Source: Deltaproteobacteria bacterium PRO3 (GTDB lineage Bacteria; UBA10199; DSSB01). Taken from it: DNA of 44,442 nt. Shown here one piece after another: positions 1 through 44,442 of this stretch. Location of the stretch: the NCBI GenBank assembly GCA_030263375.1, contig SZOV01000015.1, positions 1 to 44,442 of the forward strand. Reading direction: 5' to 3'. The position numbers and the translations under genes were made by a program. The notes below the pieces were generated by a model. The model ran no database searches. It was not told the DNA's origin and was given only the letters and a program-made list of their open reading frames with translations. Every line of letters starts with the position of its first letter. Within the stretch, counting starts at the first letter, position 1.

Positions 1-243
1 AACTGTCCCGCCGTGGCCAATGCCGACCAGGCCGACCGCGACGAAGACGGCCGCGGCGACGCCTGCGAGAGCGGGACCAACCCCGGCGGCAGTATTCCTC
101 CCGGCGCCTCCTTCGGCGGCGGCGGAGGCCTCTGCAGCCTCTCCCTGCTTGCCTCGCCGGCCGGCGCGCCCTGGTTCTACCTGGGCGGCTTCGCGACCCT
201 GCTCGCGACCCACCGCCTGCTGAGGGGCCGCCGGAAGAAATAA
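1..243 (+). CDS. Thrombospondin type-3 repeat surface protein, C-terminal part (5' end outside window)
   Basis: The frame is open from base 1, so the gene begins upstream of the window. The visible part starts inside a calcium-binding thrombospondin type-3 repeat (NCPAVANADQADRDEDGRGD, then ACES), followed by a Gly-rich linker. It ends with a tripartite tail: a Gly stretch leading to Cys (GGGGLCSL), a hydrophobic helix and a basic end (LLRGRRKK). Such tails with an invariant Cys resemble the MYXO-CTERM class of C-terminal sorting signals that anchor proteins to the cell surface. The next gene has the same architecture, so the two are probably tandem paralogues. A strong terminator follows directly. 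Function beyond surface/Ca-binding is unknown. Confidence 0.75.
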   Translation, partial: NCPAVANADQADRDEDGRGDACESGTNPGGSIPPGASFGGGGGLCSLSLLASPAGAPWFYLGGFATLLATHRLLRGRRKK

Positions 244-264
244 CCGGCCCGGAAAACTCTCTTT

Positions 265-308
265 AAAAATCCGCCCCGAAGCTAAGCCTTCGGGGCGGAT
301 TTTTTTTG
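265..308 (+). terminator. Rho-independent terminator
   Basis: A perfect 16-bp inverted repeat (265-280 with 289-304) carries a GC-rich core, CCGCCCCGAA against TTCGGGGCGG. The loop is short and a run of T follows to 307. Because the left arm starts with five A, it could also work on the minus strand. It ends the transcript of the truncated repeat protein and separates it from the next gene. Confidence 0.9.
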
Positions 309-360
309 CCTTTTGCGAAGCCCACAACTATCCCCGGAATCGCCCGATAATTTTTCCAGC

Positions 361-417
361 GAATCCCAAAGGATTCCCCGGCCTTATGCCGCAATGCGGC
401 AAGGCCCCATAGGAGAG
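361..417 (+). promoter_or_regulatory. Tandem hairpins and SD in the 5' leader of the TSP3-repeat gene
   Basis: Two adjacent hairpins lie just upstream of the start codon. The first is GAATCC (361-366) with GGATTC (371-376) across a CAAA loop. The second is GGCCTT plus GCCGC (380-385, 388-392) with GCGGC plus AAGGCC (396-406), with a two-base bulge. The Shine-Dalgarno AGGAGAG (411-417) follows at once, 7 nt from the ATG at 425. The pairing is direct from sequence; a regulatory role is inference, and no known riboswitch class was recognised. The rest of 309-360 shows nothing clear. Confidence 0.45.
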
Positions 418-424
418 CTTTCCG

Positions 425-1579
425 ATGCGGATCAAATCCCTTGCCTGTAGCCTATTTACCTTCGGCCTTGTCCTGGCCGCCTCCGGCGCCCGCGCCGAGG
501 TCGACAACCGCTACTGCGTGGTCAAGTCGGCCAGCGACGATGCGGGCGATTTCAACAGCCTGCGCCGCAAGGTGGTGGAGGGCTTCAACCGCAGCGAAAA
601 CCGCATGTGCACCGAGAAGATCCGCTTCGACCGCGACCAGAACGGCGGTTCCTACATCGTCACCCTCGGCGCCACGATGGAGATCGACAACGAGAACGAT
701 CTCAACAAAGACGAGGACGGATTCAACTTCGTGATCGACGGCTCCGACGCCCTCAACGTCGAGATCCATGCCGAAAACCTCCCCGAATCGGACTGCGCCT
801 TTCAGATCAACGCCCACAAGGTCAAGCTCTCGGGGATGAAGGTTTATGTCAAGAAATTGAAAAAAGCGGTCTGCACCGCCACGGGAGAAATGCTGGTCGA
901 CGACAGCGGCCTCACCATCATTGCCGAGGACGATCCCGACAAGGATCGCGTGGCCAACGAGGACGACAACTGCCCGGATCGGCTGAACCCCGAGCAAATC
1001 GACGGCGACAACGACAACGTCGGCGACGCCTGCGACAACTGCCCGCTGATCGCCAACGAGAACCAATCCGATTCCGACGGCAACGGCGTGGGTGACGCCT
1101 GCCAGCACGTGCCGACGCCGCTGCCGACGCCCTCCCCGACGCCTCCGCCCGCGTCGCCGACGCCGCCTCCGGCCAGCCCGACGCCGCCGCCGACCACAAC
1201 TCCGGCCCCGACCGCGACGCCCGCGCCCACCGGAACGCCGGCCCCGACGGAAACCCCCATCGAGACCCCCGTGGTCAGCGCTCCGCCTTCCGACCCCAAT
1301 GATTCCGACGGCGACACCGTCCCGAACGCCTCCGACAACTGTCCGACTATCGGCAACGGCGACCAGGCCGACGACGACGGCGACGGCATCGGCAACGCCT
1401 GCGATCCCAGCTCGAACGGCAGCAATCCGGGAGACAACTCCGGACCGATCGTCGACCTCGACGGCACCTCTACCGGCTGCGCCCTGCACGGCATGGGCGA
1501 CATCGGCGGGGTCTTGAGCTCGCTGCTCTTCCTGGTGCCCAGCCTGGCCGGACTGGCCGCACGGCGCCGCAAGGGCTAG
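425..1579 (+). CDS. Secreted thrombospondin type-3 repeat protein with Pro/Thr linker and Cys-type C-terminal sorting tail
   Basis: 384 aa. Residues 1-25 form a signal peptide (cleavage likely after ARA). Residues 26-170 are a domain I do not recognise. Residues about 175-220 hold type-3 repeats rich in Asp (DNCPDRLNPEQIDGDNDNVG and DNCPLIANENQSDSDGNGVG). A low-complexity Pro/Thr/Ala linker covers about 225-285. Another Ca-binding repeat follows (DNCPTIGNGDQADDDGDGIG), then TGCALHG, a hydrophobic segment and AARRRKG. This is a long-range surface stalk design: export by Sec, Ca-stiffened repeats, flexible linker, C-terminal anchor resembling MYXO-CTERM tails. SD AGGAGAG supports the start. The last 4 bases overlap the convergent M50 protease gene. 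The biological role is unknown. Confidence 0.8.
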   Translation: MRIKSLACSLFTFGLVLAASGARAEVDNRYCVVKSASDDAGDFNSLRRKVVEGFNRSENRMCTEKIRFDRDQNGGSYIVTLGATMEIDNENDLNKDEDGFNFVIDGSDALNVEIHAENLPESDCAFQINAHKVKLSGMKVYVKKLKKAVCTATGEMLVDDSGLTIIAEDDPDKDRVANEDDNCPDRLNPEQIDGDNDNVGDACDNCPLIANENQSDSDGNGVGDACQHVPTPLPTPSPTPPPASPTPPPASPTPPPTTTPAPTATPAPTGTPAPTETPIETPVVSAPPSDPNDSDGDTVPNASDNCPTIGNGDQADDDGDGIGNACDPSSNGSNPGDNSGPIVDLDGTSTGCALHGMGDIGGVLSSLLFLVPSLAGLAARRRKG

Positions 1580-2694
1580 CCGGCCTTCGCGCGCACCCAG
1601 CTCAGCAAGTCGTTCGCGGAGATCACGCCGATCAGGCGCTCGTCCTCAACCACGAAAAGTTGGGCCCAAGACCCGCCCTTCATGGCCTCCAAAGCCTCCC
1701 AGGCGCTCTGTCCCGGTCCGATGCTGATTTTTTGAAAATCTCTATCCGTGAACTGCCCCACCCGGCCGTGAAGCCAATGTTCCCGGCTGAGACCCTCTAA
1801 TTTGCCCAAGGGCAAGAAACCCACCAGGCGTCCCGCGGCCACCACGGGAAGCTGCGGGTAGACCTCGCGCCCGGCCAGCTCGCGCTGGAGCTGCTCCAGA
1901 GTGACATCGGGGTCCACCTGGACGAACTGGCGCTGCATGAGGTCGGCGACCTTGGCCGTCTCGAGCCTTTTCTTCAAGACGACCTGCTGCTCGCTCATGC
2001 TGGAGGCCTGCTTCAGGAAAAACCCGATCAGGATGTACCACAGTCCGCCGAAGGAATTGCCGGCCGCGAGGCTGAAGGCCCCGTAACCGATCAAGAGCCA
2101 ACCGAAACCCCAGCCGATCTTCGCCGCGACGCGGGTCGCCCAGTCGAAGTCCTTCTTGATCGCCCAGAGAATGGAGCGAAACATCCGGCCTCCGTCGAGC
2201 GGAAAGGCCGGCACCAGGTTGAACAGGGCCAGGATCAAATTCATGAAGCCGAGATAATAGAAGATCAGCTCCAGCGCCCGGTTGACCTCGTGAATCTCCG
2301 TCAGGTGCCGCAGGTAGAAGAACAACAGGGCCAAGATCCCGCTGGCCACCGGCCCCACCGCCGACATCAGGAACTCGACGCGGGGCGACTCGGCCTCCTC
2401 CCGCATCTCGGCCACGCCGCCGAAGATGAAGAGCGTAATGCCGTCGATCGGCAGGCGGTAGTGCCGACCCACCAGGGAATGCGCCAGCTCGTGGAAGAGG
2501 ATGGACAAAAAGAGCCCGATCGCCGCCACGAAGGCCATGGCCCAGTAGGCGCTCACCGGCATGCCCGGGTGATTGGCGGGAAAGTATCCGCCCGCCAAGC
2601 TGTAGGTGACCATGAAGAGGATCAGCAGCCAGCTCAAGTCGACGCGGATGGGGAATCCGAAGAGGCGGAAGATTTCGAGGCGTTTTCCGAACAT
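1576..2694 (-). CDS. Site-2 protease family (M50) metalloprotease with C-terminal CBS domains
   Basis: 372 aa integral membrane protein. The zinc-binding HELAH is at residues 68-72 in a membrane helix. The second M50 motif, FNLVPAFPLDGGR, lies at about 158-170 and supplies the third Asp ligand. Several more hydrophobic helices precede residue 230. A pair of CBS-like repeats occupies about 250-370 and probably senses a nucleotide. This matches the SpoIVFB-like S2P-CBS family, which cleaves membrane-embedded substrates; the substrate here is unknown. It is transcribed divergently from the dehydrogenase operon and overlaps the stop of the preceding surface-protein gene by 4 bp. It differs from the RseP-type paralogue at 15639-17000, which has PDZ domains instead of CBS. 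Confidence 0.9.
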   Translation of the reverse strand: MFGKRLEIFRLFGFPIRVDLSWLLILFMVTYSLAGGYFPANHPGMPVSAYWAMAFVAAIGLFLSILFHELAHSLVGRHYRLPIDGITLFIFGGVAEMREEAESPRVEFLMSAVGPVASGILALLFFYLRHLTEIHEVNRALELIFYYLGFMNLILALFNLVPAFPLDGGRMFRSILWAIKKDFDWATRVAAKIGWGFGWLLIGYGAFSLAAGNSFGGLWYILIGFFLKQASSMSEQQVVLKKRLETAKVADLMQRQFVQVDPDVTLEQLQRELAGREVYPQLPVVAAGRLVGFLPLGKLEGLSREHWLHGRVGQFTDRDFQKISIGPGQSAWEALEAMKGGSWAQLFVVEDERLIGVISANDLLSWVRAKAG

Positions 2695-2743
2695 GGTTCA
2701 TCCTATTACGCGGCGAGTCATTTTTCCTAGGGAAATCAGCAAC

Positions 2744-2772
2744 TTGCCATATCGGTTTTGAAATCGTACAAT
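2744..2772 (+). promoter_or_regulatory. Sigma70-type promoter of the 2-oxoacid dehydrogenase operon
   Basis: TTGCCA (2744-2749) and TACAAT (2767-2772) are separated by exactly 17 bp. Transcription would start near 2779, about 12 nt before the ATG at 2791. The SD is GGGGTG (2781-2786). The match is by eye against the sigma70 consensus. Confidence 0.6.
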
Positions 2773-2790
2773 GGAGCCCTGGGGTGAATC

Positions 2791-3894
2791 ATGGCGTCGG
2801 GAAACCTGGAAAAAACCGCGATCCCTCCCCTTGCGATCCTCGATCTCGAGGGCCGCGCCGACGCGCAACTCGAACCCAAGCTCAGCTCCGCCCAACTCAA
2901 GCAAATGTTCGAAGACATGGTGCGGGTCCGCGAGTTCGACACGCGCGCCATCGGCCTGCAACGCCAGGGTCGCATGGGAACCTATGCGCCGTCCACAGGA
3001 CAGGAGGCGGTGCAGATCGGTTCGGCCGCCGCCCTGACGGCCGGCGATTGGGTCGCGCCCTCCTTCCGCGAGCAAGGCGTCCTGCTCAGCCGCGGCGTGA
3101 AGCCCACGACGATGTTCCTCTTCTTCATGGGCACCGAGGAAGGCAACCGGCTGCCGCGGAAATTGCGCAGCCTGCCCTACTGCGTGCCCTGCGCAAGCCA
3201 AGTCCTGCACGCGGTCGGCATCGCGATGGCCGCAAAATTCAAAAAGGACCCGGTCGCGGTGACCGCCTATTTCGGCGACGGCGCGACCAGCGAGGGCGAT
3301 TTCCACGAAGGCCTGAATTTCGCCGGCGTCTACCAAACCCCCAACGTCTTTATCTGCCAGAATAACCAATGGGCGATCTCGACGCCGCGCACGATCCAGA
3401 CGCGCAGCGAGACGCTGGCCGAGAAGGCGCTGGCCTACGGCTTTTCCGGGCGGCAGGTCGACGGCAACGACGTCCTCGCGGTGTACCGCGCGACCTCGGA
3501 GGCGGCGAAGCGCGCCCGGGAAGGCGGCGGGCCCACTTTGATCGAGTGCCTCACCTACCGGCTGGGGGTGCACACCACCTCCGACGACCCCAGCCGCTAT
3601 CGGGACGAGGCGGAGGTCCAGGCCTGGCGGGCCAAGGATCCCCTCGACCGCTTCGAGAAATACCTGCTGCACAAGGGGGTTTTGGTCGCGGGCGATCGCG
3701 AGCGGCTCGCCGCCGAGATCGGCGAGCGGCTCAAGGCCGCGGCGGAGGAGGCCGAAGAGATCTGCCGCAATTTAAGCCCCGACGAGATGTTCACCTACAT
3801 GTACGCGGACATCCCGGAATTTCTGAAACTCCAACGCGAGGACGTCCTCGCCCAGACGGTGTCGCTGGAGCCGGGCGGGAGGGCGCATGGATAA
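2791..3894 (+). CDS. pdhA: Pyruvate (2-oxoacid) dehydrogenase E1 component, alpha subunit
   Basis: 367 aa, normal for the E1alpha family. It performs the thiamine-diphosphate-dependent decarboxylation of a 2-oxoacid together with E1beta. The ThDP motif runs from GDG (162-164) to NN (191-192), in YFGDGATSEGD and CQNNQWAIS. The segment GTYAPSTGQEAVQIG (63-77) and the HTTSDDPSRYR segment are typical of the heterotetrameric E1 found in Gram-positive-type PDH and in branched-chain 2-oxoacid dehydrogenase. By sequence feel it is closer to PDH, but the substrate is not proven. It is first of four genes encoding the whole complex, has its own promoter, and overlaps the E1beta start by 8 nt, which suggests translational coupling for 1:1 subunits. 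Confidence 0.9.
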   Translation: MASGNLEKTAIPPLAILDLEGRADAQLEPKLSSAQLKQMFEDMVRVREFDTRAIGLQRQGRMGTYAPSTGQEAVQIGSAAALTAGDWVAPSFREQGVLLSRGVKPTTMFLFFMGTEEGNRLPRKLRSLPYCVPCASQVLHAVGIAMAAKFKKDPVAVTAYFGDGATSEGDFHEGLNFAGVYQTPNVFICQNNQWAISTPRTIQTRSETLAEKALAYGFSGRQVDGNDVLAVYRATSEAAKRAREGGGPTLIECLTYRLGVHTTSDDPSRYRDEAEVQAWRAKDPLDRFEKYLLHKGVLVAGDRERLAAEIGERLKAAAEEAEEICRNLSPDEMFTYMYADIPEFLKLQREDVLAQTVSLEPGGRAHG

Positions 3895-4861
3895 GCTCAC
3901 CCTCGTCCAGGCCGTCAACCGGGCCCTGCTGATCGCGATGCAGGAGGACCCCGACGTCGTCCTGCTGGGCCAGGACATCGGCAAGGCAGGCGGGGTGTTC
4001 CGCGCCACCGAGGGCCTGCAGGAGCGCTTCGGCAAGGAGCGCGTCCTCGACACGCCGCTCGCGGAGGCCGCCATCGTGGGCTGCGCCGTCGGCATGGCGC
4101 TCTACGGAATCAAGCCGGTGGCGGAGCTGCAGTTCTCGGGCTTCGCCTACCAGGCCTTCCACCAGATCGAGCAGCACGTCTCGCGCTACCGCAACCGCAC
4201 GCGCGGGGAATACCCCCTGCCGATGGTGATCCGCATGCCCTACGGCGGCGGGATCCGCGCCTTCGAGCACCACTCCGAGAGCCGCGAGGCCTATTACGCG
4301 CACACGCCGGGGCTCAAGGTCGTCATTCCTTCAACGCCGCGCGACGCGCTGGGCCTGCTGCGCGCGGCGATCCGCGATCCCGACCCGGTCATCTTCATGG
4401 AGCCGAAAAGGATCTACCGCAGCCTCAAGGAGGAAATCCCCGCCGACGCGCCGCTTGTCCCCATCGGCCGAGCCAAGCTGGTGAAGAGCGGCGAGGATCT
4501 CACCTTGATCTCCTACGGGGCCATGATGCCGGTGGCCCTCGAGGCGGCGGAGCAGCTGGGCGGCGACCATTCGATCGAGATCATCGACCTGCGCACGCTC
4601 AAGCCCCTCGACGAGGCAACCCTGGTCGCCTCGGTGCAGAAGACCGGGCGGGCGGTGGTGGTCCACGAGGCGCCGCGCGGCCTGGGCATGGGGGCGGAGA
4701 TCTCCGCGCTGCTCATGGAGCGGGCCTTCCTCTCGCTGAAGGCCCCGGTGGCCCGAGTGACGGGCTACGACGTGCAGATGCCCTACTACCAGCTGGAGAA
4801 CTACTACATGCCGAGCGTCGCCCGCGTGGTCCAGGCCCTGCGCGACACCCTCTCCTATTGA
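3887..4861 (+). CDS. pdhB: Pyruvate (2-oxoacid) dehydrogenase E1 component, beta subunit
   Basis: 324 aa, the family's usual length. It starts with a strong GGAGGG SD inside the end of pdhA. Conserved E1beta segments are visible: GQDIGKAGGVFRATEGLQ near the N-terminus, DTPLAEAAIVGCAVGMA, PYGGGIRAFEHHSES (the His-rich active-site loop), PGLKVVIPSTPRDA, and the C-terminal transketolase domain with DLRTLKPLDEATL and VVVHEAPRGLGMGAE. It completes the alpha2beta2 E1 enzyme that transfers the acyl group to the lipoyl arm of E2. A 73-nt gap to the E2 gene contains the 9-mer TGTATCGCG twice (4869-4877 and 4913-4921); no meaning is assigned to it. Confidence 0.92.
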   Translation: MDKLTLVQAVNRALLIAMQEDPDVVLLGQDIGKAGGVFRATEGLQERFGKERVLDTPLAEAAIVGCAVGMALYGIKPVAELQFSGFAYQAFHQIEQHVSRYRNRTRGEYPLPMVIRMPYGGGIRAFEHHSESREAYYAHTPGLKVVIPSTPRDALGLLRAAIRDPDPVIFMEPKRIYRSLKEEIPADAPLVPIGRAKLVKSGEDLTLISYGAMMPVALEAAEQLGGDHSIEIIDLRTLKPLDEATLVASVQKTGRAVVVHEAPRGLGMGAEISALLMERAFLSLKAPVARVTGYDVQMPYYQLENYYMPSVARVVQALRDTLSY

Positions 4862-4934
4862 TTTTGTTTGTATCGCGGCGGGACTTGCGAGATCCTTATC
4901 CCGTCGTATTTCTGTATCGCGAACGAGGTGTCCG

Positions 4935-6320
4935 ATGCCGAAGGATTTTGTCTTTCCGGATCTTGGAGAAGGCGTCGCCGAGGGCGAGCTGGTCAAATGG
5001 CTCGTCAAGGAGGGCGACTCCGTGAAGGAAGACCAGGACGTCGCCGAGGTCGAGACCGACAAGGCCCTGGTCTCCATCCCCTCCCCCCACGCGGGGGTCG
5101 TTGAGAAGCTACATTTCAAGGAGGGGGACAAGATCCCGGTGGGCGCGGTGCTGATGAGTTTCCGGGACGGGCCCGCGGCCGCCGCGCCCGAGGCCAAAAA
5201 AGGCCCGGAGCCCAAGCCTGAACCAAAACCCGAGGGGATTCCAGACAAGGCGATCGTCAAGTCCTCGCCGCCTCCCGCGGGGGAGGCAAAGTCCGCCGCC
5301 TCAGGCCCGGCCGCCTCGAAATCGGCGCCCACCGCACCCGAAACCAGGCCCGCCGAGGACGCTTCTACTCCCGCGTCGCCCAAGCTGCCCGTCCTCGCCA
5401 CCCCCTTCACGCGAAAACTGGCCCGCGAGCTGGGCGTCGACATCGAGCAAGTCCGCGGCAGCGGCGAGAACGGCCGGGTGACCGAAGAGGACGTGCGGCG
5501 CGCCGCCGCGCCGGGCGCGCCCGCCGCCAAGCCGAGCCCCCTCCCCGCCGCCAAAGCGGCCCCCGCGCCGGCACCATCGGCCGCTCCGGAGACGGCCGCG
5601 GCAGATTTCGAAAAATACGGCCCCGTCCAGCGCATCCCGATCAAAGGGATCCGCCGAAAGATCAGCGAGCACATGCTGACCGCAGCCCATCAAACCGTCA
5701 TGGTTACCCACATCGACGAGGCCGAGGTCGACGCCTTGATGCAACTGCGCCAAGAGAAGAAAAAATACGCCGAGGAGCGCGGCGTCAAGCTGACGCTGCT
5801 CCCTTTCCTGATGAAGGCCTGCGTGATAGCGCTGAAAAACTACCCCTACCTCAACGCCAGTCTGAGCGGCGACGAGATCGTCTTGAAGGATTACTTTCAC
5901 TTCGGCTTCGCGGTCGATACCGACGCGGGCCTGATGGTGCCGGTGATCCGCGACGTCGACCAGAAGAGCATCATGCGCCTGGCCACCGAGCTTGTCGACT
6001 TGAGCGAGCAGGCCCGCAAGCGCAGCATCCCGCTGGAGGCCCTGAAGGGACACAGCTTCTCGATCACGAATATCGGCAGCATCGGCGGCCGGGCCTTCAC
6101 GCCCATCCTGCACTATCCGGATTCGGCCATTCTGGGCCTGGGAAGGACTTACCAAAAGCCGGTGGTGCGGGGCGGGGAAATCAAGGTCTCCAGCGTCCTG
6201 CCGCTCTGCCTGACCTTCGACCACCGAGTCACCGACGGGGCGACGGCGGCGCGGTTCACCAACGAGGTGATCAAGTATTTGAGCGATCCGGATTTGTTGC
6301 TTCTGGATGATGGGGATTGA
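4935..6320 (+). CDS. pdhC: Dihydrolipoamide acyltransferase, E2 core of the 2-oxoacid dehydrogenase complex
   Basis: 461 aa. One lipoyl domain covers residues 1-78, with the lipoylated Lys43 in the motif ETDKAL. An Ala/Pro/Lys linker follows (80-150). The peripheral-subunit-binding domain is at about 156-190 (PFTRKLARELGVDIEQVRGS). A second Ala/Pro linker leads to the catalytic trimer domain (235-461), ending with the active-site DHRVTDG, His430. It accepts the acyl group from E1 and passes it to CoA, forming the structural core. The start follows SD GAGGTG. There is a single lipoyl domain, as in Gram-positive PDH and most BCKDH E2 proteins. Which 2-oxoacid is used cannot be decided from sequence alone. 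Confidence 0.92.
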   Translation: MPKDFVFPDLGEGVAEGELVKWLVKEGDSVKEDQDVAEVETDKALVSIPSPHAGVVEKLHFKEGDKIPVGAVLMSFRDGPAAAAPEAKKGPEPKPEPKPEGIPDKAIVKSSPPPAGEAKSAASGPAASKSAPTAPETRPAEDASTPASPKLPVLATPFTRKLARELGVDIEQVRGSGENGRVTEEDVRRAAAPGAPAAKPSPLPAAKAAPAPAPSAAPETAAADFEKYGPVQRIPIKGIRRKISEHMLTAAHQTVMVTHIDEAEVDALMQLRQEKKKYAEERGVKLTLLPFLMKACVIALKNYPYLNASLSGDEIVLKDYFHFGFAVDTDAGLMVPVIRDVDQKSIMRLATELVDLSEQARKRSIPLEALKGHSFSITNIGSIGGRAFTPILHYPDSAILGLGRTYQKPVVRGGEIKVSSVLPLCLTFDHRVTDGATAARFTNEVIKYLSDPDLLLLDDGD

Positions 6321-6337
6321 GGGGGAGCGCCGAATCC

Positions 6338-6384
6338 GTAGGGGCCGTTCGCGCTTGTCCTCCGGAGGAGGGAACGGCCCCTAC
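6338..6384. repeat. Palindromic intergenic element between E2 and E3 genes
   Basis: GTAGGGGCCGTTC (6338-6350) and GAACGGCCCCTAC (6372-6384) form a perfect 13-bp inverted repeat. The 21-nt loop itself contains the 12-bp palindrome TCCTCCGGAGGA (6357-6368). There is no T-run, so it is not a classical terminator. Elements beginning GTAGGGGC and ending GCCCCTAC are common dispersed repeats in many bacterial genomes. This one may be a REP-like copy or an mRNA processing/attenuation hairpin; copy number cannot be seen in this window. Confidence 0.6.
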
Positions 6385-6415
6385 AGCAGGGACTTTGCGC
6401 AAAGGATTTTTTTCT

Positions 6416-7843
6416 ATGGTTGTCGGTGACTTAACCGAATCCACCGAAGTCGCCGTCCTCGGCGGCGGACCGGGCGGCTATGTCGCCGCGATCCGTCTCG
6501 CCCAGCTGGGCAAGGAAGTGACCCTCATCAATGACGACGTCCTGCCCGGCGGCGTCTGCCTGCTGCGCGGCTGCATCCCCTCCAAGGCGCTCATCGAGGC
6601 CGGAAACCTCCTGCACCGCATCCCGGCCGCGGCCGCCATGGGCGTCCTGGCCGACAACCCGCGCGTCGATTGGCCTGTGCTGCAAAAGTGGAAGGATTCC
6701 GTCGTCCAGAGGCTCGGCCGCGGCGTCGAGCAACTGCTCAAACAGCACAAGGTCAAGACCCTGGCGGGCCGTGGCGTCTTCGTGGGCTCCCACAGTCTCG
6801 AGATCCGAACCGAGTCCGGACCGCGGCATCTCGCCTTCGAGCAGGCCGTCGTCGCCACCGGGAGCCGGCCGCGCCCGCTGCCCGACCTACCCTTCGACGG
6901 CGAAAAAATCATCTCCTCGGATCAGGCCCTCGCGCTCCCGGAAATCCCCCCTTCCCTCCTGGTCGTTGGCGGAGGTTACATCGGCCTGGAGCTGGGCGAG
7001 GTCTACGCCAAACTGGGAAGCCGGGTGACGGTCCTCGAGGCCCTGCCGGAATTGCTCTCCGGTACCGACCCCGCCTTGGTCCGGCCCGTGAAGAAGAAAT
7101 TGGAGTCTCTGGGCGTGCAAATCCTGCTTAAGACGCAGGCAAAAAAAATCAATCCGAGCGACCGCGAGGTGGAGGTGGAATGGGCCTCGGAAGACGGGGC
7201 CGCTGGCCGGATCGCCGCGAGTCGCGTCCTCGTCGCGATCGGCCGCCTGCCGAACAGCGAGGGATTGGGCCTGGAGGCGCTCGGCATCGCACGGGATGCC
7301 AAGGGCTTCGTCAAGGCGGACGCGCAGCAGCGGACTTCCCTCGGGCACATTTACGCCATCGGCGACGTCGCCGGAGGCATTCAGCTGGCGCACAAGGCCA
7401 GCCGCGAGGGCATCGTCGCGGCCCACAACATCGCCGGCGAGGCCGACGCCTTCGACAACCAGGTGCCGGCGGTGATCTTCACCGATCCCGAGATCGCCTA
7501 CGTCGGCCTGAGCGAGGCACAGGCCAAGGAACGCGGCATCGAGACCGCGACGGGGATGTTCGGCTTCCCCGCCAACGGCCGCGCCCTGACGCTGGACGAC
7601 GCGGAGGGCTTCGTCAAGGTCGTGGCCGAAAAATCCTCGAACCGCATCCTGGGCGTCCAAATGGTCGGCCCCCACGTCTCCGAGTTGATCTCGGAGGCAA
7701 CCCTGGGGCTGGAGATGGGCGCCTTCGTCGCGGATTTGGACCTCACCATCCACCCCCACCCCACCCTGAGCGAGGCCTTGCACGAGGCCGCGGAGGGGGT
7801 GCTGGGGATGGCGATTCACCGGTACCAGAAAAAGCCCCGCTGA
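6416..7843 (+). CDS. lpdA: Dihydrolipoyl dehydrogenase (E3)
   Basis: 475 aa from the chosen ATG. AAGGA (6402-6406) lies 9 nt upstream, and an earlier in-frame ATG at 6317 would translate the palindromic element. The FAD motif is GGGPGGYVAAIRLAQLGKEV. The redox disulfide is in GGVCLLRGCIPSKA (two Cys five apart). The NAD motif is VVGGGYIGLELGEVYAKLGS, and a second FAD contact is IYAIGDVAG. The dimer-interface catalytic HPHPTLSEALHEA is at the C-terminus. It reoxidises dihydrolipoamide of E2 with NAD+. It is last in the dehydrogenase operon and could also serve other lipoyl complexes. No terminator is obvious downstream. Confidence 0.95.
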   Translation: MVVGDLTESTEVAVLGGGPGGYVAAIRLAQLGKEVTLINDDVLPGGVCLLRGCIPSKALIEAGNLLHRIPAAAAMGVLADNPRVDWPVLQKWKDSVVQRLGRGVEQLLKQHKVKTLAGRGVFVGSHSLEIRTESGPRHLAFEQAVVATGSRPRPLPDLPFDGEKIISSDQALALPEIPPSLLVVGGGYIGLELGEVYAKLGSRVTVLEALPELLSGTDPALVRPVKKKLESLGVQILLKTQAKKINPSDREVEVEWASEDGAAGRIAASRVLVAIGRLPNSEGLGLEALGIARDAKGFVKADAQQRTSLGHIYAIGDVAGGIQLAHKASREGIVAAHNIAGEADAFDNQVPAVIFTDPEIAYVGLSEAQAKERGIETATGMFGFPANGRALTLDDAEGFVKVVAEKSSNRILGVQMVGPHVSELISEATLGLEMGAFVADLDLTIHPHPTLSEALHEAAEGVLGMAIHRYQKKPR

Positions 7844-7929
7844 CCCGGCACACTCAGACCCCCGCGCCGCAATGATAGGCCTTTGTCGACGTCCACCCTG
7901 ATGCGCCCTTGACCCCCCCGCAAAAGAGA

Positions 7930-8070
7930 GAATTCTCAATCATGGTCATCGTTATTTTTTTCAAGTATTTGAATTTCAATAATAATATCAATATCATAAA
8001 CAAGTAAAATATTTGTATATACAAATTACATACTGCTTATTTACAAAAATAGTAGCAAAGACTATGCTCC
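7930..8070 (+). promoter_or_regulatory. AT-rich control region with 16-bp palindrome and promoter of the putative TA module
   Basis: Bases 7981-8040 are 83% A+T (10 G/C of 60) in a GC-rich genome. ATTTGTATATACAAAT (8011-8026) is a perfect 16-bp palindrome, the kind of site a ribbon-helix-helix dimer binds. TTTACA (8040-8045) and TATGCT (8063-8068) are 17 bp apart, placing transcription start close to the ATG at 8075. No SD is visible, so the transcript may be leaderless. The palindrome and spacing are seen directly; operator function is inferred. The part 7844-7929 shows nothing recognisable. Confidence 0.5.
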
Positions 8071-8074
8071 ACTC

Positions 8075-8545
8075 ATGAAAACCAATCCCTTCCGGGACAT
8101 GTTCCAGGAAATTTGCGGGAAGCTTGACGCCTTCATCGCCGACTACAACTCCCGTCTTTTGGAAGAAGGCGGACTTAGAATATCCCGGCAGGAGATTAAG
8201 GTCGTGGGGCAAGCGGCTTTGCTGCTGGCGGACTTGCCCTTTGCCGTCTCCGGCACCATGGACTTCGATATCTGGAATCCACTGCCCTACCTCGTACAGA
8301 AGAAATTGGACGCCTTGTTGTTCGAAAATAAAATGTACCTGGATCCGGACGGACCGAAGGCCTGGATGCCTCCCGATACGAAATTCCAACTCCTGTTCGA
8401 CTTCCCGAAGCTGCAAGTATGGGTTGCGGATCCGGAATCGGTGATCGCCTCGAAAGCGAAATTCAATCGCGCCAAAGACCGGCCCCTCATCGAAACCTAC
8501 CTCCGATTTTATCCGCAATCGAAAGGAAGGGTCGTCGGAAGATGA
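8075..8545 (+). CDS. Nucleotidyltransferase-fold protein (DUF6036/AbiEii-like), putative toxin
   Basis: 156 aa. I recognise a pattern, not a named family. VVGQAALLL (43-51) corresponds to the glycine motif of minimal nucleotidyltransferases, which is usually GG; here the second Gly is Gln46. It is followed by MDFDIW (62-67) with the Asp63-x-Asp65 metal pair, a possible third acid at Asp109, and the distal VADPESVIASKAKF and RAKDRPLIETYL (residues 117-143), typical of AbiEii/DUF6036-like NTases. The gene is lower in GC (a sampled line is 55%) than its neighbours and sits behind an AT-rich leader. Its stop overlaps the next start as ATGA. With the RHH-bearing partner it suggests a toxin-antitoxin pair, NTase first. 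The catalytic state is uncertain because of the G-to-Q change. Confidence 0.6.
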   Translation: MKTNPFRDMFQEICGKLDAFIADYNSRLLEEGGLRISRQEIKVVGQAALLLADLPFAVSGTMDFDIWNPLPYLVQKKLDALLFENKMYLDPDGPKAWMPPDTKFQLLFDFPKLQVWVADPESVIASKAKFNRAKDRPLIETYLRFYPQSKGRVVGR

Positions 8546-9018
8546 ACGCGAATACGGAAAAGGTCGTGCAAAGGCTCGCCTACGAAGGATTATTGACCTC
8601 CAACACGGTGCTGCCCCGGAAACGACGCATCACCGTCCAAGAGGCCTTGGCCGCGGCTGAAGAAGAGCCGAGAATTTTGGAAGTCCTGCCCGCGGTGCTG
8701 CTCTACAAACCCTCGATCTTGGCCGGCCTTGAGAAAGACTTGAAAAAGGACCGGAAATTGGCTCGGCTAGTCGAGAATTTACGTCTCGGGACGAATCCGG
8801 AAATGGATTTCTTCGGCATCCCCGCGCGGGACTATCTCAAGGCCGCGGAGCATTTTCGGCGCTGCCTTTCCGAAAAAAAAGCCGCCCAGAAGTCCATGGT
8901 CTTGAACCTGAGAGTCTCTCCCGAGGAGCTTAAAAAAATAAAACGCCTCAGCGAAGCCATGGGCGGCATCGGGCTTTCGGAGACCATCCGGACTCTCATC
9001 CACGAAAAAGCCTTGTGA
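8542..9018 (+). CDS. Ribbon-helix-helix-tailed partner protein, putative antitoxin
   Basis: 158 aa from the ATG that overlaps the preceding stop (ATGA). The start is supported by this coupling and by SD GGAAG just upstream. Residues about 30-75 (VQEALAAAEEEPRILEVLPA) form a helical domain seen, to my knowledge, in small proteins paired with NTase-like genes. Residues 118-158 read as a ribbon-helix-helix DNA-binding fold: beta strand SMVLNLRVSP, helix EELKKIKRLSEAMG, helix LSETIRTLIHEKA. I infer that it neutralises the NTase and represses the pair through the upstream palindrome. A stem-loop (9034-9040 with 9059-9065) lies downstream, shared with the convergent leuA end. The roles are inference from arrangement. 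Confidence 0.6.
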   Translation: MNANTEKVVQRLAYEGLLTSNTVLPRKRRITVQEALAAAEEEPRILEVLPAVLLYKPSILAGLEKDLKKDRKLARLVENLRLGTNPEMDFFGIPARDYLKAAEHFRRCLSEKKAAQKSMVLNLRVSPEELKKIKRLSEAMGGIGLSETIRTLIHEKAL

Positions 9019-9033
9019 CACGCATTTTCCGCC

Positions 9034-9065
9034 CGTGGGGAGCAAACCTTGCGTTCACCCCCACG
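9034..9065. terminator. Possible bidirectional stem-loop between convergent genes
   Basis: CGTGGGG (9034-9040) pairs with CCCCACG (9059-9065) across an 18-nt loop, in the 70-bp gap between the putative antitoxin and leuA ends. No U-run follows on either strand, so it is a weak candidate. Confidence 0.3.
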
Positions 9066-9088
9066 TACGTCGGCAATCGCTCCGATGG

Positions 9089-10612
9089 TCATATCCCCTC
9101 CCGCTTCGCCTTGAAGTGCTCGAAGCGGTTCAAGGCGTTGAGGTAGGCCTTGAGCGAGGCCTTGACGATGTCGGTGTCGGTGCCGAGCCCTCGCACCTCG
9201 CGGCCGTCGTCCTTCAAGACCACGCTCACCTCGCCCTGCGCGTCCGCGCCCCCGGTGATCGCATTGATGTTGAAGCCGGAGAGCTCGCCGGCGAAGCCGG
9301 TCACCTTGCGCAAGACCTTGAAGCTGGCGTCCACCGGGCCCACGCCCTTCTCGGAGTCGGTCTTTTCGACGCCGTCGACCGCCACCGTCACCTCGGCCCG
9401 CGGCGAGCCGTCGGATTCGCTGGTCACGCTGTAGCGCTTCAATACGTAGCGCTCCTGCCCCCCGTGCTTCTGCTCGAAGAGGATCACCTCGAGGTCGTCG
9501 TCGAAGATCTCTTTCTTCTTGTCCGCCAAGGCCTTGAAGGCCTCGAAGGCCTTTTCGAAGTCGGCCTCCTCGAGTTCGTAGCCCAATTCCTGGAGGCGTT
9601 TGCGGAAGGCGTGGCGCCCGGAGTGCTTGCCCAGGACCAACTTCGACTGCGTCCAGCCCACCGACTCGGGCGTCATGATCTCGTAGGTGAGCTGGTTCTT
9701 GAGGAAGCCGTCCTGGTGGATCCCCGACTCGTGGGCGAAGGCGTTCTCGCCGACCACCGCCTTGTTGGGTTGGACCTGCACCCCGGTGATCAAGCTGAGG
9801 AGCTTGCTGGTGTGGTAGATCTGCTCGGTGCGAATCGCGGTGTCGCACTGAAAGAGCTCTTTGCGCACCTTGAGGGTCATGACGATCTCTTCCATTGCCG
9901 CGTTGCCCGCCCGCTCGCCGATGCCGTTGACGGTGCACTCCACCTGCCTCGCGCCCGCCCGGATCGCGGCCAGGCTGTTGGCGACCGCGAGGCCCAAGTC
10001 GTTGTGGCAATGCACGCTGATCACGGCCTGCCCGATGTTGAGGACCTTTTGTCTCAAGTGGGTGATGAGGTTGTAGAACTCCTCCGGATAGGTATAACCC
10101 ACTGTGTCGGGGATGTTGACCGTCTTGGCCCCCGCCTCGATGACCGCCTGCACGACCTCCGACAAGTAGCCCCAGTCGCTGCGGGTGGCGTCCTCGGCGC
10201 TGAACTCGACGTCGGGTGTGTATTGCAAGGCGTGCTTCACCGCCGCGACGGCGTCCTGCAAGACCTGCTCGCGGCTCTTTCCCAACTTGTACTTGAGATG
10301 GAGGTCGCTCGTCGCGATGAAGGTGTGGATGCGCGGCTTCCGGGCCTCGCGGATCGCGCCCCAGCAGGCGTCGATGTCCTTGGGCGTCGCGCGGCTGAGC
10401 CCCGCGATCGCCGGCCCCTCGATCTCGCGGGCGATGGCCTCCACCGCCGCAAAGTCGCCCTTGGAGGCGATGGGAAAGCCCGCCTCGATGATGTCCACGC
10501 CCAGCTTGGCGAGCTGCCGGGCCATGCGGAGCTTTTCGTCCAAGTCCATGCTGCAGCCGGGCGATTGCTCGCCGTCGCGGAGCGTCGTGTCGAATACCTT
10601 GACCATTTCCAT
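9089..10612 (-). CDS. leuA: 2-isopropylmalate synthase
   Basis: 507 aa, normal for the long (LeuA type 1) enzyme. It condenses acetyl-CoA with 3-methyl-2-oxobutanoate, the first committed step of leucine synthesis. [18 protein letters not shown] is near the N-terminus with the metal-binding Asp. [22 protein letters not shown] carries the HxH/N metal ligands. [13 protein letters not shown] lies in the catalytic subdomain, and the C-terminal LeuA_dimer regulatory domain (about 370-507) binds leucine for feedback control. The ATG at 10612 is chosen because GAGG lies 7 nt upstream; an in-frame TTG at 10636 lacks this. It is downstream of ilvB-ilvN-psd-pssA but separated from pssA by 259 bp. Confidence 0.95.
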
Positions 10613-10708
10613 AAAAAAACCTCGATCGTTCGTCAAAAGACGGTTGTTGTCAGTATGCCGTCAAGACTCCCGGGGAGTCCAGTTTTCGCTGCCATCTGCT
10701 ATTCGGCG

Positions 10709-10830
10709 CGAAATCCGTATCCGGCTCCCCGAACGGGTCCTGTCCGGGCTGCACCCCCACCGTGCTCGCAAGCCGCGCGCGGCGGGGGCGCCCGCACGCC
10801 CACCCGTTCGGGGAGCCGAAGCGGATTTCG
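10709..10830. repeat. Long imperfect inverted repeat (MITE-like or structured RNA) between leuA and pssA
   Basis: The left arm (10709-10737, CGAAATCCG...GGCTCCCCGAACGGG) and right arm (10803-10830, CCCGTTCGGGGAGCC...CGGATTTCG) are complementary over about 28 bp with a small mismatch/indel in the middle. The 65-nt spacer is very GC-rich and can fold further. The rest of the 10613-10871 gap holds a weak terminator and no gene. It could be a miniature transposable element, a REP-type repeat or an attenuator; only a copy-number search would decide. Confidence 0.6.
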
Positions 10831-10840
10831 AACTATTATT

Positions 10841-10870
10841 AATAGGCAAAAGAACCGCTCACGGTTTTGG
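10841..10870 (-). terminator. Weak terminator after pssA
   Basis: On the minus strand just after the pssA stop, AACCG-TGAG-CGGTT (10866-10853) forms a short stem, flanked by A-run and T-run (CTTTT). The stem is only 5 bp of strong pairing, extended by A-T pairs, so efficiency is uncertain. Confidence 0.4.
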
Positions 10871-10871
10871 C

Positions 10872-11690
10872 CTACTCTTTTTGGTTGGTGATGAGCCGCA
10901 GTTCCTGCGGCCCGGGGGGTGCTTCGTTGGCCTCGCCGGCCAGCAGCGGGCCCTCGCCGCGCGCCTTCTTGGACAGCTGAAAGACCTCTTCGACGAGGCC
11001 GGAGGCTACGTAGGCCAAGGCGGCGAAGAAGATCATCTCGTTGGGCGCGCTGGCGATCACGAAAAGGACGACCGCAAGCAGGACCAGCATGAAGAAGGAC
11101 TCTTTGCGCTTGAAGTTGAGCTTTTTGAAATTGCGGTACGGCACCGTGCTGACCATCAAGAGGGCCAGGCCGATGGTGAGGCAGAGCAGCAAAACGCTGG
11201 AGACGTCGACGTCGCCCTTCCAGCGGTGGTGGAAGATCACGTAGGAGGCGACGACATAGGCCGCCGTCGGGATGGGCAGGCCCTGAAAGTGCTTCTTCTC
11301 GACGTCCGAGACCTGAACGTTGAAGCGCGCCAAGCGCATCGCGCCGCAGGCGAAGAACAGGAAGGCCGCGGCCCAGCCGATCTGATTGAAGTGGCTGAGC
11401 GTCCAGGTGTAGGCGAGGATCGCAGGCGCCAGGCCAAAGCTGGCCAAGTCGCAGAGCGAGTCGTACTCGATGCCGAAATCGCTGTGGGTGCGCGTGAGGC
11501 GCGCGATGCGCCCGTCGAGGCCGTCGAAGACCCCGGCCAACAAGATCATCCAGGCCGCGGTCAGGTGGTCGCCCTGGATGGACTTCACGATGGAGACGAA
11601 GCCGCAGAAGAGCGAGGCGGTCGTAATCATGTTGGGGAGGATGTAGATCCCCTTGCGGATGCCGACTCGTTTGACGCGGATTTGGTTCAT
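10872..11690 (-). CDS. pssA: CDP-diacylglycerol-serine O-phosphatidyltransferase
   Basis: 272 aa membrane enzyme making phosphatidylserine from CDP-diacylglycerol and serine. The CDP-alcohol phosphotransferase signature DG-x2-AR-x8-G-x3-D-x3-D is complete in DGLDGRIARLTRTHSDFGIE followed by YDSLCD, near residues 60-85. About seven hydrophobic segments follow. The ATG at 11690 begins MNQIRVKRVGIRKGIYILPN, where family homology starts; an upstream in-frame extension would overlap psd and is rejected. It lies 5 nt after psd, so the two steps of phosphatidylethanolamine synthesis are co-expressed, as in Geobacter-like gene orders. Confidence 0.93.
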   Translation of the reverse strand: MNQIRVKRVGIRKGIYILPNMITTASLFCGFVSIVKSIQGDHLTAAWMILLAGVFDGLDGRIARLTRTHSDFGIEYDSLCDLASFGLAPAILAYTWTLSHFNQIGWAAAFLFFACGAMRLARFNVQVSDVEKKHFQGLPIPTAAYVVASYVIFHHRWKGDVDVSSVLLLCLTIGLALLMVSTVPYRNFKKLNFKRKESFFMLVLLAVVLFVIASAPNEMIFFAALAYVASGLVEEVFQLSKKARGEGPLLAGEANEAPPGPQELRLITNQKE

Positions 11691-11695
11691 TTCGT

Positions 11696-12382
11696 CTATC
11701 TCATTTCGGCCAGGGAGCTTTCCCCGGCGAACACCTTCTGCCCCGGCTTTACCAAGACCTTCCACTCCGGAGGCAGACATACCTCCATGCGGGAGCCGAA
11801 GCGGATCATGCCGTAGCGCTCGCCGCGGGAAACCGGCGTATTTTCCCGCAAATAGCAGACAATGCGCCTGGCGACAAGCCCCGCAATCTGGACGAAGGCC
11901 ACTTTTCGGCCCTGGGGGGTCCTGAGGACGATGGCGTTTCGCTCATTTTCCAGGCTGGCCTTGTCCAGGCTGGCCACGAAGAATTTGCCCGGAAAGTAAT
12001 GAATTTCCTCGACTTCTCCGTCGCAAGGGATGCGGTTGACGTGGACGTTGAAGGGACTCATGAAGATGCTGACCTTCTGGTGAGGCTCCTTCATATAGGC
12101 CCCGCTCGGGAGGCTCTCGATTTTCAAGACGGTGCCGTCCGCGGGGCTGACCAAGAGGTCGGTATCCGCCGGCGGGGTCCGAGCCGGGTCGCGAAAGAAA
12201 TTGAGGCAAAACAGGAAGGCCAGGCCGAAGGCGATCGCGAGGGGCCAGAACAGCCAAGCGCCGATCAGGGTCAGGGCCAAAGAGATCAGCAAAAAGGGAT
12301 AGCCCTCGCGGGCGATGGGCAAGGGTCCGCTCTTCATGATGGGCGACAAGGCGGCGTGGCTTACGGAGGATTCGGTGGACAT
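11696..12382 (-). CDS. psd: Phosphatidylserine decarboxylase proenzyme (short, type A)
   Basis: 228 aa. It converts phosphatidylserine to phosphatidylethanolamine. The self-cleavage site is GSR in MIRFGSRMEV near the C-terminus, typical of the short PSD-A class in place of the LGST of the long enzyme; the Ser becomes the pyruvoyl group. Two hydrophobic stretches (about 22-55) suit membrane attachment. PADGTVLKIE and FMSPFNVHVNRIP carry the conserved Asp and His of the family. The ATG at 12382 is taken because it follows the ilvN stop by a single base (TGATATG), implying coupling. Confidence 0.92.
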   Translation of the reverse strand: MSTESSVSHAALSPIMKSGPLPIAREGYPFLLISLALTLIGAWLFWPLAIAFGLAFLFCLNFFRDPARTPPADTDLLVSPADGTVLKIESLPSGAYMKEPHQKVSIFMSPFNVHVNRIPCDGEVEEIHYFPGKFFVASLDKASLENERNAIVLRTPQGRKVAFVQIAGLVARRIVCYLRENTPVSRGERYGMIRFGSRMEVCLPPEWKVLVKPGQKVFAGESSLAEMR

Positions 12383-12383
12383 A

Positions 12384-12914
12384 TCAGCTGACCGCCTCGC
12401 CCGGGAAAGGCATAAGGACGTTCTTGCCCTTCTGCATGGCAATGTTGCCGGTACGCACGACCTCGAGGATCTCGAAAGGCTGAAGTTTTTTCAAGATGCC
12501 TTCCATCTCTTGGTGCTCGCCGACGAACTCGAGGATTTGGATCCTCGGGTCGGAGGCGTCGACGACCTTGCCGTGCGCCTCGTCCGCGAGCTTGGCCAAG
12601 TCGGCCTTGTTCTTGTCGCTGACCCGCAGTTTGACCAGCATCAGCTCGCGGCGCACGCAGGCCTCGCTGGAGACATCGATGACCTTGAGCACGTCGATCA
12701 GGCGGTTGAGCTGCTTGAGGATCTGCTCGATGATCAGGGCGTTGCCGTGGGTGATGATCGTCATGCGGCTGACCCGCGGGTCGGGGGTCGGCGCGACCGA
12801 GAGGGCGTCGATGTTGAAGCCGCGCCCCGCGAACATGCCGGAGACGCGCGCCAGCACGCCGAACTCGTTCTCGACCAGGACGGAAATGGTATGGGTGTTC
12901 TCGTGGTGGTTCAT
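12384..12914 (-). CDS. ilvN: Acetolactate synthase small (regulatory) subunit
   Basis: 176 aa, the length of long IlvN/IlvH proteins. The N-terminal ACT domain begins HTISVLVENEFGVLARVSGM and continues with FAGRGFNIDALSV, the valine-binding region. A C-terminal ACT-like domain follows from about residue 80. It binds the IlvB catalytic subunit and confers feedback inhibition by branched-chain amino acids. It starts 2 nt after the ilvB stop and ends 1 nt before psd. The expected next gene of this pathway, ilvC, is not here. Confidence 0.94.
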   Translation of the reverse strand: MNHHENTHTISVLVENEFGVLARVSGMFAGRGFNIDALSVAPTPDPRVSRMTIITHGNALIIEQILKQLNRLIDVLKVIDVSSEACVRRELMLVKLRVSDKNKADLAKLADEAHGKVVDASDPRIQILEFVGEHQEMEGILKKLQPFEILEVVRTGNIAMQKGKNVLMPFPGEAVS

Positions 12915-12916
12915 TT

Positions 12917-14617
12917 TTAAGCCAATACGATGTCGCTGACCGCGCCGCCCGCGGGCACCATCGGATACACGTTGTCCTCGAGCGTGGTGACGAAGTCGAT
13001 CACCACGGGGCGGTCCCGCACCTTCAGCGCCTGCTCGATCACCGGCACGACCTCGTCCTTGACCGAGGCGCGCAGGCCCACGGCGCCGTAGGCCTCGGCC
13101 AGCTTGACGAAATCGGGCTGCACGTTGAGGTCGACCTCGGAGTAGCGGTTTTCGTAGAAGAGCTCCTGCCACTGCCGCACCATGCCGAGGAAGTGGTTGT
13201 TGAGGATCGCGATGATCACGGGCGTCTTCCACTCGACGGCGGTGGCCAGCTCTTGGATGTTCATCTGGACGCTGCCGTCGCCGGAGATGCAGATCACGGT
13301 CTTGTCGGGATAGGCCAGCTGCGCCCCGATCGCGGCGGGAAAGCCGAAGCCCATCGTGCCCAAGCCGCCGGAGGTGCACCAGCGATGCGGCTCTTTAAAA
13401 TGGTAGAACTGCGCGGCCCACATCTGGTGCTGGCCGACGTCGGTGGTCACAATCGCCTCGCCCTTCGTCATTTGGTAGAGCATGTCGATGACGTATTGGG
13501 CCCGGATCTCTTTGGGCCCCTGCTGGTAACCCATCGGCGCCTTCTCGCGCCACTGCCGGATCTGCTCCCACCAGGGGCGGATCTGCTGGTGGTACTTCTG
13601 GATAAAGGCCGGGTCGGCCTCGGCCATCTTGAGCATCTCGCCCAGCACGTACTTGACGTCGCCGACGATGGGCACGTCGACCGCCACACTCTTGCCGACG
13701 TTGGCGGGGTCGATGTCGATGTGGATCTTCTTGCTGTGCTTGGAGAACTCGCTCAGCTTGCCGGTCACCCGGTCGTCGAAGCGGGCGCCCACCGAGAAGA
13801 GCACGTCGCACTCGTTGATCGACATGTTGGAATAATAGGTACCGTGCATCCCCAGCATCCCGAGGCTCAAGTCGTCGGTGCCGGGAAAGGCGCCTAAGCC
13901 CATCAGGGTCATGGCCACCGGGATTTTCGTGAGATAAGCGAATTTTTTCAGCTCGTCGGAGGCCCGGGAAAGCACCGCGCCGCCGCCGACGTAGAGGAGC
14001 GGCCGCTTGGCCTCTTTCAAGAGCTCCCAGCCCTTCTTGATTTGGCCGGAGTGCCCTTGGATGACGGTGCGCGGCGAGCGCACCTTGACCTGGTCGTAGG
14101 GAATATATTCGGCCTGATGAAGCTGCAGATCCTTCGGCAGATCGACCAGCACCGGGCCGGGCCGGCCGGTGCGGGCGATGTGGAAGGCCTCTTTCATGAT
14201 GCGCTGGAGGTCGCGGACGTCCTTCACCAGGTAGTTGTGCTTGGTGCAGGGCCGGGTGATGCCGACGATGTCGGCCTCTTGGAAGGCGTCGTTGCCGATC
14301 ATCGAAAGCGGGACTTGGCCGGAGATGACCACCATCGGGATGGAATCCATGAGCGCCGTCGCGAGGCCGGTCACGGTGTTGGTCGCGCCCGGACCGGAGG
14401 TGACCAAGGCCACCCCGGGCTTGCAAGTGACGCGGGCGTAGCCGTCGGCGGCGTGCACCGCCCCCTGCTCGTGGCGGACCAGGACGTGGCGGATCTCGGG
14501 ATGCTTGTACAGCTCGTCGTAGACGTGGAGGATGGCCCCTCCGGGATAACCGAAGATGAGGTCGACCCCCTCGTCCTTGAGGGCCTGGATGAAGATTTGG
14601 GCGCCGGTGAGTTTCAT
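12917..14617 (-). CDS. ilvB: Acetolactate synthase large (catalytic) subunit
   Basis: 566 aa, normal length. ThDP- and FAD-dependent enzyme forming acetolactate or acetohydroxybutyrate for valine, leucine and isoleucine synthesis. The N-terminal pyrimidine domain holds FGYPGGAILHVYDEL and the catalytic Glu in VRHEQGAVHAADGYAR. Then come the FAD/central domain and the C-terminal diphosphate-binding motif GDGSVQMNIQELATAVEW, ending with LNN. It is first gene of the ilvB-ilvN-psd-pssA unit and has its own promoter. Confidence 0.96.
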   Translation of the reverse strand: MKLTGAQIFIQALKDEGVDLIFGYPGGAILHVYDELYKHPEIRHVLVRHEQGAVHAADGYARVTCKPGVALVTSGPGATNTVTGLATALMDSIPMVVISGQVPLSMIGNDAFQEADIVGITRPCTKHNYLVKDVRDLQRIMKEAFHIARTGRPGPVLVDLPKDLQLHQAEYIPYDQVKVRSPRTVIQGHSGQIKKGWELLKEAKRPLLYVGGGAVLSRASDELKKFAYLTKIPVAMTLMGLGAFPGTDDLSLGMLGMHGTYYSNMSINECDVLFSVGARFDDRVTGKLSEFSKHSKKIHIDIDPANVGKSVAVDVPIVGDVKYVLGEMLKMAEADPAFIQKYHQQIRPWWEQIRQWREKAPMGYQQGPKEIRAQYVIDMLYQMTKGEAIVTTDVGQHQMWAAQFYHFKEPHRWCTSGGLGTMGFGFPAAIGAQLAYPDKTVICISGDGSVQMNIQELATAVEWKTPVIIAILNNHFLGMVRQWQELFYENRYSEVDLNVQPDFVKLAEAYGAVGLRASVKDEVVPVIEQALKVRDRPVVIDFVTTLEDNVYPMVPAGGAVSDIVLA

Positions 14618-14645
14618 GCTGTTTTTTGACCTTGTCGAAAAATCC

Positions 14646-14673
14646 TTTATGCCACGGCGGAGAAAGATGTCAA
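14646..14673 (-). promoter_or_regulatory. Candidate promoter of the ilvB operon
   Basis: On the minus strand, consensus TTGACA (14673-14668) and CATAAA (14651-14646) are 16 bp apart. The transcript would begin near 14639, about 20 nt before the ilvB ATG at 14617. The leader is too short for a classical leader-peptide attenuator. The match is by eye. Confidence 0.5.
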
Positions 14674-14724
14674 ATCCGCAAACTCATTCAAGAAAAGCTC
14701 TCTCAAGCCCGCAGCCGGGAATCC

Positions 14725-14943
14725 TTAGCGCAGCTTCTCGAGGATGGCCTCGATCTTGGTTTTTCCCTTGAGTTTCTGAAGCTGAAGGCGCTTTTTTTCG
14801 AGCTTTTCTTCCGTATTGAGGTAAGGTTTTTTGGTTAATTTTTTTAATTTCTGTTCTAATTTCAGATGATTATCCCACAACTCTTTAAGCTCGGGATTAT
14901 ATTTTAAATGCCGCTGCAAGAGCGCCTCGTCGTGTTCGTCCAT
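14725..14943 (-). CDS. YdcH/DUF465 family small coiled-coil protein
   Basis: 72 aa, highly charged and entirely helical. The pattern ELKELWDNHLKLEQKLKKL followed by NTEEKLEKKRLQLQKLKGKT matches the DUF465 (YdcH) family: Leu-x-H near the middle and a Lys-rich KRxxLxxLK helix. The molecular role is not established for the family. It starts 3 nt after tsaB, so it is the last gene of the long rpsB operon. Similar small genes occupy related positions in deltaproteobacterial genomes. Confidence 0.75.
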   Translation of the reverse strand: MDEHDEALLQRHLKYNPELKELWDNHLKLEQKLKKLTKKPYLNTEEKLEKKRLQLQKLKGKTKIEAILEKLR

Positions 14944-14946
14944 CCT

Positions 14947-15639
14947 TCACTCCTTTTGCTTGAGCCGGCGATTTTCGGCCTCGGAGACCCTGAGATAACG
15001 GACCTGCAATTGACTCCCCTCCACCGCCTTCCCTTCCCGGAATTGGCTTAAGGCCAAGCGCCCGACCTCCGCGGCGCTCACCCGCGCCGCCTCCCCGCCT
15101 TCCAATATGCGACCCAGGCCCGCGAAGCGCCCCGGATAAGCCGACAGGGCGTCCCCTAAAAACCATTTTTCGCCGGGGATCTCTCCCAAGTGTTGCAGAA
15201 AGGACTCGATCGGCCAAGCCCGATCCGCAAGGACCTTGACGGGGGCCTCAGGGACCCCGGCATAGGCACCCGCGTAGACCTCGCCGCAGCGGGCGTCCAG
15301 GCAGGCGATGACCGTCCGCCCCGCCGCCAGCTGCGGCCGGACCAAGGCCAACAGCGTGGAGACGCCGACGACCGGCTTTCCCAGGGCGCGGGCCAGACCC
15401 TTGACCGTGCTGATCCCGATGCGCAGGCCGGTGAAGGATCCCGGTCCGGCGCTGACCGCAAGCAGGTCGAGCTCGGCTAAGCGCCAGCCCAAGGCGTCGA
15501 GGGCGTTTTGGATGGAGGCGATCAGGGTCTCGCTGTGAGAAGGCGGCCGCGCCTCGAAATTTTCGCGCAGGCAGCGCTCTTCCTCGAGCAGGGCCACGCT
15601 TTGGCTTGCGCCCGAGGTGTCGAGGGCCAGGATCCGCAT
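14947..15639 (-). CDS. tsaB: tRNA threonylcarbamoyladenosine biosynthesis protein TsaB
   Basis: 230 aa. It is an actin-like ATPase-fold protein that pairs with TsaD and TsaE to make the t6A37 modification of ANN-decoding tRNAs. MRILALDTSGASQSVALLEE is the N-terminal phosphate-1 strand, and AGPGSFTGLRIGIS is the diagnostic TsaB motif, with STVKGLARALGKPVVGVSTL after it. The start overlaps the rseP stop by one base (TGATG). TsaD and TsaE are not in this window. Confidence 0.94.
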   Translation of the reverse strand: MRILALDTSGASQSVALLEEERCLRENFEARPPSHSETLIASIQNALDALGWRLAELDLLAVSAGPGSFTGLRIGISTVKGLARALGKPVVGVSTLLALVRPQLAAGRTVIACLDARCGEVYAGAYAGVPEAPVKVLADRAWPIESFLQHLGEIPGEKWFLGDALSAYPGRFAGLGRILEGGEAARVSAAEVGRLALSQFREGKAVEGSQLQVRYLRVSEAENRRLKQKE

Positions 15640-17000
15640 CAGAACCAGCCCTTCACCTTGTCGAAGATGTCCTTGAGCCCCCAGACGGCGTCGATGTCGT
15701 TGACGGTGACGACCACCATCAGGGTGAGCAGCATGAACATCCCGATCTGCTGAGCAATGAGACGCTTGCGCATCGAGAGCGCCTTGCCCGCGATCCCCTC
15801 GTAGACCATGAACAACAAATGGCCGCCGTCCAGGACGGGGATCGGCAAGAGGTTCAAAACCCCGAGTTGGATGCTGAGGAAGGCCAGGAGGTAGAGAAAA
15901 TTCCCCAGCCCCTGCTGCGCGGCCTTGGCCGAGATCTGGGCGATGCGCACCGGACCGCCGAGTTCTTTATAAGAGGCCTTCAGCGTGACCAGGTCTTTGA
16001 GGACCTTGAAGGTCATGCCGAAGAGCATGAGGTTTTCCTTCACGCCCTTTTGGAAGGCCTCGCCCAGGCCATATTGCCGCTTCACGAAGTTGTCGGGGTT
16101 GGACGCCTTGGCCACGCCGATCACGTACTTGTTGAGGTTGGGGTTGAAGACCGGGCTGATCTTCAATTCGACCTTCTCGCCCGCGCGCTCGACGGTGAAG
16201 CGGCTCTCCTTGCCCTTGGATTGGTTGACCAGGTCGGCCATGGCGTTCCAATCGGCCACCGGCGTCCCGTTGATCGCGACGACCTTGTCGCCCGCCTTCA
16301 TCCCCGCGGCGTGGGCGGGCGAGTCCGGCGTGAAGGCGCCGACCAGCGGGTCGACGTCGACGAAGAAGACCGGCTCGAGGCCCAAGTAGCCTCCCATGCC
16401 GCCCTCCAGGGCCTGCAGGGTCGCGGCCTTCTCCAAGGTCTGGTCGCCGCGCTTCAGCTGCAGCCTCACCTCGGTGCCCGCGGGCTTGCTGATCTCGCGC
16501 ATCACCTGGTCCCAGCTGGCGGCCGGCTTGCCGTTGACGGCGAGGATCAGGTCGCCCTTCTCGACCCCGGCCTTGGCGGCGGAGGAATCGACCTGGACGC
16601 CCAGGACCTGCGGGGGCTGGGAGAGGTATTTCGGCTCTTGCCGGCCGATCATGAAGACGATCGGCATGAGGATGAAGGGCAAGAGGAGATTCATGCCCGG
16701 CCCGGCCAGGACGACCTTCATGCGGGTCCACAGCGACTTGCTGCTGAAGGCGCGGGGGTCGTCGAGCGGAACGATCTCGCCTTCTTCGAAGTCCTCCTGC
16801 CCGCTCATCTTGACGTAGCCGCCGAGCGGCAGGAGCGAGAGGCAGTACTCGGTCTCGCCGACCTTGAAGCCGATGTGGGGCCCGAAGCCTAGCGAGAAGC
16901 GCTCGACACGGATACCGCTGAACTTGGCGACCAGGAAATGGCCGAGCTCGTGGATGAAGATCAGGAGGCCGAGGCCGACTATGAAATACAGAATCGTCAT
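15639..17000 (-). CDS. rseP: RIP metalloprotease RseP (site-2 protease)
   Basis: 453 aa inner-membrane protease of the regulated intramembrane proteolysis pathway; in model bacteria it cuts anti-sigma factors and clears signal peptides. HELGH at residues 17-21 lies in the first membrane helix. Two PDZ domains follow in the periplasmic part (SAAKAGVEKGDLILAVNGKP and AHAAGMKAGDKVVAINGTPV). The second active-site motif LNLLPIPVLDGGHLL is in the third quarter, followed by two hydrophobic helices. It is co-transcribed with dxr (31-bp gap) and tsaB (1-base overlap). Confidence 0.96.
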   Translation of the reverse strand: MTILYFIVGLGLLIFIHELGHFLVAKFSGIRVERFSLGFGPHIGFKVGETEYCLSLLPLGGYVKMSGQEDFEEGEIVPLDDPRAFSSKSLWTRMKVVLAGPGMNLLLPFILMPIVFMIGRQEPKYLSQPPQVLGVQVDSSAAKAGVEKGDLILAVNGKPAASWDQVMREISKPAGTEVRLQLKRGDQTLEKAATLQALEGGMGGYLGLEPVFFVDVDPLVGAFTPDSPAHAAGMKAGDKVVAINGTPVADWNAMADLVNQSKGKESRFTVERAGEKVELKISPVFNPNLNKYVIGVAKASNPDNFVKRQYGLGEAFQKGVKENLMLFGMTFKVLKDLVTLKASYKELGGPVRIAQISAKAAQQGLGNFLYLLAFLSIQLGVLNLLPIPVLDGGHLLFMVYEGIAGKALSMRKRLIAQQIGMFMLLTLMVVVTVNDIDAVWGLKDIFDKVKGWF

Positions 17001-17031
17001 AAATTTATAATCCTATCTAATTCTTCTCTTC

Positions 17032-18183
17032 TCAGGCCGCCGCCAGCTCCGAAGCCCGCTGTCGGGCCCACTGGTCGACGGCGACGATCTCCTCGAGGGA
17101 CTTGGGCGTTACGCGCGCGTGGCCCTGCAGGGTCTCTTCCACCACCTTGGGGATCTGCAAAAAGGAGATCTTGCGGTCCAAAAATTGCTGTACCGCCACC
17201 TCGTTGGCGGCGTTGAGCACCGCCGGCATCGTGCCGCCCTCCGCCATCGCCCGCTTGGCCAATTTGAGGCAGGGAAACTTCTCCTCGTCGGGCTGGAAGA
17301 AGGTCAGGCCCGCCAGCTGCGTCAGGTCGAGCGAGGGCAGGTCGTTGGGCAGCCGGTCGGGGTAGCTGAGCGCGTAGGCGATCGGCACCCGCATGTCGGG
17401 CAGGCCCAGCTGGGCCATCACCGAGCTGTCCTGAAACTCGACCATCGAATGGATGATGCTCTGCGGGTGCACGCAGACCGCCAGGGCCTCGGGCGCGACG
17501 TCGAAGAGCCAGCGGGCCTCGATCAGCTCGAGGCCCTTGTTCATCAGGGTGGCCGAGTCGATGGTGATCTTGGCGCCCATCGACCAGTTGGGGTGCTTCA
17601 AGGCCTGCTCGACGGTGATGCTCGCAAATTCCTCTTTGGGCTTGTTGAGAAAAGGCCCTCCGCTGGCCGTCAGGATGAGCCGGCGGATGCGCTTGGGGTC
17701 CTCGCCGTTCAGACACTGGAAGATCGCGGAGTGCTCGCTGTCGACGGGGAAGATCTTGACGCCCCGCTGCCGGGCGGCGGCGTTCATGAATTCGCCGGCC
17801 ACCACCATGGTCTCTTTGTTGGCGAGCGCGATGTCCTTCTTCGCCTGGATCGCGGCGTAGGTGGGCTCGAGGCCGGCGGCGCCGACGATGGCCGACACGA
17901 CCGTCTGGGCCTCTGGATGGGTCGCGACGCGCACCGAGCCCTCGCGGCCCCAAAGAATTTCCGGGGCCTCGGCGCCCAACGCCTCGCGAAGCCGCACGGC
18001 GTCGGCCTCGGCCGTCACCGAAACCAAAGAAGGACTGAATTCGCGAATCTGCTCGAGCACCCGCTCGACGTTGCGTCCGCAGGCCATGGCCACGACTTGA
18101 AGCTGCTGCGGGTTGCGCCGGACCACGTCGAGGGTGGAGGTGCCGATCGAGCCGGTGGAACCCAAAAGGGCGATTTTCTTCAT
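17032..18183 (-). CDS. dxr: 1-deoxy-D-xylulose 5-phosphate reductoisomerase
   Basis: 383 aa, typical length. NADPH-dependent enzyme making 2-C-methyl-D-erythritol 4-phosphate, the committed step of the MEP isoprenoid pathway. The N-terminal nucleotide motif is LLGSTGSIGTSTLDVVRRNP. The middle contains the metal-binding PVDSEHSAIFQCL and LTASGGPF segments, and the substrate loop is HPNWSMGAKITIDSATLMNK. The gene begins directly after the cdsA stop with no gap. Its product feeds UppS, encoded two genes upstream, for undecaprenyl phosphate. Confidence 0.96.
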   Translation of the reverse strand: MKKIALLGSTGSIGTSTLDVVRRNPQQLQVVAMACGRNVERVLEQIREFSPSLVSVTAEADAVRLREALGAEAPEILWGREGSVRVATHPEAQTVVSAIVGAAGLEPTYAAIQAKKDIALANKETMVVAGEFMNAAARQRGVKIFPVDSEHSAIFQCLNGEDPKRIRRLILTASGGPFLNKPKEEFASITVEQALKHPNWSMGAKITIDSATLMNKGLELIEARWLFDVAPEALAVCVHPQSIIHSMVEFQDSSVMAQLGLPDMRVPIAYALSYPDRLPNDLPSLDLTQLAGLTFFQPDEEKFPCLKLAKRAMAEGGTMPAVLNAANEVAVQQFLDRKISFLQIPKVVEETLQGHARVTPKSLEEIVAVDQWARQRASELAAA

Positions 18184-18987
18184 TCAGGATCTCCAGTACG
18201 CCGCATAGTAATAGACGATCGGCGAGGTGAAAAGCAATGCGTCGATCCGGTCGAGCAGTCCGCCGTGGCCGGGGATGAGGTTCCCGCTGTCCTTGACGCC
18301 GACGCTGCGCTTGAGCAGCGACTCGGAGAGATCCCCCAGCGGCCCGATCAACCCCACGCCGACGCCGACGATCAGGCAGTCTTGGATGCGGATCTGGCTC
18401 GAGATGAAGACCCGGCAGGCCAGGGCCCAGAGGACGCTCATGACGATGCCGCCGAGGAGTCCCTCGACGGTCTTCCCCGGCGAGATGTGGGGGGCGAGCT
18501 TGTGCCGCCCGAAGAGGCGTCCGGCGATATAAGCGCCCGTGTCGGCCCCGAAGGTCGAGCCCAGGACCAGGAAGAGCCAGAGCGGGCCGTCGGGAAGGTC
18601 GCGGATCAGACCCAAAAAGGACAGCAGCAGGCCGCAGTAGACCGCCGTCAGGAAGGTGGAGGCCACCTGCCCCAGCACCACCTCGATCGAATGGCGATGC
18701 CAGAGATAGAAGACGAAGCTCGCCATCAGGGCCGCGGGCACCGCGACGACCAGCGTCGCGAAATCGCGGGGTCCGAACATCGCCGCGACCGCAAGGCCCA
18801 AGGCCAATAGCGTCGCGAAGGCCGGCGAGCTGGAGGGATGCGCCGGCAGGATCATACGCGCGCACTCGTGGGCGGCCAGCGCGACGATCGCCGCGATGAC
18901 CGCCTTCAGCGGGACCGCGGGCAGGTAGAGGATCAGCAGGATGACCGCGGCCGCGAGGATGACGCCGGTGATGATTCGTGTCCACAT
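18184..18987 (-). CDS. cdsA: Phosphatidate cytidylyltransferase
   Basis: 267 aa with about eight hydrophobic helices. It makes CDP-diacylglycerol, the substrate of PssA encoded further along the same strand. The family signature is at the C-terminus: LLKRSVGVKDSGNLIPGHGG, then LLDRIDALLF. GADTGAYIAGRLFGRHKLAP is also conserved. It abuts dxr directly and lies 16 bp after uppS. Confidence 0.94.
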   Translation of the reverse strand: MWTRIITGVILAAAVILLILYLPAVPLKAVIAAIVALAAHECARMILPAHPSSSPAFATLLALGLAVAAMFGPRDFATLVVAVPAALMASFVFYLWHRHSIEVVLGQVASTFLTAVYCGLLLSFLGLIRDLPDGPLWLFLVLGSTFGADTGAYIAGRLFGRHKLAPHISPGKTVEGLLGGIVMSVLWALACRVFISSQIRIQDCLIVGVGVGLIGPLGDLSESLLKRSVGVKDSGNLIPGHGGLLDRIDALLFTSPIVYYYAAYWRS

Positions 18988-19003
18988 AGAATCGTCGCTT
19001 TTC

Positions 19004-19735
19004 CTATAAAGTCGCCCGCACCTGCTCGGTGGTGAGGCCGAAGCGTCGCTCGCGGCTTTGGTACTCGCGGATCGCCTCCTCGAGCTCCTGCCGGTTGAAG
19101 TCCGGCCAGAGGGTGTCGGTAAAATACAGCTCGGTGTAGGCCATCTGCCAGAGTAGGAAATTGCTGATGCGGTGCTCGCCGCTGGTGCGGATCAGGAGGT
19201 CGGGGTCGGGCAGCCCCTCGGTGTAAAGCTGACGGTCGAGCTCGTCCTCGCGGATGACGCGGGAGGCGTCGCCCTCGGCCAGGGCGCTGCGAACCATCTG
19301 GTTGACCAGCTCGGTCAGCTCGCTGCGCGAGCTGTAGCTGAGCGCCAGCACCAGGGTCATCTTCTCGCAGTGCCGGGTCTCGGCGATGGTCTTGGTCAAT
19401 TCGCGCAAGACCCCCTCGGGCAGACGGTCGATCTGACCGATCACCCGCAGGCGGATGTCGTTTTTGATCAGCTTGGGGCGCTTCGCCACCAGGAAGTGCT
19501 TCAGTAGGTCCATCAGGCCCAGGACCTCGTCGGAGGGGCGATTCCAGTTTTCTTGGCTGAAGGCGTAGAGGGTGAGGTACTCGATGCCGATCTCGCGGCA
19601 GGCCTCGACGATGCCCTCGACGGTCTCGCTGCCGCGGCGGTGCCCCTCGAGTCGCGGCAGGTCGCGATTCCGGGCCCAACGCCCGTTTCCGTCCATGATG
19701 ATGGCGATGTGCCGTGGGAGCTTGGCTTTATCCAC
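19004..19735 (-). CDS. uppS: Isoprenyl transferase (undecaprenyl diphosphate synthase)
   Basis: 243 aa, normal length. It condenses isopentenyl diphosphate units in cis to form the lipid carrier for peptidoglycan and LPS. HIAIIMDGNGRWARNR holds the catalytic Asp. GHRRGSETVEGI, LTLYAFSQENWNRP and the late DLLIRTSGEHRISNFLLWQ are the other family motifs; RTSGE binds IPP. The start is GTG, directly abutting the frr stop (TGA then GTG), which implies coupling. Confidence 0.95.
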   Translation of the reverse strand: MDKAKLPRHIAIIMDGNGRWARNRDLPRLEGHRRGSETVEGIVEACREIGIEYLTLYAFSQENWNRPSDEVLGLMDLLKHFLVAKRPKLIKNDIRLRVIGQIDRLPEGVLRELTKTIAETRHCEKMTLVLALSYSSRSELTELVNQMVRSALAEGDASRVIREDELDRQLYTEGLPDPDLLIRTSGEHRISNFLLWQMAYTELYFTDTLWPDFNRQELEEAIREYQSRERRFGLTTEQVRATL

Positions 19736-20293
19736 TCAGACTTCCATCACTTCTTTTTCTTTGTGCTCGAGGGACTCGTCGACCTTCTTCACGTAGGAGT
19801 CGGTGAGCTTCTGCACCTCGGTCCCCAGGTGTTTGGCCTCGTCCTCGGGCATCTTCTTGTCCTTCTCGAGGGCCTTGAGCTCGTCCAAGGCCTCGCGGCG
19901 GACGTGGCGGATGGCGACCTTGGCCTCTTCGCCGTACTTGCGCGCGAGCTTGACCATCTCCTTGCGGCGCTCCTCGTTGAGCGCGGGGATGGGGATGCGG
20001 ATCAGCTTGCCGTCGTTGGCCGGGGTGAGGCCCAGGTCGGACTTGATGATCGCCTTCTCGATCAGCGGAATCGCGGTGGCGTCCCAGGGGCTGATCGTGA
20101 TCATGCGCGGCTCGGGGACGCTGAGCGTGCCGACCTGGTTGAGAGGTGTCGGCGTTCCGTAATAGTCGACGCGGATGTCATCGAGCATCGAGGTCGAGGC
20201 CCGACCGGTGCGGACTTTGGCGAGCTCGCCGCGGAAAGCGGCCAGGCATTTTTCCATGCGATCTTTGGACTTGTTCAACACGGGATGCGACAT
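19736..20293 (-). CDS. frr: Ribosome recycling factor
   Basis: 185 aa, exact family length. With EF-G it splits post-termination ribosomes. VRTGRASTSMLDDIRVDYYG and TPLNQVGTLSVPEPRMITIS are diagnostic, as is the late RHVRREALDELKALEK. It sits between pyrH (10 bp) and uppS (0 bp), the widely conserved order. Confidence 0.97.
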   Translation of the reverse strand: MSHPVLNKSKDRMEKCLAAFRGELAKVRTGRASTSMLDDIRVDYYGTPTPLNQVGTLSVPEPRMITISPWDATAIPLIEKAIIKSDLGLTPANDGKLIRIPIPALNEERRKEMVKLARKYGEEAKVAIRHVRREALDELKALEKDKKMPEDEAKHLGTEVQKLTDSYVKKVDESLEHKEKEVMEV

Positions 20294-20303
20294 GCGTATT
20301 CTC

Positions 20304-21017
20304 CTAGACGACGGTCGTTCCGATGTTTTCTCCCAGGACGACCTTGCGGATGTTGCCTTTTTGAAAGAGGTCGAAGACCACGATCGGCATCTTATTGTCC
20401 ATGCACAGCGAGATCGCGGTCGAATCCATCACCTTAAGGTTTTTATTGAGGACGTCGAGATAAGTGAGCGAGTTGAAGCGCTTGGCGCCGGGGTTGAGCT
20501 TGGGGTCGCTGTCGTAGACGCCGTCGACCTTGGTGCCCTTCATGATGACGTCGGCGCCGATCTCGACGGCGCGCAACGCCGCGGCCGTGTCGGTGGTAAA
20601 GAAGGGGTTGCCGGTGCCGGCCGCGAAAATGACGACGCGGCCCTTCTCGAGGTGCCGGACGGCGCGGCGGCGGATGTAGGGCTCGACCAGCTGGTGGATC
20701 TCGATGGCGGAGAGCACCCGCGTGAAGACCCCGGTCTTCTCGAGGAAATTCTGCAGCGCCATGGCGTTCATGACCGTCGCCAGCATGCCCATGTAGTCGC
20801 CGGTCGCGCGGTCGATACCTTCTTTCTCGCCGCCCATCCCGCGGAAGATGTTGCCGCCGCCGATGACGATGGCGATCTCGATGCCGAGCGCGGTCAGGTC
20901 TTTCAGCTCCTCGGCGATCGCGCCGACCACTTGGGAGTTGATGCCGTAACCCTCGCTGCCCATCAGGGACTCGCCGCTGAGCTTGAGCAGGATGCGTTTG
21001 TATGCGGGTTTCGCCAT
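20304..21017 (-). CDS. pyrH: UMP kinase
   Basis: 237 aa. It phosphorylates UMP to UDP with ATP and belongs to the amino-acid kinase fold. [15 protein letters not shown] begins the protein, [10 protein letters not shown] binds phosphate, and [17 protein letters not shown] with [17 protein letters not shown] form the remaining nucleotide/UMP sites. The start is 4 nt after the tsf stop. Confidence 0.97.
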
Positions 21018-21021
21018 GGGA

Positions 21022-21930
21022 TTATTTTCCGAGCTGCTTCGCGACCTCGGCCGCGAAGTCTTCTTCTTTCTTGGCCATCCCCTCGCCCACCTGGAAGCGG
21101 ACGAACTCGACGATGCGCGCGGAAGGATCGCTCTCTTGCAAGTGCTTCAATACGGATTTCTTGCCGCTGGGGTCTTTGATGAAGGCCTGCTCTTGGAAAC
21201 AGACCTCGGCGGCGAACTTGCCCAACTTGCCCTCGACGATCTTCTCGAGCATCTCCTTGGGCTTGCCGCTGTCGGCGAGCTGGGCCAGGTAGATCTCGCG
21301 TTCCTTGGCCTTGACGTCCTCGGGGATCTGCTCGCGGTGGACGAAGCGCGGGGCCGAGGCGGCCACGTGCATCGCCAGGTCCTTGAGCAGCTCGTCGCCC
21401 AGCTTGGCGGCCTCGCCCTGCACCTTGACGAGGGCGCCGATCTTGTTGCCCATGTGCAGGTAGGCGCCGAATTTCTCGTTGGGCTGGGCCTGAAGGATCG
21501 CGAAGCGACGGATGGAGATGTTCTCGCCGATCTTGGCGACCAGCTCCTTGGTCAGGGTTTCGTAGTTGGAGGCGGCGCCGGCGGGCGTCTGCTGCAGCAG
21601 CGCCGCGAGGTCGGCCGGCCTCTGCTTGGCCACATGTTGGGCGACGCCCTTCACGAAGTTTTGGAAGTCGGGGGTCTTGGCGACGAAGTCGGTCTCGGAG
21701 TTGACCTCGACGATGGCCGCCACGTTGCCTTCGACGGCGACGTCGACCAGGCCCTCGCTGGCCAGGCGCCCGGCCTTCTTGCCGGCCGAGGCCATGCCCG
21801 CCTTGCGCAGGTGTTCGACGGCCTTTTCCATGTCGCCCCCGCTTTCGTTGAGGGCCTTCTTGCAATCCATCATCCCTGCGCCGGTCTTCTCGCGCAGCTC
21901 TTGGACCATTTTTGCGGTGATTTCTGCCAT
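21022..21930 (-). CDS. tsf: Translation elongation factor Ts
   Basis: 302 aa. It is the guanine-nucleotide exchange factor of EF-Tu. [20 protein letters not shown] and [20 protein letters not shown] form the UBA-like N-terminal domain, and [12 protein letters not shown] is the conserved core contact with EF-Tu. The ATG at 21930 is preceded by GGAG; an in-frame upstream extension would cover the rpsB-tsf terminator-like hairpin and is rejected. It is second gene of the rpsB operon. Confidence 0.97.
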
Positions 21931-21975
21931 AGGGAACTCCTGAATCGGTTGGCGCGGACTTGTGCGAACCGCGCG

Positions 21976-22009
21976 AAAAACGGGGCGGCCCGTTTGGGCC
22001 CGCCCCCGC
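21976..22009 (-). terminator. Terminator-like hairpin between rpsB and tsf (attenuator)
   Basis: On the minus strand, GGGGCGG(G)CCC pairs with GGGCCGCCCC across an AAAC loop (22007-21982) and is followed by G and five T (21980-21976). The stem is almost perfect, with one bulged G. It stands between rpsB and tsf, where partial termination would set S2 above EF-Ts and all downstream envelope genes. Confidence 0.7.
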
Positions 22010-22012
22010 GAA

Positions 22013-22897
22013 TTACTCTTCGGTCTCGGGTTTGGCTTCGGGAGCGGCCTCGGGCTCGACGCGGGCGCTGTAGCTGCCCTCCTCGATCTCCTCCTCGCCG
22101 GCGGCGGCGTCGCCGCGGCCGACATAGGCGGAGGCCTTCTCGCCCTTCGCCTCGCGGACGGAGGGCTTCTCCTCGTCGCCGCGCTCTTGGCCGCCGCGGC
22201 GGGCCTGGGCCTCGCGGAGACGCAGTCCCTCGAGAACCTTGTCGGCGACCGCGCTGACGAAGAGCTTGATCGAACGTAGGGCGTCGTCGTTGCCGGGCAC
22301 CAGGTGGTCGATGGGATCGGGATCGCAATTGGTGTCGCCCAGGGCCACGATGGGAATGCCCAAGACGTTGGCCTCGTGCAACGCGATGTGCTCGAGGTTG
22401 GGGTCGATCACGACCATCACGCCGGGAAGCCGGGTCATGTCTTGGATGCCGCCCAGCGAGCGCTGCAGCTTCTCGATCTCGCGATCGATCATCAAAATTT
22501 CTTTCTTGGAAAGAACGGCAAAAGTTCCATCCTCTTTCTTTTTCTGCAGATCCTTGAGCCGGTCGATCGAGGACTTGATGGTGCGGAAGTTGGTCAGCGT
22601 GCCGCCCAGCCAGCGGTTGGTGACGTAGTACATGCCGCAGCGCTTGGCCTCTTCCTCGATGACGTCCTGCGCCTGCTTCTTGGTGCCGACGAAGAGGATG
22701 TCGCTGCCGTTGCCGACGGCCTCGGCGATGAAGTCGAGGGCCTCGCGGAACAGCTTGACGGTCTTGGAGAGGTCGATGATGTGGACGCCGTTGCGGACCC
22801 CGTAGATGAAGGGCTTCATTTTGGGATTCCAGCGGCGGGTGAGGTGGCCGAAGTGCATGCCTGCTTCGAGCAGGTCCTGCATCGAGACGTTATTCAT
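22013..22897 (-). CDS. rpsB: 30S ribosomal protein S2 with acidic C-terminal extension
   Basis: 294 aa; the usual length is about 240-260. The conserved body runs from [19 protein letters not shown] through [20 protein letters not shown] to [20 protein letters not shown] and [12 protein letters not shown]. The last ~50-60 residues form a Glu/Ala-rich tail ([22 protein letters not shown]) probably disordered. The SD is AAAGGA. It is the first gene of the operon through to the YdcH-like gene, and the divergent neighbour is a secreted TPR protein. Confidence 0.97.
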
Positions 22898-23102
22898 ATT
22901 TTTCCTTTCGGGTTATGCCTCCACGGCCTCCTTCGTCCTTCCCTGATCCCTCGCGGGACACCCGAGGCTTGGACTTTGGGCGGAAGCCGTGTGTGAATTT
23001 GGTTGAAACCTTGAAGCCCGAGGCGCCGTCTTAGGGAAGGACCTCGAAATTAAAGGGTTTTTCCCCCTAGCATGCTCGTGCTATGATGACAACAGGAGTT
23101 TT
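22898..23102. promoter_or_regulatory. Divergent control region of rpsB and the TPR-protein gene
   Basis: 205 bp without a gene. Towards the plus strand, TATGAT (23082-23087) is a good -10 but its -35 is poor; SD AGGAG lies before the ATG at 23103. Towards rpsB the leader would be long, with short self-complementary pieces such as TCCCGCGAGGGA (minus strand) and the 7-mer CCTCGGG twice. An S2 autoregulatory leader is plausible from the family but I cannot identify its motif here. Confidence 0.35.
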
Positions 23103-24095
23103 ATGAGCCGAGCCTTTTCCAAAAACCTCTTTATATTATTGGTCTTTTTCTCAAGTGCGCTGGTCGCGGCGCCGGCCCGCGCTCAGTCCCAAGACTTCGA
23201 ATTTTACAAGAAATACGGTCACGCCAGCAAACAGTGGAACGACTACGTCCAGCAGGGCTTCGCCGCCTACGACCGGCAGAACTGCGAGGAGGCCATGACG
23301 GCCCTGAAACAGGCCATCGCCGCCCAATGCCAGGACGCCCTGGTCTATTACAAGCTCGCCGTCTGCTCGGAGGTGGCCGGCACGCCCTACACCGCCCTGC
23401 AGTACTACCAGCTGGCGGAGGAGAAGCTCGGCAAGCTCGAGGTCCTGCACCCCTACCAGAAGGACATCTTCGAGAGTTACGGCCGCGCCCTCTTTCAGGC
23501 CAAGCGCTTCGACGAGGCCTTTCCCTACCTAGTGCGCGCCGCGGCGGTGGGCACGCCGAGCTTCGGCCTCTATTACATGGTGGGATTTCTCTACGCGAAG
23601 AAGGGGGACACGAAGGCGGCGGTGGAATTCTTCGACAAGGCCCTGGCCCAGGACACCAGCAAGGCGCCGCCGCAGATCCTCGCGGTGGTCTATCGGGAGG
23701 TGGCCAAGTCTTATGCCAAGGAGAAGAACAACCAAAGGGCGATGGAGCTGCTAAAAATGGCCTTGGCGATCAATCCCAACGACACCGAGGCCAACCAGCT
23801 GAGGACTCAGCTCAGCCATATCCAAGCCCAAGAGACGCTCCTCCAGATGATCCATAGCGCCGAAGGCAAGGTCACCGGCCAAGAAAGCGCCCCCGGCACC
23901 TCGAAGCCGCCCCCGCCAGCGGCCTCGAAGCTGCCTCCCTTGGAGGGTCAAACGTTGAAAGACCCGACCCCGCCCTTGGGCACGGCCTCGGGGAGCTCCG
24001 CGCCGACGCAACCCGCACCCAGCGGGGGAAATACGGGAAGCGGAACGACCTTGCAGCCTTTGCAGCCCCTGCCGCCGGCGCCGTCGGGGAAATAA
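23103..24095 (+). CDS. Secreted tetratricopeptide-repeat protein
   Basis: 330 aa. A signal peptide covers residues 1-27 (cleavage likely after ARA), so the protein is periplasmic or outer-membrane associated. TPR-like helical pairs occupy about 45-235, e.g. AFPYLVRAAAVGTPSFGLYY, MVGFLYAKKGDTKAAVEFFD and SYAKEKNNQRAMELLKMALA, with NPNDTEAN closing a repeat. The last ~80 residues are Pro/Ser/Gly-rich and disordered (PPPPAASKLPPLEGQTL). TPR proteins are scaffolds; no specific partner is evident. It converges with the PEGA protein gene with only 10 bp between stops. SD AGGAG. Confidence 0.8.
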   Translation: MSRAFSKNLFILLVFFSSALVAAPARAQSQDFEFYKKYGHASKQWNDYVQQGFAAYDRQNCEEAMTALKQAIAAQCQDALVYYKLAVCSEVAGTPYTALQYYQLAEEKLGKLEVLHPYQKDIFESYGRALFQAKRFDEAFPYLVRAAAVGTPSFGLYYMVGFLYAKKGDTKAAVEFFDKALAQDTSKAPPQILAVVYREVAKSYAKEKNNQRAMELLKMALAINPNDTEANQLRTQLSHIQAQETLLQMIHSAEGKVTGQESAPGTSKPPPPAASKLPPLEGQTLKDPTPPLGTASGSSAPTQPAPSGGNTGSGTTLQPLQPLPPAPSGK

Positions 24096-24105
24096 TTCCG
24101 CTCTT

Positions 24106-25440
24106 TTACGGCGCCCTGCCGCTGGACCCGCTGATCGACACTGTCGCGTTGTTGTCCGACGCGGCGCTCCCGCCACCCTTGCCCAGCAGCAAGGCGCCGG
24201 TAGCCCCGCCCGCCACGGCCACGCCGACCAGGCCCCAAAGCCAGGGGCTCTTCCAGATGGATTTCTTCTTCTTGGTGCCGATGACGATCACGTCGCTGTC
24301 GGCGTATTTCTTGGGGTCTTTGGCGAGGTCGACCCGGGCGGCCTCGTTTAAGTCTTTCGCGATGTGGTTGGCGGCCGACCGGGTGTCCTTGGGCAGGTCC
24401 AAGACCTCGACCGACTGGTTTTTGTGCGAGGCTTGGTACTTGATGTCGATCATCCGCGCGGAGATCTTGTTGTTCCAGCCGATCTCCTCGACGCTGACCA
24501 GAACCACCTTGTCGAGGCGCAGGGCCTTCCCGACCGCCCCGCCCAGCCGGACCTGCTCGTCGACGTCGGAGAGGGAGGCGACGGTCAGGCCGTGGCGGTT
24601 TACGGAAGGATCGGAGACCTTCTCGAGGGAGAGCTTTTCGCGCAGGCCCTCGGGCTTGAGGTTCAATTTCATGGCCTGAGGCTTGTAACCGGGCGCGCGC
24701 AGGATCACGAAGTGCTCGCCCACCGTCCAGCGCTCGAGCTTCAGCGGCGTCGTCCCCTTGGGATTGCCGTTGAGGATCGCCTCGACCTTGGCGGGCGAGG
24801 ACTGGATCTCGAGAGACGCGGACTTCGCCTTTTTCAAAAACTCGGCGCGGGCCTTCTGAAAGAGGGCGACCGTCTTGGGCGGGTACTGCAGCTCGGTGAT
24901 CTCGCGCTCGGGGTCGAGGCGCACCGCCTCCTGAAAGGCCTCTTGGGCCCGCTTCGGGTCGTTGTTGCCCAGGTGGATATTGCCCAGCATCAGGTAGGCG
25001 TCGGTCAGCAAGAAGGGATCGGTCAGGGCGCCCTTGGCCGAGCGATAGCCCTGCGTCGTGCTTTCGAGCAGGGCGATACCTTCCTTGAAGTTGAAGGTCT
25101 TGTAGAACTCCTTGGCTTGGTCGAGATAGCGGTTGAGGCCCAGGGTATCGCCGCCCGAACCGGACAGGTTAGGGGAAGATTCGAAGAAGGCGTAAGTGGC
25201 CGGCTTGGGCAGGACCTCGAAGCCGCTCTGTCGCGTCAGCTCGTCGCGCATGGTGTCGGCGACCTTCTCGACCGCCTCGGGCTTGACCTTGCCGTCGTAG
25301 AGCTCGACGACGCCGACCTTGAGCTTGGCCGGCGAAGCGCCCGCCGCGGGACTTGCCTTCGCCCAAAGGCCCGGGGGCAGCAAGAGCTGCGCGGTGAGAA
25401 AATAGATGAGATAGGAAGATTTGCGAACGACCGCTTGCAT
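24106..25440 (-). CDS. Exported PEGA-domain protein with C-terminal membrane segment
   Basis: 444 aa. Residues 1-27 look like a signal peptide ending LWA. Residues about 30-75 (VGVVELYDGKVKPEAVEKVA) resemble the N-terminus of periplasmic proteins that build a nucleotide-like or TolB-type domain. A TPR-like segment lies at about 130-190 (AYLMLGNIHLGNNDPKRAQE). A PEGA domain at about 210-270 includes SLEIQSSPAKVEAILNGNPK, TTPLKLERWTVGEHFVILR and APGYKP. A hydrophobic helix near residues 397-417 (LWGLVGVAVAGGATGALLLG) is followed by a Gly/Ser tail. This resembles PEGA proteins of Myxococcota of unknown function. The ATG at 25440 is preferred because it begins the signal peptide. Confidence 0.75.
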   Translation of the reverse strand: MQAVVRKSSYLIYFLTAQLLLPPGLWAKASPAAGASPAKLKVGVVELYDGKVKPEAVEKVADTMRDELTRQSGFEVLPKPATYAFFESSPNLSGSGGDTLGLNRYLDQAKEFYKTFNFKEGIALLESTTQGYRSAKGALTDPFLLTDAYLMLGNIHLGNNDPKRAQEAFQEAVRLDPEREITELQYPPKTVALFQKARAEFLKKAKSASLEIQSSPAKVEAILNGNPKGTTPLKLERWTVGEHFVILRAPGYKPQAMKLNLKPEGLREKLSLEKVSDPSVNRHGLTVASLSDVDEQVRLGGAVGKALRLDKVVLVSVEEIGWNNKISARMIDIKYQASHKNQSVEVLDLPKDTRSAANHIAKDLNEAARVDLAKDPKKYADSDVIVIGTKKKKSIWKSPWLWGLVGVAVAGGATGALLLGKGGGSAASDNNATVSISGSSGRAP

Positions 25441-25579
25441 GGAACCTCCGTCGGTACTTACCCATACGTGGCGTCGCCGCGAGGCGGGAAAAACACGTCC
25501 GTTCCCAGTAATCCAAGGCCCTATTTCGGTCAATACAAAATCCTTGCCGTGGGAGCCACCGACTCCCTACATTAACCCC

Positions 25580-26533
25580 ATGCCCAAGACCAAGGTCCAC
25601 AAACTGGCCGTGATCGGCGACCCCATCTCCCATTCCCTGTCCCCGGCCATGCACAACGCCGCCCTGCGCAAGCGCGGCGCCCCCTACCGCTACGAGGCCC
25701 TGCGGGTCCGACCCGAAAAATTGGAGGCCTTCCTGAAGGGCAAGGCGCGGGGCCTGGCGGGATTCAACGTGACGGTGCCCCATAAAGAGGCCGTCCTCCC
25801 CCACCTCCATCGCCTGGCCTACGAGGCCGAGCTGATCGGGGCGGTCAACACCGTCGTCAACCGCGACGGCGAGCTGGTCGGCTTCAACACCGACGGCGCG
25901 GGCTACCTGATGAGCCTGCACGCCGACAAGAAATTCGACCCGCGCGGCAAGCGCGTCGTCATCCTGGGCGCCGGCGGGGCGGCCCGCGCCCTCGCGGTGG
26001 TCTTGAGCCTAGCCCGCGCCCGCTCCGTCACCGTCGCCAACCGTACGCCCAAGCGCGCCGAGCAGCTGGCGCGCGAGCTCGCCTTCCGCTTGCCGAAGTC
26101 CAAACTTCTGGCCTGCCCCCTGGAGGGAAAGGACTTGGAGTCCGCCTTGAAAAGCTGCGACCTGCTGATCAACACGACGCGGGTGGGCCTGGGCGGCACC
26201 TCCTTCGTGGATTTTCCCTGGGAGAAGCTCCCGCGCCGGGCCCTGGTGAGCGACATTGTCTATACCCCTCGCATGACGCCCTTCTTGAAGGCGGCCAAAC
26301 GGCGCGGACATCCCATCCATACCGGCGAGGGGATGCTGGTCTTCCAAGGAGCGCTGGCCTTCGAAATTTGGACGGGCCTGAAGCCCGACGTCCGGCTGAT
26401 GCGCCGCGAGCTGCTCCGCCGGCTGGCGGTGAAAAATCGGGGCTCCGCCCCGGTCCGAAAAAAAAGGCCCCGCCGCGGCGGGGCCTTGAGACCCTTACCC
26501 AAAAAATCCCGCCTTAAGGGCAGACGAAGCTGA
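25580..26533 (+). CDS. aroE: Shikimate dehydrogenase with unusual basic C-terminal extension
   Basis: 317 aa; most AroE are 270-290. NADPH-dependent reduction of 3-dehydroshikimate in aromatic amino-acid synthesis. GDPISHSLSPAMHNAA binds shikimate, NVTVPHKE carries the catalytic Lys, GAVNTVV and NTDGAGY are conserved, and GAGGAARA with NRTPKRAEQL forms the NADP site. The final ~35 residues are Arg/Lys/Pro/Gly-rich and are encoded by DNA that contains two minus-strand terminators; the stop overlaps the convergent VWA gene by 20 bp. The start at 25580 is taken because homology begins there. Confidence 0.93.
   Translation: MPKTKVHKLAVIGDPISHSLSPAMHNAALRKRGAPYRYEALRVRPEKLEAFLKGKARGLAGFNVTVPHKEAVLPHLHRLAYEAELIGAVNTVVNRDGELVGFNTDGAGYLMSLHADKKFDPRGKRVVILGAGGAARALAVVLSLARARSVTVANRTPKRAEQLARELAFRLPKSKLLACPLEGKDLESALKSCDLLINTTRVGLGGTSFVDFPWEKLPRRALVSDIVYTPRMTPFLKAAKRRGHPIHTGEGMLVFQGALAFEIWTGLKPDVRLMRRELLRRLAVKNRGSAPVRKKRPRRGGALRPLPKKSRLKGRRS
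26431..26487 (-). terminator. Tandem rho-independent terminators of the VWA-lipoprotein operon, inside aroE
   Basis: On the minus strand, GGCCCCGCCGCGGCGGGGCC (26485-26466) is a perfect 20-base palindrome followed by eight T (26465-26458). A second stem GGGGC-GGA-GCCCC (26451-26439), followed by GATTTTT, comes directly after. Both lie within the 3' coding part of aroE. Confidence 0.85.
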
Positions 26534-27650
26534 AGTTCCCGCTCAGGCCGGTACCTTCGATCGCCATGCGGCCTTCGACCGTGCCGATGCAGGCGGAGGG
26601 ATCGCTGAGGACGAACTCGGCGATGTTGAAGCCCTCGGTCGCCGCACCGGCGACGGCTTGGAAGATCGGCGTCAAGGCGTCGGCGGTCTCGGCCTTCGCG
26701 AAGATCCCGCCCTTGGCATTGGCGATCGTCTGCAGATCGGCCAGGCCCTGGACGGAGAAGCCCGTGCCCAAGCCGACCACGTTGGCGATGACGTCATTGG
26801 CTTGCAGGCAGTTGACCACGTCCTCGACCGTGCCCGCGTCGGTGTTGTCGCCGTCGGAAAGCAGCAGGAGCGACTTCACGAAATCCGAGGGCAGTTGCTG
26901 CGCACCGGCGGTATTTTGACCGAAGCGCTGGCAAAGCTCGGTGGCCGAGGCGAAGAGCGGCGTCGAGCCGAAGTCCCCGACCTTGGCATTGATCTCGGTC
27001 TTGGCATTCGCGACGTTGGCGTCGATCGCCGCGGCCCAATCCGCCAGCACTCGGGTATAGCTGTAAGGCGGGTTGGTGGGATCCCAGCCCAGGCCCGAGG
27101 TGGTGAAGTCGTAGGCCGCGAAGAGGTTTTCTTGGGATTTCTGGCTTAGGATGTCGAGGAAGTCGCCCGCCGCCTCCTTGCGCAGGCCCGCGGGATCGCT
27201 GATCGCCATGCTGCCGCTGCTGTCCAACAGGATGCCGACGCCGAGCTTGCTGTCGTCGGCGGCCTGCGGGGCCTGGGAGCTCAGGTTGCTCAAGTTGCAG
27301 GTGAGTCCCGCCGGCTGGTCGATGAAGCATTGAATATCACCGGTCGCCGCCATCGCTTGGCGGATGATCAGATTCATGAGGGCCAGGCGCAGCCGCGGGC
27401 TGAGCCGGGAACTCTCCTCGAGGGCCAGGATGGGATTGCCCGCCGCGTCGGCGACGACGAAGTTGACGTTGAACTTGCCGCTCGCGGCAAAGTCGGCCGC
27501 CGGGCTGGCGGTCCCGAAGGTGGTGAGGGTCTTGGCGTCGGCGAAGGCGCCGTTGCCGCCTCCCTCCCCGCCTCCACAGGCCGAGAGTCCGCCCGCCAAG
27601 GCGCCGAGGGCAAAAGCTGTACATGAAATGCGTCGTAAGGTCGAAAGCAT
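26514..27650 (-). CDS. VWA-domain lipoprotein
   Basis: 378 aa. The signal peptide ends in lipobox LSAC with the lipidated Cys25, followed by a Gly-rich spacer. A von Willebrand factor A domain begins near residue 135: GVGILLDSSGSMAISDPAGL carries the MIDAS DxSxS (143-147), and later LLLSDGDNTDAG gives the distal Asp. Residues 40-115 contain an N-terminal domain I do not recognise with two Cys (DIQCFI, LTCNLS). It is a surface or periplasmic metal-dependent adhesion-type protein; the ligand is unknown. SD GGAGG precedes the ATG at 27650. It ends with tandem terminators lying inside aroE. Confidence 0.85.
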   Translation of the reverse strand: MLSTLRRISCTAFALGALAGGLSACGGGEGGGNGAFADAKTLTTFGTASPAADFAASGKFNVNFVVADAAGNPILALEESSRLSPRLRLALMNLIIRQAMAATGDIQCFIDQPAGLTCNLSNLSSQAPQAADDSKLGVGILLDSSGSMAISDPAGLRKEAAGDFLDILSQKSQENLFAAYDFTTSGLGWDPTNPPYSYTRVLADWAAAIDANVANAKTEINAKVGDFGSTPLFASATELCQRFGQNTAGAQQLPSDFVKSLLLLSDGDNTDAGTVEDVVNCLQANDVIANVVGLGTGFSVQGLADLQTIANAKGGIFAKAETADALTPIFQAVAGAATEGFNIAEFVLSDPSACIGTVEGRMAIEGTGLSGNFSFVCP

Positions 27651-27723
27651 CGTTCCTCCAAGGATGGTTGGTGTCGTGACGTGCCCCGCGCGCACAGACC
27701 CGGCGGGCCTTTGCGGAGTTAAA

Positions 27724-29193
27724 TTATTTTTCGTTTTTCTCGGAGGTGGGAGGCGCCAGAGTGGCCACCTCGGCGGGGCCGGCGCCAGGGAGGCTGCGGC
27801 GGGCGCGCACTTTTTGCTCCCGCGGGGAAACCGCCTCGCGCGGGGCGCTCAGGCGCCAGATCCGAGCGATGTCGGGGCGGCGCAGAAAGCTCTCCCGCTG
27901 CTCGGCGCCGAGGCCCGAGGCGATGCGCTCGACGACGGCACGGGCCTTTTGCAAAAAGGCCTCGGCGGAACCGAACTCTTTCAAACGCCGCGCGGCGAGG
28001 CTCATGTGGAACCAGAACTGAAGCCAATCCTCGGCGCGGCCGAGCTTCTCCCCCTCGTGGGAAAGCAGGTGGAGGTCGTCCTGCACCCATTTTCCCGAAA
28101 AGGCGCCCAGCGAGAAACGACACAAGTACACCGAATGCTCGAGGGCCGGATAGCCCTTCAGGTCTTCCCAGGCCGAGACCTGGTCGATGAGCGATTGGGC
28201 CTCGCGGATCAGGTAATGCTCCATGAGCGGGGCGGAGATCGAAAGCAGGACCTCGAGCTTGCCGGCCAGGTCGCCCTGGGCCTCGAAGCCGCGCGCCGCG
28301 TCCTCGAAGATGCGGAAGGCCGCGGCCATCCGGCCCAGGACGATCTCGAGCTTGCCCTGCAGGAGCTGCTCGTAGGGCGCCAAACGGGAGAGTTCGGGCG
28401 CGGCGAGCAGCCCGCGCACCTTCTTGAGCGAGGCGTCCGCTTCGCGCATCAGCCCCATGCCGATAAAGACCTGCGTCATGTGCAGCCGGATGACCGTCTG
28501 CTCGAGCGGCAGCTGCTCGCCGGCGAGGCGCCCCCGGCATTGCTCGAGCAACCCCAAGGCCTCGCCGTACTTTCCCTGCTCGACCAAGGCCGCCGCGAGA
28601 CTTTGCGCGGTGCGCACCCAGGCGGCCGAGTCCTTGGTGCCGTCCAAGGCCTGCAACGCCGCCCGGTACGGGGCTTCCGCTGCGTCGAAGCGCCCGAGGT
28701 GGCAGTCGAGGTTGCCCAGTTGGCGGCCCGCCTGCGCCGCCTGGTTGCCGTCGGCGGCGAAGCTCAAGGCGCGCTGCAAATACTTGCGGGCCTCTTCGAA
28801 CTGGCCGGCGGCGGAAAGGACTTGGCCGCTGCGCAGGTTCCAGAGGAAGCTCTCCGTCCCCAGGCCGGCGCGCTCGGCGTGATGGGCCAGGAGCCCGGCC
28901 AGGGTGTCGGTGTCTTGTTGCGAGGCCATGTAGTCGAAGAGCCTGCGGTGAAGGGCGACGCGCTCCTCGTCGGAAATTTCTCGCAAGACCGATTCCGCCG
29001 CGCCGGGATCGGCCCAGCGCCAATAGGGCGGCTCGCCCCCGCTGCGCAGCGCCTTATCCTCGGCCAGCAGGGAATGCAGCGCACCCTCGAGGGCCGAGCC
29101 TTCGATTCCGGTGACCGCCTGCAAAAAAGCGGCGCTCATCCACCCGGGATGGGCGGCCAAGGCGCGGGAGACGGTTTTTTCGACGGAATCCAT
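27724..29193 (-). CDS. Large helical TPR-like protein, function unknown
   Basis: 489 aa, no signal peptide. The first ~75 residues (SAAFLQAVTGIEGSALEGAL, LAEDKALRSGG, YWRWADP) resemble a winged-helix linker seen before TPR arrays in STAND-type and MalT-like regulators, but no NTPase domain is present. From about residue 100 to 440 there are repeated helical pairs of TPR character, e.g. SAAGQFEEARKYLQRALSFA, QLGNLDCHLGRFDAAEAPYR and KYGEALGLLEQCRGRL. It could be a detached sensor part of a larger regulator family, or a cytoplasmic scaffold. It lies 31 bp after the helicase gene. I do not assign a function. Confidence 0.6.
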   Translation of the reverse strand: MDSVEKTVSRALAAHPGWMSAAFLQAVTGIEGSALEGALHSLLAEDKALRSGGEPPYWRWADPGAAESVLREISDEERVALHRRLFDYMASQQDTDTLAGLLAHHAERAGLGTESFLWNLRSGQVLSAAGQFEEARKYLQRALSFAADGNQAAQAGRQLGNLDCHLGRFDAAEAPYRAALQALDGTKDSAAWVRTAQSLAAALVEQGKYGEALGLLEQCRGRLAGEQLPLEQTVIRLHMTQVFIGMGLMREADASLKKVRGLLAAPELSRLAPYEQLLQGKLEIVLGRMAAAFRIFEDAARGFEAQGDLAGKLEVLLSISAPLMEHYLIREAQSLIDQVSAWEDLKGYPALEHSVYLCRFSLGAFSGKWVQDDLHLLSHEGEKLGRAEDWLQFWFHMSLAARRLKEFGSAEAFLQKARAVVERIASGLGAEQRESFLRRPDIARIWRLSAPREAVSPREQKVRARRSLPGAGPAEVATLAPPTSEKNEK

Positions 29194-29224
29194 CGCTGCC
29201 GCCAGTGTAACCTGTTTGCAAGAC

Positions 29225-31405
29225 CTAGCCAAGGATGGTGAGATTGGAAAATTTCGCGAGCAGCTTCTTGCGGTCGCCCGACTGGAAGGCCACCGTGACC
29301 TTCCGGTCGTCCGCCCCGCCCTCGCAGAGCTGGATGGTGCCGACGCCGAAGACGGGGTGCCTCACCTTGGCGCCCACCTTGTAGGGGTTGCTGGGATCTT
29401 CCTTGGGCTTGGCGGGGGCCTTCAGCCAGGTGGCCCGCGGCAGGTCCTCGTCGTCGTCGCGATAATCGTCCCGACCCCAATCCGAGGGAGGGGGCTCGAT
29501 GCGCTCGAGCAGCTCCGTTGGGACGTCCTCGAGGAAGCGCGAAGGCAGGTTGAACTGCTCGTTGCCGAAGACACGCCGCCGCTCGGCGTTGCAGAGGAAG
29601 AGGCGCTTGCGGGCCCGCGTCATGCCGACGTAGGTGAGGCGCCGCTCCTCGTCCATTTCCTCGGGGGTGTCCAAGGAGCGAATGTGCGGCAACAGGCCCT
29701 CCTCCATCCCGACGAAGAAGACCACGTCGAACTCGAGGCCCTTCGCCAGGTGCAGGGTCATCAGCGGCAGGGCCTGGCTCTTGTCGTCCAACTTGTCGAT
29801 GTCGCTGACCAGCGAGACCTGGTCGAGGAAGCCTTGCAGGCTGGGCTCGGTCGTTCCGGCCTCGTAGTCGGCGACGACGTTGACCAATTCCTCGAGGTTC
29901 TCGATACGGCCTTCGGCCTCAAGGGTGTCCTCGGCGCGCAGCTCTTCCAGATAGCCGCTGCGCTCGATCAGGGTCTGGACGAAGTGCGAGAGGCGCTCGC
30001 CCTTCATCATGGCCTGCAGGTTGAGCAGGAGCTGGTGGAAGGCGAGGATCTTCTTGGCGGTCGTGCCCGTCACCCCCGCCTCCCCCGCCAGCGGCAGCGC
30101 GTCGAAGAACGACAAGCCCCGCTGGGCCGCGAATTGCTCGAGCTTCTCCACCGTCACCTTGCCGATGCCGCGCCCCGGCACGTTGATGATGCGCCGCAAG
30201 TGCAGGCCGTCGGCCGGATTGGCCAAAACCCAGAGGTAGCTCAGGATGTCCTTGATCTCCATGCGGTCGTAGAAGCGGGTGCCGCCGTAGATGACGTAAG
30301 GAATATTCTGCCGGCGCAGCTCGTCTTCGAAGACCCGGGACTGGGCGTTGGTGCGGTAGAAGACGGCGAAATCCGCCAACCGCAAGTCCCCGGCCTCGCG
30401 CAGCCGCTGGATCTGCTGGACGACGAAGGCGGCCTCCTCTTTGTCGGTGCGGCCGGTGTAGTAGACGATGCGCTCGCCGGCCTCGTTCTCGGTCCAGAGG
30501 GTCTTGTCCTTGCGGTGGGCGATGCGCCGGACCACCTCGCCGGCGGCCTTGAGGATGTTCTTCGTCGAGCGGTAATTCTGCTCCAGCTTGATGACGGTCG
30601 CGTTGGGAAAATCTTTCTCGAAATCGAGGATGTTGCGCACGTCGGCCCCGCGCCAGCGGTAGATGGACTGGTCGTCGTCGCCCACCACGCAGAGATTTTG
30701 CCGCTCGCCGGCCAGCAGCTGGATGAGCCGGTACTGGGCGCGGTTGGTGTCTTGGTACTCGTCGACCATCAGGTAATGGAGGCGGTCGCGATAGGCCTGC
30801 AGCACCTCGGGATGGCCCTCGAAGAGCTTGACCGGGAGCAGCAGCAGGTCGCCGAAGTCCACCGCGTTGTTGGCCTTCAATTTCTTGGCGTAGAGCTCGT
30901 AGACCCGGGCGACCTGCTCGTTGAAGAAGTCCTCGACGGGATAGGCCGCGGGCTCGATCAGTTCGTTCTTCGCCGCGTCGATCCGGGATTCGACCGCCCG
31001 AGGGTTGAAGATCTTGGGGTTGAGCTTCAGCTCCTCGAGGCATTCCTTGATCAGGGTCATCTGGTCGCCGTCGTCGTAGATGACGAAGCTCTCGCCGTAG
31101 TCGAGCCGGTTGGCGTGCTTGCGCAGAATCCGCACGCCGGCGGAATGAAAGGTCGAGATCCAGGTGTCGTCGGCGCGCTGCCCCAGCAGGCCGGCGACCC
31201 GCTCCTTCATCTCTCCGGCCGCCTTGTTGGTGAAGGTGACGGCGAGGATGTTCCAGGGGCTCACCCGCTTCTCGCGGATCAGGTGGGCGATGCGGTGCAC
31301 CAAGACTCGTGTCTTGCCGCTGCCAGCGCCGGCGAAGAGCAAGAGGGGTCCGTCGACGGTCAGCACCGCCTCGCGCTGTTGGGGATTGAGATGGTTCAAG
31401 TTCAT
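29225..31405 (-). CDS. pcrA: UvrD/PcrA-type ATP-dependent DNA helicase
   Basis: 726 aa superfamily 1A 3'-5' helicase of DNA repair and replication restart. LNPQQREAVLTVDGPLLLFA is followed by Walker A AGAGSGKT (25-32). Motif II is in VDEYQDTNRAQY, motif III in VVGDDDQSIYRWRGAD, motif IV in LEQNYRST, and motif V/VI in MTLHLAKGLEFDVVFFVG and RRLTYVGMTRARKRLFLC. The C-terminal ~70 residues form the Tudor-like tail of PcrA/UvrD (GAKVRHPVFGVGTIQ), which contacts RNA polymerase in model species. The start overlaps the ClC gene stop as ATGA. Confidence 0.94.
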   Translation of the reverse strand: MNLNHLNPQQREAVLTVDGPLLLFAGAGSGKTRVLVHRIAHLIREKRVSPWNILAVTFTNKAAGEMKERVAGLLGQRADDTWISTFHSAGVRILRKHANRLDYGESFVIYDDGDQMTLIKECLEELKLNPKIFNPRAVESRIDAAKNELIEPAAYPVEDFFNEQVARVYELYAKKLKANNAVDFGDLLLLPVKLFEGHPEVLQAYRDRLHYLMVDEYQDTNRAQYRLIQLLAGERQNLCVVGDDDQSIYRWRGADVRNILDFEKDFPNATVIKLEQNYRSTKNILKAAGEVVRRIAHRKDKTLWTENEAGERIVYYTGRTDKEEAAFVVQQIQRLREAGDLRLADFAVFYRTNAQSRVFEDELRRQNIPYVIYGGTRFYDRMEIKDILSYLWVLANPADGLHLRRIINVPGRGIGKVTVEKLEQFAAQRGLSFFDALPLAGEAGVTGTTAKKILAFHQLLLNLQAMMKGERLSHFVQTLIERSGYLEELRAEDTLEAEGRIENLEELVNVVADYEAGTTEPSLQGFLDQVSLVSDIDKLDDKSQALPLMTLHLAKGLEFDVVFFVGMEEGLLPHIRSLDTPEEMDEERRLTYVGMTRARKRLFLCNAERRRVFGNEQFNLPSRFLEDVPTELLERIEPPPSDWGRDDYRDDDEDLPRATWLKAPAKPKEDPSNPYKVGAKVRHPVFGVGTIQLCEGGADDRKVTVAFQSGDRKKLLAKFSNLTILG

Positions 31406-33141
31406 ATTGGACTCGCGGCTTCGACGGATTCCCGGATTTCACGGTTATAGCAAGACAATATGTCCCTTCGCGAGACGAGTCCCAGCACCTTGCGGGACTC
31501 GCCTCCTTCCAGGACCGGCAGATATTCGATATTCTCGTCTCCGATTTTCAGTAACGCTTCCTCGAGGGTGTTTTCGGGCGTGACCGTCAGAACTTCCCGG
31601 GTCATGATATCTCCGACCACGACCACGTCGGCCACCTCTTCTTCGAAAACGACGGCCTGAAAGTCCTGCAAAGACACGATCCCCACCAAACCACCGTCCG
31701 GACCGAGAACGGGATAAGCATACTGTTTCGAATTGGGCAAGAGAGCGAGAAGCTCCCTCAGTCTGGTCTGAGGCGATACCGACAAAAAATCAGCCCTGAG
31801 AATTTCGCGAACCCGCTTCCTGCGCAGTACGTTGCGTCTTTCACCGTAGAAAACGCCCTTTTTGATCAACGAACGAGTGAAAACCGAACCCTTCATGACG
31901 ATTTGGACGAGGATGGTGCTGATCGCGCAGGTGATCATCAACGGCAGGACAATGCTGTATTTCCCGCTCAGCTCGAATATAAGGATCACCGAGGTCAAAG
32001 GGGCCCCCGTCACCCCGGCCATGAGGGCTCCCATGCCAACCAAGGCGTAACTACCGGCCGTCGCGGTCGATTCTGGGAATAGCCGATGGGCTCCGTATCC
32101 GAAGGTATTACCGATCATCGCGCCTATGAAGAGGCAAGGAGCAAAAACGCCTCCCGTCCCGCCCGAGCCCAGGGTTAGGGAAGTGGCGACCATTTTCAAT
32201 ATTCCTAAGGCGGCGATGAAATACCAAAGGTATTGCCCTTCGAAAACGGCGTTGACCGTGGGATAATTGCTGAACCCGTGAAGTTGGGGAAAATAATAGG
32301 CGATCAAGGCCAGAAGAAAGCCCCCCAGCATGGGCTTGAGGAAACTGGGCATCTTTAAGCGCGAAAAACCTTCTTCGAAGCGCTCCAGACAAATCATGAA
32401 CAGCATGCAGGCACCGGCGATCAAGAGAGCCATGGCCATATAGATGGGAATTTCCCAGGCGCTCTTGAGGTGAAAGGAGAAGGCCCCGCTGGTTAGGGCC
32501 GGAAACCCCGACACCTCCTGGAGGAGAGCGTTTGAGACGACGGTGGCAATGACCGAGGAAATCACGATCGGCGTGAAATGACGGACGGCTACGTCGCCGT
32601 GAAAAATCTCTAGAGCGAAGATCGCGCCGGTAATCGGAGCGTTAAAGGTAGCCGCGATCCCGCCCGCGGCCCCGCAACTAATGATCGTCTTGGCCAATTC
32701 TCCTTTCTTTTTCAGCAGGCTGCTTACAGCCGATCCTACCGTGGCTCCGATGTGGGCGATAGGCCCCTCCCTGCCGGAAGATCCCCCGCTTCCGATGGTC
32801 AACGCGGAAGTCAGGGCGCGCAACAATATGACTCTTTTCGGAAGCGGTTTCCCGAATTGCATCGCTTCCATGACGTCGGGCACCCCATGGGAAGCCCCTT
32901 CCTTCTTGAGAAGGAACTTCGCCGCCAAGCCGACAAGCAAACCTCCCAATGCCGGCATCAGGATTCTTCGCCACCCCGGCGCCAAAACCACCGCGGTGAA
33001 AGGGTTTTCGACTCCGCCGAAAAAACCATCCTGCATGAACCCGATCAGCCAGCGGTAAAACACCGCCGCCAGGCCGGACAAGACACCCACGAACAGACCC
33101 AAACCGATCAGTTGCGGACCTTGTTCCTTGAGCGCCTTCAT
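31402..33141 (-). CDS. ClC-family chloride channel/transporter with CBS domains
   Basis: 579 aa. About ten or more membrane helices. The anion selectivity loops are visible: TIGSGGSSGREGPIAHIGAT, with the gating Glu in REGP, and GSGGTGGVFAPCLFIGAM. Two CBS domains follow the membrane part (about 440-570). It belongs to the bacterial ClC subgroup with cytosolic CBS domains; channel versus H+/Cl- exchange cannot be told. Sampled lines are about 52-55% GC against about 68% in glmS, and codon choice is more varied, yet the gene overlaps glmS and the helicase gene by 4 bp at both ends. This suggests a foreign gene fitted into the operon. Confidence 0.93.
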   Translation of the reverse strand: MKALKEQGPQLIGLGLFVGVLSGLAAVFYRWLIGFMQDGFFGGVENPFTAVVLAPGWRRILMPALGGLLVGLAAKFLLKKEGASHGVPDVMEAMQFGKPLPKRVILLRALTSALTIGSGGSSGREGPIAHIGATVGSAVSSLLKKKGELAKTIISCGAAGGIAATFNAPITGAIFALEIFHGDVAVRHFTPIVISSVIATVVSNALLQEVSGFPALTSGAFSFHLKSAWEIPIYMAMALLIAGACMLFMICLERFEEGFSRLKMPSFLKPMLGGFLLALIAYYFPQLHGFSNYPTVNAVFEGQYLWYFIAALGILKMVATSLTLGSGGTGGVFAPCLFIGAMIGNTFGYGAHRLFPESTATAGSYALVGMGALMAGVTGAPLTSVILIFELSGKYSIVLPLMITCAISTILVQIVMKGSVFTRSLIKKGVFYGERRNVLRRKRVREILRADFLSVSPQTRLRELLALLPNSKQYAYPVLGPDGGLVGIVSLQDFQAVVFEEEVADVVVVGDIMTREVLTVTPENTLEEALLKIGDENIEYLPVLEGGESRKVLGLVSRRDILSCYNREIRESVEAASPI

Positions 33142-34976
33142 TCCACCGTCACGCTCTTAGCCAGGTTGCGGGGTTGGTCGACGTCGTGACCGCGATGGTC
33201 GGCAATATAGTAAGCGAAGAGCTGCAGGGGCACGGCGCTGAGAATGGGGGTCAATAGCGGATGGGCCTTGGGCAGATAGATCACGTCGCCGGTCAGCTCG
33301 CGGATCTTCTTGTCGCCCTCGGTCGCCAGGGCGAGCACCGCGGCCTGGCGCGAGAGGACCTCTTGGATGTTGGAGGCCATCTTCTCGTAGTACTCGTCTT
33401 TCAGGGCGATCGCGACCACCGGCGAGCCGTGGTCGATCAAGGCGATGGGCCCATGCTTGAGCTCGCCCGCCGGATAGCCCTCGGCGTGGAGGTAGGAGAT
33501 CTCCTTGAGCTTCAAGGCGCCTTCCAGGGCAATCGGAAACTGGGGCCCGCGGCCGATGAAGAGACAGTCGTCGCTGTGGGCGTACTTCAGGGCCAGCTCG
33601 CGGATGGCCTCGGACTGCTTGAGCACCTCCTCGATCTTGCCGGGCACCTCGAGGAGCTCGTGCAGGAAGGCCTCGGCGTCCTCCTTCTTAAAGGTCCCCT
33701 TCTTCCGCCCCAAGAGCAGGCCCACCAGGTGCAGGGTGACGATCTGGGCGGTGAAGGTCTTGGTCGCGGCCACGCCGATCTCGGGGCCGGTGTAGGTGTA
33801 GAGTACCGCGTCGCTCTCCCGGGCGATCGAGCTGTCGACGACGTTGGTGATGGCCAGGACCTTGGCCCCCTTGGCCTTGGCGTTGCGGATGGCGGTGAGG
33901 GTGTCGGCGGTCTCGCCCGACTGGCTGATCGCCACCACCAGGCTGCGCTTGTCGAGGATGGGGTCGCGGTAGCGGAACTCGCTGGCCTGCTCGACCATCA
34001 CCAGGGTCTTCAGGTCGCGCTCGAGGAAATACTTGCCGACCAGGGCCGCGTGCCAGCTGGTGCCGCAGGCGACCAGGTAGATCTTGTCGACTTTTTCGAT
34101 CTCGGCCTTCGACTTGAACAGCTCGGCCGCCCCGTCGCCGTAGACGTTGGACTTCACCAGGTCGAGATGCCCGCGCAGGGTGTCGGCCAGGGCCCGGGGC
34201 TGCTCGAAGATCTCTTTGAGCATGAAGTGCTTGTAGCCGGCCTTCTCGGCCATCGCGAGGGTCCAGGTGATCGTCTTGGCCTCGCGGCGCACCGCCTTGC
34301 CGCTTAGGTCTTGGACCTGGACGCCCTTGCGGTCGAGGACGGCGACCTCGCCGTCCTCGAGGAAGACGACGCGCTTCGTGTAGGGCAACAGCGCGGGTAC
34401 GTCGCTGGCGACGTAATTCTCGCCCTCGCCCAAGCCCAGGACCAGCGGGCTGCCGCTGCGGGCGGCGTAGAGGGTCCCCGGCTCGCCCTCGCAGAGCATC
34501 GCCACCGCGAAGGAGCCGCGCAGCCGATGGAGGGCCTTGCGGAAGGCCTGGACCGTCGGCGTACGAGGACCCAGCTCTTCGTCGATGAGGTGAGCGATGA
34601 TCTCGGTGTCGGTCTCGGAGGAGAAGTGGTGCCCCTTCTTGAGCAGGGCCTCGCGGAGCTCGGTGAAATTTTCGATGATGCCGTTGTGGACGACCGTGAC
34701 CTTCCCGTAGCGGTGCGGGTGGGCGTTGGCCTCGCTGGGCCGGCCGTGGGTCGCCCAGCGCGTGTGGCCGATGCCGAGGCTGCCCTCGGGGCCCTTCGCC
34801 TGGACCAGCTCGCGAAGCTTGGCGAGCTTGCCCTGGGAACGCAGGATCTGCAGGCGGTCGCCGGCGACTACGGCGATGCCCGCCGAGTCGTAGCCGCGGT
34901 ACTCGAGGCGCGAGAGGCCGTCGAGCAGGATCTCCGCCGCGGGTTTACCTCCGATGTATCCGACGATGCCGCACAT
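33138..34976 (-). CDS. glmS: Glutamine-fructose-6-phosphate aminotransferase (isomerizing)
   Basis: 612 aa, standard length. It makes glucosamine 6-phosphate for cell wall and LPS synthesis. After Met removal the N-terminal Cys nucleophile is in MCGIVGYIGG. The glutaminase domain carries RLEYRGYDSAGIAVV and GIGHTRWATHGRP. Two SIS sugar-phosphate domains follow: VACGTSWHAALVGKYFLE, SQSGETADTLTAIRNAK and GRGPQFPIALEGALKLKEIS. It ends NLAKSVTVE. It is 11 bp downstream of glmU, so two steps of UDP-GlcNAc synthesis are linked. No glmS ribozyme is seen upstream. Confidence 0.96.
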   Translation of the reverse strand: MCGIVGYIGGKPAAEILLDGLSRLEYRGYDSAGIAVVAGDRLQILRSQGKLAKLRELVQAKGPEGSLGIGHTRWATHGRPSEANAHPHRYGKVTVVHNGIIENFTELREALLKKGHHFSSETDTEIIAHLIDEELGPRTPTVQAFRKALHRLRGSFAVAMLCEGEPGTLYAARSGSPLVLGLGEGENYVASDVPALLPYTKRVVFLEDGEVAVLDRKGVQVQDLSGKAVRREAKTITWTLAMAEKAGYKHFMLKEIFEQPRALADTLRGHLDLVKSNVYGDGAAELFKSKAEIEKVDKIYLVACGTSWHAALVGKYFLERDLKTLVMVEQASEFRYRDPILDKRSLVVAISQSGETADTLTAIRNAKAKGAKVLAITNVVDSSIARESDAVLYTYTGPEIGVAATKTFTAQIVTLHLVGLLLGRKKGTFKKEDAEAFLHELLEVPGKIEEVLKQSEAIRELALKYAHSDDCLFIGRGPQFPIALEGALKLKEISYLHAEGYPAGELKHGPIALIDHGSPVVAIALKDEYYEKMASNIQEVLSRQAAVLALATEGDKKIRELTGDVIYLPKAHPLLTPILSAVPLQLFAYYIADHRGHDVDQPRNLAKSVTVE

Positions 34977-34987
34977 ATGGGTAGGAC

Positions 34988-36361
34988 CTAATCCTTCCGG
35001 AACTTCTTCTTATACCCCTGAATGTTCTTCTGCGGAACCCGCGAAATCGCCAGGGCCCCCGGCGGGACGTCCCGCGTCACCGTGGTGCCCGCGCCAACGT
35101 AGGCACCCTTCCCCACCTTCACGGGCGCCACCAGCTGGGTGTCGCTTCCGATGAAAACCCCGTCGGCCAAAACCGTCTGGAATTTGTTCTTCCCGTCGTA
35201 ATTGCAAGTGATGGTCCCGGCGCCCACGTTGACGCCCTTCCCGATCACCGCGTCGCCCAGGTAGCTGAGGTGGTTGGCCTTGCTGCCCTTTCCCAGCCGC
35301 GTCTTTTTTAATTCGACGAAGTTGCCGACGTGGGCCTCGGCGTCGATCAAGCTGCCGGGGCGCACCCGCGCGTAGGGCCCGACCACCGCCCCCGCCTTGA
35401 CTTGGCAGTCCTCGAGATGGGTGTAGGCCTTCAAGGTCACGCCGTCGCCCACCGTCGCGTCGATCAGGACGCAGCCCGGTCCCACCACGCAGCCCTTGCC
35501 CAGGCGCGTGTTGCCGATCAGATGCACCCCGGCCGAAAGAAAACTGTCCTCGCCGATCTTGACGCCCGCGTCCACGTAGACAGCGTCGGGGTCCTGCATG
35601 CCGACGCCGTTCTCGAGGTGGGCACCGACCAGCTCTTGGTTGCGTATCTTTTGGAGATAGGCGAGCTCGCCGCGGGTATTGCCTCGCAGGATCTCGGCGC
35701 CGTCGGAGACCGAGACGCTATGCACGGGAATCCCCTGCCGGGCCGCGCAACCGACGACGTCAGTCAGGTAATATTCCTTCTTCACAGGATCCGGCCGGAT
35801 CTGCGCCAGGGCCTTGCGCAAAAAGCCCGCCTCGGCGCAGTAGATGCCCGCGTTGATCTCGTTGATCTGGCGCTCCTCGGGGCTCGCGTTCTTCTCCTCG
35901 ACGATTCCGTAAATGCGCCCCTCGCCGTCGCGCAGGATACGCCCGTAGCCGAAGGGATTGGCGACCACCGAGGTGACCAACGAGAGCGGCCGCGCCGCGC
36001 CCAGGCGCAACAGGCGCTTGAGCGTCTCGGGCCGCAGCAGCGGGACGTCGCCGCTCAAGATGAGGACGTGGCCGGAGAAATTTCCCAGGGCCTTGAGCCC
36101 GACTTGGACGGCGTGGGCGGTCCCGCGCCGCTCTTTCTGATGAGCAAAGACCAGCCCCTTGCGGCCCCGCAGCCGCGCCTCGACCTTGTCGCGGTCGTTG
36201 CCGAGGACGACGGCGATCTTCCGCGGCTGAACCGATTGCGCGGTGTCGAGGACGTAATCGATGAGCGGCCGGCCGCAGAGGGGGTGCAGGACCTTGGTGA
36301 GCCGGGACTTGAGCCGGGTGGAATTTCCCGCCGCGAGCACGATGACCGAGAGACCCTTCAT
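34988..36361 (-). CDS. glmU: Bifunctional UDP-GlcNAc pyrophosphorylase / glucosamine-1-phosphate acetyltransferase
   Basis: 457 aa, normal length. The N-terminal uridylyltransferase domain (about 1-230) begins IVLAAGNSTRLKSRLTKVLH. The usual motif is LAAGxGTRMxSxxPKVLH, so the second Gly is Ser and the Pro is Thr here. GTAHAVQVGL and ILSGDVPLL follow; the latter binds metal. The C-terminal left-handed beta helix (about 250-457) has hexapeptide repeats and VELKKTRLGKGSKANHLSYL, the acetyltransferase site. It makes UDP-GlcNAc from GlmS-derived precursor. No clear SD is visible. Confidence 0.94.
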   Translation of the reverse strand: MKGLSVIVLAAGNSTRLKSRLTKVLHPLCGRPLIDYVLDTAQSVQPRKIAVVLGNDRDKVEARLRGRKGLVFAHQKERRGTAHAVQVGLKALGNFSGHVLILSGDVPLLRPETLKRLLRLGAARPLSLVTSVVANPFGYGRILRDGEGRIYGIVEEKNASPEERQINEINAGIYCAEAGFLRKALAQIRPDPVKKEYYLTDVVGCAARQGIPVHSVSVSDGAEILRGNTRGELAYLQKIRNQELVGAHLENGVGMQDPDAVYVDAGVKIGEDSFLSAGVHLIGNTRLGKGCVVGPGCVLIDATVGDGVTLKAYTHLEDCQVKAGAVVGPYARVRPGSLIDAEAHVGNFVELKKTRLGKGSKANHLSYLGDAVIGKGVNVGAGTITCNYDGKNKFQTVLADGVFIGSDTQLVAPVKVGKGAYVGAGTTVTRDVPPGALAISRVPQKNIQGYKKKFRKD

Positions 36362-36401
36362 GGTTTTTGGGCTTAGACGGATTTTAGAGAAAGATCAATC
36401 A

Positions 36402-37148
36402 CTAAGCCTTCGGCAGGCCCAGCTCATAGAAGGGATCGGTGATCTCGTCTTCCTGGCGGAAGTCCTCGACCGGCGACAGGGAGATCAGGTCCTGGATCTC
36501 CTCGCGGCTGAGCAGGGCCGGCGCCTCCGGCTTGACCGCTGCGGGTTCCTCCAAGCGTGGCTCCGAGACAGCGACCGGAAACGGCACAGGCGACGAAGGC
36601 AGGATCGGCGGCTTCGCCAAGGTCTTTTGAAACTCCTCCCAAGCGGTGAAGCGCCATCCGCCCGCGGCCTCGGCCCGTCCATGGAAGAGGCTCACCCGCA
36701 CGCCGTTCAAATAGCTCAGGAGATAGCGGACGTCGGGATCGATCTCGAGGGCGAGGATCCAGACCTTCATCAGGAGGGAGCGATTTTCCAAGACCTGGGG
36801 AAAGAGATGGGGCCACAGCGCCCGGTTGCGTTGGATCCAGTCGTAGTCCGGGAGAAGCTTGGAGACGGTCTCGGCGTCACAGCGCCGCTTCACCCAAAGA
36901 AATACCAGCTCGCCGGAGGGATGCAGGGCCACCCAGTCGACGCACCCTTGACCCTCGCGGATCGGGAAGTCCCGGTCCACCGCCTCGAGACCGCGCTCCA
37001 ATTTGGACAAACAGGCCGGAACCGCCTCGCGCAGGGCCTCCAGCTCGTCGCGGCGGCCGCGCACGACCTGAAAGGTCTTCTTCAGCGCCTTCTTGGGCCG
37101 CTTCAACATCTTGGAGACCGGTTCGCGCTGCCAAAATTTCTTACTCAT
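36402..37148 (-). CDS. Hypothetical protein with degenerate PD-(D/E)xK nuclease-like core
   Basis: 248 aa, not recognised as a named family. Residues 65-110 resemble the RecB/NucS-type nuclease core: GCVDWVALHPSGELVFLWVK, then a Leu-rich segment and DYDWIQRN. Asp71 and Lys87 are in place, but the position of the catalytic Glu (E in ExK) is Trp85, so cleavage activity is unlikely. The N-terminus is strongly basic (KMLKRPKKALKKTF), suggesting nucleic acid or phospholipid contact. The C-terminal 60 residues are Pro/Glu-rich. The start overlaps the MinD-like gene by 8 bp, so the two products may act together. Confidence 0.5.
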   Translation of the reverse strand: MSKKFWQREPVSKMLKRPKKALKKTFQVVRGRRDELEALREAVPACLSKLERGLEAVDRDFPIREGQGCVDWVALHPSGELVFLWVKRRCDAETVSKLLPDYDWIQRNRALWPHLFPQVLENRSLLMKVWILALEIDPDVRYLLSYLNGVRVSLFHGRAEAAGGWRFTAWEEFQKTLAKPPILPSSPVPFPVAVSEPRLEEPAAVKPEAPALLSREEIQDLISLSPVEDFRQEDEITDPFYELGLPKA

Positions 37149-38112
37149 GGGCCTGCCGCTCGAGCTTCGCGAAGTAGGAAGGAATGTCCGCGTCGCGGCA
37201 CTGCCGTTTCTCCCAGGCCCGGTAGCGCACGAAGAGCTTGGCCTCGATGCCGCGCAGGCAGGCGGTGACGAAGGCCTTGGGGTGCGAGAGCACGGCCGGC
37301 CTTTGGATCGCGATGGAGTGCAGCAGGTAGCGGTCGAAGGGGATGTAGCCCAGGCTGTTGAGCCTCACGCCCGAGAGGTGCTTGGCGACGACTTGCCGGA
37401 GCTTTTTCATCGATTGCTGAAATTCGGTCTCGTCGCGCACCCGGTTCATCACGACGTTTAGCTCGCGGGCCGGCGCGCCGTCGTCCTGGGCGAGGCACTT
37501 GACCAGACCGTAGGCGTCGATCAAGGCGGTAACCTCGGGGTTGGTGACGACGATACGGTCGTGGGCGGGCTTCATCCATTGCAGATTGGCCGGGGAAATC
37601 CCCGCGGCCAAGTCGACCAGGACCATGTCGTAGTCCGGCTCGAGGCAGGCGAGCTCGCGGGCCAGGATGGCGATCTCGTAGGGCTCGAGGTTGGAAAGCC
37701 GGCTCGAGCCCATCCCGCCGGGCAAAAGCTTCACCCCGCCGGGGCCGGGCAGGATCACCTCGCGGAGGCCCTTGCGCCCCGCCAAAACGTCGCCGATGTC
37801 GCCCTGCGGCTCGAGGCCGAGCAAGAGGTGGTCGTTGGCCAGGCCGAAGTCGGCGTCGACGATCAAGACGCGCAGGCCGCGCTGGGCCAGGCTGATCGCA
37901 AGGTTGGTGGTGAAAGTGGTCTTGCCGGTGCCGCCCTTCCCGCTCGCGATGGCGAGCACTTGGCATTGGGCGGGGGGCATCGAGGCCTCGGGGCGCTCGG
38001 GGGCGTCTCCGAATTCGAAGGGAACGGCGACGGTTTCATCCGTCAGGGCGAAGGCGGGCTCCCCCGAGCTTAGACCGGCCTCCGCGACAAGATCGATGGA
38101 CCTTGAACTCAA
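37141..38112 (-). CDS. MinD/FlhG-like P-loop ATPase
   Basis: 323 aa from a TTG start (GAGG 5 nt upstream). An ATG at 37980, also with GAGG nearby, would give a 279-aa protein starting just before the P-loop; the choice is open. The deviant Walker A is ASGKGGTGKTTFTTNLAISL, with KGGTGKTT at 59-66 in the long form. Then VDADFGLANDHLLLGL and MVLVDLAAGISP (switch regions) match the FlhG/MinD subgroup of spatial regulators. The C-terminal ~45 residues include a basic/aromatic stretch (AKLFVRYRAWEKRQC) and may serve as membrane-targeting helix. There are no flagellar genes nearby, so a FlhG role is unproven. Confidence 0.8.
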   Translation of the reverse strand: MSSRSIDLVAEAGLSSGEPAFALTDETVAVPFEFGDAPERPEASMPPAQCQVLAIASGKGGTGKTTFTTNLAISLAQRGLRVLIVDADFGLANDHLLLGLEPQGDIGDVLAGRKGLREVILPGPGGVKLLPGGMGSSRLSNLEPYEIAILARELACLEPDYDMVLVDLAAGISPANLQWMKPAHDRIVVTNPEVTALIDAYGLVKCLAQDDGAPARELNVVMNRVRDETEFQQSMKKLRQVVAKHLSGVRLNSLGYIPFDRYLLHSIAIQRPAVLSHPKAFVTACLRGIEAKLFVRYRAWEKRQCRDADIPSYFAKLERQAHE

Positions 38113-38206
38113 CTAGACCTCGACGATCTGGGATTTTTTTGGAATGCGCGGGCCATTTGACACGATTGGCCGCAAAAAGCAAGGTCCAATCGGCTCGGGA
38201 CTCACG

Positions 38207-38235
38207 TTGACAAAGGGATGGGGGCTGTCTAGGAA
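38207..38235 (+). promoter_or_regulatory. Candidate promoter of the TatT-like lipoprotein gene
   Basis: Consensus TTGACA (38207-38212) and TAGGAA (38230-38235) are 17 bp apart. Start of transcription would fall almost at the ATG (38242), or the AGGA within the -10 could instead be an SD for a longer transcript. The -10 match is poor, so confidence is modest. The rest of 38113-38206 shows no gene. Confidence 0.4.
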
Positions 38236-38241
38236 CCCTCC

Positions 38242-38907
38242 ATGCGAAGATTCCCGCATTGGCTGCTGTTCGCCGGCCTGCTCGTCGCCTGCGCCGCGCC
38301 CAAGTCGATGCCCGCCGACATCGACCGACTGAAAAGCCCGTCCGAGCTGGGCGAGGCCTCGCGCCGGGCCTACCTGGCCGCCCGCGACGCCGCCGCGAAA
38401 TCCGACAAGCTCAAGCGCGCCCACGAGGGCATCGTATACGCCGACAAGTGCCTGAAGGCCGATCCCCAGGCCGCCGACTGCCTCTACTTCCACGCCCTCA
38501 ACACCGGCGTCTACATCAAGAACCACATCCCCAACTACCAGAAGGGCCTAAAAAAGATGGTCGCGAATTGCGAGGCCTTGAACCAAATTCGACCGGATTT
38601 CGAACACGCGGGCTGCTACCGCATCCTAGGCAACATCTTCGCCCAGGCCCCCTCCTTTTCGCTCAACCCCAAGAATATCACCCAAGACCTGGACCGCTCG
38701 GTGGGCTACCTGCGGGAGGCCGTGAAAATTTCCCCGGATTATCCGCTCAATCGCCTCTTTTTGGCCCGCAGCCTCGAGCAATCCGGCGACACCGAAGGGG
38801 CCCGAGCCGAGCTGAAGGCCTTCGACGCCCTCCCTAAGGACGGCCTCGCCCAGGACTATCCCGACTGGAAGAAAGAGCGGGATTCCCTGGCACAGAAGTT
38901 GCTGTAG
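38242..38907 (+). CDS. Lipoprotein, TRAP-transporter TatT-component-like helical repeat protein
   Basis: 221 aa. The signal peptide ends in lipobox LVAC with Cys17 followed by AAPKS, so it is a lipoprotein. The mature part is helical: [79 protein letters not shown]. The [13 protein letters not shown] and [13 protein letters not shown] blocks are typical, as far as I recall, of TatT (T-component of tetratricopeptide-associated TRAP systems). No TRAP transporter genes are adjacent, so its partner is elsewhere or its role differs. Confidence 0.7.
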
Positions 38908-38954
38908 ATTTTTTCGAAGATTGTGTTAACGCCAACGAAACGGAGGATCCCCTT

Positions 38955-39389
38955 ATGGCGAGCGTCAATAAAGTCATCTTGATCGGCAACCTCGGCAGCG
39001 ACCCCGAGGTCAAGTACACGCCCAGCGGCGCGGCGGTGTGCAATTTCAACATTGCCACCAACGAGTCCTGGACCAACAAGGACGGCAAGAAGGAAGAGCG
39101 CACCGAATGGCACAAGATCGTGGTCTGGAGCAAGCTGGCCGAGCTCTGCGGCGAGTACCTAAGCAAGGGCCGCCCGGTCTACATCGAGGGCCGCCTGCAG
39201 ACCCGCGAGTGGAACGACAAGGACGGCAACAAGCGCTACACCACCGAGGTGGTGGCTCAGACGATCCAGTTCCTGGGCGGACCGATGGGCGACCGCGAGG
39301 GCCGTCCCGCCGGCAATCGGGCCTCGCGCCCGGCCCCAGGGGTCGAGGCGGCCGCTCCCCTCGAGGTGGACGACGATATTCCCTTTTAA
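38955..39389 (+). CDS. ssb: Single-stranded DNA-binding protein
   Basis: 144 aa. OB-fold domain at 1-110: [20 protein letters not shown], then [20 protein letters not shown] and the late [15 protein letters not shown] short Gly/Ala/Pro linker leads to the acidic tip DDDIPF, which docks repair and replication enzymes. SD GGAGG precedes the ATG. It is short for a bacterial SSB, mainly because of a short linker. Confidence 0.96.
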
Positions 39390-39436
39390 AGCAACCATTT
39401 CCGTTTTGATTCGAGAATAAGGCGTCATCGCAAACA

Positions 39437-39476
39437 CCATGGGCTCGGGTGCGTGTATTAGGGGACACACCCATGG
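39437..39476 (+). promoter_or_regulatory. Start-codon-masking RNA hairpins before the first paralogue
   Basis: GGGTGCGTGT (39447-39456) can pair with ACACACCC (39465-39472), leaving the SD AGGGG in the 8-nt loop and ending at the ATG (39473). Alternatively CCATGGG (39437-39443) pairs with CCCATGG (39470-39476) and buries the start codon itself. The two folds compete. The complementarity is seen directly; translational control is inferred. Confidence 0.4.
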
Positions 39477-41209
39477 GCGATCCAATCTACGAACGTTTCC
39501 GCTTGCCCGGAATCTCCGTGCAGGAATGCCTGCAGGAGCCCTCCGATCCCAAGAAAGATCCGTGTAAAGTCGAGGCCCGCGAGGCCGAGACGAAGCTGAG
39601 CTTCGTCCTGGAGCGCCGCGAGGGCAAATTTCAGGTCGCTTCCGGCGATGCCGCGAGCGTGACTAAGGCCTTCCCCTCCTTCAAGCCGCCCGCGCGCGAG
39701 ATCGCCGAGTACCTGACGGTCCGCGGCGAGTTCTTCAAGACCCTGGGCGACGAGCAGAAGCCCTTGGAGATCACCAAGCAATTCAAGTTCAAGCACCTGT
39801 TGGGCGAGGGCCAGACCGTGGAGGCCGCGATCGAGAGCTGGGTCAACGTCGTCGCGAGCTTCGTCTCGCACGGCCAGATGGAGCCGAAGGCCGCGAAGGC
39901 GAAGGAATTCCAAGAAGAGGCGGTCATGGTCGCCACCTATTTCTCGGTCGATCCGACGCTTCGCGCCCTCGCCGTGAAGACCCTTCAGGGTCTCAAGGGC
40001 AACGAGAAGCTGGGCGCCGAGAGCCGCAAGCGCGTCGAGTGGCTCTTGGTCGTGCTCTCGGTGCAGGAAGCGATGCTGGCGCATTTCAAGCCGACCATGG
40101 ACAAGTCGCAGGCGATCAGCGACGAGCTGCGGGCGCGCAGCAGCGGACTGATCCAGTTCCTGTTCTGCAACCACATCCTGGCCGACAAGGGGACCAACGA
40201 CAAGCTCGCCACGCCGTCGGTCCAGGGCAGCGCGAAGGTCTTTCACGACGTCTTGTCCAAGGTCGACCCCCACTATAATGCCGCGAAGAATTATTACGCC
40301 TACATCGCCTCCGCGATGAAGGCCTTGAAGGACACCGAGGTCCCCACCGCCTACCTCAAGGACTTCCGCACCCGCGCCAATTTCATCCAATCGGAGTACG
40401 AAAAGAAGGGCCGCGAGGAGATGCTGAGCCTCCTGGCCGGGCAGGAGGCCGAGAAGTCGCTTCGGGAATATTTGATCATCAAGTACGGCGACACGCCCGC
40501 CAAGGCGATGGTGATGGAGACCTTCCTGAAGCACATGAAGGTGAAGGTTGCCAAGGGCAAGCCCCATTTCGAGTTCAACATGGAGAAGGCCGCCAAGGAG
40601 ATCCAGGACGACCACGCCGCCCTCCCCCTCGAGATGAAGGCCCGCGCCTCGGTCGCCCTGCTGGACGTCCTGCAAGGGCTCTTCGAGAAGAGCGGCAAGA
40701 TGGAGATATTCTGGGACAAGAAGCTTCAGGAGACGGACAACTTTTACTCAAGCTTTCCGCTGATGGGCGCCAACAAAAACGCCCTGGAGAAGCTGATCCT
40801 CTGGGCGCGCGGCGAGGCGAAGGACGCGAAGGATCCCCTCGCCCCGCAAAAGATCCCGCATGTCGCCGTCCGCAAATGGACCCTGCTGACCGAGCTGGGC
40901 ATCGGCGTCGCAGGCACCGCGACGGCGCTGTCCCTGTTGGCCGTCGACGAGAGCGAGGAGCGCTGGTGGGGCCAGGGCGCGGCGACGATCACGGCCGGGG
41001 CCGGCTTCGGCGCGGCGGCGGGCAACGCCCTCTCTTACGCCCTCGACATCGACCAGGGCGATTGGGCCTTCGACTTGGGGGGCTCCCTCATCGGCGGACT
41101 GGCGGCGGGCCTGACCTACGGTTTCTTGGTGCCGAAGCCCGGCGGCGGCCAGCTACCCCCGCAGCCCGATCCCGGACGCCGTTACCCGGTCGATCCCTAC
41201 GGGCCCTAA
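39473..41209 (+). CDS. Unrecognised family protein, first of two tandem paralogues (glycine-zipper membrane C-terminus)
   Basis: 578 aa; no family recognised. No signal peptide. Residues 1-460 are predicted mainly helical and charged, with conserved blocks shared with the next gene: DPCK near residue 25, SHGQMEPK, ESRKRVEWLL, KPTMDKSQ, DPHYNAAKNYYAYI, REYLIIKYGDTPA, LFEKSGKMEIFWDKKLQ and TDNFY. Three hydrophobic, Gly-rich segments follow (about 471-491, 503-525, 534-553), the last with a glycine zipper (GGSLIGGLAAG). The protein ends in the motif DPGRRYPVDPYGP. The ATG at 39473 matches the paralogue's beginning and follows an AGGGG SD. A large soluble domain plus a membrane-inserting tail could mean a membrane-anchored scaffold or a pore-type effector; this is a guess. 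Confidence 0.8.
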   Translation: MGDPIYERFRLPGISVQECLQEPSDPKKDPCKVEAREAETKLSFVLERREGKFQVASGDAASVTKAFPSFKPPAREIAEYLTVRGEFFKTLGDEQKPLEITKQFKFKHLLGEGQTVEAAIESWVNVVASFVSHGQMEPKAAKAKEFQEEAVMVATYFSVDPTLRALAVKTLQGLKGNEKLGAESRKRVEWLLVVLSVQEAMLAHFKPTMDKSQAISDELRARSSGLIQFLFCNHILADKGTNDKLATPSVQGSAKVFHDVLSKVDPHYNAAKNYYAYIASAMKALKDTEVPTAYLKDFRTRANFIQSEYEKKGREEMLSLLAGQEAEKSLREYLIIKYGDTPAKAMVMETFLKHMKVKVAKGKPHFEFNMEKAAKEIQDDHAALPLEMKARASVALLDVLQGLFEKSGKMEIFWDKKLQETDNFYSSFPLMGANKNALEKLILWARGEAKDAKDPLAPQKIPHVAVRKWTLLTELGIGVAGTATALSLLAVDESEERWWGQGAATITAGAGFGAAAGNALSYALDIDQGDWAFDLGGSLIGGLAAGLTYGFLVPKPGGGQLPPQPDPGRRYPVDPYGP

Positions 41210-41289
41210 GACGCCAAGAAGCGGTAAAAGCCTTTCATCGCAACTTTTGCCCTCGTCTTCCGAGAAAGAGGCACCTAAGCAACCCACAC

Positions 41290-41319
41290 CTCGAAAACGG
41301 CCTCTGATCCGTTTTTGAG
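41290..41319 (+). terminator. U-rich stem-loop after the first paralogue (terminator-like)
   Basis: CTCGAAAACGG (41290-41300) pairs with CCGTTTTTGAG (41309-41319) over 11 bp with one G-U pair and an 8-nt loop. The T-run sits inside the stem, not after it, so it may be a weak terminator or an RNA fold. Its last three bases are shared with the next structure, making the two partly exclusive. Confidence 0.5.
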
Positions 41320-41396
41320 GAAAACTCTGTATTTTCGGGTATTTAGGTACGGGGCACACAGGGAAGCTGTCTGGCTTCCTCACAGAGATTTTCCTC
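41317..41396 (+). ncRNA. Structured intergenic RNA candidate between the tandem paralogues
   Basis: GAGGAAAACTCTGT (41317-41330) pairs with ACAGAGATTTTCCTC (41382-41396) with a single bulge, closing a 51-nt region. Inside, GGAAGC (41362-41367) pairs with GCTTCC (41374-41379) over a 6-nt loop, leaving about 31 unpaired or differently folded bases (41331-41361). A long closing helix with a purine-rich internal part and an apical hairpin is the outline of an aptamer or small RNA. I do not recognise any known class. It is followed by the RBS hairpin at 41449-41489. Confidence 0.5.
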
Positions 41397-41448
41397 ATCC
41401 GCGGACACGGCGCGGCCTTCGACCTGCCGTTCCCGGACCTCCTTCCTT

Positions 41449-41489
41449 GTGTTTCCCGCCTAAGCACCTCACGAATAGGGCGGAAACAC
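41449..41489 (+). promoter_or_regulatory. Ribosome-binding-site-sequestering hairpin of the second paralogue
   Basis: GTGTTTCCCGCC (41449-41460) pairs with GGCGGAAACAC (41479-41489) over 11 bp with one bulged C. The right arm contains the only SD-like purines (GGCGGA) and ends one base before the ATG at 41491. Translation would need this helix opened. This is a typical form of an expression platform; its control signal is unknown. Confidence 0.5.
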
Positions 41490-41490
41490 G

Positions 41491-43248
41491 ATGAGCGATC
41501 CAGCCACCAAGCTACCCACTTACAATATTTTTGAAATCCGCAGCACGACCGCGGAATGTCTCGAGGCCCCGGCCGACCCCGCGAAGGATCCTTGCAAGAT
41601 CCAGGCGGAAGAAGTGGAGAGCGGGCTCAGCATCTCGCTGGAGCGCAAGAACGGGACATTCCAGCCGGCCTCCGCCGATGCCGCCAAGCTGCTCAAGGTA
41701 TATCCGAACTTCCGCGCCCCCGCCGCCGAACTGGCGGAATACTTGGCGGTCAAGGCGGAGTTCTCCAAGGTCTTCGGCGACGAGCAGAATCCCTCCGACA
41801 TCTTCAAAAAGATCAGCATCGTCTTCGAGGGCAAGGAAGTCCCCGACAAAAATCGGGCGATCTTCAATTGGTTCAACATCACCACCAACTTCATCTCGCA
41901 CGGCCAGCTGGAGCCGAAGCACGCCAAGATGAAGAGCCTGCAGGAGACCACGATCAAGGTCGGAGCCTTCGCCTTCGCCGATCCGGTCTTGGGGACGATG
42001 GTCGAGAAGGTCCTGAAGGGGCTCAAGGACAACAGCAAGCTGTCCTCGGAGAGCCGAAAGCGGGTCGAGTGGCTGCTGGGCATCTACGCGACGCGCGAAA
42101 AATTTTGGGCGGCGATGAAGCCGGCGATGGACAAGTCGCAGAGCGTCAGCGACCAGCTGAAGCCGCGCAGCGTCGACTTGCTGATCGTCCTCTTCGCCAA
42201 CCACGTCCTGGCGGAGAAGGGTTATGCGAGCTATCTTTATTCCGACGAGGTCAAGGGCGCGGCGAAGGTCTACCACGACATCTTTTCCAAGATCGATCCC
42301 AACTACAACGCCGCGAAGAACTATTACGCCTTCATGAGGGACTCGGTCTCCAGCCTGCGGAGCGTGGACCTCCCCGAGGCGGCGAAGAAAGAGCTGCTGC
42401 TGCGCATCGCCTTCCTCGAAAACGAATACGGCAAGGCGGCCCAAAAGGAGATGACGGATCTCCTCTCGGCCCAACCCGCCGAGTCCGCCTTCCGCGAGTA
42501 CCTCGAGATCAAGTACGGCGACACGCCGGCCCGCGCCGGCGCCCTGAAGATCATCCTCGCCGGCCTGACCTTCAAGTCCGGCGAGGAAGGCACCGGACAT
42601 TCCTTCGCGATGGAGAAGATCTCCCGCGAGCTGCACCTGTGGGTCGACGGCAAGGCCGGGGACCAGCGCAAGGAGGCCCTGGAGGCGATCAATCACCTCT
42701 TGAAGGCCCTCTTCGAGAAGGACGGCAAGATCGAGGTCTTTTGGGACAAGCAGGTCCAGACGACCGACAACTTCTACAAGACGGGCAATTTCTCGATCCT
42801 GAGCAACAACAAGAAGGCCTTGGAGGATCTGATCGTCTGGGCGCGTAATGCCGCCACCGAGGAGAAGCTGAAGCTGTCCCCGGATAACACGCCGCACGTC
42901 GCCCTGCGCAAATGGACCTTGGGCACCGAGCTCGGGATCGGCGTGGCGGGGCTGGGCGTCGGCACCGCCTTGGCCTTCGCGCCCATCAAGGACCAGAACG
43001 GTCAATACTTCACGCAAGGAAGCTCGATCATCTTGGGCTCCTCGGCCCTCGGCGCGGCGGGAGGGAATCTCCTGTCCTACAAGCTCAACGTCACCAAGAA
43101 CGCCTGGCTCTTCGACGCCGGCGGCGCCTTGGTCGGCGGTCTGCTGGGCGGGCTGATCTACGGCCTGGTCACCCCGCCGCCTCCGGCCTTCGGCGGCGGA
43201 AAGACCGATCCCGGTCAGAGGTTCCCGGTCGACGGCTACGGGCCTTGA
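41491..43248 (+). CDS. Unrecognised family protein, second of two tandem paralogues (glycine-zipper membrane C-terminus)
   Basis: 585 aa, about half identical by eye to the preceding protein along its whole length. Shared blocks include DPCKIQAEEVESGLSISLER, FISHGQLEPKHAKMKSLQE, ESRKRVEWLLGIYA, KPAMDKSQSVSDQLKPRS, DPNYNAAKNYYAFM, REYLEIKYGDTPARAGALK and FWDKQVQTTDNFYKTGN. The C-terminus has three Gly-rich hydrophobic segments (about 478-498, 511-530, 539-560; GGALVGGLLGGLIYG) and ends DPGQRFPVDGYGP. There is no signal peptide. The two copies have diverged while keeping membrane tail and terminal motif, which argues that both are functional. A 281-bp structured spacer precedes it. Function unknown. 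Confidence 0.8.
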   Translation: MSDPATKLPTYNIFEIRSTTAECLEAPADPAKDPCKIQAEEVESGLSISLERKNGTFQPASADAAKLLKVYPNFRAPAAELAEYLAVKAEFSKVFGDEQNPSDIFKKISIVFEGKEVPDKNRAIFNWFNITTNFISHGQLEPKHAKMKSLQETTIKVGAFAFADPVLGTMVEKVLKGLKDNSKLSSESRKRVEWLLGIYATREKFWAAMKPAMDKSQSVSDQLKPRSVDLLIVLFANHVLAEKGYASYLYSDEVKGAAKVYHDIFSKIDPNYNAAKNYYAFMRDSVSSLRSVDLPEAAKKELLLRIAFLENEYGKAAQKEMTDLLSAQPAESAFREYLEIKYGDTPARAGALKIILAGLTFKSGEEGTGHSFAMEKISRELHLWVDGKAGDQRKEALEAINHLLKALFEKDGKIEVFWDKQVQTTDNFYKTGNFSILSNNKKALEDLIVWARNAATEEKLKLSPDNTPHVALRKWTLGTELGIGVAGLGVGTALAFAPIKDQNGQYFTQGSSIILGSSALGAAGGNLLSYKLNVTKNAWLFDAGGALVGGLLGGLIYGLVTPPPPAFGGGKTDPGQRFPVDGYGP

Positions 43249-43251
43249 GGT

Positions 43252-43280
43252 TTGACAAGGCCCGCCCAAGGGGCTAACGG
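43252..43280 (+). promoter_or_regulatory. Candidate promoter of trxB
   Basis: Consensus TTGACA (43252-43257) lies just behind the paralogue stop; TAACGG (43275-43280) is 17 bp further. SD GAGG follows near 43304, before the ATG at 43316. The -10 is imperfect. Confidence 0.45.
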
Positions 43281-43315
43281 TAGCACCTCAAAATTCATCG
43301 TTTAGAGGTGCATTC

Positions 43316-44254
43316 ATGAGTTCTCCTGTCCACAAGGTCGTCATCATCGGATCCGGCGCCGCCGGCCTCACCGCCGCGGTCTACGCCGCGCGCGCCAACC
43401 TCGAGCCCGTCGTCATCGACGGCACCCTGCCCGGCGGCCAGCTCACCACCACGACCGAGGTCGAAAATTTCCCCGGCTTCCCCGAGGGCGTGATGGGCCC
43501 CGAGCTGATGGAGCGGATGCGCCAGCAGGCCCAGCGTTTCGGCACGCAGATCCAATTCGACCAGGTCCTCGAGGCCGACCTGGCCTCCAACCCTAAGAAA
43601 TTAAAGCTGGGCCAAGGCGAGATCCAGGCCCACGCCGTCATCATCGCCACCGGCGCCTCGCCGAAGCTGATCGGCCTCGAGGCCGAAAAGAAACTGATGG
43701 GCCGCGGGGTCTCAACCTGCGCCACCTGCGACGGCGCCTTTTTCCGCAACGCCGACCTGATCGTGGTGGGCGGCGGCGACTCGGCGATGGAGGAAGCGAC
43801 CTTCCTGACCAAGTTCGCGAAAAAGGTCTACGTGGTGCACCGCCGCCGCGAGCTGCGCGCGAGCAAGATCATGCAGGAGCGGGCCTTCAAGAACGAGAAG
43901 ATCGAGTTTATCTGGGATTCGGCGGTGGAGGACATCCTGAGCGAGGGCAAGAACGAAGTCACCGGCGCCCGGATCAAGAACCTCAAGACGGGCGAGACAA
44001 AAGATATGAAGGTCGACGGCGTCTTCGTCGCAATCGGCCACACGCCCAATTCCGCGCCTTTCGCCAAGCAGCTGAAGACCGACGAGAACGGCTACATCCT
44101 GGTGACGAAGGGCTCGGCGACGGACATCCCGGGCGTCTTCGCGGCCGGCGACTGCGTGGACCACGTCTACCGCCAGGCCATCACCGCCGCGGGCATGGGC
44201 TGCATGGCGGCCTTGGACGCCGAACGATATCTGGCGGCGCAGGGGATTGAGTAG
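43316..44254 (+). CDS. trxB: Thioredoxin-disulfide reductase
   Basis: 312 aa, normal length. FAD/NADPH enzyme that reduces thioredoxin in the cytoplasm. FAD motif IGSGAAGLTAAVYAARANLE, conserved GGQLTTTTEVENFPGFP, active-site disulfide CATC (135-138) in STCATCDGAFFRN, NADPH motif VVGGGDSAMEEATFLTKFAK, and the late AAGDCVDHVYRQAITAAGMG. It has its own promoter and is probably independent of the paralogues upstream. Confidence 0.96.
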   Translation: MSSPVHKVVIIGSGAAGLTAAVYAARANLEPVVIDGTLPGGQLTTTTEVENFPGFPEGVMGPELMERMRQQAQRFGTQIQFDQVLEADLASNPKKLKLGQGEIQAHAVIIATGASPKLIGLEAEKKLMGRGVSTCATCDGAFFRNADLIVVGGGDSAMEEATFLTKFAKKVYVVHRRRELRASKIMQERAFKNEKIEFIWDSAVEDILSEGKNEVTGARIKNLKTGETKDMKVDGVFVAIGHTPNSAPFAKQLKTDENGYILVTKGSATDIPGVFAAGDCVDHVYRQAITAAGMGCMAALDAERYLAAQGIE

Positions 44255-44348
44255 GCGCGTGCCTTTGCTTATTGCCCTCCCATCTATTGCACAGGCTCTC
44301 TTCCTCGCCACCACCGGCCGTGAGGCGATACCCTCCCCCAGACCTACG

Positions 44349-44430
44349 GCCCGGTCGGGCTAGTTGATTCGCGAGCCCGGAGCAAGTCCGGTCTCGCTAA
44401 AGCCCAGGGGGAGAAATCCTTTCTCCCCCT
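44349..44430. other. Cluster of three stem-loops downstream of trxB
   Basis: Three adjacent inverted repeats: GCCCG-GT-CGGGC (44349-44360); GCGAG-C-CCGGA (44371-44381) with TCCGG-T-CTCGC (44387-44397); and GGGGGAGAAA (44407-44416) with TTTCTCCCCC (44420-44429). The last resembles a terminator stem but lacks a T-run. The 188 bp from 44255 to the window end hold no gene I can see. The cluster could be a structured RNA or the 5' leader of a gene beyond the window. Confidence 0.4.
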
Positions 44431-44442
44431 TCAACCCCCATC

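Follow-up and report, generated by a model that had tools for sequence, protein, structure and literature searches.

A pair of overlapping genes in the 44,442-nucleotide stretch of DNA analyzed here (the window; contig SZOV01000015.1 of Deltaproteobacteria bacterium PRO3) probably forms an autoregulated toxin-antitoxin (TA) operon, in which a nucleotidyltransferase (NTase) toxin is encoded first and a ribbon-helix-helix (RHH) antitoxin second. We assign this reading, which is drawn from sequence comparison, a probability of roughly 0.7. We also give somewhat better than even odds to the pair representing a distinct family of NTase TA systems, largely found in one candidate phylum, that combines a GQ active-site motif in the NTase with an RHH protein carrying a new helical neutralizing domain and that exists as locus-specific allelic cassettes exchanged among relatives. 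The original prediction of a candidate TA system is upheld: the model of the first protein has an NTase-type topology, an RHH domain in the second is supported, and the pair is patchy in its distribution.

The first gene (8075–8545, forward strand) encodes the putative toxin, a diverged NTase of 156 aa. The second (8542–9018, forward strand) encodes the putative antitoxin and autorepressor, an RHH partner of 158 aa. The two genes overlap by an ATGA stop/start (8542–8545, forward strand), as first described, and translational coupling through this overlap is probable. Neither ORF arises by chance because the survey of homologue neighborhoods found homologous pairs in the same order, with 39–50% protein identity, at five other loci. 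The AT-rich leader (7935–8074, forward strand) is the probable promoter/operator region and holds a perfect 16-bp palindrome, ATTTGTATATACAAAT (8011–8026, no strand assigned), an RHH operator candidate recognized from sequence only. On the left, lpd (dihydrolipoamide dehydrogenase; 6317–7843, forward strand) closes a pyruvate dehydrogenase operon, and on the right leuA (2-isopropylmalate synthase; 9089–10636, reverse strand) is convergent with the pair. The GC content of the pair is 54% compared with 64–67% for lpd and leuA, and the leader is strongly AT-rich, which bears out the low-GC, AT-rich island noted at the outset. The remainder of the window has a core-chromosome appearance (all neighboring genes were named by inspection), and neither a mobile context (phage, plasmid, or other) nor defense-island neighbors were seen within it. 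At the far end of the window, two adjacent long ORFs (586 aa at 39449–41209 and 585 aa at 41491–43248) have similar starts (EPSDPKKDPCKVEA and APADPAKDPCKIQA), and from this resemblance they are likely a tandem duplication.

Assignment of the 156-aa protein to the NTases is well supported by motif and profile comparison. The motifs quoted in the original prediction are all present: VGQAALLL in motif I (G45-Q46), TMDFD in motif II (T61-x-D63-x-D65), and SKAKFNRAKDRPLI in motif III/IV (K127...R132...D135). The Pfam model for DUF6036 (PF19502) matches the protein at 14.5 bits (E = 0.031), below the cut-off of 23.6 bits, and any PF19502 match is found in just two of the seven NTase family members. 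Profile-profile alignment (hhalign) of the NTase family with a profile of 14 DUF6036 proteins from the same phylum gave a score of 33.3 (E = 1.3e-4) with the motifs in register, and this score exceeds those of all 100 column shuffles (null maximum of 20.6). Neither the NTase nor the partner family has a match in NCBIfam or PADLOC, and searching PDB sequences with single sequences and with profiles gave no meaningful match. The AlphaFold2 model of the NTase (pLDDT 92) has an NTase-like order of strands and helices, in which GQ occupies the first turn between strand and helix and DxD is on the strand after it, in agreement with the NTase-like fold proposed initially. Foldseek comparison of this model with the PDB returned matches none of which is significant by itself (best E = 0.27, TM ≤0.39). 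The top of the list consists mostly of nucleotidyltransferases (NF90/NF45, ANT(2'')-Ia, and a terminal uridylyltransferase), with MntA and a minimal nucleotidyltransferase lower down, and a viral fold library gave no match. The fold search of the PDB is only consistent with the NTase assignment.

All seven NTases have G45-Q46, D65, D92, W97, P99, K127, R132, and D135 in common, and D63 is missing in one alone, a solo copy. The exchange of the second motif I glycine for glutamine, already remarked on in the window protein, is invariant in the family (7/7). It does not imply a dead enzyme because AbiEii G50A, altered at the position matching Q46, remains toxic (PMC3985639). The motif I glycine and the first aspartate (G45 to D63) are 18 residues apart, the same spacing as in AbiEii (G49-D67; PMC3985639) and MenT3 (G62-D80; PMC7205606). 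Relative to the AbiEii/DUF1814 motif I/II pattern hG[G/S]...DhD, the window protein has G45, D63, and D65, with Q at the second position. A Ser/Thr two residues ahead of the first aspartate (T61 here) is kept in 7/7 NTases, and the residues at the equivalent place in MenT3 (S78) and MenT1 (T39) are phosphorylated during neutralization (PMC7205606, PMC11375011). The motif II position D-4 is occupied by S59 in the window protein and by Arg in no partner-paired member, and the second Asp of the motif IV +DxxD is missing in all members. The protein was not filed under DUF1814 because this AbiEii motif II Arg and second motif IV Asp are missing.

The second protein was predicted to end in an RHH domain of about 40 residues, and Pfam matches and the structural model both agree. 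RHH_1 matches the C terminus of all six members of the partner alignment at sub-threshold to threshold scores (best E = 0.0002), with a single member passing the cut-off (21.6 bits versus 20.5 bits). The partner model, which is of only moderate confidence (pLDDT 78), places an extended segment and then two helices at the C terminus. The RHH domain covers residues ~119–157 and is preceded by a novel helical domain (residues ~1–115) that has no convincing family match and no PDB sequence match. A common origin of this N-terminal domain with the partners of DUF6036 proteins ('RYDPRL', and 'DSRLLFGMRGWLL' versus 'EEPRIYQVLPAILLYKP') was considered and rejected because the profile scores fall inside the shuffle null, in a comparison whose class III arm is weak and has one of its four rows (L056) out of frame. 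The weakest homologues of the RHH domain are BrnA-like proteins at two loci (L050 and L051). One is the product of a lone BrnA-like RHH gene (L051:1423–1668), which has a GTATATAC site just upstream that resembles the window palindrome. The other belongs to what we take to be a BrnT/BrnA-like pair (L050:1178–1674), with the BrnA-like gene behind a BrnT-like ORF.

With up to two mismatches allowed, the candidate operator matches nowhere else in the window (expected 0). At the six pair loci and at a partner-only locus, similar palindromic sites, with a consensus near GTATWTACAWWGTAWAT, precede the first ORF by 41–64 bp. A leave-one-out matrix recovers the site at −41 to −64 in 7/7 loci with p-values of 0.0005–0.012 against dinucleotide shuffles, and these values are somewhat optimistic because the training sites were chosen by eye. 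The positional agreement of the sites among unrelated loci is the stronger evidence. GTATWTACAWW is missing from nearly all other loci compared. The conserved palindrome would be explained most simply by self-repression of the operon by the RHH partner.

The pair recurs in 6 of the 46 genomes of the phylum, a patchy presence that sets it apart from conserved core genes. NTase relatives are found in 6/46 of these genomes and full partner relatives in 7/46. The NTase gene precedes the RHH partner gene at 6/6 pair loci, which extends to the family the original observation of an order unlike that of AbiE. No relatives of either protein were detected outside the phylum among ~340 genomes around the window's genome and 384 around another center (~720 together). 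A further 391 genomes contained no convincing partner relative and one weak match (G889, L102; E = 9e-5, with an internal stop), and no relatives were found on plasmids, phages, or viral contigs. Pattern scans of the genome collection returned only two members that were already known, recorded as a 'Nitrospira sp.' MAG and a 'Deltaproteobacteria' MAG. Confinement of the pair to one phylum is a provisional conclusion, drawn from genome samples covering a small fraction of known diversity and with a first-look filter that can miss distant relatives. DUF6036 nucleotidyltransferases (loci L052–L101 of related genomes) are much expanded in the phylum, occurring in 36/46 genomes at >100 places with several distinct partner classes and differing gene orders; two of these classes are mutually related by profile comparison (E = 6e-5). 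In one genome (G019), a PIN-domain-like fragment and a DUF6922-like ORF (L002:1–204 and 2081–2545, by inspection) are found close to the pair, and these surroundings suggest a small TA-rich island.

The lpd-leuA junction occurs in four states within the same family. The pair is present in the window genome (G000) and its sister G002, the partner and operator only are present in G004, an empty 78-bp junction is found in G006, and unrelated ORFs occupy the site in G001 and G005. The site downstream of lpd is variable among these relatives (G001 L036, G005 L037, G006 L028). Homology between G000 and G002 breaks at 7833 in lpd and is back at 9095 in leuA, which correspond to the gene ends. LeuA is 98% identical between these two genomes with a dS of 0.12, whereas the NTase and partner are 45–47% identical and their synonymous sites are saturated. 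Because the pair is saturated while the flanking leuA has diverged so little, the cassette was replaced in one lineage, most simply through recombination in the flanks, as these alignments suggest. The idea of a fast-evolving core operon is rejected on the same contrast. The G002 partner is nearer to its counterpart in G004 (70–72%), a more distant genome, than to the one in G000 (46%). Judged by these comparisons, the pair occupies, within its family, a fixed locus that the sister genomes share and at which alleles have been replaced; neither recent insertion nor conservation as core genes describes it. Such replacement of alleles at one fixed site would suit changing phage pressure, and AbiE, a well-studied NTase TA system, confers phage resistance (PMC3985639). 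AbiE-style abortive infection triggered by phage would be an added role for the TA operon, so its likelihood overlaps with that of the TA reading; we consider this role possible but unlikely, given that the pair has no PADLOC match and no defense-island neighbors in the window.

The partner-only genome, G004, is 99% complete and retains the partner and operator with no NTase relative detected. Its partner differs from that of G002 with a dN of 0.25 and a dS of 2.3, and it looks to be under purifying selection in the absence of the NTase, in a comparison that also spans the branch to the paired G002 copy. G029 carries a full pair and, in addition, a solo NTase paralogue (L007:1468–1932), the only unpaired NTase in the set, that has D63 changed to G and a weak operator-like site upstream. 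The NTase-less G004 and the D63G solo copy fit with the NTase being the toxin. The lost aspartate is weak evidence for polarity because the antitoxin of the paired copy in G029 could act on the solo NTase. A self-regulated metabolic or RNA-modifying operon, composed of a benign NTase and its own RHH repressor, would explain the stable position of the pair beside core genes. This is an improbable explanation for a pair that is patchily present, that other genomes of its family lack, that has undergone cassette replacement between close relatives, and in which the NTase has been lost and the partner kept, a pattern of TA systems rather than of a housekeeping enzyme. Still less probable is the reverse, MntA/HepT-like polarity, in which the NTase is an antitoxin that inactivates a partner toxin by adding nucleotides: the genes do overlap, and the small NTases of MNT-HEPN pairs work as nucleotide-adding antitoxins (PMC7641770), but Pfam scans found no HEPN domain in any partner, the partner binds DNA, by its domain type, through an RHH fold of the sort usual in antitoxins, and it persists alone in G004.

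The proposed mechanism of the TA operon starts with a diverged pol-β-fold NTase toxin, related to DUF6036, AbiEii, and MenT, that would move a nucleotide onto a cellular target. By analogy with MenT, the target might be the 3′ ends of tRNA or some other component of translation, a tentative suggestion to which we give clearly less than even odds. The antitoxin gene would be translated second, probably by coupling to the NTase gene. The helical N-terminal domain of the antitoxin would bind or restrain the NTase, and its C-terminal RHH domain would bind the 8011–8026 palindrome to repress the operon. Neutralization through direct binding is the default. Antitoxin-induced autophosphorylation at T61 is also possible by analogy because the Ser/Thr is conserved in 7/7 NTases and occupies the position of the phosphorylated residues MenT1 T39 and MenT3 S78. 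The parts of this scheme that we infer are toxicity, which protein neutralizes the other, binding to the operator, and the target.

The antitoxins known for NTase toxins such as AbiEii and MenT are either winged-HTH proteins or very small. AbiE and MenAT come closest to the window pair but differ from it in gene order, antitoxin fold, and motifs. The likeness consists of an NTase with DxD and the 18-residue glycine-to-aspartate spacing of AbiEii and MenT3, the Ser/Thr that precedes the first Asp by two positions in MenT1 and MenT3, and, as in AbiEi, an antitoxin with a DNA-binding domain and a palindromic operator, here a candidate. In AbiE, the COG5340/COG4861-type regulator gene is first (PMC3985639), whereas the NTase gene is first here. 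The DNA-binding domain of the window antitoxin is RHH, not winged HTH, and the window NTase lacks two AbiEii/DUF1814 residues, the Arg found at D-4 in motif II and the second +DxxD Asp. DUF6036 proteins share the glycine motif, T-x-D-x-D, and K...R..D in register, with the K and last D eight residues apart, but the window NTase falls below the Pfam cut-off and has Q as the second glycine, and no DUF6036 partner type compared resembles its partner. BrnTA and other type II systems with RHH antitoxins share the C-terminal RHH domain and a GTATATAC-type palindrome upstream of the operon; the toxin here is an NTase and not a RelE/BECR-type RNase, and the window partner is ~2-fold longer with a novel N-terminal domain. 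MntA-HepT likewise couples a small NTase to a helical partner, but the partner here is RHH rather than HEPN, and the polarity proposed is the opposite. Within the literature collection searched, full-text searches with the phrases tried did not find the combination of an NTase toxin with an RHH antitoxin, and they found no paper that names DUF6036.

An RHH antitoxin encoded second, if true, would widen the range of antitoxin folds that are matched with NTase toxins. The pair would also offer a test for convergence of unrelated antitoxins on one mode of active-site control, exerted through the Ser/Thr conserved ahead of DxD. Among close relatives, the pair, replaced pair, partner-only, and empty states of the lpd-leuA junction form a compact natural record of the swapping and loss of a TA cassette.

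What the first reader, a model, noticed from the sequence alone, without database searches (positions are those of the whole stretch)
36402..38112. MinD/FlhG-like ATPase coupled to a degenerate nuclease-like protein
The two genes overlap by 8 bp. The partner keeps Asp71 and Lys87 of a PD-(D/E)xK core but has Trp85 at the Glu position, plus a basic N-terminus. A pseudonuclease working with a spatial-regulator ATPase, without flagellar or division genes nearby, could be a new positioning or DNA-tethering pair.
Basis: partly seen in the sequence, partly recalled or inferred. Interest (0 to 1): 0.5.

Follow-up and report, generated by a model that had tools for sequence, protein, structure and literature searches.

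The report
Positioning-type ATPase with dead-nuclease partner
A gene pair in an uncultured bacterium joins a motor-like ATPase, of the kind that positions things inside bacterial cells, to a protein built like a DNA-repair nuclease whose cutting site has decayed; related cassettes in other bacteria add a chromosome-partition-type ATPase, which suggests an undescribed cell-positioning system.

Summary
ATPase (37141-38112, -) and partner (36402-37148, -) overlap by 8 bp. Models of two divergent partners both match the NucS/EndoMS nuclease domain best (Z 10.9, 13.1). The catalytic Glu is missing in 15 of 15 partners, the Lys in 12 of 15; selection is purifying. In the window's phylum 9 of 46 genomes carry the ATPase, all 9 with the partner beside it. 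Only 1 of these 9 has flagellar rod genes, so this is not an ordinary flagellar FlhG.

New here: (1) all 15 partners share a C-terminal helical motif after a disordered linker; in the window's phylum it resembles the EIDAL motif of FliM, whose N-terminus binds FlhG. (2) In a second phylum (5 of 8 genomes) and in G179 the cassette is Soj-like ParA (with a glycogen-recognition domain), MinD-like protein, partner. (3) MinD-like proteins with a ParA neighbour begin with a ParB-type LGRG-like peptide (8 of 8; 0 of 7 without).

Best reading: a ParA/MinD positioning module whose adaptor is a dead NucS-fold protein. Binding, localisation and cargo are untested. New variant of a known kind; interest 0.6.

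The parts
37141..38112 (-). MinD/FlhG-type ATPase, 323 aa (TTG start)
   Evidence: ORF; best solved relative FleN 5j1j E 5.6e-43; NCBIfam MinD models below cut-off; place in quick tree
38008..38025 (-). conserved N-terminal VPFEFG of the ATPase, before the ATPase core
   Evidence: close variants in the window's family, G007 and G010; only VPYPVE in G028; not in G033 or G041
37918..37944 (-). deviant Walker A, SGKGGTGKT
   Evidence: invariant in A2 apart from the last residue, Ser in G028
37159..37182 (-). conserved C-terminal PSYFAKLE of the ATPase, role unknown
   Evidence: alignment A2, Ser and Leu invariant in 7 rows
37141..37148 (-). 8-bp overlap of the two reading frames
   Evidence: in the 15 cassettes with a MinD-like gene the partner follows on the same strand, from 11 bp overlap to 85 bp gap (G004), some starts assumed
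36402..37148 (-). partner: pseudonuclease of NucS fold, 248 aa
   Evidence: ORF; structure; homologues; dN/dS
37050..37148 (-). basic N-terminal region of the partner (net charge +10 in first 30 residues)
   Evidence: not conserved across the family
36615..37058 (-). pseudonuclease core, residues 31-178
   Evidence: pLDDT 78-93 by blocks of ten for residues 31-170, 56 for 171-180; 2vld_B Z 10.9, rmsd 2.2 over 107
36888..36938 (-). dead active site, Asp71-Trp85-Lys87
   Evidence: column counts over 15 partners
36519..36614 (-). linker, residues 179-210, predicted disordered
   Evidence: pLDDT below 50
36480..36512 (-). C-terminal helical motif LSREEIQDLIS, residues 213-223
   Evidence: motif in 15 of 15 partners and in the last 60 residues of 0 of 694 other ORFs; isolated helix in both models
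34988..36361 (-). glmU, next gene downstream (context)
   Evidence: TIGR01173 E 1.2e-169; follows the pair in 4 of 4 family members that have the pair
33138..34976 (-). glmS (context)
   Evidence: TIGR01135

Best explanation
The two genes encode a ParA/MinD-type positioning module. The ATPase (MinD/FlhG type) would dimerise on ATP and cycle between a cell surface (membrane or nucleoid) and the cytosol. The partner is its dedicated adaptor: a NucS-type nuclease fold that has lost catalysis and now serves as a binding platform for cargo or nucleic acid, tethered by a flexible linker to a C-terminal helix that docks on the ATPase, much as the FliM N-terminus, which holds the EIDAL motif, docks on FlhG. 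In other lineages a Soj-like ParA joins, and the MinD-like protein carries a ParB-type LGRG peptide that would bind and stimulate it. Shown here: gene pair, co-conservation, predicted NucS fold, family-wide loss of the catalytic Glu, the conserved C-terminal motif, the ParA plus LGRG cassette elsewhere, purifying selection. Inferred: complex formation, which element docks on which ATPase, ATPase cycling, positioning, and the cargo (unknown in the window's organism).
For: Adjacent ATPase and partner in 9 of 9 genomes of the phylum that have the ATPase. NucS-domain fold in two divergent partners with Glu lost in 15 of 15 and Lys in 12 of 15. C-terminal motif in 15 of 15, in the last 60 residues of 0 of 694 other ORFs. 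Cassette with Soj-like ParA in G028, G033, in 5 of 8 genomes of a second phylum and in G179. LGRG-like N-terminus on the MinD-like protein in 8 of 8 such cassettes, 0 of 7 without a ParA gene beside them (G137 read by eye). The H. pylori ParB peptide MAKNKVLGRG binds ParA in a crystal (PMC11229316, passages); the ParB N-terminal ParA-binding motif is described in PMC12462528 (passages). Partners of ParA/MinD ATPases are called extremely diverse and not always identified (PMC10241942, passages). FlhG interacts with FliM via the FliM N-terminus (PMC12826062, passages), where the EIDAL motif lies that binds CheY (PMC6946799, passages). dN/dS 0.08-0.20 for the partner.
Against: No complex was predicted or measured. 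The C-terminal motif may be a generic helix start: the profile also picked an archaeal proteasome alpha C-terminus (E 0.32), and in the second phylum Arg or Gln stands where EIDAL has Ile. That FlhG contacts EIDAL itself is recalled, and no FliM with a textbook motif was fetched for comparison. Known adaptors are described as binding through a charged N-terminus (PMC10241942); only 7 of 15 partners have a clearly basic one. G010 has a second, orphan partner gene beside gyrA, and the relatives in G130 and G406 have no ATPase gene beside them. G179's partner scores little better (E 4.6e-5) than G146 (E 1.5e-4), which I read as an ordinary nuclease, so its membership rests mainly on gene order; its motif is poor (LSEAERKTL). 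37 of 46 genomes of the phylum lack the ATPase (23 of 29 near-complete ones), so the pair is dispensable there.
Confidence: 0.5

Rival explanations
1. A transcription-control pair: like FleN/FlhG acting on FleQ/FlrA, the MinD-like protein restrains an NtrC-type activator, with the dead nuclease as a co-regulator or DNA-binding subunit.
For: The closest solved relatives are FleN. An NtrC-type response regulator (read by eye, not scanned) stands beside the cassette in G387, G388 and G389 and beside the partner-like gene of G130. FlhG/FleN modulation of FlrA/FleQ: PMC12826062 (passages).
Against: No such regulator was seen next to the pair in the window, G007, G010, G028, G041 or the part of G033 that was printed (one search's print was cut); single-domain response regulators lie about 2 kb away in G007 and 5 kb away in G010. 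G386 has none within about 1.3 kb, and G137's contig starts too near to tell. The ParA plus LGRG cassette is not explained by it.
Confidence: 0.18
2. The module controls number or place of the organism's non-flagellar, flagellum-derived export apparatus (FliG-, FliM-, FliF/YscJ-, FliP- and FliR-like genes on contig C12).
For: The cluster exists in the genome; all 9 pair genomes have a FliM-like gene. The FliM-like protein of G000 and the flagellar FliM of G010 show no clear EIDAL motif, so the partner could supply one in trans.
Against: 41 of 46 genomes have FliM-like genes and only 9 the pair, so the link is not specific; the FliM-like gene is on another contig than the pair in 9 of 9. Of eight FliM-like N-termini printed, three have a loosely similar stretch of their own (VSEAEI, LTDEET, VTEEEI), so a motif in trans may not be needed. 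G010 is truly flagellated.
Confidence: 0.1
3. The C-terminal motif binds the replication clamp, as the C-terminus of NucS is recalled to do, and the pair acts at replication forks.
For: NucS kinship; the motif follows a flexible linker and ends in FF or FL in several members; ssb is a near neighbour in the window's family.
Against: The recalled bacterial clamp motif (Gln, then Leu-Phe) is not matched; ssb is divergent and was found near the pair only in this one family; the idea gives no role to the ATPase.
Confidence: 0.07
4. The partner is still a nuclease in the window's genus (Asp71 and Lys87 kept) with an altered active site.
For: Asp and Lys are both present in 3 of 15 partners (G000, G001, G002).
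Against: Glu replaced by Trp, Ser, Ala, Lys, His, Phe, Leu or Gln in 15 of 15; Lys lost in 12 of 15, including family member G004.
Confidence: 0.05

Closest known systems
FlhG/FleN (flagellar MinD-like ATPase)
   Same: ATPase fold and sequence (FleN 5j1j E 5.6e-43); an EIDAL-like helix on the partner in the window's phylum
   Different: In a quick tree the pair ATPases group with two second copies (SH-aLRT 99) and, as sisters, two non-flagellar sequences, apart from the other 77 of 79 fetched loci, most of which have flagellar neighbours (FlhF beside 62 and FlhA beside 70 of 80); no rod genes in 8 of 9 pair genomes
NucS/EndoMS mismatch endonuclease, C-terminal nuclease domain
   Same: Predicted fold (Z 10.9 and 13.1); Asp of the core kept in 13 of 14 readable partners
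   Different: Glu lost in 15 of 15, Lys in 12 of 15; the match covers only the C-terminal half of NucS; paired with an ATPase; extra linker and C-terminal helix
ParABS partition system
   Same: In related cassettes: Soj-like ParA plus a protein with a ParB-type LGRG-like N-terminus
   Different: The LGRG peptide sits on a MinD-like protein, not on a ParB; no parS sought; absent from the window's own pair
McdAB and other ParA/MinD cargo-positioning pairs
   Same: ATPase plus cognate partner arrangement (PMC10241942, passages)
   Different: Partner is a dead nuclease; cargo unknown; charged N-terminal peptide not conserved

Membership tests
ParA/MinD ATPase superfamily | deviant Walker A (KGGxGKT) and ParA/MinD domain | tested here: met
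   CbiA, ParA and AAA_31 Pfam models above cut-off; KGGTGK invariant in A2
MinD (TIGR01968/TIGR01969) | score over the curated cut-off | tested here: not met
   105.9 vs 212.9 bits; 127.5 vs 201.75 bits
FlhG/FleN | flagellar gene context and FlhF in the genome | tested here: not met
   no rod protein in G000; FlhF model gives only matches below cut-off in 12 of 12 genomes (the cut-off also misses the flhF-like gene of G010's flagellar operon, so it is imperfect); no flagellar gene beside the pair
FlhG/FleN | phylogenetic place among FlhG sequences | tested here: inconclusive
   quick, unfinished tree with long branches; root unsure
FlhG/MinD | C-terminal membrane-targeting helix | not tested
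   conserved PSYFAKLE noted, no membrane test made
PD-(D/E)xK fold | alpha-beta core of the fold | tested here: met
   models and matches
NucS/EndoMS | catalytic Asp, Glu, Lys | tested here: not met
   Glu in 0 of 15, Lys in 3 of 15
NucS/EndoMS | curated family score | tested here: not met
   13.3 vs 24 bits Pfam NucS_C; 14.3 vs 252 bits NCBIfam; 1 of 15 partners touches the Pfam model at E<=1
ParABS / ParB-like adaptor | N-terminal LGRG ParA-binding peptide | tested here: not met
   absent from both window proteins; present in MinD-like proteins of 8 of 8 ParA-bearing cassettes
ParA/MinD cargo-positioning pair | partner binds and stimulates the ATPase, cargo is mispositioned without it | not testable with these tools
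   needs biochemistry and microscopy

The most novel reading that the evidence does not exclude
A tripartite intracellular partition system not described before: Soj-like ParA, a MinD-like protein turned into a ParB-like adaptor (in one phylum itself a pseudo-ATPase without Walker A), and a pseudonuclease. It may partition a storage or surface cargo rather than DNA: the ParA carries a glycogen-recognition domain (AMPK1_CBM) in 6 of 6 cassettes of the second phylum and G179, and a carbohydrate phosphorylase gene is the convergent neighbour of the cassette in G028 and G033. That would make glycogen granules a partitioned cargo.
Probability: 0.15. Interest if true: 0.85.

Novelty: new variant of a known kind. 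Interest (0 to 1): 0.6.

Why it matters
ParA/MinD ATPases position genetic and protein cargos, and the partner proteins that link them to cargo are extremely diverse and not always identified (PMC10241942, passages). This is a whole family of such candidate partners with a recognisable origin, a dead DNA-repair nuclease, and with short motifs that make the ATPase-adaptor contacts directly testable. It also gives a case where a MinD-like ATPase seems to have become an adaptor of another ParA.

Tried and rejected
Flagellar FlhG: set aside on context. G010 is flagellated and its flhF-like gene is followed by a sigma factor gene instead of flhG; whether the pair ATPase does FlhG's work there was left open.

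Defence or phage origin: no PADLOC model matched the partner at E 1 and only a weak PHROG of unknown function (E 0.03); no plasmid record matched the partner at E 0.01. G146, the weakest hit, is a small protein with an intact IEIKRD motif beside a McrB-like AAA gene (the neighbour read by eye): I read it as a true NucS-like nuclease and did not count it as a partner. The 15-row counts also leave out G130, G179 and G406, found later; by eye's alignments none of these three keeps the Glu.

Pseudogene: rejected, dN/dS 0.08-0.20 (dS is above 1 in five of the six pairs, so only G000-G002, 0.08, is unsaturated) and long-range conservation.

Solved-structure search by sequence found no real relative of the partner. 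No ORF of those 80 loci matched the partner profile (best E 0.63). L062, a possible sister ATPase, lies at a contig end, so its downstream gene is unknown. The absence counts in the phylum include incomplete genomes.

The tree is the quick one; the careful search did not finish and was not resumed. ParA rows were cut for it (three to the first 265 residues). Long branches make the place of the ParA and pseudo-ATPase groups unreliable.

Papers: I saw listings only in the novelty searches, and no listed paper describes this pair or a ParA/MinD system with a NucS-like protein or glycogen cargo: 2 of 2 papers listed; 5 of 5; 8 of 50; 10 of 4,285. The library lacks most subscription journals. Blagotinsek 2020 and Schuhmacher 2015 (FlhG with FliM/FliY) are recalled; I did not see them.

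Full report
Observation. The two reading frames lie as stated and share 8 bp. The ATPase matches the CbiA/ParA Pfam models and is closest in sequence, among solved proteins, to FleN (E 5.6e-43), but scores far below the curated MinD cut-offs. The partner has no family assignment; the signals are sub-threshold matches to NucS, and none of worth in the PDB by sequence.

Fold. AlphaFold2 on an 11-row alignment gave a confident core (pLDDT 78-93 by blocks of ten for residues 31-170), a disordered linker (179-210) and an isolated helix (215-224). Foldseek puts Pyrococcus NucS first (E 4.2e-5); VIA-align gives Z 10.9, rmsd 2.2 over 107 residues, and the list below it is mostly nucleases. A second model, of the divergent partner of G033 (19-21% identical to the window's), has pLDDT 81-96 over residues 31-160 and NucS at Z 13.1, rmsd 2.1 over 107.

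Catalysis. In the 15-row alignment the Glu position holds W in 6, S in 2, H in 2 and A, K, F, L, Q in one each: Glu in 0 of 15. Lys is kept in 3 of 15. Asp is kept in 13 of 14 readable rows; the fifteenth reads X. The family profile also picks G146 (E 1.5e-4), a small protein with an intact IEIKRD, which ties the family to active NucS-like nucleases by sequence too. Partner dN/dS between four members of the window's family is 0.08-0.20 over six pairs, with dS above 1 in five of them: it is a maintained protein.

Co-conservation. The window's phylum and class hold the same 46 genomes. The ATPase clade is found in 9 of 46, the partner in 8 of 46 at first and in 9 with the larger alignment; the ninth, G041, has a run of N inside the gene. 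In all nine the partner follows the ATPase directly. G010 has a further orphan partner beside gyrA. G028 and G033 have a second, more distant ATPase without a recognisable partner. No ORF in the 80 loci brought in by the ATPase scan, one of them the second copy of G028, matched the partner profile. In the window's family 4 of 7 genomes have the pair (three others are 73-83% complete), and the order ssb - TPR gene (divergent) - ATPase - partner - glmU is kept in 4 of 4.

Not flagellar. FliM-like genes occur in 41 of 46 genomes, but rod proteins in only 4 of 46, of which one (G010) has the pair. In the window's genome the FliM-like gene lies in a cluster with FliG-, FliF/YscJ-, FliP- and FliR-like genes and a sigma factor, which I read as a non-flagellar export apparatus. 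FlhF is nowhere over its cut-off in 12 genomes examined, though the model also misses the full-length flhF-like gene of G010's flagellar operon. In a quick tree the nine pair ATPases and the two second copies form one group (SH-aLRT 99) with two non-flagellar sequences as sisters, apart from the flagellar FlhG sequences.

C-terminal motif. All 15 partners carry [LI][ST]x[ED]Exxx[FL][LFMI][SGAE] in their last 60 residues; among 705 mechanically picked ORFs of the longer loci 11 had it there, all partner genes, so 0 of 694 others. The pattern was written after seeing the partners, so this measures specificity, not discovery odds. E217 of the window is one of only two invariant columns, the other being the start Met. 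G007 reads LSREEIDAFLS, very like the recalled FliM sequence LSQxEIDALL. FlhG interacts with FliM via its N-terminus (PMC12826062, passages), where the CheY-binding EIDAL motif lies (PMC6946799, passages). In the second phylum the motif is the very end of the protein and has Arg or Gln in place of Ile. Three of eight FliM-like proteins of the phylum have a loosely similar N-terminal stretch.

Wider cassette. A search of 385 genomes found one outsider, G137. In its phylum 5 of 8 genomes have the partner. In all five the order is Soj-like ParA - MinD-like protein - partner. These five MinD-like proteins have lost the Walker A motif; the three scanned (L149, L150, L152) match the CbiA model below its cut-off. 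A last search (386 genomes, 9 with a match) added G179, outside both phyla, with the same order and a half-kept Walker A (SGKGVRGKT), G130 and G406 without an adjacent ATPase, and G146. In the window's own phylum G028 and G033 have a Soj-like ParA gene after the partner. Every MinD-like protein with such a ParA neighbour starts with an LGRG-like peptide: 7 by pattern (among them LGRSL in G028 and LARSL in G033) plus G137 (LGRGMEEIS) by eye, 8 of 8; of the 7 pairs without a ParA gene beside them none does (G010's contig ends about 400 bases after the partner, so a ParA gene there cannot be excluded). In 738 ORFs the pattern hit 6, all cassette or partner-like genes. The correlation counts related genomes and only a few lineages. 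The peptide MAKNKVLGRG of H. pylori ParB binds ParA in a crystal, with Lys3, Val6, Leu7 and Arg9 as main contacts (PMC11229316, passages).

Possible cargo. The ParA carries AMPK1_CBM (glycogen-recognition site) above cut-off in 6 of 6 cassettes of the second phylum and G179; the ParA of G028 and G033 does not show it, but a carbohydrate phosphorylase gene is the convergent neighbour there. In G028 an L,D-transpeptidase gene precedes the ATPase, and glmU follows the pair in the window's family. These hints point to polysaccharide or wall, weakly, and differ by lineage.

Mechanism. The best-supported reading is a ParA/MinD positioning module whose adaptor is a dead NucS-fold protein. The contacts are inferred from motifs. 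The strongest rival is transcription control in the manner of FleN and FleQ, because an NtrC-type regulator gene flanks the cassette in three second-phylum genomes and the partner-like gene of G130.

Verdict. The pair belongs to a known kind (ParA/MinD ATPase with cognate adaptor) but with an adaptor family, a MinD-turned-adaptor and a three-part cassette that I did not find among the papers listed by the searches.

Noticed in passing
L046 (G000:C12:22000-41999), about 7536-19709: Flagellum-derived export cluster with FliR-, FliP-, FliM-, FliG-like and YscJ/FliF-like genes and a sigma factor, in a genome with no rod protein match; FliM-like genes in 41 of 46 genomes of the phylum but rod proteins in only 4.
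   Followed up: partly
L142, L149-L152, L164: Soj-like ParA proteins with a C-terminal AMPK1_CBM (glycogen-recognition) domain in 6 of 6 cassettes.
   Followed up: partly
L142:1678-2544, L149:4891-5757, L150:5591-6481, L151:4793-5677, L152:6044-6925: MinD-like proteins without Walker A (pseudo-ATPases) that begin with a ParB-type LGRG peptide.
   Followed up: yes
L052 (G010:C10:14000-33000): Flagellar operon of G010 in which the flhF-like gene is followed by a sigma factor gene and no flhG; its FliM shows no clear EIDAL-like N-terminus by eye.
   Followed up: partly
L143:2886-3500 (G010): Orphan second copy of the pseudonuclease partner beside gyrA, without an ATPase gene.
   Followed up: partly
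L162:4762-6519 (G130): Partner-like domain at the start of a 585-aa protein with a long low-complexity tail, beside an NtrC-type response regulator gene.
   Followed up: partly
L030-L037, N-termini of FliM-like proteins: Several FliM-like proteins of the phylum share a [VL][ST]-x-x-E/H-like stretch near the N-terminus, a possible relic of EIDAL.
   Followed up: no
L041:7998-8264 and L039:4091-4357: Conserved 88-aa protein after the ParA gene in G033 and G028; the G033 copy has no Pfam match.
   Followed up: no
window 38242-38907: TPR gene with a sub-threshold match to sterol transporter BstC (NCBIfam E 6.8e-20, cut-off not met), divergent from the ATPase.
   Followed up: no
window 9035-10891, 16997-18985, 41491-43248: Three long ORFs (618, 662, 585 aa) without any Pfam match at E 1e-5; some may be shadow frames.
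   Followed up: no

Follow-up and report, generated by a model that had tools for sequence, protein, structure and literature searches.

Our best explanation for the spacer between the paralogous genes g1 and g2, to which we give nearly an even chance, is that of a translation-level leader RNA with a FliA-type promoter of its own, a conserved hairpin masking the Shine-Dalgarno (SD) sequence of g2, and an alternative fold between a conserved internal block (CE1) and the masking strand (strand 3). The promoter motif, the SD hairpin and the conservation of CE1 come from the comparison of genomes; what we infer is the transcription start, hairpin-mediated repression and, most of all, the switch.

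In this explanation, g2 would be transcribed from its own promoter (41240-41266), yielding a leader of about 215-220 nt; in it, g2 translation would be limited by strand 3 (41445-41470) covering the SD strand (41475-41489). Since CE1 is complementary to strand 3, the leader could adopt two forms, one with CE1 on strand 3 and the SD free, and one with strand 3 on the SD and the SD masked. According to the folding models, the free form would precede the masked one during transcription, and the latter would win once the first codons had been made; translation would then be confined to nascent or specially bound transcripts.

Setting of the spacer and order of its elements

The window, i.e., the whole stretch of 44,442 nt that was analysed, corresponds to contig C15 in full, from a draft genome of 3.55 Mb (G000). 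The gene order is ssb, g1, the spacer, g2 and trxB, and the spacer length of 281 bp (41210-41490) given in the sequence-only reading was correct. The two paralogues are 47% identical. No Pfam or NCBIfam family was assigned to either at cut-off, and structure prediction of the paralogue protein yielded a mean pLDDT of 67 (low confidence), with a fold search returning no significant match. Orthologous spacers were obtained from three relatives: G001 and G002, which belong to the same genus (G002 with 78% DNA identity), and G004, which belongs to the same family. All four-genome comparisons comprise these and the source genome; two relatives of the latter are recorded as Deltaproteobacteria MAGs. 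G003 has a single paralogue copy between ssb and trxB. Within the source genome, a search for further copies of the spacer revealed chance-level matches only. The features are the following:

39391-39417, + strand: FliA/sigma28-like promoter motif upstream of g1
39473 (start codon) to 41209 (end): g1, first paralogue
41240-41266, + strand: FliA/sigma28-like promoter of g2, GCAAC-N15-CCGAGAA, at the same place in 4/4 orthologous spacers
41273-41285, + strand: strand 1, ACCUAAG..ACCC, which can pair with strand 2
41289-41320, + strand: stem-loop 1, 12 bp, 41289-41300 with 41309-41320
41317-41396, + strand: bulged helix with apical hairpin (helix 2), not conserved and probably not functional as drawn
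41337-41363, + strand: strand 2, containing CE1 TTAGGTACGGGGCACA (41343-41358), an SD mimic
41445-41470, + strand: strand 3, the masking (anti-SD) strand, predicted by folding to pair with strand 2 or the SD strand
41475-41489, + strand: strand 4, the SD strand AUAGGGCGGAAACAC of g2, masked by strand 3
41491-43248, + strand: g2, second paralogue, 585 aa

Common to all four spacers was the order of a promoter-like GCAAC-N15-YCGARAA motif, a hairpin, a TTAGG/TTTGG block, N3-GGGGCACA (CE1) and the hairpin over the g2 SD. A CACCTAAGCAACCCAC-like direct repeat was present at both leader ends (41272-41286 and 41461-41475), of which 17 nt are identical in G002. The segment CGGCGCGGCCTTCGACCTGCCGTTCCCG (41408-41435) has several partial matches elsewhere in the genome and in G002, and may be ordinary GC-rich sequence.

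Putative FliA-like promoter and the genes it precedes

The FliA-like motif, which was found in 4/4 spacers and is absent from the sequence-only reading, is located 5' of all structures proposed for the spacer. A transcript from 41240-41266 would contain all of them, starting, as we infer, near 41272-41276. In G002, G003 and G004, this motif also lies upstream of g1 or of its single-copy relative. Exact matches in the genome numbered 17, compared with 5 for the reversed pattern, and the motif was likewise in excess in four relatives. At some sites of this promoter set the canonical CCGATAA was present, and several sites precede genes for lipoprotein-, signal-peptide- or outer-membrane-like products, as read from the sequences.

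The consensus of FliA promoters is TAAA-N15-GCCGATAA. The promoters found here are alike in the -10 element (CCGATAA/CCGAGAA) and in the 15-nt spacing, but differ in the -35 element, which is GCAAC, and occur in a genome where, as in the six relatives, a search revealed no flagellin. For E. coli FliA sites, see PMC4183435. A FliA/WhiG-family sigma gene was found in the source genome (G000:C12:38562-39188) with a score of 139.8 bits, which is below the curated cut-off of 189.6, and the family was also found, below the curated cut-off, in each of the six relatives. Neither a sigma70-like promoter nor an intrinsic terminator was found in the spacer. The promoter at 41240-41266 is likely to be real. 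A sigma54 site (GG-N10-GC around GGGGCAC) was considered and rejected, as the spacing, by reading, fits G004 only. As a separate observation, a FliA/WhiG-family sigma factor and FliA-like promoters before envelope-type genes occur here together in a lineage without detectable flagellin.

SD hairpin, CE1 and proposed alternative pairing

The hairpin that had been proposed to cover the SD of g2 was recovered, pairing G41449-C41489 to C41456-G41482 and continuing with CCUA/UAGG, with a stability of approximately -18 kcal/mol at 37 °C and z-scores of -2.8 and -4.0 in two shuffle computations. The four genomes all retain it (z -4.0, -4.1, -3.6 and -1.9), built on GTGTTT. Three substitutions in the 3' arm of the G004 hairpin are each still paired; these were read from the sequences by hand, because MAFFT misaligned that hairpin. 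Covariation is thin, since the comparison comprised no more than four orthologous spacers, of which two are close.

The accessibility of the g2 SD region was 0.25, compared with 0.51 as the median of the 34 starts that were examined across the window. The SD of trxB was also found in a hairpin (43260-43320; GCACCTC...GAGGTGC just before the ATG), with an accessibility of 0.13. Given such masked SDs at other starts, masking is not unique to the promoter set, and it is conservation, not fold energy, that carries the argument. The whole leader folded better than 300/300 dinucleotide shuffles (z -3.9). As the spacer has a putative promoter of its own and a conserved leader, the last hairpin of which hides the g2 ribosome-binding site (RBS), it is quite probable that RNA folding, through the SD hairpin, limits g2 translation. 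In the folding model, the hairpin seems too stable for simple RNA-thermometer melting.

CE1 (TTAGGtacGGGGCACA, 41343-41358), to which the sequence-only reading made no reference, shows the highest conservation of any block inside the spacer, being conserved where the remaining spacer is not. It is located 60-140 nt upstream of strand 3 in the four genomes, and the segment in between varies from genome to genome in both length and sequence. CE1 is complementary to strand 3 because it resembles the SD strand. When the complements of strand 3 were ranked over 800 nt to each side, CE1 came first to third in each of the four genomes, and the stabilities of the CE1:strand 3 duplexes (-23.6 to -27.3 kcal/mol) were reached by 1, 2, 8 and 1 of 500 shuffles. 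Partition-function calculations on the prefix ending at strand 3 revealed the CE1:strand 3 duplex to form with 16-20 pairs in 4/4 genomes; on the leader plus 25 nt of the open reading frame (ORF), the SD hairpin formed with 12-16 pairs and CE1 retained less than one pair, again in 4/4 genomes. In a stricter control, where the upstream leader was shuffled, equal strand 3 pairing was obtained in 13/300 cases here, 4/300 in G002, 222/300 in G001 and 139/300 in G004, by which the switch is significant only here and in G002. The pairing of strand 1 with strand 2 exceeded that of shuffles in G001 and G004 only, not in the source genome. The complementarity of CE1 to the anti-SD strand could be a by-product of its SD likeness. 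A switch of CE1 between the two modelled folds is a tentative proposal, somewhat short of an even chance. A small ORF started by CE1 was discarded, being without a conserved start codon.

Alternatively, strand 3 may form a plain masking hairpin that constitutively lowers g2 translation, with CE1 as a ribosome standby site and no switching. The conserved SD hairpin and the SD-like CE1 at its distance from strand 3 would suit this reading, and tisB, where standby takes place about 100 nt 5' of the sequestered RBS, is a precedent (PMC7708055); the present leader resembles that of tisB in its sequestered RBS and an upstream element 60-140 nt away. Unlike in the tisB leader, however, CE1 is both SD-like and complementary to the masking strand; its match to strand 3 extends well past the SD-like core, and in the nascent leader it is predicted to be paired, not single-stranded. 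We consider this reading rather unlikely, yet the most serious of the alternatives.

It is improbable that CE1 is a leftover of the tandem duplication, i.e., an old RBS that was copied with the promoter and displaced by later insertions, having no regulatory role, with the SD hairpin being incidental. The resemblance of CE1 to the g1 SD regions here and in G004 (TTAGGGGACACACCATG-like and ATAGGTGGGCACAGCCATGG) is consistent with such an origin, as is the variable segment between CE1 and strand 3, but G004 keeps both CE1 and the SD hairpin even though its g2 protein is only 49% identical and the other spacer sequence is hardly alignable.

Of the two structures proposed 5' of the SD hairpin, stem-loop 1 was confirmed (-17.2 kcal/mol, z -5.6 as a cut-out). 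It has an equivalent in 4/4 genomes (z -3.1, +0.1, -2.5 and -2.2), which is strong in three of them but only average in G002 (+0.1), and of unrelated sequence in the more distant G001 and G004. The bulged helix at 41317-41396 folded as drawn when excised (-29.9 kcal/mol, z -4.0) and within 41310-41445, but was replaced by other pairings in a 121-nt fold including stem-loop 1 and in a 221-nt fold. Its outer stem amounts to -17.6 kcal/mol here versus -5.3 kcal/mol in G002, the closest relative, where a 33-nt insertion splits it, and no counterpart was seen in G001 or G004; the stem loss in G002 rules out helix 2 as a conserved element. The sharing of bases 41317-41319 by the two structures was correctly noted, and mutual exclusion is real, but the conserved competitors are others, namely the SD mimic (41343-41358) and the masking strand (41445-41465). 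The refuting condition of the sequence-only reading, an absence of compensatory changes, goes against helix 2 and not against the SD hairpin.

The earlier proposal of a cis-regulatory RNA that ends in an SD-sequestering hairpin and belongs to no known class is supported by the hairpin in four genomes, the upstream promoter motif and the Rfam 15 search, which gave no match at the gathering threshold in the window and none up to an E-value of 10 in 40900-41800. Its aptamer-like domain is not supported: conservation is lacking in the long helix, and stem-loop 1, which keeps its place and not its sequence, is for that reason a poor fit to a ligand-binding core. Among the four sequences, a conserved hairpin over the SD, as in SD-sequestering translational leaders, was found in all, whereas a core conserved in sequence and structure, as in ligand riboswitches, was not, as G002 has lost helix 2 and the sequence of stem-loop 1 is unrelated in G001 and G004. 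A ligand riboswitch is unlikely, and one with the first two structures as its aptamer scarcely credible; the structured leader with its SD platform and the z-score of the whole leader would agree with it, but a conserved core and an Rfam match are both missing. Scarcely credible, too, is a role of CE1 in the DNA, as an operator or within another promoter, instead of in the RNA: GGGGGCA-like blocks do recur downstream of the same promoter at other genes, but their distance to the promoter varies widely, their enrichment in leaders of this genome is weak and not clear (5/12 versus 4/24 control regions), and the spacer lacks a detectable sigma70-like promoter.

Likeness to known leaders and the same layout at other genes

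Attenuators of the erm type (ermC, ermB) work by alternating strands: the SD is held in a hairpin, from which an upstream strand can release it. An upstream strand could likewise free the hairpin-held SD in the present leader, but a leader peptide is missing, as reading of the four leaders revealed no conserved start codon or ORF before strand 1 or after CE1, and the strand 1:strand 2 pairing is significant in two genomes only. In the MS2 maturation gene, hok and H. pylori aapA3, the folds formed during transcription are not those of the finished RNA and determine access to the SD (PMC6733600); in aapA3, the early hairpins mask the SD. The predicted early fold of the present leader also differs from the final one; unlike in aapA3, it is the early fold that is predicted open and the late fold closed, and neither a toxin nor an antisense RNA is involved. 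In its logic, the leader appears closest to erm-type attenuators, kinetically timed leaders and standby leaders, with membership in none of them established.

Gene B, which codes for 680 aa on contig C54, also has this FliA-like promoter, together with GGGGGCAC upstream and a GGAGG that is masked. The layout is retained, with altered sequence, by the gene B relatives of G002, G003 and G004, and, comparing G004 with the source genome, two pairs beside the SD were changed on both sides (U-A to C-G and C-G to A-U). Across the promoter set, SD regions were less accessible (median 0.38, 22 leaders) than at control starts (median 0.53, 31 starts), with a p-value of 0.004 that is optimistic because orthologues were counted among the 22 leaders.

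In a wider and speculative model, which we regard as unlikely in its entirety, a FliA-like sigma factor, in a lineage without detectable flagellin, would control genes for envelope and secreted proteins, and an SD mimic in the leaders of these genes would compete with the SD for the masking strand, leaving translation open on nascent RNA and shut on completed RNA, all without the involvement of a ligand, a leader peptide or an antisense RNA. Should our best explanation of the leader be right, promoter class and leader design would be coupled, the genes of one alternative sigma factor also tending to hide their RBSs, and a simple, ligand-free mechanism would time or limit how envelope proteins are translated in an uncultured group of bacteria.

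Two further leaders deserve mention. At another gene with the FliA-like promoter (L062 and L084, divergent promoter), GGGGGCACCTTAAGC...AAGGAGGCCCCCAATG was found, where the pairing across the SD is made by the GGGGGC block itself, and this is kept in G004. The single-copy relative in G003 (L043:300-400) carries, between the promoter and the start codon, a hairpin that resembles a terminator and has a U-rich tail (GCTAAGTG...CGCTTAGTGTTTTTATTTT), which is a possible attenuator.
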